From Lacipirellulaceae bacterium (GTDB taxonomy: Bacteria > Planctomycetota > Planctomycetia > Pirellulales > Lacipirellulaceae), in NCBI GenBank assembly GCA_040218535.1, contig JAVJRG010000012.1, positions 682,001-746,000 of the forward strand: a stretch of 64,000 bases of DNA, given 5' to 3'. Position numbers and translations under genes: made by a program. Below, one piece after another: positions 1 to 64,000 of this stretch (positions are counted from its first letter, which is position 1; each line of letters begins with the position of its first letter). Below the pieces are notes generated by a model. The model saw only the letters and a list, made by a program, of their open reading frames with translations, did no database searches and was not told the DNA's origin.

Positions 1-376
1 CCGGTTCCGAGCCATCACTACCACTAACGTCGATCGTCCCCGAGAGCATCGCCGAGCCTTGAAACAGAATCGCGAGCGCCTTATCGCCAACAACCGTGAT
101 CGAATCTCCGCTGGCGAAAGTGCTCCCGCCGTTGAAAGCAAACACAGCAATGTCTGGCGCGTCCCCACCTTGCGGAACGACAATGCCTCCTGGAATCCCG
201 TCGAAAGTCAGCGCATCGGTATCGATCGTAAAATCACCCGAAGGAAAAGCACCCAAGGATGAAAAGTCCCGCGGGTCGAGCGGTGCACTTTCAGCATCCG
301 CTACGACGAGCATCGTTGCCGCCGCAACGACAAAAGTTACCTTCACCTTGAAGTGTGATAGGTTGGAAATACTCAT
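1..376 (-). CDS. Secreted surface protein, N-terminal part (runs off left edge)
   Basis: Open frame of 125 codons starting with ATG at 376 and continuing past base 1, so only the N terminus is present. An AGAGGAGTG ribosome site lies about 8 bases upstream. The first ~30 residues form a signal peptide (hydrophobic VTFVVAAATMLVVADAESA). The mature start, PLDPRDFSSLGAFPSGDF, is followed by a beta-type segment with the pattern ALAILFQGSAMLSGTIDVSG, which is typical of the first blade of long planctomycete surface proteins. It follows the 419-4792 gene by 42 bases on the same strand, so the two are probably co-transcribed. Function is unknown; the C-terminal sorting signal, if any, is outside the window. 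Confidence 0.7.
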   Translation of the reverse strand, partial: MSISNLSHFKVKVTFVVAAATMLVVADAESAPLDPRDFSSLGAFPSGDFTIDTDALTFDGIPGGIVVPQGGDAPDIAVFAFNGGSTFASGDSITVVGDKALAILFQGSAMLSGTIDVSGSDGSEP

Positions 377-418
377 GAGACCAACACTCCTCTAGGGTTG
401 CCGAGGGAGGAAAACTGC

Positions 419-3400
419 TCAGAGATGTCGTGCTATGCGTAAGGGAGAAACAACAGCAAACATTAAAAGGATGAAGACGACCGGCGCTGGTTCAGGCACA
501 TTCTGTGAAGATGCAAGCGACGGCGTCGTCCCATATTCGGTTTGCCATGCAGAAATCAGCGACGGGTTATTGCGCTGCAACGTCAAGAAGTCTGCCCCGT
601 CGACATCGCCGTCCGGTTCGGTGTCGGCGGCGAGTGCGGCGAGCACTTCCAGCACGACGTTGTTGGTGCCGTAGAGTATGTTCCACTCGAGGTTGCCGCT
701 AAGTGCGGGAAGAATTTCTTGAACAAAGGTCCCTGTAATGCCGCCGTCTGCAGCGAGGATTTCAAAGCTATCGCCGTTGGTCGGATTGAAGCCACTCAGC
801 AGTGACACGTCAAGCGTTCCATTGAGCGTCGCCATACCGGAAATGTCGAGCGTGTCGAATTCGCTCCCAGAAGTGAGGCCTTCGATCTCAATTTCTAGTA
901 TTGAGAGTATGCCGAAATGAACATTGCCGCCAAAAGTTTCCAATCCGGGACTACTTCCGGGGGTCACATCGGCTTCAAAAAAGACATCGCCACCGCCAGA
1001 AATACCAAAGCCCGCACTGCCGAAGAACGTAGCGCTCGAGCCGGCTGAAACATTGAATAATGTCCCCGTATTAGCCACGTCGTCCCAGAAAGTCACGTCC
1101 GCATTACCGCTGACGATAACGCGTCCGGTGGTTTCGTTATTCAGGTCACCGAACACGTCAGTCTGTCCGTTGGAAAGAGCGAGATCGCCTTGGTTGGTGA
1201 GCCCTGCTCCGCCGACATTCAGAGCACCGCGACCCACGATGTTACCGGCTGCCGCGTTGGTTAGCGAACTGGACGTTTCCAGGGTTCCGCCTTGAAGGCT
1301 GATTAAACCTTGGTTGTTGCCGAGGGCGCCGGTGAGCGAGAGCGTCTTGCCAAATGCAACTCGAATTTCGCCGCTGGAGAAGTTGGACAACGGCATGTCG
1401 ATCTGGCCGTCACCTGTGATTAAGCCAGCATTGTTCAGCGAACTACTTCCCTGCAGTCTCGCACCACTACCTAGGAGTTCGATGCGACCGCCGTTGTCAA
1501 TATCTACTGGCGACACCAAGCTACGCGTTTGCTTGACGAAGATGCGACCACTTGATTTCACGTCAATGAGGCTGTTGATATTGAGTTGGCCTCCATCGAA
1601 TGAGAAATGGCCAAACAATTCAAAATTGTCGGCCGCGAATGAGCCTCCTTCCATGTCGAGCTGCCCTTCGGCGTTGAGAAATGCATCCCCGCCAACAGAC
1701 AAGGTCTTGTCGGCACCCAGAGTAACTGTCGCACCGAGTAATCCGCCAGCGCCAACCGTGATGTCCGAACCCGTTAGATTGAGCGTCCCGGCGTTGAACT
1801 CGAGAATGCCATTGGTCCCAACACTCAGGTTGCTGGTTGTGAGACTGCCGCCGTTGAGCGTCAGCGAACCAATCGAACTGACAATTGTGCTACTCGTCGT
1901 GGCAAGGTGCTTGTCGTCGGTAAGATCAACCACAGGACCGAGAAGTTCCGCGTTATCAATGCGTAGCAAGTTAGTCGTGGAAAGCGTGCCACTATTAAAA
2001 TTGAATTGGCCGCGTATGTCGTAGTCGATTGTCCCCGCGTTGAGGGTGCCGCCATTTAAGTTAACGATGCCTGCGTGAGTGATAAACAAATCGCTGCCGC
2101 TAGTGTTCAGCTCGCCACCATCGGTCAGCGTCACCGTCGCGAGGCGCCCGTCGGTGACGGCATCGATTTCCGGCGATCCGATGTAGGCATCGTGTCCGGG
2201 ACGTACGGTGAGACTCGACCCGGGACCTTCGATGGTCAGGTCAGCCGCATGGGAGAAACTAACATCGAAAAAGCCTGCGCCATCATCAGTAATGAATGTC
2301 CCGACGCCCAGGTGGCTAGTGGTCGCGGTGCTACCCGAGGAAATACTAACTCGGTTCACTTCATTACCGGATCCAGCGGTGGCGATATTAAGAATCCCTA
2401 CATCGAGCATTGCTGTATTTGAAAGGCGAATCTCCGCATCAGGCGTGCCAGTGAAGGATGACATCCAGATTTGCCCGTCATTGATATCCGAGCTGTCCAG
2501 ACTGAAAGAACTGCCCGGTCCGTCGACGACGAGTCGATTTCCATCTAACGCGAATACTGATTGGTTCAGTTCGACCATTCCACCCTCGGTGACTTCAACG
2601 CCAATTCCAGCAAAGCCGGAGAGGCTGACCACTCCGTCGGTCCCTGAGGTCGTTGCTAAGGTCCCTCCTTGCACAAGCAAGTCGCCAAACATGTCGATCC
2701 GACCATTCGCAAGCTGAACGGTTCCCAGGGGATTGACAATGAGCCCTTCATCATCGCTCGTGAAGCGGGCGTTATTGGTAATGTTCATTTCAGCTGTGGT
2801 GCCCATACCTGAATCCTGCCCTAGTTTTGGGGCAGAGAATACTTCCTGCACGATTAGATTGGAGCCAGGCCCGTCAAGGTTTATGAGGATTTGTCCGTTG
2901 CCGGTATCGCTTCCTAAGAGGCTGAATTGGCTTGCTCCGTCAATGATGAGATCGGCGCCCGAGAGAACGTTGAGCGTGGCTACCTGGCCGGTCTGCTGTG
3001 CTCGCATGGATACAGCATCTACTGTCTGCTGGAACCCATTGCTTAGCGTCAGTGTCGAGGAGGTCGGATCAGAAAAGCCTCCTACCGACAATGAATTGAA
3101 TGGGGTCGTGAAACTTAGCTGTGAAGAAGCACCATCCAGCGTAACGGTACCTCCGCCCTCAGCACGGAGAAAACCTACGTTCGTAATGAACAACCCGCCA
3201 TTGGTAATGGTCAACGATGTGCCGCTGGCACGTGTGTGCGTGGCATCGCCGCCAGGACTTTCTTCGTAAGTGCCGTTGTCGACGATCACATCGCCGTTGA
3301 AGTTGACCGCACCGCCGAAACTGACAATGAGTCCTGTATTATCGATTCTTGTCAGGCCTGTACCGGTGTTGAGTACGCCATCGTCGAAGAGATCGATTCG

Positions 3401-4792
3401 TCCACCTTGCCCGAGATTGGCTGCGTCGGCTCCAACGCTCAGTGTCGCGTTTCCATTCTGTGAAAGCGTCCCGTCAATTTGCAACGCACCCCTGCGTGTC
3501 GCTGAAGTCGTCGTCGCGATAGAAATATTATCCGCAGTGACGTTAGTTCCCGCTCCAACCTCCCAGAAAGCTTGTGACGTTCCAGTGCCGGACTCTCCAA
3601 TCGAGACGTTGGCCACGTCTGCGGTGGCGCTAGAGAGAATTTGAATCGAGGAAGTTCCACTCGCGGCAGATTCGATGGTCAAGTTTGCTGCCGTCATATT
3701 GCCGCTGCTTTCAACGCTGAGATCGGCTCCATCGCGCATGATGATGTTCTGCCCCGCGGCGTTGAGCGTGCTATTGGTGCCGGTAATCGTTGCATCCACG
3801 CTGGCCCCATCTAGCGTCAACAACCCGTTGACGTTGACATCGCCGCCGCCACTAACATTCAGGTTTCCCGAGTTTCGAATAAGAATATTCCCAGTACCGG
3901 TGTTGAGGACTCCGTTGTTTTCGATCAGCACTTGGGCGGTGATGTTAGCGTTGACATCATCACCAATAGTCAGTGTCGAAGCTCCCGTCATATTGAGTAG
4001 CGATCCGGAGCCGTTGACCGTAATGGTCGCTTCTTGAACGACTGAACCAGAATTCGAATCGCCGACAACAATGCTGGCGGTATCGACTGCTGAACCAGAC
4101 AAAACATTCACACGCCCCGTACTGCCTGCAACTCCCGATCCGGAAATCATTCGCAGCAATCCGCCGATCTGGTTAGCCGTGGTTCCGTTTTGAAACGTTA
4201 GGGTGCCGATCCCACCGCTGGAACCCATGCTCACTCCATCGGAAACGTCCAGCGTCGAACTATTGCCGTCCAAAATAAGTGTGCCATTGCCTCCCAGCCC
4301 CAGAAAGACATCATCGCCGACGTCGACGCGACTAGCGAAGTTCACATTCAGGGAGCTACCGCCACCAACGGAAAGATCGTCGCCAATGTTCAATCGCGAA
4401 GGGTCATTGAAAGTTCCCAGGGTGAGATTGCCGCCAGAAATCATGGCATCGGCTTGCCCAGTCGTCAGGTTGAAAATGCCAAACCCGATAACATTTTCTT
4501 TGAATGTGACGTCCCCGGCTGTCACTTGCAAAAGATCACTGGCAACCGGAGACAGACTCATCGTCACGGTGTACGTTCCCGCTTCGTTAAAGCGAGCAAC
4601 ATCGCCCGCGTTTGGCGGGGCCGAGTCAGTACCGGTGATATTGGTCCAATTCGTAGACGTGGTGAACACACCGCTGGTAGGGTTCGTCCACTCAAAGGTG
4701 TCCCCTCCAGCCAGCGAACCAACGGCGATAATCGAAAGGATGAAAACTCCGCAGCGTGCAATGCCGCGACAAATAGTAAGGCAAAATTTCAT
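419..4792 (-). CDS. Giant T5SS/PEP-CTERM-associated repeat surface protein with PEP-CTERM anchor
   Basis: Frame of 1457 residues from ATG at 4792. The frame stays open upstream to 4918, but those codons overlap the preceding gene, and 4792 has a GGGGA site and starts a good signal peptide (MKFCLTICRGIARCGVFILS). The body is many low-complexity beta repeats rich in Gly, Asn, Thr and Ser (patterns such as LTIGDDVNANITAQVLIENNG and GTLILDGNSSTLDVSDG), as in T5SS/PEP-CTERM-associated repeats. Residues ~1389-1410 carry one calcium-loop-like linker, [22 protein letters not shown] at ~1432 is followed by a hydrophobic stretch and RIARHL, a PEP-CTERM signal. By family knowledge it is exported and processed by an exosortase at the cell surface. 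The substrate or partner is unknown. It lies between two like genes on the same strand. Confidence 0.85.
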   Translation of the reverse strand: MKFCLTICRGIARCGVFILSIIAVGSLAGGDTFEWTNPTSGVFTTSTNWTNITGTDSAPPNAGDVARFNEAGTYTVTMSLSPVASDLLQVTAGDVTFKENVIGFGIFNLTTGQADAMISGGNLTLGTFNDPSRLNIGDDLSVGGGSSLNVNFASRVDVGDDVFLGLGGNGTLILDGNSSTLDVSDGVSMGSSGGIGTLTFQNGTTANQIGGLLRMISGSGVAGSTGRVNVLSGSAVDTASIVVGDSNSGSVVQEATITVNGSGSLLNMTGASTLTIGDDVNANITAQVLIENNGVLNTGTGNILIRNSGNLNVSGGGDVNVNGLLTLDGASVDATITGTNSTLNAAGQNIIMRDGADLSVESSGNMTAANLTIESAASGTSSIQILSSATADVANVSIGESGTGTSQAFWEVGAGTNVTADNISIATTTSATRRGALQIDGTLSQNGNATLSVGADAANLGQGGRIDLFDDGVLNTGTGLTRIDNTGLIVSFGGAVNFNGDVIVDNGTYEESPGGDATHTRASGTSLTITNGGLFITNVGFLRAEGGGTVTLDGASSQLSFTTPFNSLSVGGFSDPTSSTLTLSNGFQQTVDAVSMRAQQTGQVATLNVLSGADLIIDGASQFSLLGSDTGNGQILINLDGPGSNLIVQEVFSAPKLGQDSGMGTTAEMNITNNARFTSDDEGLIVNPLGTVQLANGRIDMFGDLLVQGGTLATTSGTDGVVSLSGFAGIGVEVTEGGMVELNQSVFALDGNRLVVDGPGSSFSLDSSDINDGQIWMSSFTGTPDAEIRLSNTAMLDVGILNIATAGSGNEVNRVSISSGSTATTSHLGVGTFITDDGAGFFDVSFSHAADLTIEGPGSSLTVRPGHDAYIGSPEIDAVTDGRLATVTLTDGGELNTSGSDLFITHAGIVNLNGGTLNAGTIDYDIRGQFNFNSGTLSTTNLLRIDNAELLGPVVDLTDDKHLATTSSTIVSSIGSLTLNGGSLTTSNLSVGTNGILEFNAGTLNLTGSDITVGAGGLLGATVTLGADKTLSVGGDAFLNAEGQLDMEGGSFAADNFELFGHFSFDGGQLNINSLIDVKSSGRIFVKQTRSLVSPVDIDNGGRIELLGSGARLQGSSSLNNAGLITGDGQIDMPLSNFSSGEIRVAFGKTLSLTGALGNNQGLISLQGGTLETSSSLTNAAAGNIVGRGALNVGGAGLTNQGDLALSNGQTDVFGDLNNETTGRVIVSGNADVTFWDDVANTGTLFNVSAGSSATFFGSAGFGISGGGDVFFEADVTPGSSPGLETFGGNVHFGILSILEIEIEGLTSGSEFDTLDISGMATLNGTLDVSLLSGFNPTNGDSFEILAADGGITGTFVQEILPALSGNLEWNILYGTNNVVLEVLAALAADTEPDGDVDGADFLTLQRNNPSLISAWQTEYGTTPSLASSQNVPEPAPVVFILLMFAVVSPLRIARHL

Positions 4793-4850
4793 CACAAATC
4801 CCCGCTCTCGAGACATACTGGCTAGGGCCGTTGCTCCGCTTAGGCAACAA

Positions 4851-7800
4851 TTAGAACCTTGCAGAACGCCGCAGGCAAGAAAAGCTATAAAGGCTGCTGA
4901 TAAGGAGTAGAAGAGCACTCGGCTCCGGCACGTTTTGCGAACTCGCCAGCGAGGCCGTTGTTCCGTATTCTGTTTGCCAACTGGGTATCAACGACGGATC
5001 GGTACGTTGCAGCGTCAAGAAGTCCGCCCCGTCAACATCGCCGTCCGGCTCGGTGTCGGCAGCCAGTGCCGCGAGGACTTCCAGCACGACGTTGTTCGAC
5101 CCGTAGAGGACGTTCCACTCCAGACCTGCAAGCGTGGGAAAGTTCTCCACAGCAAACACATCTTGCACGCTGGTGGCCGTGATGATTTCGAAGGTGTCGC
5201 CCGCTACCGGTGTGAAGCCGCCAAGTAGCGAAACCTCCAACGTACCGCCCAGGTCGGCGATGCCTGCGCCGAGGATATGTTCCAAGCGATCGAACTCGCC
5301 CTGCCCGGTGCCACCGAGTTCAATTTCTAGTGTGCCGTTGTAACTAACGCTGCCACGGTTGACCGTTGCGGGCGAAAAGCCGGGCGAGTCGGTCCCCGTA
5401 ATGTTGCAGTTATCGCAAGTGCCGACACCTTTCACGAAGCCGGTGAGCGTGATCGGCTCGGCCAATGAATTCCCCGTGATGTTGCCGTTATTGATGACTG
5501 GCGTCGCCGAGTTATCCGGCGTGTCGATGGTGCCAAAGCCTGAGACGTTCCCGCCAAAGTCCAGCGTCAGGCCATTGTTGGCAATTAGATTTGCCGATCC
5601 ACCGCTGCCGTTACCCAGCGTCACGTTCGCGCCCGAATCGAACACCGCGTCGTTGGCATCGTGCAGCGTCGTCGCGCCGGATTGAATCTGCACATCGCCG
5701 TTGGAGTAAAAGCCTGAGTTAGAAGTCGCATCGCCGAGTGCAAGGGAGCCGGTAGCCATAATCGTTGAGCCGGTAGCAGCCAAGACGCGAGCGTTCACTG
5801 AACCATTGCCCGAAAGTTGTCCGCCGAATTGAAGATTCACACGCTCCGAATCAATCGTTCCGCCGGTGAGACTCACCGAGCCCAGCGCGCCGATGTTGGT
5901 TTGGCTCAGTGCCGAGGTTGTCAACGAAGCCCCAGAGGCAATCGTCACACTGCTTGGTGAAATAACACCCGCTACGCCAATCGACATGTTACCGGTGACG
6001 CTCACTTCGCCGCCTTGAATATCAAGCGGCCCCTCGCCACCGGAGGCCGAATCGTTCAAGGCAAGCAGTCCAGCGCTGACGAGCGTTCCGCCCGCGTAGT
6101 CGTTGTTGCCGTTGAGGACGAGTGTTCCGTCGCCACTCTTGATGAGTTGGCCCGTGCCGCCTAGATCGCCGTTGACGGTGTAAGCTTGACCGGAGTCGAT
6201 GTCAAAGGTGCCTGTTGAGCCCGTTAACAAGAATCCGCGTGCCGCTGTCGAACTGCCGGTGACCTTGAGTGTCGTTGAGTCTTCCAGGGTCACAGTTCCT
6301 CCTGCGCCTAAGCTAGTGTCATCGGCAATCTCCACGGTCCCCGCATTGATCGCGGTTGCACCCGTATAAGTGTTCGTTGCTGAGAGCGTCAGCCGCTCCG
6401 TTCCGTTCTTCTCAAGATTCCCGGTACCGCTAATGACGCCCGCGAACGTGACGGGATTGACGAGGTCGAAATCGAGCGTGGCGTTGTTCTCGATGTTTCC
6501 CCCAGTAGTCCCTTGCCCGGTGATCTGCAAAGTCCCCTGCTCAATCACTTTGTTATTCCCGTCGACATCATTGCCATTCAGCGTGAGCGTACCTAGGCCC
6601 GACTTGGTCAGCACACCCGTGCCGGAGAGCGTCCCGGCGAGAATGTATTCCGCACTAGGATTGGAGATTTCGAAGTCGAAATCGTTGGTCACTTCAAACG
6701 CGCGGCTGCTGGCAAGCTGGTTGCTGCCGGTGTATCGAAGATCGCCTCCGAGGGCTCGAATCTCTGCGGACGAGAGCCCGAGATTTCCAAGTCCAGAGAA
6801 AGAAACAAGACCGCTGAGAAGATCGTTCGAACCGGAGTAGGTATTGTTTCCCGTGAGCGTAAGTGTTCCGCTGCCTGCTTGGGTGACCGTCCCGCTTCCG
6901 CTGATTTGCCCACCGTTGCTTATCGAGCTAGAGCGACTGTACCTTAGGTTTCCGTTATTGAGGATGTTGCCGCTGACTGCCCCTGTCGATCCGCCGTTGC
7001 CAATCTGCAAAGTTCCGTCGGTGATCGTTGTTCCGCCGCTGTAGGTGTGGTTCCCAGTAAGCGTAAGCGTGCCGCTTCCTTGCTTCTCGACGGCGCCAGT
7101 CCCCGAGATATTGCCCCCGTAGGTTACGTTGTTGTCGCGGTCGAAAATCACATCAGATAAGTTGTTCACGTTGCCAGTGATTGAACCGGTCGACCCATCG
7201 CCAATCTTCAAGGTTCCCGCGGAGACAATCGTTGTCCCACCGTAGGTGTTGTTTCCTGTCAACGTAAGCGTTCCACTGCCCAGCTTCGTCACGGTGCCGC
7301 TACCGCTGATCGTTCTGCCATAGGTAGAGCTTGTACTGCGGTTAAAAGTCACACTCGTGTTGTTGACGATATTGCTATTGATCGATCCGCTACCGCCGCC
7401 GTTACCAATGTTCAAAGTTCCGCCAGTCAAGACTGTGGTTCCACTAAAGGAGTTATTGGCCAACAGCGTCAACGACCCGGCCCCTTGCTTATTGAGCGTG
7501 CCATTGCCGCTGATGACGCCGCTAAAGAGATAAGGATTGGAACGGTTGATGGTGACTGTGGCGTTATTAGAAAGATTGCCATCGATCGAGCCAGTCGTCC
7601 CACCTGATCCGATTTCTAGAATGCCACCAGTGACTGAAGTCGTCCCGGTGTAAGTATTGTTTCCGGTCAGTCGCAACCGACCGCTCCCTGTTTTGCTGAG
7701 CGACGTTGATCCGGAAATTGGTCCAGAGACCGTCAACCGTGCCGGAGCATTGACGATATTCCACTGCGCACTAGTCAGCAAAAGCACGCTGCTGTTGATG

Positions 7801-8174
7801 TTGTAATTGGCCGACGTGCCATTGACCGTCAAATCGCCACTGGAGAGCCGCAGTTGCGACTCGGACAACGTCACCGACGACGAGCCGCTAAAGGTCGCCG
7901 AGATGATCGTGCGACTTCCATTGAGCTGAACATTAATCGGCCCTACGCCACCCGTATTGAACACGGCAACGTCGTTCGAATCCGGAAAAGTACCCGCCGG
8001 GCCGCCGGACCAATTCGACGTACCTGGGAAACCGAAGTCGACTTCATCCCAGTCGTTACCAGTGGCGTCGCCCGTCCAGGTATACGTTAGGGCCCAAGCC
8101 GGACGAGCCATTCCCAGAAGAACGAGAATGACGGCTGATAAGAAGACGAACTTCGTCCCTTGAGAATGGTACAT
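4851..8174 (-). CDS. Autotransporter-type beta-repeat surface protein with PEP-CTERM anchor
   Basis: 1107 residues from ATG at 8174. The frame extends upstream to 8378, but that part reads through a decayed gene, and 8174 begins a clear signal peptide ending near AWA-L (residue ~28). Residues ~160-700 hold about eight units of 65-75 residues with the core [15 protein letters not shown], the autotransporter-associated beta strand repeat. A C-terminal domain ([18 protein letters not shown] onward) matches one in the 20404-23037 protein. The tail has [18 protein letters not shown] at ~1040 and VPEP at ~1082, then a hydrophobic segment and RRSARF. Despite the repeat name there is no outer-membrane barrel, so it is read as a surface-anchored protein rather than an autotransporter. 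Same-strand neighbour 58 bases downstream. Confidence 0.85.
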
Positions 8175-8239
8175 CGCAGACCCCCACACCGAGAATTCGG
8201 AATTCGAATAGGTAATGCCTGCTCTGCTCCAGTGGTCTA

Positions 8240-8530
8240 TTAGAACCTTGCTCCGCCTCGTAAACAAGGAAATAGTGTGGAGGCCAGCAGGAGAAGGCAG
8301 ATCGCACCGGGCTAGGGCACGTTTTGCGAAGACGCGAGTGATCCCGGCGCGCCGGGACTGCCGTACTCGGTTTGCCAAGAAGGAATGAGCGCAGGGTTAT
8401 CACGCTGAAGCGCAAGAAAGTCCGCTCCGTCGACGTCGCCGTCCGGTTCGGTGTCGGTGGACGATCCGGCAGCGATTTCGAGAACAACATTGTTCGTGCC
8501 GTAGAGAATGTTCCAGTTCAAATCGCCAGC
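8240..8530 (-). pseudogene. Remnant C-terminus of a PEP-CTERM repeat protein, stop in the PEP motif
   Basis: The minus strand reads DLNWNILYGTNNVVLEI, then [18 protein letters not shown], then SLASSQNVP and a TAG at 8312-8314. Past the stop in the same frame come [17 protein letters not shown] and GGARF before TAA at 8240. This is the whole PEP-CTERM tail with the glutamate codon of VPEP changed to amber (GAG to TAG). No signal peptide or repeat body remains, and upstream of ~8530 the homology stops abruptly. It sits just upstream of a full-length paralogue on the same strand. A broken copy left by recombination is the simplest reading. Confidence 0.75.
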
Positions 8531-8580
8531 GGCGTGGAAGCGATTTCCTTCGAATTCATTAAACCTGGGCGAAGCACCCA

Positions 8581-8918
8581 CCATTTCCCGCGAAGGAATC
8601 GTGCATCGAGACATCGCGACGCGCAACATGCTGGTCACTACCACCAGCGGGAATTACGCCTCGGGCGATGGCGAGTTTCTCCTCTTCGGCAACGATGGCG
8701 GTCAGTCACTCCGCGGTTCCGATGTCGGCCCGGTGCGCTGGATGGCCCCCGAGTCGATCCGCCTGTTCTCGACGAACCCTGGGGCCGGACCTGACGACTA
8801 CTTCGACCTCCCGGCCGGTTCGTACTTTACCGTTTTCTATGCCGTGCTTGAACCTTCAGCGGTTGGGTTGCTGGTTTTTGCGAGCGGACTTCTGTGCTGC
8901 CGACGGCTTCGCAGCTAG
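8581..8918 (+). pseudogene. Protein-kinase-like fragment joined to a PEP-CTERM-like tail
   Basis: A plus-strand frame open from 8508 to 8918. Its first part is antisense to the neighbouring remnant, so only ~8581 on is meaningful. It contains GIVHRDIATRNMLV, which fits the catalytic loop of tyrosine-type protein kinases (HRDxAxRN), and GPVRWMAPESIR, which fits the APE segment. The DFG metal-binding motif that should lie between is not recognisable, and the lobe after APE is missing. The frame ends with VLEPSAVGLLVFASGLL and CCRRLRS, which looks like a PEP-CTERM tail with PEP changed to LEP. There is no export signal. It ends tail to tail with the TadE-like gene, the stop codons overlapping. 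Most likely a relic chimera. Confidence 0.5.
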
Positions 8919-9442
8919 TCATCATCGTCACCGCCGCCCGAACTGTCTCTGTTCTCGTGCCGTAGGTTGCCATCGTTTTCTTGGTCGTCGTCGGAATCAA
9001 AATAGCCGTTCGTATCGCCGCCGTCACTTCGGTCGATGTCAGCGGGCATGACGCAACGTCCTTGCAGGGTTGCTCCTGACAGGAAGTTCGGCGGCAGCCA
9101 GGCGACCTGGGAGTAAGGGATGGTCACGGTCACCGTGATCGGTTCCAGGGGAACGTCGACCGCGGCCTTCGAGCTCGGGTTGAAGACAATTGTGTGATTT
9201 GTCAGTCCCGCATTCGACATCGCCGTGTTGATGATCGCCGAAGCGTTCGCTTGCGTGGTGCCTTCGACACTGTACACACGACAGCCGGCATTCGCGGCTT
9301 CTTGCAAGGCATGCGACACGATCACGGCTCGAGCTGCTTCGACAGCTCCCAAAACAAGCATCACGATCAGCGGCAACACCACGGCAAACTCCGTGGCAGC
9401 CACGGCGCGGCGTTGGGGTGGTTGATGGCTAGTTTGAAACAT
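8915..9442 (-). CDS. TadE-like pseudopilin with acidic C-terminal tail
   Basis: 175 residues from ATG at 9442, preceded by AGAGGCAGG; two in-frame ATGs farther upstream lack a suitable site. The N terminus RRAVAATEFAVVLPLIVML is a TadE-type leader plus single membrane helix, with the conserved glutamate (TEF) just inside the helix. It continues with AARAVIVSHALQEAANAGCR, as in TadE proteins. TadE-family proteins are minor pseudopilins of tight-adherence pili or related surface assemblies. The last ~40 residues are unusually acidic (NGYFDSDDDQENDGN, then GGGDDDD). It is the last gene of a TadE-TadG-TadE run on this strand. No Tad ATPase or secretin gene is present here. Confidence 0.8.
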   Translation of the reverse strand: MFQTSHQPPQRRAVAATEFAVVLPLIVMLVLGAVEAARAVIVSHALQEAANAGCRVYSVEGTTQANASAIINTAMSNAGLTNHTIVFNPSSKAAVDVPLEPITVTVTIPYSQVAWLPPNFLSGATLQGRCVMPADIDRSDGGDTNGYFDSDDDQENDGNLRHENRDSSGGGDDDD

Positions 9443-9478
9443 GATCCTGCCTCTAATCATTCCTCGTAACATCCGCTT

Positions 9479-10640
9479 TTATTGCACAAGCTGGGTCTGC
9501 TTCATGGCATCGGCAATCCGAGCAAAAGCGTCGGTTAGCCCGGTGGTGAGTGTCCCCGACGAACCGCCGGGGGCGCGAAAATGCTCGCCACCGGTAACGT
9601 CGGCAATCTGCTGCATGAGATCTTCGTCGGCGCCGTTGCCTAGGCTGATCGTGTAGACCTTAATGTTCAAGCCCTTGGCATAGTAAGCCATGTCGAGGGC
9701 GTACCCCGGTCCGTTGCCGTTGGGTTTGTTGGCGCGGCCGTCGCTCATGAGGATGATAACCCGCTCGACACCACTTCGTGCATTCTGGCTCAAGTAGTGG
9801 GCCGAATCTCGTAGCGCACCGCCGACGGGTGTCCAGCCGTTGTATTTGTTGGCCAACAACGTACTGGAATTCAACACATTGTTCCGAATGTAATTCAGGT
9901 CGTAGGTAAGGGGAGCTTCGAGAACGCCGCACCACTCGTCGTTCGAGGGATACAACGAGGAAGGGGCGAGCGTATACGAAACGCCGCCATGCCCCTGGGA
10001 GCTGGGGTTGTACTTGCTAATGATAGCGCCGTACCCCATCACGCCTAAGCGGTCGTTGTCGCCCACATCCCGCAACACATCAATAAAGGTGGGGGGCAGC
10101 ACTACGCAGCGCTTGGATTCGGCCCTGCGCCGCCATCGAACCGGAGAGATCAAGCGTCATCATAATGTCCATCGGGTTGCCGCTGCCAATGGCAATGGCC
10201 GACCGCGGCACGGCAAAGGTGTGCAGTCCCATGAGCTTGCCAAAGAACAACGGTTCTTTGTCGAGCGTCCCGCTCACTTGGATAGCATCAGGCACGCTAC
10301 CACCTGGCGTGAAGGAACGTGTTGCTGAGCTCCAATTTCCTGCTTGGATCGTGATCGCCTCTTCAGGGACGGTGACAAACGCCCCGGCGCGATTCTGCTG
10401 GACAAAAGCGAGGCCCGCGGCCAGAGCTGCGTCGACATCGTCGGGGTCTTCGCGCAGTTGTAGCCCAGCAGCCAAAGCCCCCGCATCCACGGCCGTTTGC
10501 AATTGCGAACGCACCAGATAGATACGGCCAATCTCCACTGAGAAGGCGACCATCGCGATCAAGACGGGAAGCAAAAACGCGACAAGCAGCATGGTGGCGC
10601 CACGTCGGTCGCGTCGATCAATTGTTGGCTGTGTTGGCAT
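9479..10640 (-). CDS. TadG-like protein with von Willebrand A domain, split by a one-base frameshift
   Basis: Two overlapping frames form one gene. The first (10640-10080) has the Tad leader DRRGATMLLVAFLLPVLIAM, a helix, and LVRSQLQTAVDAGALAAGLQ, and ends in the start of a von Willebrand A domain with the metal site DLSGS. The second (10153-9479) carries the rest of that domain, including GWTPVGGAL and LMSDGRANK. The break lies in a run of six G (plus strand 10091-10096); with five, AAPTFIDVLRDVG reads straight on. The joined product would be about 386 residues. The role by family is a surface or pilus-associated protein of the TadE/TadG group. Either the run is miscalled or the gene is broken in this strain. 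Confidence 0.8.
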
Positions 10641-10719
10641 ACGAAGAGGTTCTCTGAAAAGTTGTTGTCTCGCAGTGCTCCGCGAAGCGGCAGCCGGTTC
10701 AAGGCAGGTGGCCGAAGCG

Positions 10720-11139
10720 CTAATCGGTCGAGTATTCCTTTGGCAATGTGCAGGTCGCTGTGTAGGTCTTGCCGTTGAAGAAACTCAGCAACGGTAACCA
10801 ACTCATGTCATCGAACGTGGCTGTTACGGTAACGGTCAGCGGCGACCAGCGAGGTGCGCTGGCGGGGTTCATGGGTTGCAGCTGCACTGTGTAGGTGGAA
10901 ATTCCGACCGGTCTGAGAATCGTGTCGACTTCTTGCTCAACCTGACTGGTCGTCGCCCCGCGAAGCAGCGCGACGCGGCAGCCTGACCGGGCCGCTTCCT
11001 CCATGCTGTGCGTGGTCATCAGTGCCCGCGCAACTTCGATGGTGGTAACCAGCGTTAGGAACAACAGCGGCGCGACTAGGGCGAACTCCACGACCGTGGC
11101 CCCTCGTCTGCTGCGTCGCTTTTTCAACACGCTAATCAT
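10720..11139 (-). CDS. TadE-like pseudopilin
   Basis: 139 residues starting at ATG 11139. The N terminus KKRRSRRGATVVEFALVAPLL joins a basic leader to a membrane helix with the conserved glutamate of the TadE family. The next stretch, ARALMTTHSMEEAARSGCRV, closely parallels the other TadE-like protein at 8915-9442 (AARAVIVSHALQEAANAGCR), so the two are paralogues flanking TadG. The C-terminal part is a small beta-rich domain with PLTVTVTATF. It is the first of the three pseudopilin genes, 79 bases upstream of tadG, so they probably form one transcript. Expected location is the inner membrane, with the globular part outside the cytoplasm. Confidence 0.82.
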   Translation of the reverse strand: MISVLKKRRSRRGATVVEFALVAPLLFLTLVTTIEVARALMTTHSMEEAARSGCRVALLRGATTSQVEQEVDTILRPVGISTYTVQLQPMNPASAPRWSPLTVTVTATFDDMSWLPLLSFFNGKTYTATCTLPKEYSTD

Positions 11140-11193
11140 TGCTCAGGATTATTTATCTTCCAGGGATGTGGTTGGTCGGCCGGTGATTCCCGT

Positions 11194-11706
11194 CTAGCCC
11201 GAGACCTCCGCCAAAGCGAGAGGCATCTCGTCGTTTTCAGGCTCTGCGGTGTCCACCTGTTTGCAGTGACCTTCTTCACTGTCAAATGCGTCACGATCCA
11301 AACGTGCGAGCAGCCGATTGAAATCCTCCGGGATGTCTTGCCAGTAGTCCCTCTGGCGAAACTTGAGTGGCGGGACCGCTTCGCCCCGCGCTAAAGTCTT
11401 GATCGTACTCCGCAGCCGATCGACCGGACCGACAATGCGATTGCTGAGCCGGAAAGAGTCGAGTAGCAAAGCCGGTAGCAACACGACGAACGTTAGAGCA
11501 TAGAGCGAAAAGTTGGTGAGGATTTTCGTTGTCAGCTCGCCGCGGTCGCCAATAGGATTGGTAAGGTACTGCCCCACGGCAGCAACGGTGCCGCCCACGG
11601 TCATAAAACAAAGGCAATGCAACACCATCCTGAGCGCCAACGCCCGCTGCGTGCGTGCATCGACATAAAGCTTCTGCCGTTGGTCCTTTTGTAAAGTCGT
11701 GGACAT
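11194..11706 (-). CDS. HAMP-like two-helix membrane protein next to the Tad cluster
   Basis: 170 residues from ATG at 11706 with AAGGTGA six bases upstream; a GTG three codons earlier is possible. Two membrane helices are visible, at residues ~27-50 (MVLHCLCFMTVGGTVAAVGQ) and ~68-90 (FSLYALTFVVLLPALLL). The second is followed by NRIVGPVDRLRSTIKTLARG, which resembles a HAMP linker. There is no kinase, cyclase or methyl-accepting domain after it; the tail is short and acidic. It could relay a signal or simply be a membrane accessory. It lies 54 bases upstream of the first TadE-like gene in the same direction, suggesting a link to that cluster. Confidence 0.65.
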   Translation of the reverse strand: MSTTLQKDQRQKLYVDARTQRALALRMVLHCLCFMTVGGTVAAVGQYLTNPIGDRGELTTKILTNFSLYALTFVVLLPALLLDSFRLSNRIVGPVDRLRSTIKTLARGEAVPPLKFRQRDYWQDIPEDFNRLLARLDRDAFDSEEGHCKQVDTAEPENDEMPLALAEVSG

Positions 11707-11863
11707 CGAGCTCACCTTACGTTCTTCTTGGTCGCGATAAACTGCTACTTATCCGCTGGGAATTTGGACAGCAAGAAAGTTCCACGGGAAGTATAGGTCA
11801 CGCATGGTGGGAGGAGCCGGATCCCTGGAAGTTCGTCAAGCGAGGGCTTTGACACGAAAGAAC

Positions 11864-12200
11864 CTAAATAGCGGCATACGCTGGTGTCCCGGCATTACCG
11901 CCACAATCAGCGCGATGGGCACTTAGGGCCACGACTGCCGCAACAGCGACCAATCCGCCGGAGGCGGGGTTAGCGGCGGCGCTCGTTACATGCTCGGCAG
12001 TAGAGAGTCGTCTCGATGAAAGTGACCAAAAATTGTGCAACAGGCCACGTTCTTCGGCATCGGCGTCGGTTGCCGACCAATTTGAAGTACTCGTAAAGAA
12101 GCCGCCGTTATCGTCAATCCAAAACCGCTCAGCAGAATTTGATGGTTCAGTGACCAAAAAGAAAATGGTCAGTCCAAGAAGTGAGCGCAGCGAGCCACGC
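11864..12200 (-). pseudogene. Possible remnant of the 5' end of a surface-repeat gene
   Basis: A short minus frame with no ATG. It reads RGSLRSLLGLTIFFLVTEPS, like a signal peptide, then RFWIDDNGGFFTSTSNWSA. That last stretch resembles the mature N terminus of the large repeat proteins (compare TNPTSGVFTTSTNWTN in the 419-4792 gene). After about residue 50 it turns into unrelated low-complexity sequence and stops. It is best read as a decayed start of a similar gene. Confidence is low because the match is short and no start codon survives. Confidence 0.35.
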
Positions 12201-12459
12201 CAGAGTTGCGTAACTATGAGAATTCCCCAAAGAAATCGAGCGAAAGTGCAGGCGGAGCCTTCTGCTCTGTTCGGCGATCATTATTGCCGTCGGGTCTGCT
12301 TCTCGCAAGAAAGCCCAAAAAAACTGCGTGTCGAAGCATAAAGACGACTGAACGACGTGGAACGAAAGAATTAGCAAGCACTCCCGGAATTACAGCCAAG
12401 TCGGGCTGCAAGTGAGACTTTAACCGTACGCTCAACCGTCAGACGGAACTCAAAAAACA

Positions 12460-12491
12460 ACACAGCCACGGAGAAAGCTCCGTGGCTGTGT
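12460..12491 (-). terminator. Rho-independent terminator after the 12537-13475 gene
   Basis: A perfect 14-bp stem (ACACAGCCACGGAG at 12460-12473 pairing with 12478-12491) with an AAAG loop. On the minus strand it is followed by TTGTTTTTTGAG. It lies 46 bases past the stop of the PEP-CTERM gene at 12537 and points the same way. Confidence 0.85.
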
Positions 12492-12536
12492 AATAGAACA
12501 ATACCGAAAAAAGTCTTCGGCTCTTTGCAACCGACC

Positions 12537-13475
12537 TTACCTGCGACGGCAGCCGGCGACTAAGCCCAAGCCAACCAAGATCAGCGAAGCCGTCATAGGC
12601 TCTGGGATCTGAGTGACCACAACGTTGTCGAACAAACCGAACTGCATTTGGGGTGCACTGCTGACCGATGAGAAGAAATCAGCATAGAACAGGCCGATGT
12701 TTCCATCCGAGGTATACGGACGCGAGCCGTCTCGATTGATGGTTGTAATGTGTAGTCGGTCTCCGCCTGGCTTCTCGATGAAGACCGCCGATTTACCGTT
12801 AGCAGTATTCACCTCAAACGTGACCCACTGGAAGCCTGGGGAACCAGCAATGCTATCGCCGGGAGCCGTCTGGGCTTGGCCGGCAGGGGGCGAAACCGAG
12901 GGAAGAAAATCTGAATAGTAAGGATCGAAGCCATTTCTAGTTCCAGCGACCATCTCGCCGGTCGAGAGGAACGCTCCGTCGGCGAACGCCCGCCAATCGC
13001 TGCCCGAGCCACCTTCGCCAGTGGCGATGATCTGGGCACCTGACCCCACGTTATTATCGGTGTCGTTGTAGCCAAGACCGCCACCAATGAACTCGGTCGT
13101 GCCTGCAGCACCATTGTTGTAAAAGTTGTCGGCGTCGAAGTTGATCCAGGCGTCGAAGCGGAGCTGATAGCTACCCGAGAAGCTCTCACCGATCGGATAC
13201 GCGATGAAGCTCTCACCAGCCGCCGGCGAGACAATGTTAGCCTGGGCGAGGAGTCCCGTTGTCGACGCATCACCAACTTGGGTGTTCGGTGCCTCAGGAA
13301 TTGAAAGGTTGCTAACGCTGTAGTCGAAGCCAAAGGTTGCTGAAGTATCGCCGGTTGAATTGACCCCCCAACCTACGCTACTTTCCAGCGCGTCTCGGAA
13401 TAGCTCGGTCGCCTCAGAGATATTCGTGCCAATTACGGCAGTGGCTAATGCAAAAACCCCTAGAAATCGCTTCAT
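12537..13475 (-). CDS. PEP-CTERM surface protein of unknown function
   Basis: 312 residues, ATG at 13475. Signal peptide MKRFLGVFALATAVIGTNIS with cleavage near residue 22 (SEA-TE). The mature part is a single beta-rich domain (SGSYQLRFDAWINFD, PGFQWVTFEVNTANGKS, GLFDNVVVTQ) of the concanavalin-like or laminin-G-like kind often seen in PEP-CTERM proteins; no catalytic motif is evident. IPEP at residue 290 is followed by TASLILVGLGLVAG and CRRR, a canonical PEP-CTERM signal. Unlike the giant repeat proteins it has no dockerin-like linker. Upstream is a 292-base gap; downstream is a strong terminator, so it is probably its own transcription unit. Expected location: outer surface or released after sorting. 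Confidence 0.85.
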   Translation of the reverse strand: MKRFLGVFALATAVIGTNISEATELFRDALESSVGWGVNSTGDTSATFGFDYSVSNLSIPEAPNTQVGDASTTGLLAQANIVSPAAGESFIAYPIGESFSGSYQLRFDAWINFDADNFYNNGAAGTTEFIGGGLGYNDTDNNVGSGAQIIATGEGGSGSDWRAFADGAFLSTGEMVAGTRNGFDPYYSDFLPSVSPPAGQAQTAPGDSIAGSPGFQWVTFEVNTANGKSAVFIEKPGGDRLHITTINRDGSRPYTSDGNIGLFYADFFSSVSSAPQMQFGLFDNVVVTQIPEPMTASLILVGLGLVAGCRRR

Positions 13476-13767
13476 TATTCTTCCCCCGGGTACGTGGTAA
13501 GTTCAGCCAACGAGAAAGCAAAACGCTCCGCTCGTAACGAAAGTAATCATTTGCAGACGCCGACGGAGTATAGTCAGCCTATTAGCTCTCCGCAACGATT
13601 TTGGATTCCGCGGGCCGGTCCACCCATGCTGCTAAGAAACACACAACTGCATAAGAAGCGCCAGAGCCGTGAATTCCTAATGAAAGTGCGCAAACGTGTG
13701 AATTCTCCACGAGATAACGAGAGAGGGCGGTGTTCCCGACTTCGAATCAGTTCTGCGCTAGGGCTTG

Positions 13768-16700
13768 CTACAGACCGCGCCGCCGAAAAGTACGCGTTGC
13801 TATGCTAAGCAATACCAAGCTGAGCGTGTTCGGCTCCGGTACATTCTGCGTTGCAGCGGGTGACGCAACGCTGCCGTACTCGGTTTGCCAAGTCGGAATC
13901 AGCGAAGCATCATCGCGCTGTAACGATAAGAAGTCCGTGCCGTCTACGTCACCGTCGGGTTCGGTGTCCGCGGCGAAGCCTAGGTCGGTGATGAGGGCGA
14001 TGATGTCGTTCTCATAATCGTAATCGATAAACAGATCCGTGCCGTCGAAGGTGCCGACCAGATCGCCGTCGCCAAAGTTGGCGAACTCGCCGATCAGGTT
14101 GCCGCTGATGTCGATCAGCTCGAAGGAGTCGCCCTCGCTCAACGTGAGAGCGCTGTTGATGTCGAGGTCGAGTGTGCCAGTGAGCGACAAGTTGCCGCCG
14201 ACTGTTAGCGTGTCGAAATCGCTCAGGCTCTCGACATCCATTCCCAACGAACTGCCCGCCTGCAAGTTGAGGCTGCCACTCGCAACGCTATTGACGATCT
14301 CGAGATGGCCATTGTTAGTGATCGTGCCGCTGGTGGTCGCATCCACGAGGACCAAGTCCCCGTTATTGATCAGCCCTGTCGATAAAAAGTCGGCCGTTCC
14401 TTCAGCAACGATGATTGTGCCAAAATTGAAAACAAGGTTTGCAGAGAAAGACCCGCGGGTGATGTTCAAAATGCCGTCGGCGTTGACATTCATCTGCGTC
14501 GTGTTGACGGCCTGGTCTTCGTCGATCACCAGGCTGCTCCCGAACAGGCCGCCCGAGGTCACCGTGAAGCCGTTGCCTGTGATGTTCAACGTCCCGGAAT
14601 CGAAATCGACACGGTCCATACTCGCCTTGGTCGTAAACCCGATTGAGAGGGTCCCACCGTTGAGTCGCAAGTCGCTGTCGATCGTCGCCGTGTTCACGAC
14701 TTCTAAGTGCTGGCCACTGCTCAAAGTGGGGACGCCCGGGCCTAGCAGGTCGTCGAGCGTTTCCGCTGTGAGACTCGCTCCATTGGCAAAACGAAAGGTT
14801 CCGCTCACGAAATTGAAATTCTGCTGAGTCGGCTCCGACGGATCGGACAGATCCAAAGTGCCAACTTCGATGGTGCCGCCATTGAGATGAACCGAGCCAT
14901 TATCCCAGAGTTTCAATTCGGTCTCGACATCAAGCAGTCCGCCGACATTCACATTCACGGTACCTGCACCGCCATTGCTGGCGCTCGTTCCACCGACATA
15001 CATCGAATTCGCATTCCAAGTTCCGCCCGCGTTGATGTTGGCCGTGCCAGAGCCCATCGCAAGGCTGCCGATCTGCGCTTCGCTATCAGTTTGCACGACG
15101 CCCCCATTGCTCACTTCGACCAGACCGGTCGCCATTGCGGAGGCTGCCGAGTCGCCCAGTGCCGTATGCCTGCGAGAGATCAGTTGCGAACCGGCCCCCG
15201 TCACGGTGACAACTCCATCACCGTTGGCGAAGCCGCCGATCTGAAAGTCGCGTGCCGCTTCGACAACGCCACCCGCTTCGATGTTCAAGAAGCCATCACT
15301 TTGATCGCCGACGAAAAGGTCCGTCCCCGCATCAATCCTCGAAGCGTTGCCGTTGCCATCGTCACCGCTGACCGTCACCACGCCGCGAGAGTTCGTCGAG
15401 TCGGCGATCAGAATTCTTCCCGCGACATCCAGCGCGCCACCCCCCGTGATGTCGAGGGTCACTTCGTTGGCAGCTCCGACACTTCCGCCAGAGAGGGCCA
15501 CCGAGAAATCTGCGGTCCCCATGTGGGTCCACTTCGATCCAGCACCGTCGATCACCACGCTCGACCCGTCCGAAGCCGAGCCGAATCCGATGCTGCCGCG
15601 AAAGTTGCCACTGCTGCTTGTTGTCAGCGTTCCCCCGTTGGAGATGGTCATCGAACCATTGTTCGCATCGCCGATGTCGGCGATGCCAGTGATCGTCACG
15701 TTCGCACCTGGCGTGTTCAAGCTATCGATAATCACATTGCCCACGCCGGTCGTGTCGTTACTCACAAACAGTTGCTCCGCTTGCAGCGTGCCACCATCGC
15801 GGACCTCGAGGGTGCCGACTCCGTTGTTTCCGACAACGAGAAAATCGTCATTTCCTCCTGCAATTTCACCAACTCTCACACGGGAACCAGCACCCATAAC
15901 TTTGAGCATGCCATTGGCTCCACTGACGCTACCGATGAACAGATCGTCCGCGACCGCGAACTCGCCGCCATCAGTGACTTCCATAAGCCCGGTCGCACCG
16001 ACCCCTGAGGAAAGCGAACCACCGATATAAGAATCAACGGTATTTGAATTGATCAACAACCGGGAGTCCGTACCCTGCACCTTGACGGTGCCGGTGGAGC
16101 TAGTGCTCGCAGCGACGCGAAGATCGCCTGCCGAGGTCACCGCACTGCCGCCGGAGATCGTGAGCTCTCCATCGCCATCCGTGACAATGCCGACATCTAA
16201 AGTGCCTGCAGTGGTTTGAGAAAGAGACCACTGAGAGCTCGACCCGTCGACGGTAACCTTTGCCGGAAGTCCGGTGCCGCTATTGTAGATATCGAGATCA
16301 GTCGTGTTGACTTGCGACCCCGCTTCAACCGTCCACTCAGCGTGACGCACATCCACGCTAGCCCCGGTATGCGTCGCGTTGTTCGTGAGAAAAATTTCCG
16401 GTCGGTTTACCCCGTCGAGTGTGAAAGTACTTGAGCCAGAACCGAAGTCGCCTCCATCAATGGTCAGCGTCCCACCGGTGTGATCGAAGATGCTATCAGC
16501 ACCTCGGACCCAGCCTCCCGCGGTGATCTGCCCGCCATCAAGATTCACTCGACCCGTCGTGTTAATTTCAACGATCCCCGTAACGTTGACTTCAGCACCG
16601 TTGGAAACATTCAGTTGGTCGCGTCCCCGATTGGCATCTTGATCGTTGACGTTGCCGTGCCCCAGATCAAGAATTCCATTGATATTCCAAGTCGACCCCG

Positions 16701-18216
16701 GACCATCGACGTTCACGATCGCATCAGAACTGAAAGAAATGCTCCCCACGTTGGCATCGGTGTTTGAAACCGTACTGCCGCTATTGATATTCAGAGTTCC
16801 GTCTTGGCTGGCATTGGGAGAGACGTTCAGCACCCCGGCGAATGCCGCATTGCCACCGTTGTTGAGCGTCAGCGTCGGGTTATTCGCGCCTTGCAAAGTG
16901 AAGTCTGCCAATCCGGCAAACGGCGTGAACGCTCCCCCATCTACGACAATCTCGCCGCCGCTGTAGGAGGCCAATGCGACCGCACTCGTGTCAAAGGAAT
17001 TTGCCGTGATCTGTCCGCCGGTGATGTTGGTGGTTCCGGTGTTTGTATAGGCACCCGTCAAATTGACGTCGCCGCCATTGACATTCACTGTTCCTAGAAA
17101 CGGCGTGAGGCTGGCCCCGTTGACCGTGCCGCCGTTCACCGTAACAATCGCCGGGCTATTCACTTGGATGTCGCCGGTCACGTCGAGGGTTTTCCCGGCA
17201 TCAATCGTGATCGGGTTTGGCCCAAGCTGTGCATTGTTCGCGACGGCAAGTCCCCCCGCCCCCGTCACTTCGAGCGTTCCACTGTTCCAATTGAACGCCG
17301 GACTGCCACTGAGTTGCGTAATCGTTTCGACTGACAGCGTGCCGCCATTCAGATTGGTCGCGCCGGCCGGATTGTAAGTCGTCCCCGCCTGAAGCTGCAG
17401 TCTTCCGCCAACCCCAACGTTGGTATCGCCGGTGACATTCAGCGTGCCAGAGGCTTGCAAGTTCAACGCGGTCTCAAACCCACCTTGATTATCAATCGTC
17501 AGTTGAGCGACGGTCGAAGTCCCCGCCGGTCCCGTAACCGTCACTGCCGTTGAGGGAGCGATAACGACGAAGTCCGACGCCGCGGGCACCGCGCTGCCGG
17601 TCCAATTGGTCCCCGTATCCCAGTTGCCACTTCCAACGTTCGTCCAAGCTTTCGCCAAAGCGCCTGTGTAGAACTGGCCGAACAACTCGTTTGCCCCATC
17701 GTCACCCACTTCTCGCACTTCGATTCGATCAAAAGGTTGCGAAGCGACAAAGCCTTGAAAGTTCAACAAGTTCTCCGGCCCTGCAAAGTTGACCAGGTCG
17801 ACAACCGTGCCTCCAGCCCCGCCCGTCAAGAAGGTCACGTCGAAAGAGGTATCCTGCGCATCCGCAACGTCGACCCACTCGAACCCAAGGCTGGTGATCG
17901 GGGCGGCAAAGTCGATGTTGAACTCTTCATCCCCGCTGATCGCCAAATCGCGACCCGGGATGATGCCCGAACCCGTACCCGCAAAGTTCCAAGAGAACGT
18001 CGAGGGAGCATGGGCTGTGAACGTCATCCCGCCCACAACTTGCGTGGTCGAGTTGCCGCTAGCAGGGATCTCCGCCTCTGCCGTCGAGCCGGAAGCGTCT
18101 AAAAAGGACGCCTGATCCGTGTAGGTCACCTGCGCATAGCCAGCATCAGACGGCAAGAACGACCCGCACAGCGTTAAGCCTGCGCAGCACGAGGCAATCA
18201 GAAATCGACGAAACAC
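13768..18216 (-). CDS. Giant T5SS/PEP-CTERM-associated repeat surface protein
   Basis: 1482 residues starting with GTG at 18216, seven bases after GGGAGGG. Signal peptide ends near residue 29 (GYA-QV). Residues ~30-190 form a separate domain (VVGGMTFTAHAPSTFSWNFA, DFAAPITSLGFEWVDV, FDRIEVREVGDDGANE) of the kind found at the N terminus of other PEP-CTERM proteins. The long body has repeats like GNNGVGTLEVRDGGTLQAE and DGELTISGGSAVTSAG, the T5SS/PEP-CTERM-associated type. The tail has [18 protein letters not shown] and then VPEP at ~1459, a hydrophobic segment and RRRGL. It is anchored or released at the cell surface, likely a structural or adhesive protein. Same architecture and linker as the genes at 419 and 4851. 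Confidence 0.87.
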   Translation of the reverse strand: MFRRFLIASCCAGLTLCGSFLPSDAGYAQVTYTDQASFLDASGSTAEAEIPASGNSTTQVVGGMTFTAHAPSTFSWNFAGTGSGIIPGRDLAISGDEEFNIDFAAPITSLGFEWVDVADAQDTSFDVTFLTGGAGGTVVDLVNFAGPENLLNFQGFVASQPFDRIEVREVGDDGANELFGQFYTGALAKAWTNVGSGNWDTGTNWTGSAVPAASDFVVIAPSTAVTVTGPAGTSTVAQLTIDNQGGFETALNLQASGTLNVTGDTNVGVGGRLQLQAGTTYNPAGATNLNGGTLSVETITQLSGSPAFNWNSGTLEVTGAGGLAVANNAQLGPNPITIDAGKTLDVTGDIQVNSPAIVTVNGGTVNGASLTPFLGTVNVNGGDVNLTGAYTNTGTTNITGGQITANSFDTSAVALASYSGGEIVVDGGAFTPFAGLADFTLQGANNPTLTLNNGGNAAFAGVLNVSPNASQDGTLNINSGSTVSNTDANVGSISFSSDAIVNVDGPGSTWNINGILDLGHGNVNDQDANRGRDQLNVSNGAEVNVTGIVEINTTGRVNLDGGQITAGGWVRGADSIFDHTGGTLTIDGGDFGSGSSTFTLDGVNRPEIFLTNNATHTGASVDVRHAEWTVEAGSQVNTTDLDIYNSGTGLPAKVTVDGSSSQWSLSQTTAGTLDVGIVTDGDGELTISGGSAVTSAGDLRVAASTSSTGTVKVQGTDSRLLINSNTVDSYIGGSLSSGVGATGLMEVTDGGEFAVADDLFIGSVSGANGMLKVMGAGSRVRVGEIAGGNDDFLVVGNNGVGTLEVRDGGTLQAEQLFVSNDTTGVGNVIIDSLNTPGANVTITGIADIGDANNGSMTISNGGTLTTSSSGNFRGSIGFGSASDGSSVVIDGAGSKWTHMGTADFSVALSGGSVGAANEVTLDITGGGALDVAGRILIADSTNSRGVVTVSGDDGNGNASRIDAGTDLFVGDQSDGFLNIEAGGVVEAARDFQIGGFANGDGVVTVTGAGSQLISRRHTALGDSAASAMATGLVEVSNGGVVQTDSEAQIGSLAMGSGTANINAGGTWNANSMYVGGTSASNGGAGTVNVNVGGLLDVETELKLWDNGSVHLNGGTIEVGTLDLSDPSEPTQQNFNFVSGTFRFANGASLTAETLDDLLGPGVPTLSSGQHLEVVNTATIDSDLRLNGGTLSIGFTTKASMDRVDFDSGTLNITGNGFTVTSGGLFGSSLVIDEDQAVNTTQMNVNADGILNITRGSFSANLVFNFGTIIVAEGTADFLSTGLINNGDLVLVDATTSGTITNNGHLEIVNSVASGSLNLQAGSSLGMDVESLSDFDTLTVGGNLSLTGTLDLDINSALTLSEGDSFELIDISGNLIGEFANFGDGDLVGTFDGTDLFIDYDYENDIIALITDLGFAADTEPDGDVDGTDFLSLQRDDASLIPTWQTEYGSVASPAATQNVPEPNTLSLVLLSIATRTFRRRGL

Positions 18217-18476
18217 GAACTACCCTCCCACAAAACAAAAAGCGACGGCCATGTAGCCGCAATATAGAGACGGCCTTCAACAGACCGCACGAGCATTGTC
18301 AGCCGGTGGCGAGGCGGTTGCAAGACTGCGGGAGGAGAGAATCGTCGATATACGCTAAACAATACGCGTTTCGCGATTTCGTAGGTTGCGTGAAACGCAC
18401 TACAGAACGGCCAATCGATGGGGCATAGCACGCACTCGCAGGAACGACTAGCCGCACAATCCGGCATCAAGACCCC

Positions 18477-19154
18477 TCACTCGCGTTGCTCTTCCCTGAC
18501 CGGCTTCACCGCTTCCGGCACGTCGTCCGGTTCTACCGAGAGCCATTCCACATCGAAGGTTCCTCGATATCCGAAAAGCGGCCCCCATGTTTTGTTCGAG
18601 ACATGGACGTCGATGCAGAACTTTCCGAGTTCGTCGTCGTACCATTCGCAAACGTTGGCTATGCCTGAGAACAACATGGGAAATCGAAAGGCGATCGGGC
18701 CCTCATAAAAGCGCTGCTCACCTGAACGCAATCGCAGGCCGCCACGCTCGTCAACGGACAGGTCAATGTCGACGGCCAAGTGTTGATGCGTTCCCAAGTA
18801 ATCAACAACCTTTCCTCTCTGCTGACTGTAAATCATCGTCGCATCGAACCGTCTCGGCTTTTTTGTCTCGAAATCACGAACCCAGGTGACAGTCTCTCGG
18901 CCAAATGAGTCACGATACGCATAGTTCCTGATCGTAAACGGAATGTTTTTTCCTCGCTCAGGGAACATAATGCGCCGCCAAGTTCCAACGTAAAGAAACG
19001 GCAGTGTATAGAAGCGGCCGTGCCACACTTCGTCCATGATGCCGGTGCCGATCGAGGCGATGCCGTCAGCACTTGAGAAGCCGAAACGTTTTTGAATCTG
19101 CGGATGGAGCCGCTCGAAGTCAGACCCAAGCACTTCTTGGTAAATGGACGTCAC
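18477..19154 (-). CDS. DUF4166 domain protein
   Basis: 225 residues from GTG at 19154. This start overlaps the TGA of the upstream gene by three bases and has AGGAGG nine bases before it, so translation is probably coupled. The sequence (IYQEVLGSDFERLHPQIQKR, IPFTIRNYAYRDSFGRETV, GLRLRSGEQRFYEGPIAF, WGPLFGYRGTFDVEWL) fits DUF4166. Its biochemical role is unknown; the domain is often encoded beside or fused to membrane or oxidoreductase partners. There is no signal peptide or membrane segment, so it is probably cytoplasmic. It is the second gene of a two-gene unit with the DoxX-like protein. Confidence 0.75.
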   Translation of the reverse strand: MTSIYQEVLGSDFERLHPQIQKRFGFSSADGIASIGTGIMDEVWHGRFYTLPFLYVGTWRRIMFPERGKNIPFTIRNYAYRDSFGRETVTWVRDFETKKPRRFDATMIYSQQRGKVVDYLGTHQHLAVDIDLSVDERGGLRLRSGEQRFYEGPIAFRFPMLFSGIANVCEWYDDELGKFCIDVHVSNKTWGPLFGYRGTFDVEWLSVEPDDVPEAVKPVREEQRE

Positions 19155-20059
19155 TGCGCTTCCTCCTGTTTTTTCCGCAGGCACCGGTTCGCCCGGGGCA
19201 AATCTTTCATCGAGAGTAAGCCGATCACCGCCAAGGCAACCATCAGCACGTTGAGGCTCACCGGATTAAAGGCGGCGTGCAAAAAGTGCGGCGAATTCAA
19301 GGCGACGCCGACCGTGGCGACGACCATCAACACGATCGTGCTTATCAACGGCCAAGCACGATGGAACGCAAGCAGCAATACGGCGCCAAACCCCACCTCC
19401 AACCAGCCGACCGTTTGAGCAACGGCGAGCGCTGCCGAATCAGAGAATCCTCCCTGCCGTACCATTTCCAACTCATCCGCGTGGTGACTGAGAATTTTCG
19501 GAACAAGACCCTGGTAAACCCAAACAAAAGCCAACGCCCAGCGAGCAACCAAATGAACGAGGCTACGCTGAATCGAAGAGACCGGCTGAATCCCCCTTTC
19601 TATCCAAAGCCGCAAACAATCAAAGCTCCACGCGGTCGCCCACCCCATGAGGGGACGAAACAACACCTTATCAAAAACGCGTCCCACAATCCCAAAGCGA
19701 ACTTGATAATCATAAGCCGTCAAAAAGCGGATCGCCTCGCCGTCCGGGACGTACTGCCAGTAGCCTGCGCCTTCACGAATCAGCGACTTAGGATCATTCG
19801 ACCAAAACTTCAAAGAAGAAGTCCGCTCCCCGCTGGGTGCGTCCCTTTGCCCAACCGTTTCGCCCTCGCCCCGAATCGAAAGACCGAACCCAAGACGGGT
19901 GCCGTACAAGAATCTCTGCGGCTGACTCTCATCAGAGTGGGGAAGATACTCAATGTCAGTAAATCGCAAGTCCCACTGAACGTGCTGCTGCGGGTTTTGC
20001 GTCCGCTCCCAAAGCTCGGCCATCTCTCCACGAACGCGCGTTTCAACATAGATGCCCAT
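19151..20059 (-). CDS. SRPBCC-like plus DoxX-like membrane protein
   Basis: 302 residues from ATG at 20059, with GGAGA about 10 bases upstream; a TTG one codon earlier is less likely. Residues 1-~150 look like a soluble SRPBCC (START-type) fold: VETRVRGEMAELWERTQNPQ, HVQWDLRFTDIEYLP, GAGYWQYVPDGEAIRFLTAY. The second half has four membrane helices with DoxX features (WALAFVWVYQGLVPKILSHH, VGWLEVGFGAVLLLAF, LISTIVLMVVATVGVALNS, NVLMVALAVIGLL). The role is unknown. The fusion and the overlap with DUF4166 suggest that the two act together at the inner membrane, perhaps on a lipid or small hydrophobic ligand; that is inference. Confidence 0.72.
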   Translation of the reverse strand: MGIYVETRVRGEMAELWERTQNPQQHVQWDLRFTDIEYLPHSDESQPQRFLYGTRLGFGLSIRGEGETVGQRDAPSGERTSSLKFWSNDPKSLIREGAGYWQYVPDGEAIRFLTAYDYQVRFGIVGRVFDKVLFRPLMGWATAWSFDCLRLWIERGIQPVSSIQRSLVHLVARWALAFVWVYQGLVPKILSHHADELEMVRQGGFSDSAALAVAQTVGWLEVGFGAVLLLAFHRAWPLISTIVLMVVATVGVALNSPHFLHAAFNPVSLNVLMVALAVIGLLSMKDLPRANRCLRKKQEEAQ

Positions 20060-20403
20060 CAACAGCCGTCTCCGAGAGCTTTTTAGGAGCGGCTTCAGAA
20101 ATCAGGTTTCGTAACTCGAAGCGTAAGCGAGAGACCACGCCTGAGAGGTTTATCGCCTCGCGTCCGCTTCGTGTTACGATGAATGAAACCGCCTCTAGTC
20201 TAACTGCTTCTCGTTGTCTCGTTTAACGGTTGTTTGCTCCGTTCAGTATCGCGTCGAGTGCTGTCCCATCATTTCCGAGCGAATTGTTTGATTATCACTG
20301 CCAAGCTCGCTAGTTTATGGGGATTCCAATAAGTGCTACGGCAGGTTCAAGCACATATTACTTGCTAGCAGGCTCTTCAATTTAGCATCTGTGAGAAACA
20401 ACA
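20060..20403. other. Divergent intergenic region without a gene
   Basis: 344 bases between two divergently transcribed genes, so promoters for both must lie here. No convincing -35/-10 pair, hairpin or small ORF was seen. The leader just before 20404 is A-rich (GTGAGAAACAACA) and lacks a clear Shine-Dalgarno sequence. Confidence 0.5.
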
Positions 20404-23037
20404 ATGAGCACCCTTCGACAACTTCGGTTTCGAGACCCAACACGAGTTAGCTACGAGAGACGCCTTTCCTTCGAATCTTTTGAGCCCCGTTTGATGCTCG
20501 CGGGAGATTCACCCCTGGTGTTTGGCTCCAATTTCGGCGATTCAATCGCCACGGGAAGTAATTACTATCAAACCGTTCAAACGGACGAAACACTCGGCGA
20601 TGTCATCATCGGGACAATTGACGAAACCGTGGACGGCAACGGTGCCACGTGGATACGTCTCCAACAACGCAACGTCAATCAATTTAGCGTGCGTACCAAC
20701 CAAGTCATGGACGGCATGCACTGGCTTTCTGCCGAGTCAGGCAGCTATTCAGTTGATGGTAAAGTGATCGAAGTCGGAAGGATCGAAAACGCCAGTAACG
20801 GTGACTCGGTAACTTTCTCGACAAGCTTCAGCACGCCACCCGTTATTCTCGCTATGGTCGATGAGTCTGTCGACGACAGTGGTGCCACAGCGGCTCGGGT
20901 TGTTGGCAATCACGAGGCGACCGGGTTTACCATTTGGACAGACAACACAGCCGACGCCGTGATGTGGATTGCCATGGAGCCGGGTCTCTATCTCACGGAG
21001 GATTTCGCTTGGCAGGCAGAAACTTTCGCCAGTCCTATCAACAACACAACGATCACCTTCCCTGAGCCTTTCGAGCAATTGCCTGGGGTCGTTGCGACGA
21101 TTCATGACATAAACAACAGTGGTCCTTTTCTCGTCAGGCTCGCGGAGCTTGCTCCTACTGGCTTTGCCCCCGAGTTTAACTTTTCTCAGTCGGAATTGCT
21201 TCATTACATTGCTTTTGGGAGCCGCGAGGAGTTCTTAGACGATCTGACATGGGATTTTTCGGCAAATGCTGGCGACGGCTTAGTGCGTTTGAATGGCGAA
21301 ACCCTTGAAGCGGTCGATCCCATTACGCAGACCGTCCTATTTTCTCATCCACTGGACAGAACCAACTCCTTGACACTGATGGGCGATTCTCTCGAACTCG
21401 ACTTTCTAACGGGTTCGTCGTTTGAGCTCCCTGCCGGAATTAATATTGTCGGAGGAGCAGGAACAACGGACGCTTTCACGCTCACTTCGGATGACTCCGC
21501 TCACGTTGTCCATAACCTGACGGTCACTGGCGAACAGCAAATAACTGCGACGCAGGGTGCAAATACCACGAGCATTCGCTATGCAGGCATTGAGGAAATC
21601 CAGCTTGATTCCCTCTTTTCGTTTACCGTTGAAGGCACTCTGGATTTAGGCAGCAATTCATTGACCGTCGAATCCGCCACACCATTAAACCTCGGTAATC
21701 TCACGCTTCTCGATGGCGGCACGCTCACTGCTAATAGCGTAGCAGCCTTAGGAGCGGGTGAGTCGATTGTCGGTTCTGGCACTATCAATGCAAGATTCAG
21801 TGGCGAGGCGGGTTCCCTTGTCCGAGCTACCGGAGATCTCACCATCGGCACGGTAAACTCAACCTCGGGCTTCTATACCCGAGGCGACCTTGATGTCGGC
21901 CCGCACACCGTCACACTTCTCGACACCGACCAAGCAGTTTTGGGGACAGAAACCCAACTCGGAGAATCTTCCGCGGCGGGCACCTTAGTTTCCGACAACG
22001 GGCTCATTGTGGACTTCGGAAATAACGTTTCCGGCTTTGGCACCTTGAGTTCTCAAAATACAACCGCTCAAGCGGTGATCAACAACGGCACAATCACCGG
22101 CAACGACGCTAGCGAGCAAATCACGACCACCGGCTATGTCAAAGGCGTCGGCACCTTCGATTTCGTACTATTCAACGGCACTTTTGCACCTGGCCTCAGC
22201 CCCGCAGCGCTCGATGTCGGAACCGTGGAGCTTAGCAACTCGAGCAAACTGGAAATTGAACTTGGCGGACTGTCGCCCGGTAGCGGCTACGATCAATTAA
22301 ATAGCGATGCAACTCTGCAACTAGAGGGAGGGCTCGTCGTTGAGTTCTTACCTGGCTTCCAAGCGTCACCAGGTGATTCTTTCACGATTCTCACGGCAGC
22401 CGGCAGCGTTCTCGGCACCTTTGATACGGCGATAACACCTGCTGGTTTGCAATGGGAACTTCTCTACGAAGCGAACGAAGTGCGTCTATCGGCAAGTGCG
22501 CTGCCTGGCGATTACGACAATAACGGCGAGATTAATGCCAACGACTTAGGTGTTTGGCAAAGTACTTACGGTTCAACGACTCTGCTCGCCGCTGACGGCG
22601 ATCAGAATGAGCATATCGATGGCGGCGACTTTTTACTCTGGCAACGTGCATCGACGTCCCCGGCCACTCCAGCAGTTCAAGCAGCGCATTCCCCTCTAAC
22701 CAAAGCTACATCACATGATGAGACATTTGCAGCGACCGATCATCTGACGCCAGCCAAGTCTGCGATCTTGAATCGAGGAACTTGGTTAAGCTCACCTTTG
22801 TTGCACGGCTTGCGAAGGCAAGAATCCGAATTATTGTTCGATGAGTACAAAGGGCCTATGGCAATGCGATACCCAAAAGCAAGAGTGGGGCAATTACCGC
22901 ATGTTACCACCAATGATGATACGACAATCGAGTCAAAGGCTCACGCGAATGGGCGAGAATTGACGGAGCACACTTCAATGACGAATGATGCTCTCATTGA
23001 GCAAGCCTGGAGTGAATTCTACTCTGATTTATCCTGA
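20404..23037 (+). CDS. Large secreted protein: FEPRLMLAG export motif, sensing/lectin-like repeats, dockerin-like pair
   Basis: 877 residues. Residues ~20-35 carry LSFESFEPRLMLAG, the planctomycete extracellular export motif, rather than a classical signal peptide. Residues ~55-290 hold about three related units (IIGTIDETVDGNGATWIRLQ, LAMVDESVDDSGATAARVVG, VVATIHDINNSGPFLVRLAE) that resemble H-type-lectin-like repeats; identification is tentative. A later module (NGLIVDFGNNVSGFGTLS, TTTGYVKGVGTFDF) is shared with the PEP-CTERM protein at 4851-8174. Residues ~700-750 form a dockerin-like pair with two calcium-type loops (DYDNNGEINANDL, DGDQNEHIDGGDF). There is no PEP-CTERM tail; the last ~120 residues are polar and unrelated to known domains. 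Probably a secreted surface protein. Confidence 0.78.
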   Translation: MSTLRQLRFRDPTRVSYERRLSFESFEPRLMLAGDSPLVFGSNFGDSIATGSNYYQTVQTDETLGDVIIGTIDETVDGNGATWIRLQQRNVNQFSVRTNQVMDGMHWLSAESGSYSVDGKVIEVGRIENASNGDSVTFSTSFSTPPVILAMVDESVDDSGATAARVVGNHEATGFTIWTDNTADAVMWIAMEPGLYLTEDFAWQAETFASPINNTTITFPEPFEQLPGVVATIHDINNSGPFLVRLAELAPTGFAPEFNFSQSELLHYIAFGSREEFLDDLTWDFSANAGDGLVRLNGETLEAVDPITQTVLFSHPLDRTNSLTLMGDSLELDFLTGSSFELPAGINIVGGAGTTDAFTLTSDDSAHVVHNLTVTGEQQITATQGANTTSIRYAGIEEIQLDSLFSFTVEGTLDLGSNSLTVESATPLNLGNLTLLDGGTLTANSVAALGAGESIVGSGTINARFSGEAGSLVRATGDLTIGTVNSTSGFYTRGDLDVGPHTVTLLDTDQAVLGTETQLGESSAAGTLVSDNGLIVDFGNNVSGFGTLSSQNTTAQAVINNGTITGNDASEQITTTGYVKGVGTFDFVLFNGTFAPGLSPAALDVGTVELSNSSKLEIELGGLSPGSGYDQLNSDATLQLEGGLVVEFLPGFQASPGDSFTILTAAGSVLGTFDTAITPAGLQWELLYEANEVRLSASALPGDYDNNGEINANDLGVWQSTYGSTTLLAADGDQNEHIDGGDFLLWQRASTSPATPAVQAAHSPLTKATSHDETFAATDHLTPAKSAILNRGTWLSSPLLHGLRRQESELLFDEYKGPMAMRYPKARVGQLPHVTTNDDTTIESKAHANGRELTEHTSMTNDALIEQAWSEFYSDLS

Positions 23038-23429
23038 TTCTACTGGCTTTCCCAAGCGAAACCTTGCTCTAGATGTACTTCTGATTCCCCACCAGCTTTT
23101 GGCCACCCACTCCGCTAAAATACAAAGTCCGCGACCGTTCACTCTCAACCCGATAATTAACAGCCTTAGCGGATCGACTTACGTCAATTCGCTCCCCTGA
23201 GCAAAAAGGGGTTTTGAGAGCAAAAGTCATCAACACGCTTACTACTAACGAAGCACAAACCTCATGACGGGTTGGGTTTGCGCTCCTTAGAGAAAGCCTG
23301 CACGTCGCACTTTTGCACAGTGAAACCGTGTTTCCGTGCAAAAGTGCAAAAGGGAGCCGTTGTCGTAAGTTGCTTTGGCCGTCAAGTGCTGGCTCTCAAG
23401 TCGAACCAGTGAGAAAGGTCGAGTGCGAG
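23038..23429. other. Gap between convergent genes with a palindrome
   Basis: 392 bases. It contains a perfect 12-bp inverted repeat, GCACTTTTGCAC at 23307-23318 with its complement at 23336-23347, and a 17-base loop. No strong T tract follows on either strand, so it may be a factor-dependent or bidirectional terminator or a repeat element. No small ORF stands out. Confidence 0.5.
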
Positions 23430-25379
23430 TCAGTTGCGTTTGCCGAGTCGCGCGACTCGTCGCCCTGAGCCAAAGAACCCTATGGATAAGAACATTGCAA
23501 CCAGTAGCAGCAAACTCGTGGGCTCTGGCACACTTTGCGAAGAAGCAACAGAAGTCATGCTGCCGTAGGCCGTCTGCCAGTCCGGAATGAGCGGCGGGTT
23601 GTTGAGCTGCAGCGTTAAAAAGTCCGCTCCGTCGACATCGCCGTCGGGTTCGGTATCGACGCCGTCAGCGATTAAGGACTCGAAGTCAGTGAGGATGATT
23701 TGCGTGGGATCGAACAGACTGTTGATCCCATAGTGAATCGTAAACGTGCCCAAGCCGTCGGCGGTCGCGATGGTTCCTCCCGTGGGGACACCATTTGGTA
23801 AGCCGGCAACGGTCGATGCCGTGACAATCGTGAAGGTGTCGCTGGCGTCGGGGAGAAAACCATCGAGCAGCGAGATGGCGATCTCCCCTTTGAAGCTCGA
23901 GCTGCCCGTGACGCTGAGCACATCGTACTCGGTGCCCGGCATCGTGCCGGCGAGTTCGATCTCAAGCGTTGCTCCATCAAATTGAACGTAGTTACCGTCA
24001 ACAGCAAGCGTCCCCGGTGAAAGACCCGGCTCGACGCGACCGCGCACTTGAAGATTTCCACTGTGAGTTCCCGACCCGGCAAGCGTACCACCTGCTTCGA
24101 TAAAGGTCGTCGTCGTGCTTAGTTCACCGCCATTGGAAAGTTCAACCCGCCCCGTGCCGCCATTGCCAACAACAAACACGCCTGCCGGATTCGTTTGCGA
24201 AAGCAGCGAGCCGGGACCACTGATCGCCACGATTCCCTCACTGCCAGCCGTCGGTGCAACCGTACCGCTGTCGAAGGTCACCACACCCCCGTCGAGAATC
24301 TCCAGCAAGCCCTTCCCTTCGTTACCCACCTGGAGCGTGCTCGTCATGTTCCATTGCGAACCGCTACCCGACACAAGCACGGCTCCGTCGGAGGTAGTCG
24401 TAAAAGCGCCCAAGGTTCCCGAGCGGGAAAGAAACTCCGCCCCGTCGAGCACCTCAACGGTTCCCTCGCCACGATTACCAATCTGCGCACCTTGGTTCGA
24501 TAAATCGAGCTGCGTCCCAACGCCACTCAGGAAAACGTCGCCTACGCCGCCCGCCGTATCGCCAACACGAAGGATGTCACCGCTGGCGGTTCCCGTTCCC
24601 GTGACGACAGCTCCGCCCGTTGCATCAAGGCTACCATCGCCACTGCCGCCGATGGTGAAGGATTTCATGCTCAGCGTCGAAGCATCGACGAGCACCGTCC
24701 CTTCCCCCGAGGCGAAGTTGCCGGCACGCAGCGTGTTGGTGGAAGTCAACGAAGCACCGGCGGCAAGTTCGATCAATCCCACGCCACGCGATCCCGCGTC
24801 GACAAAACCCGATGAAGTAGCGGTAGCGTCCTCGATGTAGAGACTTCCTGAGGAGTTACCAAACACCCCCACGCTGAGAAACTGCGTACTGGTAAGCAGC
24901 CCGTCATCCAGCACAGCCAAGCTACCAATCGATCCACTGTTTCGCCCGACGCTCAAGCCGCCGGAAAGATTCCAATGACTTCCCGTCCCCGTAACCGTAG
25001 CATCCCCAAACGCAGCCGCCCCTTCTTCTCCGACGATCGAAATGAAACCGTTGACGACCGCCCCATCTTCAATACTCAGCATTCCCGGTGCCGTGGTGCC
25101 AATGTTCAAGCGATCGAAGGTGGCCGTCGTACTGCTGCCAGTCACCAAGAGCGAGCCGCCCTCATTAACTTCCACGGTTGTCGTCGTCGAGGGACTGCCC
25201 GAGCTGACGGTCAGATCGTCCTCAGGAAAAGGCACGCCGACGGGATCCCAATTGAAGGCGTTGAACCACTCGTCGTCCACGCCAGCCGATTGGAACGTGC
25301 GGGGGACGGCGTGGGAGGTATTGCTGACGAACAGAACACAGAGCATGGCCATCGCCAAGCCCACGAAAGAACGGAACAT
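23430..25379 (-). CDS. T5SS/PEP-CTERM-associated repeat surface protein
   Basis: 649 residues, ATG at 25379. Signal peptide MFRSFVGLAMAMLCVLFVSN with cleavage near SHA-VP. The body is ~10 beta repeats with the pattern VGNGGTGRVELSNGGEL and RGEGTVEVLDGAEF, the T5SS/PEP-CTERM-associated type. Before the tail is a domain with EPGLSPGTLAVDGNYVQFDG and GTEYDVLSVTGSSSF, common near the C terminus of such proteins. Then come [18 protein letters not shown] and VPEP at ~617, a hydrophobic segment and RRVARLGKR. It belongs to the same family as the 419, 4851 and 13768 genes but is less than half their length. Expected at the cell surface; ligand unknown. Confidence 0.87.
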   Translation of the reverse strand: MFRSFVGLAMAMLCVLFVSNTSHAVPRTFQSAGVDDEWFNAFNWDPVGVPFPEDDLTVSSGSPSTTTTVEVNEGGSLLVTGSSTTATFDRLNIGTTAPGMLSIEDGAVVNGFISIVGEEGAAAFGDATVTGTGSHWNLSGGLSVGRNSGSIGSLAVLDDGLLTSTQFLSVGVFGNSSGSLYIEDATATSSGFVDAGSRGVGLIELAAGASLTSTNTLRAGNFASGEGTVLVDASTLSMKSFTIGGSGDGSLDATGGAVVTGTGTASGDILRVGDTAGGVGDVFLSGVGTQLDLSNQGAQIGNRGEGTVEVLDGAEFLSRSGTLGAFTTTSDGAVLVSGSGSQWNMTSTLQVGNEGKGLLEILDGGVVTFDSGTVAPTAGSEGIVAISGPGSLLSQTNPAGVFVVGNGGTGRVELSNGGELSTTTTFIEAGGTLAGSGTHSGNLQVRGRVEPGLSPGTLAVDGNYVQFDGATLEIELAGTMPGTEYDVLSVTGSSSFKGEIAISLLDGFLPDASDTFTIVTASTVAGLPNGVPTGGTIATADGLGTFTIHYGINSLFDPTQIILTDFESLIADGVDTEPDGDVDGADFLTLQLNNPPLIPDWQTAYGSMTSVASSQSVPEPTSLLLLVAMFLSIGFFGSGRRVARLGKRN

Positions 25380-25474
25380 TTCCCAACCCCTCTATTCGAA
25401 ACTATTTGGTTCTCACCAGAATCTGAAAGAGCAGTATGGACGCTCTTGATACGTCGATCAAGTTGAGAAGGAAG

Positions 25475-26976
25475 CTAAACGCTAGCGGGAACCACCGAGC
25501 TGGCTCGAAACGATGTGCCTCGTCGCTGGAGCCTCTTACGATATCTCACATGGCGACGGCGTGTGCTTTCGATCATGGGTTTCCATGCCAGTGCGGTCAG
25601 CCGATGCTGAATAAGAAAGTGCCACAGGTAATTGCTTCGCTTGTACAGATAGGCCATCGCCAGGTAAGAAGCCACGGCTCGCCAGTCCTCGGGCGGCGAC
25701 GCCAGATGGAAGCGTGCGAGAAGAGCCGGTCGTAGCACCTCTGGTATCCCTCGATAAGTTGCGTTTCACTCATATTCTTCGGCTTGAACACGACATGAGC
25801 CGTGTCGTACAGCTCCCAATCCCTATGCAGCAGACGCCCTTCGGACCCAAGTTGTCGGAAGAGTGGCGTATTGGGATAGGGGGTGAGAATATGAAACGTC
25901 GCACATTCGAGTCGGTTCTCCTCGACCCACTCGATGGTACGGTCAAACACCTCTGGACCGTCGTGGTCGAAGCCCAGAACAAAGCTGCCGTTCACTTGGA
26001 TTCCGTGATCGTGCAGCAACCTGACACGGCGAGCATAGTCGCTCGTTTGCGGGCTACGTTTTCCCTGATCTTGAATGTTCGCATCGTTCAGCGACTCAAA
26101 CCCCACAAACACACCCGTGCACCCCGCCAGCGCCATTTCTCGCACGGTTACGGGATCGTCAGCAACGTCGATCGAGACAGCAGCGCTCCAGATCTTCTGC
26201 AGTGGCTTGAGTGCGCGACACAAGGCTCGCAAATAGTCTGGCTTGGAACCGAGATTGTTATCCGTAAAGACAGCGTAGGGTTGATCGTCCCTCTGCCATT
26301 CAGCGACGATTTGCTCAGGCGTGCGCATCTGATAGGGCATATGCAGCCCGTCGGTTGCCAGATAGCAGAACCCACAACGGCTATGGCATCCGCGTGTCGC
26401 ATTCAAGCTGGCTGTTGTCAGGAACGACTCCTTAGGAAGCAAATCGCGGCGCGGCGGAGGATCCTCATGATAAGGCGCACGGAACGAACCGTGATACTTG
26501 GTTTTGAGCGTCCCTTGCTCAAAGTCAGCCAATACCTGCCCCCATGCAGAAACTCCTTCGCCGAGAACCATTACATCGCAGTGAGGTTGTACTTCCTCAG
26601 GACAAGAGAGCACGTGGAGTCCGCCAAACACGACCAGCGAACCGCGCTCGCGAAACCAACGCGCAAGTTCATACGCCCGTTTCGCGAAGGTGAGATGAAC
26701 GGTGATTCCCACCACAGCAGGAAACGGCTCAGTAGGCGGCGGCCCTTGCAGAAGGTTTTCGTCCCAATAGGAAACCTCCCAATTCGCAGGCGTCGCTGCC
26801 GCGATGGATGTCAGCGCGAGTGTCGGCGTAAGAACGTGCTTGCCAAAACTTGCGTAAGGATCTTTGGCGTAGAAAGGGTTGATAAGCAACGCCGTGCGAG
26901 GTTCGATCTTTGCTGGAACGAAATTCGGGTCGAGAGCTGGCGGCGTTCGGAAACACTCGGGCAGCGGACGGGCCAT
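25475..26976 (-). CDS. B12-binding-domain radical SAM protein, C-terminus shifted by one base
   Basis: ATG at 26976, preceded by GAGGTACTCA. Residues ~28-170 form a cobalamin-binding-like domain (TALLINPFYAKDPYASFG, VVFGGLHVLSCPEEVQ, MVLGEG). Residues ~185-390 are the radical SAM domain with the cluster motif CHSRCGFC. The family covers B12-dependent methylases and related enzymes of lipid or natural-product pathways; the substrate is not known here. As written the frame ends at 25597 with an odd C terminus. Near 25691-25700 the -1 frame continues PEDWRAVASYLAMAYLYKRS and WHFLIQHRLTALAWKP to a stop at 25475, which looks like the natural end. One missing base in the CGCCGCCCG stretch would explain this. 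Confidence 0.8.
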
Positions 26977-27272
26977 TGAGTACCTCAGAATCCTTTGGAG
27001 TGCAATCGTCGAGTCTAAGGAGTCTACGCACGTCGTTGGCTAACTTGCAAGGCGAGCGACTTTGTCGCTGATTGGCTGTTTACCGGGCGGCTACTTGCCA
27101 GGATGAAAGGCGACGTAGCGACATGAAGAACTCATATCGGGGCGTTGCTCTCAGAGGGACGCCCCCCACGAAGTTAAATTATATCTGCACAGAAGATGAA
27201 TCAAGAAGCCATTTCCAGAATCATCATGCATGCGGCTCGCTGAACTAACGCAATGTAGCACAGTCGCACGCC

Positions 27273-27440
27273 CTACAAGATGTCTGGAAGTAACCGATAC
27301 GAAGCGATGCCAATGATCAATGTGATCAGAATAAAACTAGCTTCCCAAGCGACTAGACCAAAAGCACTGGCGATTAACAGAAGAACAACAGGTGTCAAGT
27401 AGAGTGCAATAAGCCAACGATTTCTAAGAACGTTACGCAT
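27273..27440 (-). CDS. Small two-helix membrane protein (55 aa)
   Basis: ATG at 27440 to TAG at 27273, 55 residues. The product begins MRNVLRNRWLIALYLTPVVL, with a first helix running to about residue 30 and a second at ~34-48 (SFILITLIIGIASY). Positive charge before the first helix favours a cytoplasmic N terminus. The ribosome site is weak. It lies downstream of the sigma factor gene, on the same strand but beyond its terminator. Function is unknown. The clean start, two well-formed helices and lack of overlap support a real gene. Confidence 0.55.
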   Translation of the reverse strand: MRNVLRNRWLIALYLTPVVLLLIASAFGLVAWEASFILITLIIGIASYRLLPDIL

Positions 27441-27592
27441 GCGTGACAAATCCGCCTATTTTGCATTCGCTGCTACAAACTCTTGCTGAACTCAACGAGA
27501 GTTTCGACTAGATTCCTCGGTCGCTGGAAGCTCGGTCGGAATGACATGATGATAAACTTCTGCGAAAGCCACATAAATGCAGAACTACGAAC

Positions 27593-27646
27593 AAAAAAGC
27601 CGCCGCGATCGAATGTTGTCCTAAGACTTGTTCGACCACGGCGGCT
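27593..27646 (-). terminator. Terminator of the sigma factor gene
   Basis: AGCCGCCG (27598-27605) pairs with CGGCGGCT (27639-27646), with a second inner pairing TCGAA/TTCGA. On the minus strand the stem is followed by a run of six T (27593-27598). It lies 37 bases past the stop of the gene at 27683. Confidence 0.8.
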
Positions 27647-27682
27647 AGGGAGGGGGAATCGGACTATCAAAAAACAGGGGGG

Positions 27683-29347
27683 TTAGATGTCTAAAACAAT
27701 CTTCTCTTCTTGGGCCGCGATTCGCAGCTTGTTCAAAGCTCGCGCTTCGATCTGGCGGATGCGTTCCTTGGTGACACCCAAGTCGGCGCCCACTTCCTTG
27801 AGCGTTTGTGGCTCGCGGCTGTGGTCGAGGCCGAAGCGGCCGACGATGATCGCTTGTTCGCGCTCGTCGAGTTTCGACAGGATGCGGTTGATCTTTGCGA
27901 CGCGGTCTTCTTGAGCGCTCAGCTCCAAGGTCGGGTTGCCCCGCTCTTCCTCAGTGGCCGCGAACAGTTCGTCGTGGCTCGTGCGGAAGCGATCACGCTG
28001 TTTGTACTCACCAGGAATCGTGCGGGCGAAGTTCTTCATGATGGCCCAACTGGCGTACGTGCTGAATTTGTTGCCACGGGCGAAGTCGAACTTCTCGATC
28101 GCTCGCAACAGCGAGACGTTGCCATCGGACACGAGGACGAAGAAATCCTGATCGGGCTTCACATGACGCTTGGCGATGGAAACCACCAATCGCAGGTTCG
28201 CCTTAATGATCTGGTTTTTCACCTTCACGACTTCGTCGTAAAGCTGCTCGATCTCATCCATTAACGCTGTTTTGGGGTTCTCTGGATCAAGTTGATTGCG
28301 AGCCTTCGACGCCTTGTACTTGAGGTAGTTGTATTTGCGGAACAGGTGTTGTTCCTGCTCGCGAGTGAGCAACGTCATCTCGTACAGTGCGGCCAAGTAA
28401 GGAGGCAAGCCGTTGGGTCGCTTCGGGCGGCGGGTGACGGTTTCCGGCTCAGGCATCTCACCCAGGCAGGCTTTGTCGGCACCTTTTCGCTTGAAGCGCG
28501 GGTTGTCCATGTAATCGAGCGGCAACTCCATGATGCGTTCGGCGCGGATTTCGTTGATCACCCGATAGACGGTGGTCTTCGTGCGATCGTAGTCAGAGCA
28601 GAGCCGCTCGACGGTCGCTCCACGACGGTACGCTTCGTAGATATTCTGACGCTGGCTCTCGGTCAGCGGACCGGCACCGGCGGGGAAGATCGCATCTTCA
28701 GGATGATCCGCATCGTGCTGACGCAAGGCGGTACGAATCGTTTCCACGCTGCGTCCCGAACGCTCGGCGAGCAGACGTGCAATCTCGGATTGACCGCTGC
28801 CACCGTTGGCTAGCTCTTTCGCGCGGGCGACAAATTCCTGACGCTGGCTATCAGTCAGTTGACTGAACTTCGAGCCGCGTTCGACGCGTTCCGAATTGTT
28901 CTTCACGAAGCGATCGACGCTGCTGCGAAGGAAACCGACACGTTTGCGGCCATCGAATACAAGGCGACGGCTCACGAGCCCTAAAGCTCGCCAACGCGAA
29001 ATCGTTTTGGTCGAGACATTAAACTGCTTGGCAAGCTCTTCGACAGTAAAGACTTGCTCGCCCATGGCATCCGCTTCGAGGTCTGCCACGTCGGACATAT
29101 CTTCAACGTAGAGCCGCAAATCGTGGAGTAGGTCCTCGCCATCAAACTTGCGAGGCCGGACGATTGGCATATCGTCCCCAGCAAGCGCGGTCAGGATGTC
29201 CGTGCTCTTGTAAGTCTTTTCAGGATCGATACCGGCAATGAGCCGCTCGGCAGCGTCAATTCGCGACAGCAGACGTTCGCGTAGCGGAGCGCTGGCGTCG
29301 TTGTCACGCAGGTCTTCGATCACGGGGATTTTGTATTCGTTGTGCAT
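27683..29347 (-). CDS. Sigma-70 family factor with multiple N-terminal helix-turn-helix modules
   Basis: 554 residues, ATG at 29347. The C-terminal half has sigma region 2 (NLRLVVSIAKRHVKPDQDFF, NVSLLRAIEKFDFARGNKFS, STYASWAIMKNFAR at ~390-445) and region 4 (LDEREQAIIVGRFGLDHSRE, TLKEVGADLGVTKERIRQIE). The link between them is short and shows no canonical region 3. The N-terminal half is unusual: a MerR/excisionase-like helix-turn-helix at ~98-148 (FTVEELAKQFNVSTKTISRW), then two more helix-turn-helix-like segments at ~164-210 and ~227-272 (LTESQRQNIYEAYRRGATVE). It should direct RNA polymerase to a gene set of its own, with the extra modules adding DNA contacts or regulation. No anti-sigma gene is adjacent. 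It has its own terminator. Confidence 0.85.
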   Translation of the reverse strand: MHNEYKIPVIEDLRDNDASAPLRERLLSRIDAAERLIAGIDPEKTYKSTDILTALAGDDMPIVRPRKFDGEDLLHDLRLYVEDMSDVADLEADAMGEQVFTVEELAKQFNVSTKTISRWRALGLVSRRLVFDGRKRVGFLRSSVDRFVKNNSERVERGSKFSQLTDSQRQEFVARAKELANGGSGQSEIARLLAERSGRSVETIRTALRQHDADHPEDAIFPAGAGPLTESQRQNIYEAYRRGATVERLCSDYDRTKTTVYRVINEIRAERIMELPLDYMDNPRFKRKGADKACLGEMPEPETVTRRPKRPNGLPPYLAALYEMTLLTREQEQHLFRKYNYLKYKASKARNQLDPENPKTALMDEIEQLYDEVVKVKNQIIKANLRLVVSIAKRHVKPDQDFFVLVSDGNVSLLRAIEKFDFARGNKFSTYASWAIMKNFARTIPGEYKQRDRFRTSHDELFAATEEERGNPTLELSAQEDRVAKINRILSKLDEREQAIIVGRFGLDHSREPQTLKEVGADLGVTKERIRQIEARALNKLRIAAQEEKIVLDI

Positions 29348-29966
29348 GGGGAGTGCCTCGCTTCTTCTCTTCTGTTCCGAGTCTCTGTCACTCGAAAGGG
29401 CGGTGCCGCGTGGGTTTCTGCTTGCAAGGCGACAAGTCTCACCGTCTTGGTAAGCGTTTGTCGGTCGCTAGTCAGGACGCGGCGGTAATAAGTAGTCTCC
29501 GGGGTCTGAAGCTGTCTTAGGTTCAGTAACTCAAGGTTTGAGCAAACACTGCTCTAGCTTGACCTGACACAAGTTGGTGCTTAGTGCCAAGTTACGGCCT
29601 ACTCGTTGTACGCATATTCAGCGAATTGGGTCGAGAGAAGTTTGCTAGCTGATGGCTCTGAGAATGCTTGCAAGAGCTGATCTACGGCTGCAAACTCTTT
29701 CATATCAACGACTTGTAAAATCTTTTGAATTCCGAATCTGGGTCTTTCCCGGGACTAAGTGTCCTTCATTTTGGGCAATCTGCGGGGAGAGCGATGAGCA
29801 GACGTCGGCTACTTCTTGAAATCACGTCAGGTGCTAATTCCGCTGGACTGTCCAAGGGAGTTGGGTCGATTTAAGGGGTGAGGTCTGCTTTTCAAGCGGC
29901 TTTGCTTTTCTAGCGGCATCGTGCGATGTCGGCCTGTCCTTCTCACTTTGCTCACCTGTGTTAGTT
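29348..29966. other. Divergent intergenic region upstream of the sigma factor
   Basis: About 620 bases between divergent genes. No small ORF with a good ribosome site and no strong hairpin was found. A weak inverted repeat, TTGGTGCTTAGTGCCAA, lies near 29571-29587. The length suggests long leaders or promoter control sites, but none can be named. Confidence 0.45.
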
Positions 29967-31322
29967 ATGACCGTATCTCGTGCCTTGATGTTCACGCTGT
30001 TCCTGCTGTCACTCGCTCCTGCGGCGGTGGCTGAGGGCTACCTTTTGGAAGCAGCCGAAGGACAGGAACCGACCCAAGTCACGGTCAAGCTCCAAGTCGG
30101 GGGCGATTCGATCGTTCCCGCGATGGACGCGGATGGCCCGACGGGTACTGAGAAGGTCACCCCCATGAGTGTGCAGGGGAATTTCGAGTACCAAGAGCAG
30201 GTCTTGGGGCGAGGTGAACAGGCACGGTCTGTGCGCGTCTATCAACGCGCCGACGCAATTTTGAAAATCGAAGAGAAGAGTTCTGAGCAAGGGTTCGAGC
30301 GCGTCTTACCAGAAGACATGTGCGAGGTCGTGTGTGACTTGCATGAAGGACGTGGGCGATTCCTCTGCCCCGACGGTTCGCTCACGCGCTCGCAAGTTGA
30401 TCTGCTCGACGTGCTTGGGAACACCCTGGTCCTCGATCGTCTCCTGCCAAATCGAGAAGTGGCGGAAGGAGAATCCTGGGAGCACGACCCGCAAGCGATT
30501 ACCGCCATTTTCGGACTCGACAATGCCGGCGTTTGCGAAGTGAACAGCATGGTGGTCGGTGAAGAGAATAACCAAGTTCAAATCCGCATGTCGGGCACCG
30601 TGCATGGCGGCGTTGATGGCGCTTCTTTGGAAATGGAAATCAAGGGCGCCTACCTGTTTCACCTCAAGCAAGGCCGCATCACGAAAATGAACCTCGTGGT
30701 CAAAGAGAAGCGCAAGGCGAGTGTCGTCACCCCAGGTTTGGACATCACCGCGAAGCTGAACATCGTTGTCGGCCCCGCGACGTCGTCCTTGATCAGCGAA
30801 GAGATGATTGCTGCCGCTGAGAAGCTCCAGGTCGAGCCGCGAAGTCGTTTGTTCTTCAACTCGCCGATCCGCGGCTTTCGTTTTGCTCATGCGGGGAATT
30901 GGTATGTCACCAAAGAGAGCCGCAATCTCGTGACGTTACGCTTGCTGGACGACAACACCTCGATCGCCAGTTGCAACGTCACCACCCTGCCCCCTCGCTC
31001 CGCCGAGCGTGAAACGTCGCTCGAACAGTTCCAGCGCGAGGTGCAACAGTCGCTCGGCGAAAACGTCCAAGAAATCGCCGCCGCCAACGAGTGGACCAGC
31101 CCCAACGGCCACAAGTGCATGGCCGTCTTCGCCAACGGCAAAGTGAAAGACATTGCCGTGCAGTGGCGCTACTATCTGGTCTCCGCCCCCGACGTGAAAC
31201 GCGTCTCGGTAGCCGCCACGGTCGAGCAAGCGAAGCTCGACAAGTTCGCCGACGCGGATCGGCTGATTGTGGATTCGATGGAATTGGTGGGGGCGGCTAA
31301 GGAAGAGACGGCTGGGAAGTAG
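29967..31322 (+). CDS. Secreted protein of unknown function
   Basis: 451 residues from ATG at 29967 (a GTG three codons earlier is possible). Signal peptide MTVSRALMFTLFLLSLAPAA with cleavage near VAE-GY. The mature part is all soluble, without a cysteine-rich or catalytic signature. One segment (LLDVLGNTLVLDRLLPNREV) precedes a beta-rich stretch (SGTVHGGVDGASLEMEIKGA, YLFHLKQGRITKMNLVVKEK) reminiscent of planctomycete exported proteins of unknown function. The C-terminal part (FNSPIRGFRFAHAGNWYVTK, VQWRYYLVSAPDVKRVSVAA) may be a PsbP/DUF1795-like fold; this is weak. No PEP-CTERM or membrane anchor. It stands alone between a long divergent gap and a 290-base downstream gap. Confidence 0.7.
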   Translation: MTVSRALMFTLFLLSLAPAAVAEGYLLEAAEGQEPTQVTVKLQVGGDSIVPAMDADGPTGTEKVTPMSVQGNFEYQEQVLGRGEQARSVRVYQRADAILKIEEKSSEQGFERVLPEDMCEVVCDLHEGRGRFLCPDGSLTRSQVDLLDVLGNTLVLDRLLPNREVAEGESWEHDPQAITAIFGLDNAGVCEVNSMVVGEENNQVQIRMSGTVHGGVDGASLEMEIKGAYLFHLKQGRITKMNLVVKEKRKASVVTPGLDITAKLNIVVGPATSSLISEEMIAAAEKLQVEPRSRLFFNSPIRGFRFAHAGNWYVTKESRNLVTLRLLDDNTSIASCNVTTLPPRSAERETSLEQFQREVQQSLGENVQEIAAANEWTSPNGHKCMAVFANGKVKDIAVQWRYYLVSAPDVKRVSVAATVEQAKLDKFADADRLIVDSMELVGAAKEETAGK

Positions 31323-31612
31323 TTGGGCTATTCGCCTCTCACGTTGCCTCCTGTGTGCCACTGCTGGCTTGTCGGGTGTTGCTCACGTAACGAGCTTGAA
31401 CTTCGGCCGTCATCACGTTCCATCGGGCGTTTGTAGCAGTCCAGCAGTGCCTATTCGTTGCGGCAAGAGCGACTTCGACCTTTTCCCAGCGATTACACTG
31501 CTGGCTCCCAGTAACGCTTCAAAGAGCGGCAAAGAACAGTCGATACATGACACGGCGTGCAGGGCCTAGCTCACTAAACCAGCAGTGGCACCCTACGATT
31601 CGAAGTGTATAT

Positions 31613-33208
31613 CTACTCCAAAGACTTGAAGTAATCTCGCCAGAGTAGCACATCGTCGCGGTCGACATCCCCATCTTCATCTTTGTCGGCTGAATGAAAC
31701 TGCGAGTTGGGTGTTGCCGCGGCAGTTGGACCGCCCGATGAAGGAGCCGACTGGGCTGACCCGCTACCTCCACCCCCGCTGGCCGCTTGCTGTGTACTGC
31801 CGCAACCACACAACCCCGAAGGGATTCCGCCAAACTCCTGATCGTAAATCGCGCGGTCAGCTAGATCAACGTCCCCATCGCCGTCGGCGTCTCCCTCAGA
31901 TCGCGAAGCGCACTCCGCAAGACCATTATTCTGCTGCCAAATAGTAAAGTCGGTCCCGTCGACCGTGCCATCGCGATTGAAGTCCGCACAGAGTAGCTTG
32001 TTGCCTCCGGTCTGGTTGAAATTGGCTAGCACGATATCTAAGTCATCCGTATCGATTGAGCCATCACCATTGGCATCGCCATCGGTGAATTTTGGATTCG
32101 GTGGTGCATTCTCTCCGAAATTACTGAGCAGAATCGAAAGGTCATCACCGTCAACATCGCCATCTAGGTCGAAGTCAGCGGCCATGAAGTCGTAGAGCCT
32201 GAGGCTATTTTCTTGAAAGAAGGTGGCTGAATCAATGAAGGCATCGCCAACATCTTGCACAACTATCTTGATCGTATAAGTGCTAGGTGCCAGCACGCAA
32301 GCACTTTCACGGGTGAGCAACTTGGTAAACCCTCCGTACTCGTGATCGAAGTGCAGGTTGGTAGCGACGTTTGCATGAAGTGATGTTTGTAAGATGGCAG
32401 GTGATGGTGCTACCTTGTTTTCAAGCAGAAGACCACATTGACGAAGATCAAACAGTGTAAGAGTGGATTCGTTTCCGCTTCCATCTCGAAACAGAATGAT
32501 GTTTTCAAGATTTTGGCCGTTCTCGTCGCCGATGAATACGAGCGGTGTGTCATTATACGTACTCAGACTATAATGAGGGTGTTCGTCTGACGCATGTACA
32601 AAGCTGATGCTGAGAATGCCGGGTGAACTGAGTGTGACTTTGAATTCTAGAACCGTTGCATCGGAGCCTGGTGGAACTCCTGGCGGCAAGACAACTTCGT
32701 TGAAGAAGTCCTCGTCCCTAGGAAGTTGCAGAACAAAATCAGCTTCACCTGGCGCCGCAGCTGAAGCTAGTGCAAAGCCATTATTTGGACCCTCGACACC
32801 TACGCCGCGATCATTCGGTATACCTGAGATCTGAGAATCTGCATCAGTAATCAGCCCCGTGCAAAGACATACTCCTGAGTCTACTCCGAGGCCCCCTTCG
32901 TACTCAGCGTCACCGTTAGCATTTTGGTTAGCTGCAGGAAGCAGTGTACCCTGTGCAGTGACGCCATTGGTGAAAGTTCCCATACCGCGAGGGTTACTAT
33001 CGGGATTGCCAGTAGCATTTATCTGAGTAGTGGCAGAGCCTGCAACAACGATGTAGTTGCTCGCTGAATCAGCGAGGTTGTTTGCCAATTGAGCAGGAGT
33101 AGGTCCGCCAACCTCTCCGCTGCTTTGTACGTCCACGGCTAAGCTAGGCAGAGATAGAAAAAAACAACAAAACAATACAAGCAATGCACTGAATGTTCGC
33201 TTACACAT
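31613..33208 (-). CDS. Choice-of-anchor-L domain protein with dockerin-like repeats (internal start)
   Basis: Nested in the fused frame, starting at ATG 33208 with GGAGG eight bases upstream; 531 residues. Signal peptide through LPSLAVD. The choice-of-anchor-L domain covers ~30-300 (GPTPAQLANNLADSASNYIV, GGLGVDSGVCLCTGLITDA, VLEFKVTLSSPGILSISFVH). The C-terminal part carries four calcium-loop-type repeats as in dockerins (DFDLDGDVDGDDL, DGDANGDGSIDTDDL, DFNRDGTVDGTDF, DGDVDLADRA) and a last one (DKDEDGDVDRDDV), ending DYFKSLE. It lacks a sorting signal of its own, so surface attachment might depend on a partner, for instance the co-encoded PEP-CTERM protein. That is inference. Closest relative is the 38521-40170 protein, almost co-linear. 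Confidence 0.78.
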   Translation of the reverse strand: MCKRTFSALLVLFCCFFLSLPSLAVDVQSSGEVGGPTPAQLANNLADSASNYIVVAGSATTQINATGNPDSNPRGMGTFTNGVTAQGTLLPAANQNANGDAEYEGGLGVDSGVCLCTGLITDADSQISGIPNDRGVGVEGPNNGFALASAAAPGEADFVLQLPRDEDFFNEVVLPPGVPPGSDATVLEFKVTLSSPGILSISFVHASDEHPHYSLSTYNDTPLVFIGDENGQNLENIILFRDGSGNESTLTLFDLRQCGLLLENKVAPSPAILQTSLHANVATNLHFDHEYGGFTKLLTRESACVLAPSTYTIKIVVQDVGDAFIDSATFFQENSLRLYDFMAADFDLDGDVDGDDLSILLSNFGENAPPNPKFTDGDANGDGSIDTDDLDIVLANFNQTGGNKLLCADFNRDGTVDGTDFTIWQQNNGLAECASRSEGDADGDGDVDLADRAIYDQEFGGIPSGLCGCGSTQQAASGGGGSGSAQSAPSSGGPTAAATPNSQFHSADKDEDGDVDRDDVLLWRDYFKSLE

Positions 33209-33955
33209 GGAATGTCCTCCATTAATTGACTTAAAAATGTTCGTTCTCCTAGCAGAAGCCATGCCGCAGAAGCATAGAAAGAGTATGACGACTGATCTTG
33301 GTTCGGGTATTCTCCCAAAGCGAATCCGATCGATCTGAGCTGACCAAGCTACATTCTCACTTGGGCCCAGGAAAAAGAAATCAAATTCCAGTCTAGTAAC
33401 AGTCATTAAGTCAGGAGTCCCGGGTGAACCACCTCGAAAAGTAAAGTTCTCGAATGGCATTACAGCTGTGAATTCCCCACTATTGAGCGGTATGTCTAGA
33501 ATTCGTTGCTCGTACGAAAACGACTGGTGGGTATCTTCGCGCAGAATGACTCGTAGATAGCTGGGCGACTCTGTCGCATCAATGGAAAGGAAGTCGAAGA
33601 GAATTGCATTATTGACTCCTTGCTCGCTAATATCTGCCGGAGGAAGGTCGTAGTTAAACTGAAAAGCAACAAGTGGAGTCAGCATGTCAGTTCGGTTCAG
33701 TTCGGTGAGACTTGCTGACATCACAGATGATTGCGTAACGCCGACATCGAACGAAGCAACTGGATTGACGCCCCCACCCGCTATCTCGATCGTTCTTGTC
33801 GTTGGGATTGGGCCTGTGAGATTTGTTACGACTGGTTCGTTTTCCATTTCGGGACTAACCACCTCCGCAGGATCATCAAAGTCATCAAGAATAAACGCGG
33901 CTTGCACGTCGGAAAGGAAACAGAAAACCAGCAGGCTGACGGGGATGATTCTCAT
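31613..33955 (-). CDS. In-frame fusion: PEP-CTERM protein read through into choice-of-anchor-L/dockerin protein
   Basis: 780-residue open frame, ATG at 33955. Residues 1-249 are a complete small PEP-CTERM protein: signal peptide MRIIPVSLLVFCFLSDVQA, FILDDFDDPAEVVSPEM, beta domain, then IPEP at ~216 with VVILFLCFCGM and ARR. No stop follows; the frame runs into a second protein with its own signal peptide (MCKRTFSALLVLFCCFFL). Related genes at 40154-40906 and 38521-40170 are separate but overlap by 17 bases. So the stop was lost here, or the gene makes both a read-through product and an independently started second protein. The PEP-CTERM segment in the middle should be cut during sorting if the fusion is made. 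Confidence 0.8.
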   Translation of the reverse strand: MRIIPVSLLVFCFLSDVQAAFILDDFDDPAEVVSPEMENEPVVTNLTGPIPTTRTIEIAGGGVNPVASFDVGVTQSSVMSASLTELNRTDMLTPLVAFQFNYDLPPADISEQGVNNAILFDFLSIDATESPSYLRVILREDTHQSFSYEQRILDIPLNSGEFTAVMPFENFTFRGGSPGTPDLMTVTRLEFDFFFLGPSENVAWSAQIDRIRFGRIPEPRSVVILFLCFCGMASARRTNIFKSINGGHSMCKRTFSALLVLFCCFFLSLPSLAVDVQSSGEVGGPTPAQLANNLADSASNYIVVAGSATTQINATGNPDSNPRGMGTFTNGVTAQGTLLPAANQNANGDAEYEGGLGVDSGVCLCTGLITDADSQISGIPNDRGVGVEGPNNGFALASAAAPGEADFVLQLPRDEDFFNEVVLPPGVPPGSDATVLEFKVTLSSPGILSISFVHASDEHPHYSLSTYNDTPLVFIGDENGQNLENIILFRDGSGNESTLTLFDLRQCGLLLENKVAPSPAILQTSLHANVATNLHFDHEYGGFTKLLTRESACVLAPSTYTIKIVVQDVGDAFIDSATFFQENSLRLYDFMAADFDLDGDVDGDDLSILLSNFGENAPPNPKFTDGDANGDGSIDTDDLDIVLANFNQTGGNKLLCADFNRDGTVDGTDFTIWQQNNGLAECASRSEGDADGDGDVDLADRAIYDQEFGGIPSGLCGCGSTQQAASGGGGSGSAQSAPSSGGPTAAATPNSQFHSADKDEDGDVDRDDVLLWRDYFKSLE

Positions 33956-33984
33956 GGTGTTTGCTCGATATGGGTGTTATTTCT

Positions 33985-34015
33985 ATCCTAATCCTTTTTT
34001 TTTTTCGTTTGTCAA
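33985..34015 (-). promoter_or_regulatory. Putative promoter of the fused module, -35 box over a stop codon
   Basis: TTGACA (34010-34015) and TAGGAT (33985-33990) on the minus strand, spacing 19, with an A-rich spacer (11 A in a row). The -35 overlaps the TGA that ends the PEP-CTERM-tail remnant upstream. The same layout recurs before the two related genes at 40936-40966 and 41718-41747. The -10 is a poor match, so this is tentative. Confidence 0.4.
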
Positions 34016-34098
34016 ACAGTTGCCGGAAAGCACTGGCAGCATCGGGTTGAAAGCCTCACTGTTGCCAGGCTGGCAAGCAGAACCGAGTTTGGCTCAGG
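34012..34098 (-). pseudogene. Isolated PEP-CTERM tail remnant
   Basis: The minus strand reads PEPNSVLLASLATVRLSTRC, a short bit more, and a TGA at 34012-34014. It closely matches the end of the intact gene at 40963-41688 (IPEPSTFLLASLATARLSTR). No gene body precedes it; an in-frame stop lies just upstream. It is the leftover C terminus of a deleted paralogue. Confidence 0.7.
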
Positions 34099-34114
34099 AC
34101 TTTTGGCTAATCAA

Positions 34115-34185
34115 GAACAGACCTCAATTGACTACTGCCCGGAAGCCAAACGGCTTAGCAGGAAGCAATCAATTGAGGTCTGTTC
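34115..34185. repeat. 71-bp palindromic element, copy A
   Basis: A perfect 17-bp inverted repeat (GAACAGACCTCAATTGA, 34115-34131, with 34169-34185) encloses an inner hairpin AAGCC-aaac-GGCTT (34143-34156). A second copy at 41847-41913 has the same shape and the same downstream word GTTAGTTCTAGTCGA. It is not followed by a T tract. It could be a REP/MITE-like repeat or a structured RNA. Confidence 0.75.
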
Positions 34186-34280
34186 GTTAGTTCTAGTCGA
34201 TATTAGTTAGACGGGATCGGACACTGGTCTAGTTCCATCTTATCACTGGTAATCGCCGAGTGCAAAAATGCTAGCGGCGG

Positions 34281-34471
34281 GTGGCACTGGCTCTGCCAGT
34301 GTTTGACTTTTTTATGCAGCTCTACACTTGAGAAAGTTTGGACTTAAGTGCCCTACCCAGCTGCAAACTGCAAGCAAGTAGAAGGGAATCGATCAGCTTG
34401 TGGTCGCAACACATAGCTCCTCGAACTTGTTACCCACGCCAGAAGTTCGGCACTGGCAGAGCCAGTGGCAC
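34281..34471. repeat. Pair of inverted short palindromes
   Basis: CACTGGCTCTGCCAGTG at 34285-34301 and its complement CACTGGCAGAGCCAGTG at 34451-34467, each itself a hairpin with a 3-base loop. They lie in opposite orientation 150 bases apart in the gap before the sulfatase gene. They look like extragenic palindromic repeats. The surrounding 34186-34596 holds no convincing gene. Confidence 0.65.
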
Positions 34472-34596
34472 TCGTGTCGGGTGCCGCTGCAGCAAGACGG
34501 CGCTCGCGTTCATTGGCAATTCTCTAGCCAATGGCCCGTAGACGATTTATGCTGGAGGCTTCTCTTAAGTAGTACAGAACGAGCTTGAGGTGAGTC

Positions 34597-36948
34597 GTGA
34601 GAAGGCTTCAAAACGGGTTCGCTTTTTTTGTTTTCTTGGCGACCGCTTCTCCTCTGTTTGCGGAGACTCCGAACATTCTTTGGATCATCTCGGATGACCA
34701 AAGCAATGACATGGGCGCTTACGGCACGCCTGCCGTGAGTACGCCGCGGTTGGATCAGCTCGCTGCTGAGGGGGTGCTGTATCACAATGCTTATACGACC
34801 GCCCCGGTTTGTAGTGCTAGTCGTACCGCGATGATGACCGGCATGTATCAGACCTCGCTGTCCCGAGCGATGCATCATCGACCGGCGAACGCCTCGAAGC
34901 TGCCGTTGCCCTCGGGTGTCGAACCGATCAGCAAGTACTTTCGCGACCAAGGCTACTTCGTTGGCAACGCGAAACCTGATTTCAGCGGCAACGGCAAGTT
35001 GGATATGAACTTTGCCGACAAGGATGGTACCACGCTCGCCTTCAGCGATCTGTTCGATGGCAACGATTGGCGGCAGGCTGGGAGCCAGCCCTGGTTTATG
35101 CAAGTCAACATTTTCGAACCGCACCGACCTTTTCGACTGGCCAATCAAGATCTGAATCGGCGCAACCAGCTTGCGTTGCCCGCGGATATGCCTGATCACC
35201 CACTCGCCCGGGCCGATTACGCGGACTACTTGGCCTCGATCGAATCAGCCGACGCCAAAGTGGGGGCCGTGCTCGATCGGCTTGCAGCAGACGGATTGGC
35301 TGACAACACGATCGTGTTTTTCTTTTCCGATAACGGTCGCGAGTTTACCCGCGCTAAAGGTTCCGCTTACGATCCGGGGTTTCATGTCCCACTGGTGGCT
35401 CGCGTCCCTGAGGCTTTGCGACAACAACGGCCCGATCTGGCCCCAGGCACGCAGAATCATCAACTTGTCAGTATGTTGGATGTGACCGCGGCGACGTTGG
35501 CGGCAGCAGGGATCGACTTATCTGCAAACGAACTCGATCATTTGGCAGGGAACGATCTGCTTTCGGCCAGCTACACCGGGAACGATTCGCTGGTGATGGC
35601 GAATGATCGTTCGAGTAACGCTGCCCATCGCTCGCGTGTGGTGCGTTCTGGTAATCTCGCGTACATCAAGAACATTCATCACGATCTTGGCTACTTTGGC
35701 GTAGACGCGAGTTGGTATAGCAAACAAGAACGGCCGGTCCACACGCTGCACGAAGTGCTGAAAGGTCGTGGATTGGTGACGGCTGAGGACAATTTGCTTT
35801 ACGGAGACTCGCATCCCGAAGAAGAACTTTACGATCTGGCTGCCGACCCACATCAGTTGAACAATCTGATTGACGATCCGACCTATGCGACTCAATTAAC
35901 GCAATTACGGGGCGAGTTGGATCAGTGGACCAGCGCAACAGGCGACCGGGGAGGAGAATTCGATCCCGATCTCCTGCCCGGACAGAATTGGTATCGAAAC
36001 ACGGGCCGCTTTCGCCATTTGGATGACAAGAACCTGCCCCGTGATACGACCGACTACGAATACCTCCAGTGGTGGGCCGATCAATTCAATGTGCCGCTCG
36101 ATTTAGAAGAAGGCGAATTTGACCGCAACAGTTTTTGGTTGCCCAATCGTTCGCTGGAGAATACTTCGCTAGCTGATGGCGGTTACTCGGGCGGCACCCC
36201 CCAAGGGTGGACCGACGCGACGCCTGGTGGCGTCTGGGTGCAGAACCTCCGCTCCAACCAACTCACCGCTGAGGCTGTCGAAGGGGGGAATACGTTGCAG
36301 CTCAACTCAGGCGGGGCTGAAGTGCGCTGGGCGATCGACGACAACTGGGGCAATCTCTTGGAAGCGGGTGAAGCCGCCGGTTGGCAAATCAATTTGGCTG
36401 CGTGGGTCGGGCGGCGAAGTGATTTCCAGGGGAACCAACCTGGTCAACTACGGGTAAGTTTGCAAACGGCTGCCGGAGAAATTCTTGTCGAAGAGGAATT
36501 CGATCTCCAAGGAATCAATCAAGGCACATTTCAGCAGGAAGTTTTCCAGTTGCTCATCGATCGTGGCACGGCGGTCACCTACCGTGACGAAACGCTGTAC
36601 CTAGCGCTGGCCAACCTAGCAGACGGCGGCACCGATGCTCGTAACGCACGCGTAGTGCTTGATCAAATGGTGCTCGCGATTCAAGAGTTTCAATCGGCTG
36701 ACTACAACTACGATGGCAAGGTCGATCTGGCCGATCGTGCCGTCTGGACCAACAGTTTTGGTTCAACTACAAGTCTCGACGCCGACGGAAATCTTGACGG
36801 CGTCGTTAATGGAGCCGACCTGCTCCTCTGGCAACAAAGCCGCACTGAGCAAGCCAACACAACAAGCGCCGTCCCCGAGCCGGGAGCGTCTTTCATGGTG
36901 TTCAGCTTGACCATGTTGCACAGCATTGGAACAGTTAGGTTGCGCTAG
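34597..36948 (+). CDS. Secreted S1-family sulfatase with dockerin-like repeats and PEP-CTERM anchor
   Basis: 783 residues from GTG at 34597. Signal peptide MRRLQNGFAFFVFLATASPL with cleavage near FAE-TP. Residues ~25-440 are a sulfatase: metal site NILWIISDDQSNDMGAYG, the formylglycine motif CSASRTAMMTG, and the later FFFSDNGREF. It should hydrolyse sulfate esters or sulfamates of a polysaccharide outside the cytoplasm after conversion of the cysteine to formylglycine. Residues ~525-690 form a beta domain (carbohydrate-binding-like), then a dockerin-like pair (NYDGKVDLADRAVW, DGNLDGVVNGADLL), then VPEP at ~759 with a hydrophobic segment and VRLR. So it is displayed at the surface. Sulfated algal polysaccharide is a likely target; that is inference from planctomycete lifestyle. 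Confidence 0.85.
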   Translation: MRRLQNGFAFFVFLATASPLFAETPNILWIISDDQSNDMGAYGTPAVSTPRLDQLAAEGVLYHNAYTTAPVCSASRTAMMTGMYQTSLSRAMHHRPANASKLPLPSGVEPISKYFRDQGYFVGNAKPDFSGNGKLDMNFADKDGTTLAFSDLFDGNDWRQAGSQPWFMQVNIFEPHRPFRLANQDLNRRNQLALPADMPDHPLARADYADYLASIESADAKVGAVLDRLAADGLADNTIVFFFSDNGREFTRAKGSAYDPGFHVPLVARVPEALRQQRPDLAPGTQNHQLVSMLDVTAATLAAAGIDLSANELDHLAGNDLLSASYTGNDSLVMANDRSSNAAHRSRVVRSGNLAYIKNIHHDLGYFGVDASWYSKQERPVHTLHEVLKGRGLVTAEDNLLYGDSHPEEELYDLAADPHQLNNLIDDPTYATQLTQLRGELDQWTSATGDRGGEFDPDLLPGQNWYRNTGRFRHLDDKNLPRDTTDYEYLQWWADQFNVPLDLEEGEFDRNSFWLPNRSLENTSLADGGYSGGTPQGWTDATPGGVWVQNLRSNQLTAEAVEGGNTLQLNSGGAEVRWAIDDNWGNLLEAGEAAGWQINLAAWVGRRSDFQGNQPGQLRVSLQTAAGEILVEEEFDLQGINQGTFQQEVFQLLIDRGTAVTYRDETLYLALANLADGGTDARNARVVLDQMVLAIQEFQSADYNYDGKVDLADRAVWTNSFGSTTSLDADGNLDGVVNGADLLLWQQSRTEQANTTSAVPEPGASFMVFSLTMLHSIGTVRLR

Positions 36949-36982
36949 ATCGCCTCGCTCGTCAAAACGCCAACAGCGCAAA

Positions 36983-37017
36983 CGAAAAGCCTGACTCATC
37001 AAATGACGAGCCAGGCC
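36983..37017 (-). terminator. Probable terminator of the 37057 gene
   Basis: GCCTGACTCATC (36989-37000) pairs with GACGAGCCAGGC (37005-37016), allowing G-U pairs. The minus strand continues with TTTTCGTTTG. It lies about 40 bases past the stop of the gene at 37057 and may also serve the convergent sulfatase gene. Confidence 0.6.
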
Positions 37018-37056
37018 GTTCTTTACTAATTGGCAGGTGCTCTCGAATCGCTCCTG

Positions 37057-37971
37057 CTAGTTATTGATATCGACAGCGGCGTCAGCACCAACTTCGGCGT
37101 TAGCCGCGGAGTTCCCGGTGCCGACATCGCTGGCAGCATCTAAGCCTGCATCGATGTTCGCATTGCCGGAATCGTTCCCTTGCCCGGCATTCGCCGAAGC
37201 GCCGGTGTTGTTGCCGATCCAGATCTGCTGGCCGTTATAGCGAATAAACTGACGGCCTTGGCCGTCGGCTTGGATACGGTAAACGGGCTGGCCGTCGCGC
37301 ATCCAGCGGTCGTTATTGTCACCCTGCTGACCGCGGAAAGCCGCTGTGTAACCTCCGCGACCGTCGGGGCGGCGGAAGTCTTGCTCGCTGTACTTGTTCC
37401 ATTGGCCATCGCGATGGTACATCCAGTTTCCGTTTGGTGAGTAATACCACCACTCGCCATTGTGACGCGTCTTCCGCCAGTCTGCATTACGATCTGCTTG
37501 TGCATTGAAGTTCGCATCAGCTTGTGCACGAGCTGGCACTTGCGGCGTGTTTGACCGGACAGAGCTGTTAACGCTTATTCCTGATCGGCCTTGAAAGTTC
37601 TGCTGATTGCCACCTTGCAGACGGGCGTTGCCCTGCAGGTTGCCGTTGGCGTCGATGCGACCAAGATTACGGCCCTGCTGATTCAAATCGTTGCGCAAGT
37701 TTTGAACGCCTTGCTGCGTGCGTCGTACAGCCCCTTGAGTTGCCCCTTGGACTCCTCTCTGGAGATTTCGTGCGCCTTGCTGTGCACGGTTAACGGCGTT
37801 GCCGACTCCTTGCGTGGCACGTTGGACTCCTTGGCCCACTCGTCCACCGACGCCGGCATTCGCATTTCCACCCACGCCAATATCAACTTGAGCTTGAACA
37901 GCAGCACCCGCAAAAAGCACGACAGCTAGCGAGCCCATCGCAAAGCCCACTCTCGACAAAACTATTCTCAT
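37057..37971 (-). CDS. Secreted Asn/Gln-rich protein of unknown function
   Basis: 304 residues from ATG at 37971 (GGAGAGAT just upstream; a GTG one codon earlier also fits the frame). Signal peptide with cleavage near VQA-QV. Residues ~30-130 are heptad-like Gln/Asn/Arg-rich repeats (QGVQRATQGVGNAVNRAQQG, RRTQQGVQNLRNDLNQQGRN), probably helical or disordered. Residues ~165-215 hold a Trp/Tyr-rich motif (NGEWWYYSPNGNWMYHRDGQ) found in small planctomycete secreted proteins. The end is Asp/Asn/Gly/Ala-rich. No anchor. A structural extracellular role is a guess. Confidence 0.7.
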   Translation of the reverse strand: MRIVLSRVGFAMGSLAVVLFAGAAVQAQVDIGVGGNANAGVGGRVGQGVQRATQGVGNAVNRAQQGARNLQRGVQGATQGAVRRTQQGVQNLRNDLNQQGRNLGRIDANGNLQGNARLQGGNQQNFQGRSGISVNSSVRSNTPQVPARAQADANFNAQADRNADWRKTRHNGEWWYYSPNGNWMYHRDGQWNKYSEQDFRRPDGRGGYTAAFRGQQGDNNDRWMRDGQPVYRIQADGQGRQFIRYNGQQIWIGNNTGASANAGQGNDSGNANIDAGLDAASDVGTGNSAANAEVGADAAVDINN

Positions 37972-38520
37972 CACATCTCTCCTTCTCGATCAATCGAGTA
38001 CGCGTCACTTTCGCAACGTCGCCCTTCCTAAGCTGGAAGTGGTAACGCCGCTGCTCGCCTTAGGTAGAGGGTGGCCTGCCGAGCAGCCACTCTCTTGAAC
38101 CGAGAATACTCCCTAGTAACGCTGAATTTCAGTATAGAACATTTTGCAGAGCAGCGCAGTGTGTCAGGTCGTTACAGTAATTTGTGGTCAATCAAACTGG
38201 TGCTAGCGATTCGTTGATTCGTAAAGTTCACAAGCTGGTATCATTAAGGCCACAATCTGGCGGGAGCTGTTGTCAAGGGACCTCACTTCTGCCACGACGG
38301 CTGGTCAAAATTCGACCAGTCCTTCTTTTTGATGAGGGTGCTGTCGTGTATCGCCTCGCACCGAATACGTCTGATCCAGGCCTCAACCGCCTGTCTTAAG
38401 GGCATATGATATAGAGGTGCGACGACCCTAGAGCAGCGGATGGCACACGTGCAATCCTATGAACGGGAGTGTCGTGAAACAACGACGATGAATTCGCACC
38501 CGGCGATTCGAAGTGGGTGA
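37972..38520. other. Intergenic region without a recognised gene
   Basis: About 550 bases between two minus-strand genes. It must hold the promoter of the 37057-37971 gene. No ribosome site with a credible ORF and no strong hairpin were seen. Confidence 0.45.
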
Positions 38521-40170
38521 CTACTCTAACGATTTGAAGTAATCGCGCCAGAGGATCACATCGTCGCGATCGACATCCCCGTCGCCATCTTTGTCGGCTG
38601 AAGGAAGCTGCGAGCTGGGTGTTGCCGCGGCAGTTGGGCTGCCCGATGACGGAGCCGCTTGGGATGACCCGCTTCCCCCGCCCCCGCTGACCGCTTGCTG
38701 TGTGCCGTTGCAACCACACAACCCTGAAGGGGTTCCGCCGAACTCCTGATTGTAAATCGCGAGATCGTTCGCATCGACATCGCCATCGTCGTCGGCGTCT
38801 CCCTCGGCGCGCGAAGCACACTGTGCAAGGCCATTATTGTCTTGCCAGATCAGGAAGTCGTCGCCATCGACCGTGCCATCGCGATTGAAATCGGCACAGA
38901 ATAGCTTGTTGCCACCGGTCTGATTGAAATTGGCCAGCACAATATCCAGATCGTCGCCGTCGATTGCCCCGTCCCCATTGGCGTCGCCATCGGTGAACTT
39001 TGGATTTGGTGGGGAATTGTTGAAATTAAAGAGCAGAATCGAAAGATCATCACCGTCGACATCGCCATCGAGGTCGAAGTCGGCGGCTAGGAAGTCGTAG
39101 AGTTTGAGGCTGTTTTCTTCAAGGAAGACGGCTGCGTCGACTCGCTGGTCGACAACATCTTGAACCACAATCTTGACGGTATAAGTGCCGGGAGGAAGCA
39201 CGTGGCAAGTCTCGCGTGTTAGCTTCCGAGTAAAGCCCCCTAGCTCGATATTGTAGTTATCGGCCGAAGGAATCGCATGCAAATTAGGAAGCGGTCCTTC
39301 CACTGGATCAACATAGGCTTGAGTGAGGATCGCTGGACTCGGCGCTGTGTCGTTGTTCACGAAAAGTTCCGGGCAGGCACTTATTTCGAACAGGTCGAAA
39401 GGAGAATCCACACCATTGACGATTGTCGTAGCAATGTTTACACCGTCGACGATGATTGCGACTGAATCGTTAAACGCGAATTCGGGGTTCACATAATATG
39501 GATATTCATCCGAACCGAACACAAAACTAATCCGCAAGAATCCAGGTTGGACAATCTCCACGTCGAACTGCAGTACGGTGGGGTCGCCGCCGCCTGGATT
39601 GGCCAATGGGAAGGCCAAGTCTTCAAAGTCCTGGTCAACAAAAGCAGAAGCAAACAGTGACGTTGACACCTCGCCTGTATGGTTTTCCAAATTGGGTTGA
39701 TTTCCGATCACTCCTTCACCGTCGCCATTATTGGGTCCTTCCATTCCGAATCCGAGATTAGGGCCAGCAGTTGCTAAAGAGTCGCTGACCAAGCCCGTGC
39801 AGAGACAAACTCCGGTATCAATGTCAATCCCTCCCGCATAAGTTTCACTTGGGCCCCCATTGGTATTTGGCAAAGGAGTACCGGCAGCAGTAATACCATT
39901 GACGAAGGTTCCCATCGCTCGATCATCGCTGCTCGGATTCCCTTGACCGGGGTTATTGGGATTCCCTTGAGCGGGGTTATTGATCGTCGTGACGGCAGAA
40001 CTGGCGACGACTAAGACTCCACCGGAAGTATCGGCAATATTCTCAGCTAATTGCTGTGGCGTCGGACCAACTCCAGAGCTTGGTGTGATATCGATCGCGT
40101 TAGCCTTCAAGGCAGATGCGAACAAAACAAAGGTTGTTGCCGCAAATAGGCAATTAGTTTTGGTGATCAT
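38521..40170 (-). CDS. Choice-of-anchor-L domain protein with dockerin-like repeats
   Basis: 549 residues from ATG at 40170; AAGGAGGGA lies nine bases upstream, so the longer frame back to 40347 is not used. Signal peptide MITKTNCLFAATTFVLFASA, cleavage near ANA-ID. Choice-of-anchor-L domain ~25-320 (GVGPTPQQLAENIADTSGGV, GGIDIDTGVCLCTGLVSDS, GFLRISFVFGSDEYPYY). Four or five calcium-loop repeats follow (DFDLDGDVDGDDL, DGDANGDGAIDGDDL, DFNRDGTVDGDDF, DGDGDVDRDDV), with a Ser/Gly/Ala linker before the last, ending DYFKSLE. It overlaps the upstream PEP-CTERM gene by 17 bases, so translation is likely coupled. Sister of the nested protein at 31613-33208. Expected to be secreted; no sorting signal of its own. 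Confidence 0.82.
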   Translation of the reverse strand: MITKTNCLFAATTFVLFASALKANAIDITPSSGVGPTPQQLAENIADTSGGVLVVASSAVTTINNPAQGNPNNPGQGNPSSDDRAMGTFVNGITAAGTPLPNTNGGPSETYAGGIDIDTGVCLCTGLVSDSLATAGPNLGFGMEGPNNGDGEGVIGNQPNLENHTGEVSTSLFASAFVDQDFEDLAFPLANPGGGDPTVLQFDVEIVQPGFLRISFVFGSDEYPYYVNPEFAFNDSVAIIVDGVNIATTIVNGVDSPFDLFEISACPELFVNNDTAPSPAILTQAYVDPVEGPLPNLHAIPSADNYNIELGGFTRKLTRETCHVLPPGTYTVKIVVQDVVDQRVDAAVFLEENSLKLYDFLAADFDLDGDVDGDDLSILLFNFNNSPPNPKFTDGDANGDGAIDGDDLDIVLANFNQTGGNKLFCADFNRDGTVDGDDFLIWQDNNGLAQCASRAEGDADDDGDVDANDLAIYNQEFGGTPSGLCGCNGTQQAVSGGGGSGSSQAAPSSGSPTAAATPSSQLPSADKDGDGDVDRDDVILWRDYFKSLE

Positions 40171-40906
40171 CAATGCGATCCCTCCTTCGTAGTATGGATG
40201 CTTGTAAGCCAAAAAACACACTGCTTGCAATGCTCCACAGGACAAGGCTTGACGGCTCGGGGATCCGCCCGACGCGAATACGGTCGATCTCGACGGTCCA
40301 ACCTTGTTCGAGTATGCCGTTGACCGTGCCGTTGCCATTAATGCCAACGAATAAGAATTCTACAGCGTTGAATTCGGTGGTTCCGAGACCGCCACCCCGC
40401 GGTCGAAATGAATCAAAGGGAATGGATAGCGATCGGGAAACTCGCACATCCACATTGATCAAGGCTTCGAAAAAAAGACCGCGATCTTCCACGAGCAGAT
40501 AGATAAATGGTGGCGGAGTTGGTCCTGTGACTGAGGCAACATCAATAATTACTGCCTTGTTCTCTCCGTGCTCCGTGAAATCGACTGGACTTTCGTTGAA
40601 TCTGTAAGTGGCACTCAATCTGGCCAATCCCAACCCGTCAGAGCTTGAGGACTCGCTTCTCTCAGCAGTCAAGTGCGAAGGGCGTGTTGTACTACTATCA
40701 AGCTTGGCAAAAGGATTAGTGAATACATCGAATATGGCTAGAGTCCTCGCCGCGTTCTGGTCCCCAACATTCAATGTTTCAATCAAATCGCCTTCCATCT
40801 CTGGACTAACCACTTCCGCCGGATCATCAAAGTCATCCAGAATAAACGCCCCTTGCGCATCGGAAATGAAACAGAAGACCAGTAGGCTGGCGGGAATGAT
40901 TCGCAT
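40154..40906 (-). CDS. Small PEP-CTERM surface protein of the MRIIP family (copy 2)
   Basis: 250 residues, ATG at 40906. Signal peptide MRIIPASLLVFCFISDAQG, then FILDDFDDPAEVVSPEM, shared almost exactly with the genes at 31613-33955 and 40963-41688. The single beta domain ends with NGILEQGWTVEIDRIRVGR, directly followed by IPEP (~215), a hydrophobic segment and a basic tail. The TAA lies inside the start of the next gene. Family function is unknown. Pairing with a choice-of-anchor-L partner in two loci suggests they act together, perhaps one presenting the other. Confidence 0.85.
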   Translation of the reverse strand: MRIIPASLLVFCFISDAQGAFILDDFDDPAEVVSPEMEGDLIETLNVGDQNAARTLAIFDVFTNPFAKLDSSTTRPSHLTAERSESSSSDGLGLARLSATYRFNESPVDFTEHGENKAVIIDVASVTGPTPPPFIYLLVEDRGLFFEALINVDVRVSRSLSIPFDSFRPRGGGLGTTEFNAVEFLFVGINGNGTVNGILEQGWTVEIDRIRVGRIPEPSSLVLWSIASSVFFGLQASILRRRDRIDDHQN

Positions 40907-40935
40907 GGTGTTTACTCGGGTTTGGTGTTACTTCT

Positions 40936-40966
40936 ACCCTAATCGTTTTTTTTTTGCGTTTGTCAA
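40936..40966 (-). promoter_or_regulatory. Putative promoter of the copy 2 module
   Basis: TTGACA (40961-40966) and TAGGGT (40936-40941) on the minus strand, spacing 19, with ten A in the spacer. The -35 overlaps the TGA of the intact gene at 40963-41688. Same layout as at 33985-34015. The -10 is weak. Confidence 0.4.
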
Positions 40967-41688
40967 ACAATTGCTGGAACGCACAGGCAGCGTCGGGTTG
41001 AGAGCCTTGCTGTCGCGAGGCTGGCAAGCAGGAACGTGCTGGGCTCGGGAATCCGACCGACGCGAATACGGTCGATCTCGACGGTCCAACCTTGTTCGAG
41101 GATGCCGTTGATCGTGCCGTTGCCTGTTACAGAAAAGGAAATGCGTGCCACATTCTCAAAACTTGTTGTGCCTGAACCACCGGCTCGAGTACGAAATTGG
41201 TCGAACGGGAGAACCACAGTGCTGGGTGTTTGGATATTGCTTAGCGAGAAGAATATCTCGTAGAAGTCGCCTTCGTCCTCCGCGAATCCGTAGAGAATTG
41301 GCGGGAGTGTTGGTCCAAAGACTTGCGTAACATCAATGAGGAACGCATCATTTTGGCCGCCTTGGGTAAAATCCTGGGGCTCTTGACCAAACCGATAGAT
41401 CGTACTCAGCCGTGCTAACCCCAATCCCTCCGATGGATCCGCACTCGATCTAATCGCTGTGAAACGTGATTCACGTGTTAGGTTCGAATCAATCCTAGCA
41501 ACGGGTGTTGTGAACACATCGAAAAATGAAAGGGTACGCTCTGCTGACAAATCGCCTACCCCCGCGGTCACCGTCGGCTCACCTTCCTGAATTACCATCG
41601 CAGGATCGTCAAAGTCATCCAGAATAAACGCGGCTTGCACATCGGAAATGAAACAGAATACCAGTAGGCTGGCGGGAATGATTCGCAT
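40963..41688 (-). CDS. Small PEP-CTERM surface protein of the MRIIP family (copy 3, solo)
   Basis: 241 residues, ATG at 41688. Signal peptide MRIIPASLLVFCFISDVQA and FILDDFDDPAMV match the other two family members; the middle has GLGLARLSTIYRFGQEPQDF and the conserved NGILEQGWTVEIDRIRVGR, then IPEP at ~213 and LLASLATARLSTRR. Unlike copies 1 and 2 it has no choice-of-anchor-L gene after it: copy 2 follows at once. The last codons form the -35 region of copy 2's promoter. Tandem duplication is the simplest origin. Confidence 0.83.
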   Translation of the reverse strand: MRIIPASLLVFCFISDVQAAFILDDFDDPAMVIQEGEPTVTAGVGDLSAERTLSFFDVFTTPVARIDSNLTRESRFTAIRSSADPSEGLGLARLSTIYRFGQEPQDFTQGGQNDAFLIDVTQVFGPTLPPILYGFAEDEGDFYEIFFSLSNIQTPSTVVLPFDQFRTRAGGSGTTSFENVARISFSVTGNGTINGILEQGWTVEIDRIRVGRIPEPSTFLLASLATARLSTRRCLCVPAIV

Positions 41689-41717
41689 GGTGTTTGCTCG
41701 GGTTTGGTGATACTTCT

Positions 41718-41747
41718 ACCCCAATCGTTTCTTTTTACGGTTGTCAA
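41718..41747 (-). promoter_or_regulatory. Putative promoter of copy 3
   Basis: TTGACA (41742-41747) and TGGGGT (41718-41723) on the minus strand, spacing 18, A-rich spacer. The -35 overlaps the TGA that ends the upstream PEP-CTERM-tail remnant. Third instance of the same arrangement; the -10 is the weakest of the three. Confidence 0.35.
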
Positions 41748-41829
41748 ACAATTGCTGGAACGCACAGGCAGCGTCGGGTTGAGAGCCTCACTGTTGCGAG
41801 GCTGGCAACGAATGCAGGGTTGGCTCAGC
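41744..41829 (-). pseudogene. Second PEP-CTERM tail remnant (frameshifted)
   Basis: The minus strand has AEPTL, a one-base shift, then FVASLATVRLSTRRCLCVPA and a TGA at 41744-41746. It is nearly the same as the last 25 residues of the gene at 40963-41688. Only the tail survives, directly downstream (minus strand) of the palindromic element, as at 34012-34098. Confidence 0.65.
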
Positions 41830-41846
41830 AATCTTGCCAATCAAAA

Positions 41847-41913
41847 AAAGACCTCAATCGACTACTCCCGGAAAGCCAAGCGGCTTTGCGGTAAGCAGCG
41901 GATTGAGGTCTTT
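41847..41913. repeat. 67-bp palindromic element, copy B
   Basis: AAAGACCTCAATC (41847-41859) pairs perfectly with 41901-41913; inner hairpin AAAGCC/GGCTTT at 41872-41887. Against copy A at 34115-34185, two stem positions change on both sides (C-G to A-T and T-A to C-G), so pairing is kept while sequence changes. Confidence 0.75.
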
Positions 41914-42059
41914 ACGTTAGTTCTAGTCGATTCTGGTTAAGAGGTAACTCGGACGCTGGTATGAAGCTATTCTAGCAGTGGTGATCGTCGAGTGCAAAAA
42001 CGCTAGCGTTTCTCCTTTTCCCTTGGCAGAAGCCGCCAAATCGAGTAATTGTCCCACTC

Positions 42060-43304
42060 ATGTATACCCTCTTGGACCATCAATCTTCTCTCGACCCACA
42101 TCTGCAGGCTTCTCTCTGGAAGGTTGGCAAGTACCTGCTGCCGCGCGATCTTCGCAAACTGTATCAAGAAACTTCGACGGTCCCAAAGAAACTGATCTCT
42201 GTCAATGAACTGGCCAACGATGATTCCAGCCGATGCGAGTTGATAACGGTAGGAACTGCCGAGGCTCTTGCCCCCTATGAGTTTCCTTGCTCTAGCTCAG
42301 GCACGATCGAACAGCAATTCTTAAATGGACGCATCGCACCACCAGCCTGGGTTGCGCGATTGGAGAACGGACACTCCGTTGGTAGGCATTGCTTGGCGAT
42401 GACTGCTGACGGAACAGCGCTCCGCGAGACCGGCTTCAATCTTGACATGCAGCTCGACCCCAGCCGCCTGCGATATGGGCGTCACAACCTGCGGCGGCGA
42501 CGGTTCCGTCGTGAAGGGGACCTGTCCCAACGGCGAGCGCTGCCAGCCGTCGAGCGCATCCGCGGCACCGTGGCAACGCTCAACACCGTGAGCAGCCATA
42601 ACTTCTACCACTGGATGGTCGACATCCTACCGCGTTGGGCTACGCTGCATCGCGCTGGTTTCGAAGCCGACTATTATTTAATCGATTGCCAATCACAATT
42701 CCAACGACGTGTCCTACAGTCGCTGGGAATTCGCGAAGAGCAATTGATTCAGCCGCACTGTGGATTGAACTTGCAAGCGGACGAACTGCTTGTCCCCTCC
42801 AAACCTTCGCCGGAATGCCAGCGCACACTCGCCCAAGAGTTATGTGAGCGACTGGTTGGCCACCAGCAGAACAATGCGAAAAGGCGGATCTTCATCAGCC
42901 GTCGCAATGCGGCCACGCGACGACTGGCAAACGAGCAAGACGTCGAGAAGCTGCTCACGTTGCAAGGCTTTGAAACGCACCTCTTTGAAGAGTATGACTT
43001 GGCAACTCAATGCCGCCTTGTGAACGAAGCGGAAGTGATCGTCGCCACCCACGGAGCGGGGCTTGCTAACTTGCAGTTTGCACGGCCCGGCACGCGAGTG
43101 ATCGAAATCATCCCCGCAGGAAGATACAACGCCACCTGCTATCCGACGATGAGCCGCGTGTTTGGCTTGAGTCATCGGATCCTGTTTGCCGAGCGGGCGC
43201 GCTGGAAGCAGATCCTTACGGTCTCGCTCGAGGATCTTTCTTTGGCAGTCGGAGCGGCTCATAAGACCAGCAGCATCAGGCTCCAAGCCGCTGCCGCTGC
43301 TTAG
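42060..43304 (+). CDS. Glycosyltransferase family 61 protein
   Basis: 414 residues, ATG at 42060. The core has the GT61 (DUF563) signatures: VSSHNFYHWMVDILPRWATL at ~180-200, RRIFISRRNAATRRLANEQD at ~270, and VIVATHGAGLANLQFARPGT near 330. No signal peptide or membrane helix, so it probably works in the cytoplasm or at the inner face of the membrane, transferring a sugar to a polysaccharide, LPS or glycan. The acceptor is unknown. It lies divergent to the MRIIP cluster; no other polysaccharide gene is adjacent. No clear ribosome site is visible, so the start is moderately certain. Confidence 0.82.
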   Translation: MYTLLDHQSSLDPHLQASLWKVGKYLLPRDLRKLYQETSTVPKKLISVNELANDDSSRCELITVGTAEALAPYEFPCSSSGTIEQQFLNGRIAPPAWVARLENGHSVGRHCLAMTADGTALRETGFNLDMQLDPSRLRYGRHNLRRRRFRREGDLSQRRALPAVERIRGTVATLNTVSSHNFYHWMVDILPRWATLHRAGFEADYYLIDCQSQFQRRVLQSLGIREEQLIQPHCGLNLQADELLVPSKPSPECQRTLAQELCERLVGHQQNNAKRRIFISRRNAATRRLANEQDVEKLLTLQGFETHLFEEYDLATQCRLVNEAEVIVATHGAGLANLQFARPGTRVIEIIPAGRYNATCYPTMSRVFGLSHRILFAERARWKQILTVSLEDLSLAVGAAHKTSSIRLQAAAAA

Positions 43305-43353
43305 ACTGCTAACGGCTACCGGAACTTTTCGCGTAGTTCGACTATCCTCGATC

Positions 43354-43379
43354 CCCCGGCGACCTGTTAGGTCGCGGCT
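43354..43379. repeat. Extragenic palindrome of the GGCGACCTGTTAGGTCGC family
   Basis: One arm-pair of a short palindrome. The core GGCGACCTGTTAGGTCGC also occurs at 51508-51533 (inverted) and 51548-51573, and in a varied form at 48279-48302. Confidence 0.7.
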
Positions 43380-43471
43380 ACTCATCTCGTGAACGTTGCG
43401 TGACGCGAACTGTCGAAGCGAATAGAATAGAAGCTCGCTGAACCAGCCATCCCTCGTCGGTAGCGAGAGTT

Positions 43472-45373
43472 ATGCTTCGAGCTTCATCAAAACGCGTTTA
43501 CGATTCCTTTTCATCTGCCAGCTACTTCGCTCTGGCCTTCTTCTTGCTTTTTCCCGCGCGCTCACTAGCGCAGGAGAGTGGCGGCTTAGGTAGCGGGTTT
43601 GACCTGACCATCCGTGAGCAGCCGAAAGAGGAAAGAGCGAATCAGGAGGAACCGCAAAAACGATCCGAAAAGAGTTCCGGTCTCGGAAGCACATTCTCTA
43701 CAGAAGTGAAGCCGCAACATGGCCTGGACCAACTCATCGAGCTCTACAAGAAACGCAAGCTCTTCACCGCCCGCAGTTACGAAGAAATACGCGGCATCTT
43801 TGCTGAACGATTCCGACAATCCCACGAAAAGCTGATCCAAGAACACTTAAGCGAGTCAACGCGTGCTTGGTTGGCTGAGAACAGTGACATCGCTGAAGAA
43901 TTTTTTACCGCGATCGATCAAGAACATGACGATATCGCGAAAGTTCTGCAGCTTTTCGACCAACTCTACACGAAGCATCCCGAACAAGTGGCGGAGCATC
44001 CGAACTTGGCGATTGCTGTCGCCCTAGTTTGGGACAAGCCGCGCGGGGCTGTTTATACCTATGCTCATCACCAACGCCGTGCGAAGGCCGAGATGCCTGC
44101 CGATCTTGTCAGCTCGTTGGAGAACTTCCAGCACTTGGTGGGCTCCAACAGCGGGAAGTTCTTGCCTTGGGAGTTTCTCGTCTATGCGGTGAATCATCCA
44201 ACGCCGTTGAAAGAACGCCAATGGGCAGTCGCCAACTACGCGCATCGCACGGGCAATTTCGGTAAGAGTTACCAAGACGTTCCCTACGACTACACGATGC
44301 TCAAGAGCGGCTCCGAGGTTGCTAAACTCAACGGGCAAGTCTACGACCTCCCGAGTATCCGCCAGTACGGGGGAGTGTGTGCCCATCAAGCGGACTTTGC
44401 GAGCCGTGTAGGAAAGAGCCTGGGGATCCCGGCGGCTTATGTGCGAGGCGAGAATGTCTACAACGACTACCATGCCTGGCTCTGTTGGGTCGAGTTGACC
44501 GCACCGCCGACAGCAGATCGTATCGCCTTCGCCTTAAAGTCCTCGGGACGCTACCGTGGCGATAAGTATTACGTCGGCGAGCTGAACGATCCGCACACCG
44601 GCGAGAAAATCACCGATCGCGAGATGGAACGCCAGCTCCAAACCGCGGGACTCGACGCCGAGGCGAAACGACAAGCCGATATGGTGATAGCGGCTTTCGA
44701 GGAGATCACCCGCGAGTTGGAACTCTCTCCCCGCGATCAGTTGCAATACCTGATGAAGATCACTCGCCTCTGCCCAGGCAATACCGAAGCTTGGCGAGCA
44801 ATGGCGGCCATGAGCGCCGGCGGCACGATCGACGAGAAGAATAAGAAGCTCATGCGTAAGCAGCTCGACGTCCTGTTCCGCACGTTCGCCAATGTTCCAG
44901 ACTTCACGTGGGAAGTGTTCGAAGATTTTATCGCTTATGAACAAGACCCTAAACGACGAATCAAAGCTTACGACCAGTTGACTGCCGTTTATGTTTCTGC
45001 CGACCGACCCGATCTGGCTTCGCTGGCACGGCTCAAGCAGGCGGAACTGTTCGTCGAGATTGACGAACCGATCGAAGCCGCCAAATCACTCGCGGCCACG
45101 ACCGCAGCGGTCGCCAAAGATGGCCGCTACGCGCCCAAGATGCTCAAGCGAATGCGCGAAATCGCTGAGCCGATCGAAAGGGGCCCGGAGTTCATCGATA
45201 GCTTCTGGCCGCGGTATCTAGCGGCGATTCCACCTCGTCGTGGAAGCGAGCTCAGCAAGTACTTCGTGAAGATGCACGAGGACGCGATCACCTGGTACAA
45301 AAAGCGCGACAACGCCGACGCGGTGCGGCAGATTCAGATGCGGTTGGAGGCGGTTAGGAGTGGGCGGGGGTAG
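43472..45373 (+). CDS. Secreted transglutaminase-like protein
   Basis: 633 residues, ATG at 43472. Signal peptide to about SLA-QE (residue ~34), then a polar, charged linker. The central region has QYGGVCAHQADFASRVGKSL and NVYNDYHAWLCWVEL, which fit the catalytic Cys and His regions of the transglutaminase-like cysteine peptidase fold; the acidic third residue is not obvious. The C-terminal 250 residues are helical, with repeat-like segments (MIAAFEEITRELELSPRDQL, RIKAYDQLTAVYVSADRPDL) similar to TPR-type scaffolds. It probably acts outside the cytoplasm on proteins or peptidoglycan. It stands alone; the next genes face the other way. Confidence 0.75.
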   Translation: MLRASSKRVYDSFSSASYFALAFFLLFPARSLAQESGGLGSGFDLTIREQPKEERANQEEPQKRSEKSSGLGSTFSTEVKPQHGLDQLIELYKKRKLFTARSYEEIRGIFAERFRQSHEKLIQEHLSESTRAWLAENSDIAEEFFTAIDQEHDDIAKVLQLFDQLYTKHPEQVAEHPNLAIAVALVWDKPRGAVYTYAHHQRRAKAEMPADLVSSLENFQHLVGSNSGKFLPWEFLVYAVNHPTPLKERQWAVANYAHRTGNFGKSYQDVPYDYTMLKSGSEVAKLNGQVYDLPSIRQYGGVCAHQADFASRVGKSLGIPAAYVRGENVYNDYHAWLCWVELTAPPTADRIAFALKSSGRYRGDKYYVGELNDPHTGEKITDREMERQLQTAGLDAEAKRQADMVIAAFEEITRELELSPRDQLQYLMKITRLCPGNTEAWRAMAAMSAGGTIDEKNKKLMRKQLDVLFRTFANVPDFTWEVFEDFIAYEQDPKRRIKAYDQLTAVYVSADRPDLASLARLKQAELFVEIDEPIEAAKSLAATTAAVAKDGRYAPKMLKRMREIAEPIERGPEFIDSFWPRYLAAIPPRRGSELSKYFVKMHEDAITWYKKRDNADAVRQIQMRLEAVRSGRG

Positions 45374-45870
45374 AGATTTGATGAATCGACGAAACGGGTC
45401 TGTTGCCAACATTGGCCGAAGGCCAAATTCATCGTAGACCAGGGCAACGAATGAGCCCTACCCCGAAGGGGTTTCATCCCATAGCCCAGGGTTGGTCAAC
45501 GGCGAGCCCCAGCGAGCTTTGAACTACCCTGGGGACGTATGCAAATACCAACGGGCGACCGAGCAACAAGGCCTGACAACCGGCGGCACAATGGCGAGGT
45601 CGCAACAGGCCGAGGCTAACCTTACCGGTTTCGACCTCGATGACGTTTTTCGGTACTCATAACTTCTTTCTCGGTCGATCCTTGTTTATTACTCTTACCC
45701 AGGGTAGGCCCACACTCGCTGTTGCTCGCGATGGGCCAACCCTGGGCTATGGGATGAAACCGCTTCGCGGTAGCTGTTTGAATTCGTGCTTCAATGACAG
45801 GGCGTTGCCCTAGGCTACGGTGATCGAGGCCTTCGGCCATGTCAAACGAAATGGCATAGGAGATACCTTC
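45374..45870. repeat. Intergenic region with a long inverted repeat
   Basis: About 500 bases between convergent genes. A perfect 24-bp inverted repeat has arms at 45472-45495 (core CATCCCATAGCCCAGGGTTG) and 45736-45759. The arms carry further local palindromes (CCCCGAAGGGG, CCGCTTCGCGG). It is typical of dispersed extragenic repeats and contains no credible gene. Termination of both neighbours may occur here. Confidence 0.65.
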
Positions 45871-47136
45871 TCACCGTTCCACACGCCCCAGCATCAATGA
45901 TGCCACTGCACCTAATAACGATAACCCGCCTAGAAACCAAAAAATCTGTTCGTAGCCGACAATCACCTCGCCCGCATCGCGAGCGCTCTTCACTAAGTGC
46001 CCGCAGAGTTTGGGCATGAAAATTTCCGGCAAAAAGCCGACGAAGCAAATCACGCCGACGGCAGTGCCAGTGAGTTCTCGCGGCATGCCGGTCGATTCTA
46101 GCGGGGCGAAATAAATACCACGCAGGCCGAACATCGCCAGGCAACTCATCGCCAAGGTGGCGAGCATCAGCCCCACGGGCAAGCCCTCCGGCACCGTGAG
46201 AAACTCCGCGTACACGACCAGCAACAGGGCGAAGCAAATGGCAAGCGTTCGCCCAACACCAAACACCTTGTCAGCAACCCAGCCGGCTAATAGTGCTGCG
46301 CCGAAGCGGATGTAAGTAAGTAGTGACGTCGCATAGGCAGATTCGGTCTGGGAGTAGCCGTAAGCATCTTCAAGGTAGTGTCCGTAGTAGTCGAAACCTC
46401 GGAACACACTATAGGCAGCCAAGATGACAATCGCCTGCAGCCATGTGGTGCCGCGCGACAACACGGCAAGGATCCGTTCGAGTAAGGGTTGCTGCGGGAC
46501 CGCTTTCTGCGGCTCTTCTTTCTCGTCAGGGAGCTCACGAATAAACAACATGACGCACCCGGCAGCCAAGACCGCAACGACAGCATAGAACCATAGTAAG
46601 TACCGCAGTGTTTGCTGGGCGTCGCTCACGGTTTCGCACGTGCAGTAGTTGAAGATTGCTGAGGCAACGCTGGCCACCAGAGCGGCTGCTAGGCCACGCC
46701 CCGCATCGAGAACGCCGAAGGCTCGCCCCTGTGTCTTGCTGCCACCCCATTCACGCGTGGCACGAATCAGCGGCGACCAAAACAGCAACACCGTCGAAGC
46801 GCCCCAGAAGGCGTAAAGCCAGTAAAGACCCGCAAACGACGGGAACGTCCCCATGTACACAGCGCCTGCCGCCGTCGCAATCAGTGAGAACGAAAGTAAC
46901 TTGCTCGGCGAAACCCGATCCGCGACAGGTCCACCGAGGAAATAACAAACCATCGCCACGATACCGTAAACGGCAAACAGGTTGCCCAGTTGCGATTCAT
47001 CAATGCCCCATGCCTCGAGCATGCTGCTCTTGAAGTAGCGATTCAAATGAAACGGCGGAATATAAACCGCCTCACCCGCGAGGATGAGTGAAAGCATCGC
47101 GAGGATGCGGTGGCGGGTTGTGGGTTGGTTAGTCAA
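45871..47136 (-). CDS. Major facilitator superfamily transporter
   Basis: 421 residues if TTG at 47136 is the start; the next ATG is at residue 14 and would cut into helix 1. About twelve hydrophobic helices can be counted, in two halves split by a charged loop (ELPDEKEEPQKAVPQQ at ~200). The motif after helix 2, GGPVADRVSPSKLL, matches the MFS signature. The substrate is unknown; the sequence resembles sugar-phosphate/organic-anion-type or nitrate-like porters only loosely. Located in the inner membrane. It lies between two repeat-rich gaps and is not in an operon. Confidence 0.82.
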   Translation of the reverse strand: MTNQPTTRHRILAMLSLILAGEAVYIPPFHLNRYFKSSMLEAWGIDESQLGNLFAVYGIVAMVCYFLGGPVADRVSPSKLLSFSLIATAAGAVYMGTFPSFAGLYWLYAFWGASTVLLFWSPLIRATREWGGSKTQGRAFGVLDAGRGLAAALVASVASAIFNYCTCETVSDAQQTLRYLLWFYAVVAVLAAGCVMLFIRELPDEKEEPQKAVPQQPLLERILAVLSRGTTWLQAIVILAAYSVFRGFDYYGHYLEDAYGYSQTESAYATSLLTYIRFGAALLAGWVADKVFGVGRTLAICFALLLVVYAEFLTVPEGLPVGLMLATLAMSCLAMFGLRGIYFAPLESTGMPRELTGTAVGVICFVGFLPEIFMPKLCGHLVKSARDAGEVIVGYEQIFWFLGGLSLLGAVASLMLGRVER

Positions 47137-47160
47137 GGTACTTGAATAGTCGCAGATACA

Positions 47161-47286
47161 GTAAAACCACGCTCCGCGTGGTTCGTCCCAGAGGAGAGTT
47201 CCAAGCTAGAAACCGTGAACGAACTCATTGTCGTTGTCAGTACGAGGCAACAAAGCAATGTGTAACCACGCGGAGCGTGGTTTTAC
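47161..47286. repeat. Inverted pair of AACCACGCGGAGCGTGGTT palindromes
   Basis: Arms at 47161-47183 and 47264-47286 are exact reverse complements (23 bp), and each is itself palindromic. A third copy lies at 48413-48435. They flank the PEP-CTERM gene at 47375. Confidence 0.75.
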
Positions 47287-47374
47287 GATGCTAGCAAACG
47301 ACTGCTCTTGCCTAAGTTTCTAACAGAAACGACCATGTGGCGAAACAACGCCCTAGGTTTCTTGAGGAATCGAA

Positions 47375-48271
47375 ATGCCGTTTCGCACTCTGCTGTTGGC
47401 TGTCATCACGCTCGCAATCTTCTCCGCTCCAACGCACGCTGCGCTCGTCGAGCGTGATTTTCTCGTGCCCGGCGATGGGTTGCTGATTTACGATACGGTG
47501 AATCGAAGGGAGTGGTTGGATTTGGCGGTGACGGAGAGAGTCGACTTGACTGGACTCGCGGCGGCATTGGCTCCAGGTGCGCCTTTGGAAGGGTTCACGG
47601 TCGCCACGCTTGCAGATGTCTCCCTAATTGCAAACTCCGCAGGTGTAAATTGGGTCGACGAGGATCCTGGAGTAAAGGCGTCCTACGAGCCTGCTAATCG
47701 TTGGATGGACAAGCTAGAGGACTCGCATGGTGATGTGTTAAGTCACTTTCGTGAGAAACTGCATCTCACTGAAACAGGAGGGTTTGACTACCGTCTTCAT
47801 GATCATTGGTTCGGAGATGACATCGATGGCGATGGCAATTATCCGCCCACTGGATTCCAGGGACGAGACCCCGGACGAGTTCCAGATTTAATTGGAGGAA
47901 TCATAATTGATTTCGACGATCTCGTATGGCTTCCCTATCCCAAGGAATTGTATTTCGCTCAAGATACCGCAGGTAATACTATAGTTGAATCACGACCCAA
48001 AAACGGGTTACGGATTAGTTACGGTTTAGCTCGAAATGCGGACCTTTCTGGACAGGAATTGACTCTTGACAATGCCTCCATCGTATATTTATCAACTCAG
48101 CAGAAGTTTTCAGCGCCAGGAGTTGGGGGAATTAGCGCCACTACTGCCTTCACGCCCTCCGAGTTAATTGGCCCCTACTGGCTCACCCGCGTCGCCGTGC
48201 CTGAACCTAGTGCTCTCGTTCTACTGCTTTCTTCGAGCTTCGTCATCGTCACGCGACGCAAGCGTTCTTGA
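47375..48271 (+). CDS. PEP-CTERM surface protein of unknown function
   Basis: 298 residues, ATG at 47375 with TTGAGGAA nearby. Signal peptide MPFRTLLLAVITLAIFSAPT, cleavage near THA-AL. Mature start VERDFLVPGDGLLIYDTVNR then REWLDLAVTERVDLTGLAA, a pattern seen in several PEP-CTERM proteins of unknown function. No catalytic motif. VPEP at ~275 is followed by a hydrophobic stretch and RRKRS. Palindromic repeats stand on both sides. Expected at the cell surface. Confidence 0.83.
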   Translation: MPFRTLLLAVITLAIFSAPTHAALVERDFLVPGDGLLIYDTVNRREWLDLAVTERVDLTGLAAALAPGAPLEGFTVATLADVSLIANSAGVNWVDEDPGVKASYEPANRWMDKLEDSHGDVLSHFREKLHLTETGGFDYRLHDHWFGDDIDGDGNYPPTGFQGRDPGRVPDLIGGIIIDFDDLVWLPYPKELYFAQDTAGNTIVESRPKNGLRISYGLARNADLSGQELTLDNASIVYLSTQQKFSAPGVGGISATTAFTPSELIGPYWLTRVAVPEPSALVLLLSSSFVIVTRRKRS

Positions 48272-48278
48272 AGCTTCT

Positions 48279-48435
48279 CCGGCGAGCTGTTAGCTCGCGG
48301 CTGCCTACGTAACACCAGGCTCCGTGTGGTTAGCGATTTCTCTAACGCTGCCTTTCGATAACGGCACTGGTGTTGTTGCTTGATACTGCTTTGTTGCGCT
48401 ACTGGTGATGCTAACCACGCGGAGCGTGGTTTTAC
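48279..48435. repeat. Two extragenic palindromes before glgC's end
   Basis: CCGGCGAGCTGTTAGCTCG begins at 48279 and is a variant of the GGCGACCTGTTAGGTCGC family in which both stem bases changed together (GACC/GGTC to GAGC/GCTC). AACCACGCGGAGCGTGGTT with flank lies at 48413-48435 and touches the glgC stop codon. Confidence 0.65.
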
Positions 48436-49670
48436 TATCTCGAGAACAACGCACTCGCGTCAGCGATCATTGGGATCACCACGAGCCCGCTTTCGGTGAC
48501 CGTGAAACCACGGCGGCGGTCGGCTTCGAGATCGACGCCGACTTTTGCTCCTGCGGGGAGGTCAACGTTTTTGTCAATGATCGCGCGGCGGATGATGCTG
48601 TCGGGGCCGATGCGGACGCCGTTCATGAGGATCGAGTCGCTCACTTCGGCGCGTTCTTCCACGCGGCATTTCGGGCCAAGGATACTGCGGGTGACTTTCG
48701 CGCCGGAGATAATCGTCCCTGCGGCGACGATACTGTCGTGCGCTTCGCCGCGACGGCCTTCGTCTTCGTCGAACACGAACTTCGGCGGCGGGAGGTTCGG
48801 CTGGTCGGTGCGGACCGGCCAATGGTAGTCGTACATATTGAGCAGCGGCTCAACGCCGGTGAGTTCGATGTTCGCTTCGTAGAACGCATCAAGCGTGCCC
48901 ACGTCCCGCCAGTAGGCTTGCTGCTTGCTGTTTTCGTCCTGGAATGGGAAAGCGACCACTTTCTGGGTGTCGATGATCGACGGGATGATATTTTTGCCAA
49001 AGTCGTGCGAGCTATCGGGAAGTGTTGCATCCTGGCAAAGCTGCTCGAACAGGAACGGCGCGTTGAAAACGTAAATACCCATCGACGCGAGGCAATGCTC
49101 GTCGTCGCCGGGGACCGTCTTCGGGTTCTCCGGCTTCTCTTCAAACCCAACAATGCGACCGGTCTCGTCGGTTTGCATCACGCCAAACGCACGCGCCTCG
49201 GGCACGGTCACCTGTAAGGCAGCAATCGTCAGATCGGCCTCTTGCTCGATGTGATGGGCGACCATTTTGCTGTAGTCCATCTTATAGATGTGGTCGCCGG
49301 CGAGGATCACCACATGCTCGGGCTTCTCCTGTTCGAGCGTGTAGATGTTTTGATAAACGGCGTCCGCGGTGCCCTGGTACCACTGCTCGTCGATCCGCTG
49401 CTGCGGGGGCACAACATCGATGAATTCACCTAGCTCGCGACAGAGCAAATGCCGCCAGCCGTGGGCGACGTGGCGGGAGAGGCTCATCGCCTTGTACTGC
49501 GTGAGGACAAGGATTTTGCGGATGCCGCTGTTGAGGCAGTTGGAGAGCGTGAAATCAACAATGCGGTAAGTCCCACCGAAGGGGACCGCGGGCTTCGCGC
49601 GATCTCGGGTGAGGGGCTCCAAGCGCGAGCCTTTACCGCCAGCTAGAACTACCGCAAGAACATCCTTCAT
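48435..49670 (-). CDS. glgC: Glucose-1-phosphate adenylyltransferase
   Basis: 411 residues, ATG at 49670. It makes ADP-glucose from glucose-1-phosphate and ATP for glycogen synthesis. Hallmarks: VLAVVLAGGKGSRLEPLTRD with AKPAVPFGGTYRIVDF at the N terminus (nucleotide binding), WYQGTADAVYQN, VVILAGDHIYKMDY, FGVMQTDETGRIVGFEEKP, YWRDVGTLDAFYEANIEL, and a C-terminal left-handed beta-helix (AGTIISGAKVTRSILGPKC, DSIIRRAIIDKNVDLPAG). Length is normal. No other glycogen genes are nearby. No clear allosteric-site oddity is visible. Confidence 0.93.
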   Translation of the reverse strand: MKDVLAVVLAGGKGSRLEPLTRDRAKPAVPFGGTYRIVDFTLSNCLNSGIRKILVLTQYKAMSLSRHVAHGWRHLLCRELGEFIDVVPPQQRIDEQWYQGTADAVYQNIYTLEQEKPEHVVILAGDHIYKMDYSKMVAHHIEQEADLTIAALQVTVPEARAFGVMQTDETGRIVGFEEKPENPKTVPGDDEHCLASMGIYVFNAPFLFEQLCQDATLPDSSHDFGKNIIPSIIDTQKVVAFPFQDENSKQQAYWRDVGTLDAFYEANIELTGVEPLLNMYDYHWPVRTDQPNLPPPKFVFDEDEGRRGEAHDSIVAAGTIISGAKVTRSILGPKCRVEERAEVSDSILMNGVRIGPDSIIRRAIIDKNVDLPAGAKVGVDLEADRRRGFTVTESGLVVIPMIADASALFSR

Positions 49671-50052
49671 CGTTGTGTCTTCCTTTGTGCTTCCCTGACC
49701 ACTGAACGCAATATTCTAAGGGAATTTGAGGTTGAGCGTAACAGCATCCAGAGCCGTCAAGCGTAAGCTGTCGGGTTAAAGCGTGAGAGGGTCGGGAGCG
49801 TTTTTGAGAGTGCAGCCCGACGGCTGACGCCTGTCGGCTCTTGGCTCTTCGCGAACAATTCTCCTTGGCTTCACGAAATCTCCACACGGTTTTCCTAGAT
49901 TCACAGCCATCAGTTGAAGCCGCCTGTCCGGGGCTGCGGTCAAGTGCCGCGAGAAGATACCCGCCTGAACACTCTTGCCGCACGTCGCAGCCCCGGTTCT
50001 TTCATTTCAAACTCTTGGATTTGGACCGTCATCTAAGGAAGGACGCTTTCGT
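49671..50052. repeat. Gap after glgC start with GAGCCGTCAAGCG hairpin (copy 1)
   Basis: A long imperfect palindrome at 49751-49840 starts GAGCCGTCAAGCGTAAGCTG and ends with its near complement. It has a second copy at 50297-50367. The rest of the gap shows no gene. Confidence 0.65.
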
Positions 50053-50265
50053 ATGCGAGGCAATCAACCGGGTTATCTTCCCACGCCAGCCAATATCGCT
50101 ACCGAATGTGCTCGGATCCGAGCGACATGGAGCGACGCGGAAAGAAACCGCCGTCTTGTGGGAGTCTCTCAAGACCAAGTCAGTACACGCTGGCAGCCGC
50201 CGGAGATCGCCACGTCGAACTGCATGGCACGTGTGCGGAGTACCGTGTTGAGCTTGGCGATGTAA
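50053..50265 (+). CDS. Small protein (70 aa) of unknown function
   Basis: ATG at 50053 with AAGGAAGGA about nine bases upstream, ending at TAA 50265. The sequence (TPANIATECARIRATWSDAE, RNRRLVGVSQDQVSTRWQPP) is polar and basic with a helix-rich look, similar in style to small planctomycete proteins with the pattern ATWSxAERxRR. It lies between the two copies of a palindromic repeat. No known domain. The ribosome site and composition make it likely real. Confidence 0.5.
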   Translation: MRGNQPGYLPTPANIATECARIRATWSDAERNRRLVGVSQDQVSTRWQPPEIATSNCMARVRSTVLSLAM

Positions 50266-50296
50266 GAGCTGTCGAGGATTTCCCTTGCTACCTTCC

Positions 50297-50367
50297 GAGC
50301 CGTCAAGCGTTAGCTGTCGGGTTAAAGCGTGAGAGAGTGCAACCCGACGGCTTACGCCTGACGGCTC
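50297..50367. repeat. GAGCCGTCAAGCG hairpin (copy 2)
   Basis: 71-bp palindrome, arms GAGCCGTCAAGCGTTAGCTG and its near complement at the other end. Same family as 49751-49840. It is just past the stop of the glycosyltransferase gene at 50376, so it may act as its terminator structure. Confidence 0.65.
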
Positions 50368-50375
50368 TCGGGAGA

Positions 50376-51446
50376 TTATTTGTAAAGCTGAAGCAATGAG
50401 GCAATCGTAGCTTGTAGGGAATGATGCTCTGCGACGTTCTTTGCGGCCGCTTCTGCTAACTTCTGCCGCAGGTCTGCGTCCTCCAAAAATTCATTCGTCG
50501 CCTTTGTGAACTTTGCCCTGTCTATGATGGGTGCTAATCGGCCAGTTTCGCCTTCTCTGATCACTGCTTGATGAGCAGGTATCTCGTTTGCCACGATCGC
50601 TCGCCCGGCGGCCATCGCTTCGAGCAAGGCAATCGGCGTCGTGCGACTAAGGCTCGGTTGCCAAAAGACATCCGCGGCGGCGATAAGTTTCGTCGCATTT
50701 TCTCTTTCGCCGAGAAAGTAAATGCTCGATGCATCACTCACCAAGCGTGCGTGACGTTCGAGACGTGCGCGGTCGGAGCCGTCTCCCACAATCACCAATC
50801 GTGCCTTTGGGTGAAGAACTCGCACGAGCTCGTAACACCAAATGGCTTCGTCGAGTTTTTTGTCGCGCAAGAGCGGTCCGGCTGCGACAATCAATTCGGT
50901 TTCTTCTGGAAGTTGCAGTTCTTTGAGAAGGTCCTGTCGCGCTGATTGGGAATCAAGTTCGTGCGGTATTGCCACCGCAGGAGTGACCTCATGAATCTTT
51001 TCGCGAGCAATATCCTGCTCTTCACACCACGTTTGATGAGGTTCATCGGGAACCACGACCGCTGCTAGTTTATTTCGGAGTGCGTGAATTAACTTCGCAG
51101 CCCACGGCTGTTCTAGGTCGGTCGCCTGGATGGAGTAAATCAATTGCGTCGCACGTCGTGTCGTGAGCTTTGCCTTCATTAGAGCCGTGACATCCCAAAC
51201 GTGGACTGCACTAGGACGTTGTCCTCGAATGTGCTTCGCGAGTCGTCCTAATGCGAGAAAATCCCAGCCGCCACGGATGATAATGACTCGGACTTCTACG
51301 CCGGATTTGTTGAGCTCCTCGACGACCTGCGAATCGGCTTCGAAAGCGATGATTTTATGCTGCGCGGGATTCTGTCTCGCAACCGCACGCAGAAGGTAGG
51401 AACCGCCATAGCGATCTAGTTGCGAGATGACGTGGAGGACTGGCAT
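50376..51446 (-). CDS. GT4-type (GT-B) glycosyltransferase
   Basis: 356 residues, ATG at 51446. N-terminal half VLHVISQLDRYGGSYLLRAV; C-terminal half has LIVAAGPLLRDKKLDEAIWC, ARLVIVGDGSDRARLERHAR and the signature SRTTPIALLEAMAAGRAIVA with the conserved EAMA glutamate, as in GT4. It transfers a sugar from a nucleotide donor; the acceptor is unknown (polysaccharide, LPS or glycan). No signal peptide; cytoplasmic or peripheral to the inner membrane. Flanked by repeats, not in an operon. Confidence 0.85.
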   Translation of the reverse strand: MPVLHVISQLDRYGGSYLLRAVARQNPAQHKIIAFEADSQVVEELNKSGVEVRVIIIRGGWDFLALGRLAKHIRGQRPSAVHVWDVTALMKAKLTTRRATQLIYSIQATDLEQPWAAKLIHALRNKLAAVVVPDEPHQTWCEEQDIAREKIHEVTPAVAIPHELDSQSARQDLLKELQLPEETELIVAAGPLLRDKKLDEAIWCYELVRVLHPKARLVIVGDGSDRARLERHARLVSDASSIYFLGERENATKLIAAADVFWQPSLSRTTPIALLEAMAAGRAIVANEIPAHQAVIREGETGRLAPIIDRAKFTKATNEFLEDADLRQKLAEAAAKNVAEHHSLQATIASLLQLYK

Positions 51447-51507
51447 AAGAGGAAATCTATCGCTGTGGCGGAGGAATCGCTACTGGTTACCGGCGGACAT
51501 TCAAGCT

Positions 51508-51573
51508 AGCCGCGACCTAACAGGTCGCCGGGGCCGTGCCATTCAATCCCCGGCGACCTGTTAGGTCGCGGCT
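51508..51573. repeat. 26-bp inverted repeat pair (GGCGACCTGTTAGGTCGC family)
   Basis: Arms at 51508-51533 and 51548-51573 are exact complements with a 14-base loop. Each arm is also palindromic. It lies between divergent genes at 50376-51446 and 51595. Confidence 0.75.
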
Positions 51574-51594
51574 GTTCTCGGTAATCTAGCTCCT

Positions 51595-52335
51595 ATGGGA
51601 GCATGGAACGAATTCGAAATCGCCGGACACGCTTGTGAGGCTTACACGCCCGCAAAACTGAGCAAACATCCCGGGGCAGTGATCTACCTGCACGATCGCG
51701 AGCAAACAAGCCTGCTCGAAAAGGAAACTTTTCTCCAAGAATTTGATCGCCACGGGCTACGTGTCCTTTGCCCCCAAACAGGCCAAAGCTGGTGGGCGGA
51801 TCGGATACACCGTGACTTTGATCCGGAACTGAGCGCCGAACGATTTGTTCTCGACAAGGTCATGCCGTGGCTAGCCGCCAATTGGCAGGTCGAGCCGCCA
51901 CAGGTTGCACTCCTCGGCTGCGAGATGGGGGGGCAAGGAGCGTTGCGGATTTCGTATAAGCATCCGAACGTGTTTCCTATTGTCGCGGCGATCGCGCCGG
52001 CTCTCGATTATCAGATTTATGTTGAAGACCGAGATCCCGCGCTCACACGCATGTACCAAGAAGTCGAAACCGCGCGACAAGATACGGCGACGCTGCACAT
52101 CCATCCGCTCAACTGGCCGCGGAACCAGTGGTTCTGTGCCGACCCGAACGACTTCTACTGGCACGACTCGGCGGAACGCCTGCGGATGAAGTTGTATTCG
52201 CTGGGCGTGCCCTACGAAGGCGACTTTGAAACAGCCGCGGAGAATACGGGGTGGCCTTACTATGTGAAAATGGTTGGCCCAGCGATGAACTTTATTTCCG
52301 AGCGGTTGGACGCGGAGCGGCGACGGGTGGTATGA
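51595..52335 (+). CDS. Esterase-like alpha/beta-hydrolase fold protein, catalytic serine apparently absent
   Basis: 246 residues, ATG at 51595. The fold signs are present: GAVIYLHDREQTSLLEKETF, PWLAANWQVEPPQVALLGC, and the nucleophile-elbow position GCEMGGQGALRISYKHPNVF, where the usual GxSxGG serine is glutamate. The expected C-terminal histidine is also not seen (AENTGWPYYVKM). It resembles esterase-D/S-formylglutathione-hydrolase-like proteins in length and layout. It is probably a non-catalytic or altered relative; confirm with alignment to homologues. No signal peptide. Gene stands alone on this strand. Confidence 0.7.
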   Translation: MGAWNEFEIAGHACEAYTPAKLSKHPGAVIYLHDREQTSLLEKETFLQEFDRHGLRVLCPQTGQSWWADRIHRDFDPELSAERFVLDKVMPWLAANWQVEPPQVALLGCEMGGQGALRISYKHPNVFPIVAAIAPALDYQIYVEDRDPALTRMYQEVETARQDTATLHIHPLNWPRNQWFCADPNDFYWHDSAERLRMKLYSLGVPYEGDFETAAENTGWPYYVKMVGPAMNFISERLDAERRRVV

Positions 52336-52361
52336 AGTGATTGCGGCTAAGCGGCGAGCCG

Positions 52362-55300
52362 CTAACGCCCTCGATTGAATTTATCGAAGTCCAATTGCAA
52401 ACCGCTTCCCTTGATACCGGTGCCTTTCATTTCTCCGGTGTTAGTCCAATACTGCAGCTTCTTGGCGGTGCTTTCGTTGACTGGTGCACCAACGAATTCC
52501 TGGTGAGCGATCGTCACTGGGTTGCCTTCGAGAACGAACAGCGTCTTCGCTTGGTCGTAGGTGGCCCGATTCGCGCGGGCGTTGATCAGGCCGCGAGTCG
52601 GGTGTTGGGCTTCAAACGAAACGCGCCCCATTGCGGCCAATTCCAACGGCCCTAACTGCTGTCTTCCAACAGGACGACCACCTGGCGGGGCGAAAAGCCG
52701 ACCGGTTGGGCTTTCGGCGACCTCCAACTCGTCGCAGTTGATCCAGACGGTGTTCTCACGCGGGCCATCGACGCCGGCCAGTGGTAGCTTCTGTTCCCAA
52801 GCGTCCACCGGTCCGTAGACGGTTCTGACATTGCCAACCAACTTGACCCGTTTCTGATGCAAGTTGCCTTGGACCTCGCGCGTGAAATCGGTCCTTAAGT
52901 AGCGAAGCCTCTGTCCCGAGCTGCTTTCCGCTTCCACATTGCCCGCCAAGCGTCCCAGTGAGCCCGACTTTTTGCTTAAGTGTGTGCTTTCGATTCGTCC
53001 CGGCCCTCTCCCGGCGATGGCTCCGGTGATCTGATTCACACTGAGCGATTGCACCTCGACCCGTTGGTGTGAAGTTAGCCCCGCGGCGTCGCGATCATCG
53101 AACTCTGCTAAGACGCCACCGGTACAGGAAAGCTCCGCGATCTCTGCTTTCCGATCGGCAGATGCTCCGTCGAAACTCACCGTGCTGGTCAAACGGGCGC
53201 CGAGCTGCTCTGTCTGAATCCAACCGCTGGGGTTTCGCACCCGCACATCGCCGCGGAAGGAAAGCAGATCGCCGTTGAGTTGCATCGACTGCTGCCAGGT
53301 GATGTGCGTGCGCTGCGGCTTGGCGAGCTTGCCACCATTGCCTACATCTATGCGACTCACGGGGCGATCCGAGAGCATCACCACTTCGCCCGGCGAATCG
53401 ATCCGTGCGCGGCTGGAACCCCGATTGACGATCAACTCCGCCGCGCGAATCGTTGTGCCGCGAACGTCGATCTCCGCGGGAACGATCTTGCCGCGGTCGA
53501 CGGGACGACCTTTAATGGCGATCCGTGCATCCGGCGTATCGGCTCCGGTGACTTCCAGGCTTCCGGCAGCAATTCGCATGGGGGATTCTTGCTGGGATTG
53601 ATTCGCTCCCAGCGGATACTCCTGAAACAATACATTGCCTTCGACATGAATGTTTGCGACGTCTGGGCGGCGATCTCGCACGGCCACTTGCATTTCAAGC
53701 CGATTACCCACGACGCTATAGGAACGGCGGCCTTGCCGATTACCACGGTCGATCAGCGAGCGACTGCTACCGCCGGATTGGCTTGATGTTGTCGCGCTAC
53801 TCGAAGCTGCGTTTCGATAGTCCATCCAGAGAGAGAGTTCATTGACTTTGCCGATGATCTCCGGCGATTGGATTTCGACGTGGCCGCTGGCGACCATGCG
53901 TTCGGGCAGAATGTTGATCTGCTTGTCATCGCGGTTCACGGAAGCAAACGCCGCGGCCACCTCTGGGCGAGTCAGGTCATTGTTCTCTAGCAGATAAACC
54001 TTCATTTCGTCGGCCCACAGACGCCCCATCGCCGGCATGTCGAGCTTTGGTCGGCCCTCAAGTGCCAGAACCGGCTTGCCTTTGATCCGCTTAAGCTGCA
54101 TGGAACGCCGCCAGCTTACTTCTAACGGTTCGCCGGGGCGGTTCTTATCAACCACTGCGCGGAGCCAGCCCCGCCCCGCGGCTAGCAGATCGCCCACTTG
54201 GTGAGGCGAATCTTTGGGGGGCTGATGATACTGCACCATCGGAGCGTGGATTTCACTCCCGCCGTAGGAGAGTGTGACCTCATCGCCGCCATCGACGATG
54301 ATTCCCCGTTGATCGAGTAACAAACGCAAACGTTCGCAACGTGCGGTTGCATTTCGCGACGGAGCGTTCAAGACGACGGGATGCCCCTTGGCCTCAATGG
54401 TTGCCGGTTGGAGTTTGCCCAACCGTTGCCCGGCGGTCACCTCACCCGACTTTTTCTCGACAGACAGAGCGCTCGACTCAGTGAAGTAAAGATTCACTTC
54501 GCTCGCCAAGAGTTGATCCAGCTTGCCGTCAGGATGCACTTGGCGAATCTGGACTCCACCGTGATCGGTGCGACCGGTTCCGCCCACTTCGTCGGGTTTG
54601 CCTCGGAAACTGGCGATGTAGTTGAGGAAATCAAAGGTGAACGGGCCGGTACTGCGAATCCTTACGGGGGGCACGGGCTGGCGTTTCTTCGGCGCGCGGC
54701 TCTTGGTTTGTAGCGGTTGATCGAGACCTTCGCCTGCGGCGCTACCCAAGGTGAGCGTTCCATTTCGTGGTCGACGAGGCTCGGCATCTTCCTCTGGTAA
54801 ACTCGATTTCAACCAGTCCGACTGTTCAATCGCCAGATCGACGGAAACCTCGTTGGTAATCTCCAACATCTCAAACGGACCAAGTCGCGACCCCTTACGG
54901 CGATCGTCGCCGGGGGGAAGCATCGAGATGTTCAAACCCTTACCGCGAGCGTAATGCTTCCCCAGCCGTAGTTCGACCGCGGCGGGGGTGTTGATGCCGT
55001 CTTCATCAATGTTGATTTCGCGTGTGGTGATGAGCAGATCATCCTGAGAACCCGGCTCTTCCATATCGCTACGAATGGTGATCGGGCCGAGGAGCTTTCC
55101 TCGCTGAAACTTGCCCAGCGAAACGGATTTCGAACCGGCTGCGTTCTCATCGGTTCCTTGATCGAGATTGATGACGGCACCGCTGGGGGCTTCCAAGAGA
55201 ATCGCATCCCGCGGAGCGACCTGCCCGAGCTGCCAGCCCTTGGGAAACGCAATGATCAGGCACTGATCAATCCGCAACTGCCCGTTGCGCGAGGGTTGAC

Positions 55301-55568
55301 TGCCATTGGGAATATCGGCCACCACCATGACCTGCCCATTTTGAAACGTCTTGGGCGGCTCGCGCAATGCCCAATGGCCGGCGGGCAAGTAGCTGGCGAG
55401 CAACTCGCGATACTTATGCGGCGGTGTGCGAGGTGTCTCATAGGAAACGCTCTGTCGCCGTGAACCTCCCGCCGGCGCCACCCGCGGCACCACCGTCAGC
55501 GCGTAGACCTGGTAGCACACCGCCGTGATGGCGAAAGCAATGGCGGCATGGGTCAGGCGGGTGAGCAT
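52362..55568 (-). CDS. Large OstA/LptA-like periplasmic protein
   Basis: 1068 residues, ATG at 55568. Signal anchor MLTRLTHAAIAFAITAVCYQ. The rest is a long series of beta segments, several of the OstA type (EIIGKVNELSLWMDYR, RATYDQAKTLFVLEGNPVTI, VWINCDELEVAE, QTEQLGARLTSTVSF). Such folds carry LPS across the periplasm (LptA/LptC/LptD N-terminal domain). It lies downstream of KdsC and KdsD on the same strand, which fits LPS assembly. It is far longer than an ordinary LptA, so it might be a planctomycete multi-domain bridge protein. That reading is inference from domain pattern and context. Confidence 0.65.
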   Translation of the reverse strand: MLTRLTHAAIAFAITAVCYQVYALTVVPRVAPAGGSRRQSVSYETPRTPPHKYRELLASYLPAGHWALREPPKTFQNGQVMVVADIPNGSQPSRNGQLRIDQCLIIAFPKGWQLGQVAPRDAILLEAPSGAVINLDQGTDENAAGSKSVSLGKFQRGKLLGPITIRSDMEEPGSQDDLLITTREINIDEDGINTPAAVELRLGKHYARGKGLNISMLPPGDDRRKGSRLGPFEMLEITNEVSVDLAIEQSDWLKSSLPEEDAEPRRPRNGTLTLGSAAGEGLDQPLQTKSRAPKKRQPVPPVRIRSTGPFTFDFLNYIASFRGKPDEVGGTGRTDHGGVQIRQVHPDGKLDQLLASEVNLYFTESSALSVEKKSGEVTAGQRLGKLQPATIEAKGHPVVLNAPSRNATARCERLRLLLDQRGIIVDGGDEVTLSYGGSEIHAPMVQYHQPPKDSPHQVGDLLAAGRGWLRAVVDKNRPGEPLEVSWRRSMQLKRIKGKPVLALEGRPKLDMPAMGRLWADEMKVYLLENNDLTRPEVAAAFASVNRDDKQINILPERMVASGHVEIQSPEIIGKVNELSLWMDYRNAASSSATTSSQSGGSSRSLIDRGNRQGRRSYSVVGNRLEMQVAVRDRRPDVANIHVEGNVLFQEYPLGANQSQQESPMRIAAGSLEVTGADTPDARIAIKGRPVDRGKIVPAEIDVRGTTIRAAELIVNRGSSRARIDSPGEVVMLSDRPVSRIDVGNGGKLAKPQRTHITWQQSMQLNGDLLSFRGDVRVRNPSGWIQTEQLGARLTSTVSFDGASADRKAEIAELSCTGGVLAEFDDRDAAGLTSHQRVEVQSLSVNQITGAIAGRGPGRIESTHLSKKSGSLGRLAGNVEAESSSGQRLRYLRTDFTREVQGNLHQKRVKLVGNVRTVYGPVDAWEQKLPLAGVDGPRENTVWINCDELEVAESPTGRLFAPPGGRPVGRQQLGPLELAAMGRVSFEAQHPTRGLINARANRATYDQAKTLFVLEGNPVTIAHQEFVGAPVNESTAKKLQYWTNTGEMKGTGIKGSGLQLDFDKFNRGR

Positions 55569-55649
55569 TGAGGGGGGAGGGGTTAGGGGCTAGAGGCGAG
55601 AGGTTGGGATTAAAAGTTTAGCCGCCGAGCTTTCTCGGCGCTTGGTTGC

Positions 55650-56105
55650 CTATCGTGTGAATGCGATCCCGCCGAAGTAGTAGATCTTTTCGGAGGGCTG
55701 GTTCTTATTTTCAGCGAGCGTCCTAGTGAAACCTCTAAATCGCTGAGGATCGAAACAACCCCACTTCATGAATTTAGCCGTCAACGGAAATTGCCAAGGC
55801 ATGTCTAGTGAAGTACCAACTTCGGTGCCCTCGATTCGCAGACGTTTCCCCGAGTTGACTATGTCGTACTCTTCTACCGTGAAGCCCTCTGAAAACAATT
55901 GAGCCTTTTTACCGTCTGACCTGGGTATCCAGCGGTGCCGTCCAAGTCGAACCATCTTCGACTCGGGATATTCGTCGTAGTTCTTGATTGAGTAGTCATC
56001 GAATTGGTACGTGGTTTCTGGAGTCAGCGCGGAGACATGGTTGCAAGCAAGTAGTCCAAACACAAGCAAAGCGTACGAGATCCATCTGCGTTGATCCGTG
56101 TTCAT
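55650..56105 (-). CDS. Small exported protein of unknown function
   Basis: 151 residues, ATG at 56105. N-terminal hydrophobic helix RRWISYALLVFGLLACNHVS with a cysteine (possible lipoprotein, LACN). The mature part is beta-rich (TYQFDDYSIKNYDEYPESKM, RLRIEGTEVGTSLDMPWQFP). No known domain. It lies between kdsC and the OstA-like gene, so it may be an envelope part. Confidence 0.6.
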   Translation of the reverse strand: MNTDQRRWISYALLVFGLLACNHVSALTPETTYQFDDYSIKNYDEYPESKMVRLGRHRWIPRSDGKKAQLFSEGFTVEEYDIVNSGKRLRIEGTEVGTSLDMPWQFPLTAKFMKWGCFDPQRFRGFTRTLAENKNQPSEKIYYFGGIAFTR

Positions 56106-56156
56106 CTGTGGTTCCTTTACTTAAGTTGGTAACGGCTAAGCCGACGAGCGGCTTCG

Positions 56157-56678
56157 CTAGCGCGTAAACTGCTTAATCGCGCCTTCCCAACGGTCCGTAT
56201 TCTTGAGAATCACTTCGATGAGTTCGCGAAGGGCGCCGCGACCGCCACCGACGCTGGTGACGTAGGCGGCTCCCTTGCGACATTCTTCGGCCGCATCGGC
56301 GACCGCTACCCCGAGGCCAACTCGTTTGATAACTGGCAGGTCGGGTAGGTCGTCGCCAACGTAGGCGACTTGCTCAAGCGTCAGCTCTTGCTCGGCGACG
56401 ATCCCTTCGACCATCGGCAGTTTATCTTTGACGCCCTGACGAAGGATATCGATGTCGAGCTCCGCTGCCCGCAGCTTGACGATTTGTGAGCTGCGCCCCG
56501 TGACGATTCCTACTTGACCACCTGCTTGTTGCCAGAGGCGAATGCCTTGGCCGTCGCGAATCGAAAAGCGTTTTGACTCGACACCCTGGTTGTCGAGAAT
56601 CACCCCCCCGTCGGTCAATACGCCGTCGACATCGGTGAGGATCAGCTTGATTTGTTGGCAGCGGTCTTTCAGGGACAT
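56157..56678 (-). CDS. kdsC: 3-deoxy-D-manno-octulosonate 8-phosphate phosphatase (HAD family)
   Basis: 173 residues, ATG at 56678. HAD motif I is LILTDVDGVLTDGGV, motif II VGIVTGRSS, and the C-terminal motif VAYVGDDLPDLPVIK. This length and the DVDGVLTDG signature are typical of KdsC, which removes phosphate from Kdo-8-phosphate in the LPS Kdo pathway. Together with KdsD next door it points to Kdo-type LPS synthesis. Cytoplasmic. Confidence 0.9.
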   Translation of the reverse strand: MSLKDRCQQIKLILTDVDGVLTDGGVILDNQGVESKRFSIRDGQGIRLWQQAGGQVGIVTGRSSQIVKLRAAELDIDILRQGVKDKLPMVEGIVAEQELTLEQVAYVGDDLPDLPVIKRVGLGVAVADAAEECRKGAAYVTSVGGGRGALRELIEVILKNTDRWEGAIKQFTR

Positions 56679-56892
56679 TCTACTTATTCACCACAGAGGA
56701 GCACGGAGTGCACGAAGGTTCTTTGACATGGTTGCAGAACATTGGAGCGCTCAAGGATTAACACGTATGCTCATCAGTACCTATCTCCAAGACAAACTAT
56801 CTGGCGCTTCAATAATCTCTATCTTCTCAATAGATAAGAACACGCCTGATAGGCTGGACTCAAACCTCCGTGCTCTCGGTGTCCTCTGTGGT

Positions 56893-58011
56893 TCAAAAAA
56901 TGTGGTCGCCGTCGGGGAAGATTTTTACCGTCGGTGGCCCGGTCACTTCTGGCTTGTCTTTGCTCGTTTTCGGCAATTGACCAACGATATCGGTGACGTC
57001 AATCATTCCTACGGGGCAGCCTTCTTCGTCGACGACTGGTAGTTCACTAATCTTGCGATCTGCCAGCAAGTTCACTGCAGCACTCATCGGCTCGCCTACT
57101 TGGATTGTTGTTGGAGAGCCGATCATTCGCGTAGAGATCGGCTCGTCGAGGGCCGCTTCGTCTCGTTTTTCGATGAGTCGGGCCAAGTCGCTATCCGTGA
57201 ACAGACCTGTAAGTGTGCCCGTCGAGTCCGTCAGCATGATTGCCCCACTACGACGTCCTGGTCGTGTTGCCGTTACTAAGACTTCGCGGATCGAACGAAC
57301 ATCGTCCGCCACGCGGCACTCCTCGAGCGTACGCATGTGATCCTCAACCCGACTCAGCTTAAAACCCAGAGCGCCGCCCGGATGATAGCGGGCGAAGTCT
57401 TCTGGCTCGAATCCACGGAGGCGACTTGTTACCAATGCCAACGCGTCGCCGAGGGCAAGCATCGCGGTCGTGCTCGCACTGGGGGCAAGTCCTAGTGGGC
57501 ACGCTTCGTCGATTCTTCCCAGTGGTAACACGAGATCCGCGGCACGCCCGAGTGTGCTGGTACTGCTTGCCGTCATTGCAATGAGATAGACGCCCATCGT
57601 TTGCAAAGGAGCCAGTAGTTGGGAAACTTCACCCGTCTCACCACTTTGCGAGAGCACGAGAACAACATCGCCGCTGGTGACGCGTCCTAAATCCCCGTGA
57701 AAGGCTTCTGCCGGATGCAGGTAGTGCGCAGTTGTGCCCGTCGAAGCAAAAGTTGCCGTCAGTTTTCGCCCAATCAGACCCGCTTTGCCCATCCCCGTGA
57801 CGATCAAATTGCCTTCAAGGGTGCGAAGCTTCTCAACGGCTGTAGCAAACGCTTCATCCAGTCCTGGCAGCATTTCAACGAGCGTTCGCGCCTCAGCAGC
57901 GATCACTTGCCGACCGAGATCGATCGTCTCTTGTGCGGTGACGGGGGAATCGGAGAAAGCAGAAGTCTGCGGGGCATACTGATGCGCGCGAGCGGCTGAG
58001 TCGTAGCTCAT
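56893..58011 (-). CDS. kdsD: D-arabinose-5-phosphate isomerase
   Basis: 372 residues from ATG at 58011, preceded by AAGGATGG; the longer frame to 58080 or 58020 lacks a better site. Residues ~40-200 form the SIS sugar isomerase domain (GNLIVTGMGKAGLIGRKLTA, TAHYLHPAEAFHGDLGRV, VVLVLSQSGETGEVSQL). Two CBS domains follow (MRTLEECRVADDVRSIREVL, MIGSPTTIQVGEPMSAAVNL). This is the standard KdsD layout, converting ribulose-5-phosphate to arabinose-5-phosphate for Kdo. It precedes kdsC by 214 bases; the spacer carries a direct/inverted repeat of ACCACAGAGGA type. Confidence 0.92.
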   Translation of the reverse strand: MSYDSAARAHQYAPQTSAFSDSPVTAQETIDLGRQVIAAEARTLVEMLPGLDEAFATAVEKLRTLEGNLIVTGMGKAGLIGRKLTATFASTGTTAHYLHPAEAFHGDLGRVTSGDVVLVLSQSGETGEVSQLLAPLQTMGVYLIAMTASSTSTLGRAADLVLPLGRIDEACPLGLAPSASTTAMLALGDALALVTSRLRGFEPEDFARYHPGGALGFKLSRVEDHMRTLEECRVADDVRSIREVLVTATRPGRRSGAIMLTDSTGTLTGLFTDSDLARLIEKRDEAALDEPISTRMIGSPTTIQVGEPMSAAVNLLADRKISELPVVDEEGCPVGMIDVTDIVGQLPKTSKDKPEVTGPPTVKIFPDGDHIF

Positions 58012-58085
58012 CGGAACCATCCTTGGTTGCAGTGAGAAATGCGGGGCGTGCACTTTACGAAGAGTCGTCGCGTAGCACAAGACAT

Positions 58086-58280
58086 AGCTGTCAGCCCTCA
58101 GCCTTCAGCTATCAGCTTTTGCATTGCTCGCAATCCTAGCCCCTAACGCAAGCCTGAGGTCACTGCGATACGTGTTAGCGCTGCAAACCCCAGGCTTGCG
58201 CCAGGGGCTAGTAAAGAAACGCTAGGGATGCTGACTCATGATTCAACAAGCTGATCGCTGACGGCTGAAAGCTGACAGCT
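58086..58280. repeat. Nested inverted repeats upstream of kdsD
   Basis: Outer arms GCTGTCAGCCCTCAGCC (58087 on) and its near complement ending at 58280. Inner arms CTAGCCCCTAACGCAAGCCT (58136 on) and its near complement ending at 58211. Together about 195 bases, a typical extragenic repeat cluster, in the leader/promoter region of kdsD. Confidence 0.7.
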
Positions 58281-58292
58281 CAAGCGAAGCGC

Positions 58293-58359
58293 AAAAAAAA
58301 TGCTCCCAGAAAAGCCTACGTTCCAGGGGGGCAAAGAACGTAGCTACCTTTCCGGGAGC
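58293..58359 (-). terminator. Strong terminator hairpin facing left, no gene directly before it
   Basis: GCTCCC/GGGAGC outer pair (58302-58307, 58354-58359) plus inner CTACGTTC/GAACGTAG (58316-58343), followed on the minus strand by eight T (58293-58300). No protein gene ends just upstream of it; the nearest minus gene stops at 59037. Confidence 0.7.
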
Positions 58360-59036
58360 GATTGGATGCGTTTTACGCCTGCGTCACAAAGGCGGACTGA
58401 AAAGTTGTGTCGGGCTCTTCAGTCGAGGGGAGTGTTTCCAAGCGGGGCGCTTGCTTCCGTGCTCACGCGTGCCGCTCGATGATTGTTGGGAATTAATTCC
58501 GATCCCCAATCAATCCTTCCACGTGGTCTCGAATGTGTGTTGTTGGACAAACTTGAAGAAAGTTGTTTCGTTTGTGTGGGTCGCAGAGTAGCGAAAGGCG
58601 AGGAGTGTGGCGAGAGCGATTTGATCATTTTTCAAAATTGGTTTTTTGAAAAGTTTCGCGTCGCTTGATTCGGCGTCCCTTGCCTTCGTGACAACTGCGT
58701 GAGCGAGTCATTCGCTCGTGTGGGTCGGAGAATAAATCGAGTCGCCAAGTGGGTCAACAGCGATTTGCGTGGAGCAAGAAAAAAGTTTTGGGCAACAGTT
58801 AAAAGCACAAGGTCTTGGTCGCTGAACAGGTGTCGAATGCGCGCAGTGAGACACTACCGATGGTTGTACTTTGTGACTTGCAAGACGGAAAATATGGGGT
58901 GGTTTCTGAGAAGTGCTAGCAGTTAGTAGAAGCGGAGAACTTCTACAAAAGAATGTGTAGAAGTCTCGCGCAGAGGCGCGGAGGTCGCAGAGAAACTTCG
59001 CGCTATGTTCGCGTTGTACTTTTCTGAGCGACTTGG
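58360..59036. other. Unassigned gap, possible 3' UTR or small RNA on the minus strand
   Basis: About 680 bases without a credible protein gene. Because it ends in a strong minus-strand terminator, a transcript probably crosses it. It could be the 3' UTR of the gene at 59037 or an unlabelled RNA. It does not look like tmRNA, SRP RNA or a tRNA by eye. Confidence 0.4.
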
Positions 59037-59827
59037 CTAAGGCAAACCCGGCAACACTTCATTAACAATCCACCAGAAATAATAGCACCAAGACAGAAGA
59101 TTCACTATCGCCAGTGTTAGCCACATGATCGCACCGCACCAGTGGGACCAATGCCTAGACGATTCCAATGAGACATCTTTTCTCATGGCAACAATCATGA
59201 ATGCGATTGCAATCAGCGGCATGATCACCTGCATCGACCCAAAGAATACAAACGTTGCCTTTTGCCCAAAAGTGATGAAATAGTTCTGTAATTGTACGGA
59301 AAGAACATTAAGCAGCATTTGGGCAATCTCAATCGAGAAAGCGACCATGAAAAAGTTTTGCCAGTGCTGTGCGACATGCTGCCAGCACCAAAGATAGAAG
59401 TAAATACCAGCCACGACGAGGTAAGCAAACCAAGCCGGTAAAATCGATAGCAGGAGATTAGCATGATCAAATAGCGCGTCAAAACGCAGCGACATGGCGA
59501 ATAGAGTGTAGAATCCATGAGAGGCTTCAATCGATAAGGTCAGCAACAGCCAATGACCAGGCTCGCAGAAGAATGGTAATCCGACAATTCTCCAGTAGAG
59601 CCCAAGGAACAATGTTGCCAGTACGATTGCTTGTGGCACGTAGTAGAAGATGGAAATTCCCTCGCCCGCGGTCGGGGATATTGGAATATCCATCTCTGGC
59701 ATGCGTACCAACTTGTACCCACTGATCACTGCTGCAACGGCAATCGTCCACAAAAAAAGTGGTGAATCCGCAACGGTGGCAGCGCTGCCACATCCCTCTT
59801 AGGCAGTTCTGGCTCGTCGGTTTCCAT
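59037..59827 (-). CDS. Multi-helix membrane protein, frameshift in a T7 run
   Basis: The open frame of 238 residues begins at TTG 59753, but it lacks a start signal. In another frame, ATG at 59827 begins METDEPELPKRDVAALPPLR and IHHFF, which would flow into helix 1 (LWTIAVAAVISGYKLVRM) if the T run (plus strand A at 59752-59758) had eight instead of seven bases. The joined product is about 262 residues with six or so helices (PQAIVLATLFLGLYW, LPAWFAYLVVAGIYFYLW, VIMPLIAIAFMIVAM). Function unknown. It lies 14 bases after the Uma2 gene, so the two are probably co-transcribed. Confidence 0.65.
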
Positions 59828-59840
59828 GGCTCAGACGACC

Positions 59841-60443
59841 TCAACCAACCTGCCGTGCAACCTCGTGCCAAAAGTCGGCCAGATTGATCGCCAGCTCTGG
59901 CAATCGTGGCGAGGTGTAATGGTCGTCCCGCTGCGGCTGAACTTCGTACCTGCCGTCGCGGTTGAGGTAGAACTCAAAATGCCGCTCTTCGGGATCAACG
60001 ATCCAGTACTCGGCAACGCCTGACTCCGCGTAGAGTTGCATTTTTTCGAGACGATCGCGGCGCTTGTTCGATGGGGAAAGGATTTCGATAACGAGATCAG
60101 GAGCACCTTCGACATGAGTTTTTACGATCTGGCGGCGCTCCTTGGCGATATAAAGCAAGTCTGGCTGGACAATTGAATGATCCGCAAAGGCTACGTCTGT
60201 GGGAGCAGCCAGCATTCGACCCCCACCTTTGTCGCTTGCGTTAAGAAGAAAACGCGTGAGAAGGGCTGAAACCGATTGGTGCAGAGGATTCGGTGCAGGG
60301 CTCACAATTAACCTTCCATAAATCAGTTCAACTGGCTCACCTTCAGGCAGTTCCCAATAGTCAGCCGCACGGTGCGGACCGAGAGCCGAGGGAGGCGAAA
60401 ACCCTGGAAGAGTCGATTTGTAAGGAGTGCTAGCGGTACTCAT
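59841..60443 (-). CDS. Uma2 family (DUF820) endonuclease-like protein
   Basis: 200 residues, ATG at 60443. Family marks: YWELPEGEPVELIYGRLIVS, PDLLYIAKERR, GAPDLVIEILSPSNKRRDRL and YAESGVAEYWIVDPEE, where the DLVIEILSP and EYWIVDP segments carry the PD-(D/E)XK-type residues. Uma2 proteins are putative restriction-type nucleases of unclear role, common in planctomycetes and cyanobacteria. No partner methylase is present. Upstream of the membrane protein with 14 bases between. Confidence 0.85.
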   Translation of the reverse strand: MSTASTPYKSTLPGFSPPSALGPHRAADYWELPEGEPVELIYGRLIVSPAPNPLHQSVSALLTRFLLNASDKGGGRMLAAPTDVAFADHSIVQPDLLYIAKERRQIVKTHVEGAPDLVIEILSPSNKRRDRLEKMQLYAESGVAEYWIVDPEERHFEFYLNRDGRYEVQPQRDDHYTSPRLPELAINLADFWHEVARQVG

Positions 60444-60514
60444 ACCCTTAAGTATACCGCGCAGCCGGTGGCCGCCGTAGCATTTTTCTGCCGTCGCACT
60501 GAGTTGTGTAAGGG

Positions 60515-63500
60515 TCAGCTAAACCGATCCTGCAGCGCCTCGACTTCCATCTCTTCTTCTCGCAAGGCTTCTAGCGCACTCACGGCAGCCGTGGCCGCTT
60601 CGATAGTCGTCAGGCAAGGCACGTTCGCTTGCACCGCGGCAGCGCGGATGCGTCCCTCATCGGTACGGGCGCCTTTGCCGCCCGGCTTGTTCATCACGAG
60701 GGCCACTTTGCCGTCGGTTAGGAAGTCCAACAAGTTGGGATGCCCCTCGCGGATTTTCTTCACGCGCGTTGATGCAACACCCTCTTCGTCGAGAAGCTTA
60801 CCGGTCCCTTCGGTTGTCAAAAGTGTGTAACCGAGTTTGTGCAAGCGAGAGCCGAGATCGACGACCGCGTCCTTACCACTGTCAGAAACACTTAAGAAAA
60901 TGTTCCCCTCGGTGGGCAATACCGTCCCCGCAGCAAGCTGGCTTTTAGCGAATGCGATGCTGAACCGGGGACTCGTGCCCATGACTTCGCCCGTGGAACG
61001 CATCTCCGGGCCAAGCACGATGTCCACGCCAGCGAACTTGATAAACGGGAAGACCGCTTCCTTCACCGATACGTGTGCGGGAACGGGGTCTTCGGTAACT
61101 CCCTGATCGACGAGAGAAACGCCCGCCATCACCTTCGCGGCAACGCTGGCCGCTGGCAGCCCCGTGGCTTTGGCGACAAACGGCACGGTACGGCTGGCGC
61201 GTGGGTTCACTTCGATAATGTAAATCTGGTGCTTGCCCTCTTCTTCGCGGACGGCAAACTGCACGTTCATCAGTCCAACAACTTCCAAATCGCGGGCGAG
61301 CTTTTCAGCCGCCTCGCGAATCTCCTGCACAGCGGGCCCTGGCAAACTGTATGGCGGAATCGCGCAGGCGGAGTCACCCGAGTGGACGCCCGCCTCTTCA
61401 ATGTGTTCCATGATTCCGGGAACAACGACTGTCGTGCCATCGCTGATCGCGTCGACATCGACCTCGGTCGCGCCTTCTAGAAAGCTATCGAGCAAGACCG
61501 GCTGGCCTTCGGCGGCAATGAAAGCCTCCGCAGCGAACTTTTCGAGCTGCGCGTTGTCGTAGCAGATCTCCATCGCCCGGCCTCCAAGAACAAAGCTGGG
61601 TCGGACGAGAAGCGGATAGCCGATCTGACCGGCGATCTCCTTCGCCTCGCTCAGATTCCGCGCGATTCCCCCTGGCGGCTGTTTGAGATCTAAACGCTTC
61701 AGCATCGCCTGGAACTTCTCTCGGTCTTCAGCCGCTTCGATGGAATCGACGCTCGTGCCGATAATCGGAACGCCTGCATCGGCCAGATCACGTGCCAGAT
61801 TCAACGGTGTCTGCCCCCCAAACTGGACGATCACTCCGTCCGGTTCGACACGGTCGCAGATGTTGAGTACATCTTCGACGGTAAGCGGTTCGAAGAACAG
61901 AATGTCCGACGTGTCGTAGTCCGTGCTGACCGTCTCCGGATTGGAGTTGACCATCACGCTCTCGATGCCCAGCTCACGCAAGGCATAGCTGGCATGGCAG
62001 CAGCAGTAATCGAATTCGATGCCCTGCCCGATTCGATTCGGTCCGCCGCCAAGAATCATAATGGTTTTATTCTGCGGCTTCGCGGCACCTTCAACCGGTT
62101 CCTTCTCATAACTTTCAAGGCGCGACTCGTAGCGGGTCTGCCTCCCGGCGACTTCATCTTCCGTTTCATACGTCGAATAGAAGTACGGCGTGTAGGCCTC
62201 AAACTCCGCAGCACAAGTATCGACTGACTTGTAGACCGCACAGATGTTCTGATCGAGCCGTCGCCCGCGGACCTCTAACTCTTCAACACCAAAGATGTTC
62301 GCAAGCTGCCGATCTGAAAAGCCAAAGCGCTTGGCGGTGCGCAAGACTTCACGATCGAGTTCCTTCCAGCCGCCACTATCCGGATTCTCTTTGGCGATCT
62401 CGCGTAGGCGGTTCTCTGTCTCAATGATTTCCATCAAGTTGTCGAGGAACCAGCGGTCGATCTTTGTGTGTTCGAATACCTCATCAACCGTCATGCCATC
62501 TTTGAATGCGTAGCGAATGAACCAGATGCGTTCCGGGCAGGGCCGGGAAATCTTCGCGAGAATGTCCTCGCGGGTCGGTTGCTCGTCTGTCCCCCAGAGG
62601 TCTTTCCCGTCGCAGCCAAAGCCTGCTGCACCGACTTCCAATCCGCGGAGTGCCTTCTGGAACGATTCCTTGAAGGTACTGCCAATGGCCATTGTCTCGC
62701 CGACGCTTTTCATCTGCGTCATCAGCGTGTCGTCCGCTTCTGGGAATTTCTCGAAGGCGAATCTTGGGCACTTGGTCACCACATAGTCGATACTTGGCTC
62801 GAAACAGGCCTGTGTTTCGCGAGTAATATCGTTCGGTAACTCGTACAGCCGATAGCCTACGGCCAGCTTCGCAGCGATCTTGGCAATGGGAAATCCGGTT
62901 GCCTTTGAGGCGAGCGCGCTGGAACGGCTTACCCGAGGATTCATCTCGATGACAACCATCCGCCCGTCGTCGGGGTTGATGGCGAACTGAATGTTCGAAC
63001 CGCCCGTTTCGACGCCAATTTCGCGAATGACGGCGAGGCTTGCGTCGCGCATTCGCTGGTACTCCTTGTCGGTGAGCGTCTGCGCGGGGGCCACAGTGAT
63101 CGAATCGCCCGTGTGCACGCCCATCGGATCAAAGTTTTCGATGGCACAGATAATGACGACGTTGTCATCCGCGTCGCGCATCACTTCCATTTCGTATTCT
63201 TTCCAACCGATGATCGACTCTTCGATCAGCACCTCGGTGGTCGGCGATTGATCGAGCCCGCGGAGAACCTTCTCGTCGAATTCGGCCCGGTTGTAAGCAA
63301 TACCACCGCCAGCGCCGCCCATCGTAAAACTAGGACGGATAATCGCCGGCAGGCTAATCTGTTCGACCCACTCGCGCGCAGCTTCAATCGTTTGGACCGT
63401 CTTACCCCGGCAGACCCCGAGGCCGAGCTTCTCCATCGCCGCCTTGAAGCGTTCGCGATTCTCCGCCTTGTCGATCACGTCCGCATCGGCACCGATCAGC

Positions 63501-63841
63501 TCGACGCCGTACTTTTCGAGTACGCCATGCTCAACCAGCGCCATCGCCACGTTGAGCCCCGTCTGCCCACCGAGCGTCGGCAGCAGCGCGTCGGGCTTCT
63601 CCTTGGCGATCACCTTCTCGATCATCTGCCAAGTCAGCGGCTCGATGTAGGTCCGATCGGCGGTCGCCGGATCGGTCATGATCGTCGCCGGATTGGAGTT
63701 GACGAGAACCGTCTCGTACCCTTCCTCGCGCAGCGCTTTACAGGCCTGCGTTCCCGAGTAGTCAAACTCGCAAGCTTGGCCAATCACGATGGGGCCAGAA
63801 CCAATGAGGAGAATTCGCTTTATATCGTCTCGGCGGGGCAT
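60515..63841 (-). CDS. carB: Carbamoyl-phosphate synthase large subunit
   Basis: 1108 residues, ATG at 63841. It makes carbamoyl phosphate for arginine and pyrimidine synthesis, together with the small subunit CarA (not in the window). Two repeated ATP-grasp halves are clear: [20 protein letters not shown] with [14 protein letters not shown], and [20 protein letters not shown] with [19 protein letters not shown]. Each half has an ATP-binding segment ([32 protein letters not shown]) and metal residues ([36 protein letters not shown]). The last ~150 residues form the MGS-type allosteric domain ([20 protein letters not shown]). Length is normal. The adjacent genes are unrelated. Confidence 0.96.
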
Positions 63842-64000
63842 AGTAGGTGGGGCGAGGGGTTAGGGGCGAGCGATGTCTCGCCTAGCAGGTTCGGGGATGC
63901 GAAAACGCGAGTAAAATCGCTCCAAGGTATCACGGCCTACGGCTATGCTTCAACCGGCGGAAGTCGAAACGCGAATCGAACCTGCTTCCGCTGGGGACAG

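Follow-up and report, generated by a model that had tools for sequence, protein, structure and literature searches.

The locus at 31613–41688 of the window (the whole stretch of 64,000 nucleotides that was analysed) raises the question of why a free-living planctomycete should carry related surface-protein cassettes that agree at their ends and differ in between, and whether these are variable by design or simply the product of duplication. The reading favoured here, at a probability of about 0.42, is that a two-gene surface cassette, present in two diverged copies and accompanied by a solo anchor gene, forms a contingency-type locus.

Structure of the locus

All features described below lie on the reverse strand. 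Three small related proteins (a1, a2 and a3) were confirmed, each with a signal peptide and, judged by eye, a PEP-hydrophobic-basic tail. A sequence-only reading of this DNA had described an anchor gene followed by a choice-of-anchor-L/dockerin gene in two places, with four or five dockerin-like loops, and a third, solo anchor gene beside them. The two-gene order was found in copy 2, where a2 (40154..40906; 250 aa; PEP-TM-RRR tail; modelled at low confidence as a CBM-like beta-sandwich) retains its stop codon and overlaps by 17 nt with c2 (38521..40170; 549 aa; Shine-Dalgarno ggagg), which comprises a choice-of-anchor L domain and five dockerin-like loops. Copy 1 differed from that description: the anchor domain a1 (33209..33955; MRIIP...RIPEPRSVVILFLCFC...ARR) runs without a stop codon, and in frame, into c1 (31613..33208), which has the same domain and loops and its own ATG at 33208 behind a Shine-Dalgarno ggagga. 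Together they constitute one open frame of 780 aa (31613–33955), with two hydrophobic stretches at the join. By pattern count both choice-L proteins have five loops. The solo anchor gene was located as described, at 40963..41688 (a3; 241 aa), with its stop codon inside the -35 hexamer of a2. Since the anchor and choice-L/dockerin frames are overlapping or fused on one strand, they should be translated together.

Two relics of anchor genes were identified upstream. The first, at 34012..34098, is the 3' end of an anchor gene (PEPNSVLLASLATVRLSTRCCQCFPATV, then a stop codon inside the -35 hexamer of a1); the second, at 41744..41806 and upstream of a3, is a decayed version of the same tail (ASLATVRLSTRRCLCVPAIV, then a stop codon). 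A strong hairpin in the shared upstream DNA of a1 (34105..34190; -48.8 kcal/mol, z = -9.1) recurs upstream of a3 (41838..41920; -41.3 kcal/mol, z = -8.1); examined as a candidate conserved RNA, the two show two paired changes, a number matched by 138 of 500 shuffles, and equally strong hairpins occur elsewhere. A check for plasmid spread gave no match in a plasmid collection, and a search of Rfam with 29000–44000 at gathering thresholds likewise produced none.

Properties of the encoded proteins

The anchors resemble proteins of the PEP-CTERM/exosortase system in their signal peptide and, by eye, in a PEP-hydrophobic-basic tail; the genome has one exosortase (E = 2.7e-51). PEP-CTERM scores for a2 and a3 (13.8 and 15.1) fell under the Pfam cut-off of 20.7, and similarity to the PEP-CTERM family NF038120 was weak (15.4 and 21.5 bits; curated cut-off 80). 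The PEP-CTERM profile had no match in the 780-aa frame, within which the motif of a1 is internal; the anchor of copy 1 does not exist as a protein of its own with C-terminal sorting. On inspection, no cysteine was present at the signal-peptide ends of a1, a2 or a3, and they were not classed as lipoproteins. According to the 2006 account in PMC1569441, most PEP-CTERM proteins are products of single-gene operons; the present arrangement differs in that a second gene follows the anchor and that the signal of copy 1 is internal. Only these three anchors were found in the genome at E < 0.05, two weaker hits (E = 0.07 and 0.28) being excluded from the count.

Anchor models matched CBM11, GH50-agarase CBM and NDUFAF1/CIA30 folds. 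The a2 model (pLDDT 55, pTM 0.52) gave Z of 8–9.6 to many beta-sandwiches, at low pLDDT and in a range where many score alike, while Foldseek applied to the model of the 780-aa fusion, whose anchor part was better modelled, gave E = 5e-6 to CBM11. The same fusion model was unusable for the question of an interface, with pTM 0.31 and most of the choice-L part below pLDDT 50. Searches of PDB sequences with both families returned nothing at E < 0.2.

Both c1 and c2 exceeded the curated cut-off of the choice-of-anchor L family NF038133 (79 and 86.8 bits; cut-off 27) and that of type I dockerin repeats (Dockerin_1, PF00404; 28.0 and 24.6 bits; cut-off 22.9), and they were the only choice-L matches in the genome. 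With anchors and cassette DNA equally scarce, the grouping at this locus goes beyond coincidence. Elsewhere in the phylum sample, NF038133 proteins may bear their own PEP-CTERM tail (L043, L046) or lie within giant frames; within that sample, the combination of a five-loop dockerin tail with a leading anchor was confined to this choice-L subfamily. The cohesin profile PF00963 had no match at E = 0.1 in this genome (completeness 95.8%). A dockerin-cohesin link is therefore unlikely, and attachment of this kind was rejected.

Linkage in other genomes

Within the subfamily, an anchor precedes three of four choice-L/dockerin genes, and three of eight anchors lead such a gene. The pair outside this genome belongs to another genus (G041), where the frames overlap by 7 nt and the choice-L gene is shortened to 160 aa; linkage is thus not confined to one genome. 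The fixed pairing that had been supposed was not borne out: genome G026 has a choice-L/dockerin gene without an adjoining anchor, and elsewhere only a weak partial match to one, while anchors without choice-L were found in G040 (three, one of which has its downstream side truncated at a contig end) and in G037 (one). The check for co-occurrence therefore upheld a linkage that extends to a second genus, but one that is rare rather than fixed. A phylum search yielded 23 choice-L loci outside this genome (L038–L060), with no homologous anchor in the stretches examined, the choice-L frame beginning within the stretch in only 11 of the 23. Seventeen partial matches (E = 8e-8 to 5e-4) were left out of the anchor counts. 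Wider sampling of named genomes for the choice-L subfamily recovered only the G026 and G041 contigs again (JANQOF010000055, JAJDEE010000334). Three pairs are too few to evaluate co-evolution of anchor and choice-L types.

Constant ends and divergent middles

The two copies share a constant 5' block (33837..34099 in copy 1 and 40788..41050 in copy 2; about 82–84% identical, with parts also at 41599–41808), consisting of upstream DNA and the signal peptide, and a constant 3' block encoding the dockerin tail (31588..32229 and 38496..39134; about 83% nucleotide identity). Identical sites numbered 209/255 at the 5' end and 530/639 at the 3' end, against 783/1554, or about 50%, in the middle. Synonymous sites were saturated or nearly so in most windows of the middle; the first 30 codons were unsaturated. 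The 5' ends of a1, a2 and a3 are 87–93% identical within the genome; the outer domain of a1, however, was 45% identical to that of a2 of G040, and only 27 and 25% identical to those of the co-resident a2 and a3. A single clade of a1, a2 and a3 was rejected by the AU test (p = 0.019), where the tests were picked after the identities were known and the values obtained (p = 0.019 and 0.025) are moderate. A similar discontinuity separates the second and third anchors of G040, which are identical at 89 of 90 nt and then at 41 of 60 over the next stretch, about 67 of those 90 positions also lying where two contig ends overlap.

As a control, 15 other PEP-CTERM paralog pairs from this genome were compared (15 of 57 BLAST pairs passed the length filter, 42 being dropped for short alignments; gene starts were taken as the first ATG). 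At the 5' end, two showed more than a 40-point excess of identity, each through a single aligned residue, and upstream scores were 12–24 in the control pairs as against 145–190 here. Elsewhere in the genome neither an additional copy of the cassette DNA nor a silent donor cassette was found; only matches of 22–67 nt occurred (40 of 66 first-look candidates scored).

Adenine tracts in predicted promoters

A predicted promoter of a1-c1 (33985..34015) comprises TTGACA (34015–34010), a run of 11 adenines (34005–33995) and TAGGAT (33990–33985), with a spacer of 19 nt. That of a2-c2 (40936..40966) comprises TTGACA (40966–40961), a run of 10 adenines (40955–40946) and TAGGGT (40941–40936), also with a 19-nt spacer. 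In the corresponding region of the solo a3 (41718..41747), TTGACA is followed by an interrupted tract (A5GA3) within an 18-nt spacer, and by TGGGGT. The paired anchor of G041 has a predicted promoter with A10 at the same place, a 19-nt spacer and the -10-like TAAACT. Hence each of the three pair-leading anchors, two here and one in G041, is preceded by TTGACA and a -10-like hexamer separated by a 19-nt spacer that contains 10–11 adenines. The -10 hexamers TAGGAT, TAGGGT and TAAACT are weak, and a standard promoter scan, which admits spacers of 16–18 nt, did not list the pair-promoter sites; the promoter-like sites that it did list were no more numerous than in shuffles.

The tracts are exceptional in their surroundings. 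A11 and A10 are the only runs of at least 9 in the window, and the three pair-promoter runs are the only ones of at least 10 in the 1.8 Mb scanned. Eighty 20-kb stretches of the same genome from beyond the window, 1.6 Mb in all, contained neither a run of at least 10 of any base nor the combination of TTGACA, A-run and TA, making A11 and A10 the longest A-runs in nearly a third of the genome; 136 kb sampled from G041 contained no other run of at least 10. Such a run accompanied three of three pair-leading anchors and none of four assessable unpaired anchors, a fifth beginning at a contig edge and being left out; the first G040 anchor has A8 upstream, and no TTGACA. Alignment of upstream DNA from a2 and G041 gave a 29-nt island around the A-run with a score of 43 (highest of 500 block shuffles, 27); comparisons of a1 and a3 with G041 scored 34 and 32 (shuffle maxima 26 and 28). 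The A11 and A10 tracts of the window share ancestry and are thus not independent, and all tract lengths come from one genome assembly per species.

Discussion

To our knowledge, vlp-type poly(A) promoter switches have been described mainly in host-bound bacteria. The vlp genes are tandem genes with a poly(A) tract within the promoter spacer, constant 5' ends and differing outer parts. In Mycoplasma hyorhinis, where they encode surface lipoproteins, indels in the promoter-region adenine tract are described as accompanying ON/OFF switching of transcription (PMC10502178, citing Citti and Wise 1995). The likeness lies in the A-runs (A11, A10 and, in G041, A10) between the predicted -35 and -10 elements of surface-protein genes. 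The present locus differs in belonging to a planctomycete, in having sec and exosortase-type rather than lipoprotein signals, in its two-gene cassette, in a switch that is conjectured here, and in beta-sandwich and choice-L outer domains where vlp has size-variable repeats. In sabA of Helicobacter pylori, as described in PMC4081817, a homopolymeric T-tract adjoining the promoter, next to the -35 elements, tunes adhesin output through UP-like contacts; it too is a homopolymer at the promoter of a surface protein, but the tract here is inside the spacer.

If the locus is of the contingency type, slippage in the A-run would alter the spacer, a change from 19 to 18 or 17 raising output, and would switch the anchor and the choice-L/dockerin protein together, while recombination at the constant ends would swap the outer domains. 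The genome's single exosortase would process the anchor, which would itself be a carbohydrate-binding-like beta-sandwich; the choice-L/dockerin protein would be exported alongside and stay attached by its calcium-loop tail to a partner other than a recognisable cohesin. In copy 1 both proteins may be made as one chain and cut by signal peptidase at the internal signal peptide. We infer that the cassette may be switched in expression and that its anchor may bind carbohydrate. An argument against slippage is that the three long-run promoters all have a total spacer of 19 nt, a uniformity that frequent slippage would not be expected to produce.

That common spacer counts in favour of ordinary tandem duplication, a serious contender that nonetheless falls short of even odds, in which local gene conversion kept the ends alike while the outer domains diverged by drift, and in which the A-run is an invariant structural element of the spacer (stiff or bent DNA) and no switch. 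Unequal tandem recombination is suggested by the anchor-tail relics that precede a1 and a3 and by the way a3 joins a2; dN/dS is about 0.2 for a2-a3 and c1-c2, with dS partly saturated, and the genome yielded no donor copies. On the other hand, the A-runs are unique in the 1.8 Mb scanned and are kept in two genera, and the outer domains of one genome group with those of other genera, a pattern not needed by end conversion alone, if allowed where the duplications are old. An obligate two-part complex, with the choice-L/dockerin protein displayed or bound by the anchor along the lines of the sequence-only reading, seems unlikely: overlapping genes in two genera and the natural fusion in copy 1 favour it, but five of eight anchors (one with its downstream side lost at a contig end) and one of four choice-L/dockerin genes lack the partner gene beside them, the search of the genome returned no cohesin and modelling gave no interface (fusion pTM 0.31). 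It is very improbable that copy 1 is simply decayed, its 780-aa frame a non-functional relic in which loss of a stop codon buried the sorting signal. The internal position of that signal and the distance of its outer domain from that of a2 would agree with decay; but the frame is open throughout, c1 retains its Shine-Dalgarno and ATG, the A11 promoter is intact, and an open in-frame join this long would arise by chance about once in five or six (our own estimate).

Returning to the contingency-type reading, its fullest form is doubtful: a free-living planctomycete with an A-run-switched pair of anchor and choice-L/dockerin proteins, outer domains reshuffled, in two genera or more, between constant ends at a fixed boundary near a DDFDDPA motif, and a copy 1 that is a self-separating polyprotein. 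Literature on phase variation with Planctomycetes or PEP-CTERM, judged by titles and the openings of abstracts, contained no such planctomycete system; the PEP-CTERM set includes gut invertons. The A-run offers a direct test of switching by PCR. If the switch is real, selection on planctomycete surfaces would probably come from grazing or phages. The combination of mosaic cassettes with A-run promoters hints at surface proteins that switch on and off in a free-living bacterium.

Organization of the cassettes

Three small exported PEP-CTERM-like anchor proteins (a1, a2 and a3) and two choice-of-anchor L (choice-L) proteins with dockerin tails (c1 and c2) were present, as the sequence-only reading had claimed, all on the minus strand. 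Its description of a two-gene module occurring twice held for copy 2, where a2 (40154-40906) and c2 (38521-40170) were separate genes, the start of c2 lying inside a2 (17-nt overlap, SD ggagg), but not for copy 1, where a1 (33209-33955) had no stop codon and was fused with c1 (31613-33208) in a single 780-aa frame. Both the SD and the ATG of c1 were retained. The join contained two hydrophobic stretches separated by a basic one, and from this layout we infer that a chain translated through it could still be cleaved at the signal peptide of c1. The solo anchor a3 (40963-41688) is related to a2, as is a1, and its stop codon was located inside the -35 hexamer of a2. A sulfatase (34597-36948, PF00884) was situated between the cassettes; its chain showed a dockerin match, weak and below cut-off, as well as a tail that looked PEP-CTERM-like by eye. 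A low-complexity 305-aa protein adjoining the cassettes (37057-37974) matched no family above cut-off. Elsewhere in the window, a 1175-aa protein (4851-8378) contained passenger-associated transport repeats (PF12951, E = 2.6e-61).

Mosaic structure

The two copies were identical at 209 of 255 sites in their 5' portion and at 530 of 639 in their 3' portion, against 783 of 1554 in the middle; when copy 2 was used as a DNA query against its own genome (G000), copy 1 was recovered at its two ends only. Synonymous distance was 0.22-0.54 over the first 30 codons and saturated or undefined in most middle windows, the exception being an 83-nt 3' stretch common to a2 and a3. The dockerin tails of c1 and c2 were 85% identical, while their outer domains (47%) were no closer than c1 was to the homologue in a relative, G026 (46%). 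Among 15 control pairs of PEP-CTERM paralogs from G000, two showed a 5' excess above 40 points, each due to one aligned residue; the upstream scores were 12-24, versus 145-190 for a1, a2 and a3. Relics of anchor 3' ends were identified upstream of a1 and a3, which suggests that tandem recombination has taken place at the locus. Near-perfect hairpins also occurred upstream of a1 (34105-34190, -48.8 kcal/mol) and a3 (41838-41920, -41.3 kcal/mol), with z below -8; as a DNA query against G000, the a3 hairpin found only itself and the a1 copy.

Within G000, anchor 5' ends were 87-93% identical; in a relative, G040, those of the second and third anchors shared 96% identity. The a1 outer domain was 45% identical to that of the second G040 anchor, as against 27% to a2 and 25% to a3, and the outer-domain tree joined a1 to this G040 anchor (support 85/93, not starred). 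The first G040 anchor and the single anchor of another relative, G041, were 75% identical in this domain. AU tests, selected after the identities had been seen, rejected three groupings as clades: a1, a2 and a3 of G000 (p = 0.019), all three G040 anchors (p = 1.3e-5), and the second G040 anchor with the third (p = 0.025). This last pair agreed at 89 of 90 nt (~67 of which are also a contig-end overlap) and then at only 41 of 60, so that identity in G040 breaks around the same motif, DDFDD. The G040 anchors on contigs C274 (L063) and C318 (L072) were in tandem, with an overlap between the tail of one and the signal peptide of the anchor that follows. One contig ends in ~67 nt with which the other begins, and since one anchor tail reads in frame into this overlap, two anchors may be fused here too. 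A similar palindromic, MITE-like element (CCACGACGACAC...) was observed in G041 (L076, ~2130-2200) and G040 (L063, ~1800).

Predicted A-run promoters

The predicted promoter of every pair-leading anchor consisted of TTGACA, a 19-nt spacer and then TAGGAT, TAGGGT or, in G041, TAAACT. These spacers were mostly A-run (11, 10 and, in G041, 10); the standard promoter scan, which takes spacers of 16-18 nt only, did not list the site. The A11 and A10 tracts were the only runs of at least 9 in the window. Across 80 stretches of G000 outside the window (1.6 Mb), there were five A/T runs of 9, no run of any base of 10 or more, and no TTGACA plus A-run site; 136 kb sampled from G041 contained no run of 10 or more other than at the pair. 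The promoter island was also the best local match between upstream regions (250 nt each) of the two genera, spanning 29 nt with a2 (score 43, versus at most 27 in 500 shuffles). The tract of a3 was interrupted, and the first G040 anchor had A8 without TTGACA. No A-run/TTGACA site preceded the second G040 anchor, the G037 anchor or the lone G026 choice-L gene, while the third G040 anchor begins at a contig edge. The predicted sites at the pairs all had the same overall spacing, 19 nt, which argues against frequent slippage or points to a single preferred state.

Distribution and pairing

All anchors (three) and choice-L matches (two) in G000 were within the window; a DNA search, with 40 of 66 first-look candidates scored, revealed no further cassette copy there beyond matches of 22-67 nt. 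Anchors occurred in four of 43 genomes of the GTDB family, eight genes in total (three each in G000 and G040, one each in G041 and G037). A sample of 396 genomes from the larger order added no full-length anchor, only weak partial matches in 15 more genomes. Choice-L, as defined by NF038133, was found in 3/43 family genomes and 22/392 of a phylum sample, and the dockerin-tailed subfamily in G000 (two), G026 (one) and G041 (one, shortened to 160 aa). Neither gene was found in G001, of the same genus as G000. The proposal that anchor and choice-L are in fixed pairing did not survive, as only three of four choice-L/dockerin genes and three of eight anchors were paired; their linkage did recur in a second genus, where the G041 genes overlap by 7 nt. 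Pairs were possibly missed in G040 and G041, because these genomes are 79% and 76% complete and, in G040, contigs break off at the second and third anchors. No homologous anchor was found near 23 phylum-sample choice-L loci outside G000, in just 11 of which the choice-L frame begins inside the examined stretch. In other planctomycetes (L042, L044, L047, L049, L054 and L070), choice-of-anchor L lay within giant open frames of 6001-13269 aa.

Protein models and sorting machinery

Models of a2 (pLDDT 55) and of the 780-aa fusion, in which the a1 part was better modelled, matched the beta-sandwiches of CBM11, a GH50-agarase CBM, NDUFAF1/CIA30 and GH12; a glycan-binding role for the anchors is a lead only. 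Structure prediction for choice-L gave no confident model. G000 encoded one exosortase, many PEP-CTERM tails among the 150 matches listed, and at least 20 dockerin matches (E 0.001, best 150 of 204 candidates); no cohesin match was found there.

Comparison with vlp genes

Poly(A) promoters are described for the vlp surface-lipoprotein genes of Mycoplasma hyorhinis in PMC10502178, and the predicted cassette promoters resemble these in design. However, the cassettes are not members of the vlp family: they do not encode lipoproteins, and switching is here only proposed. What is unexpected lies in regulation and evolution: each of the three known pairs has a predicted A-run promoter, and the outer domains show signs of having been exchanged between constant ends.
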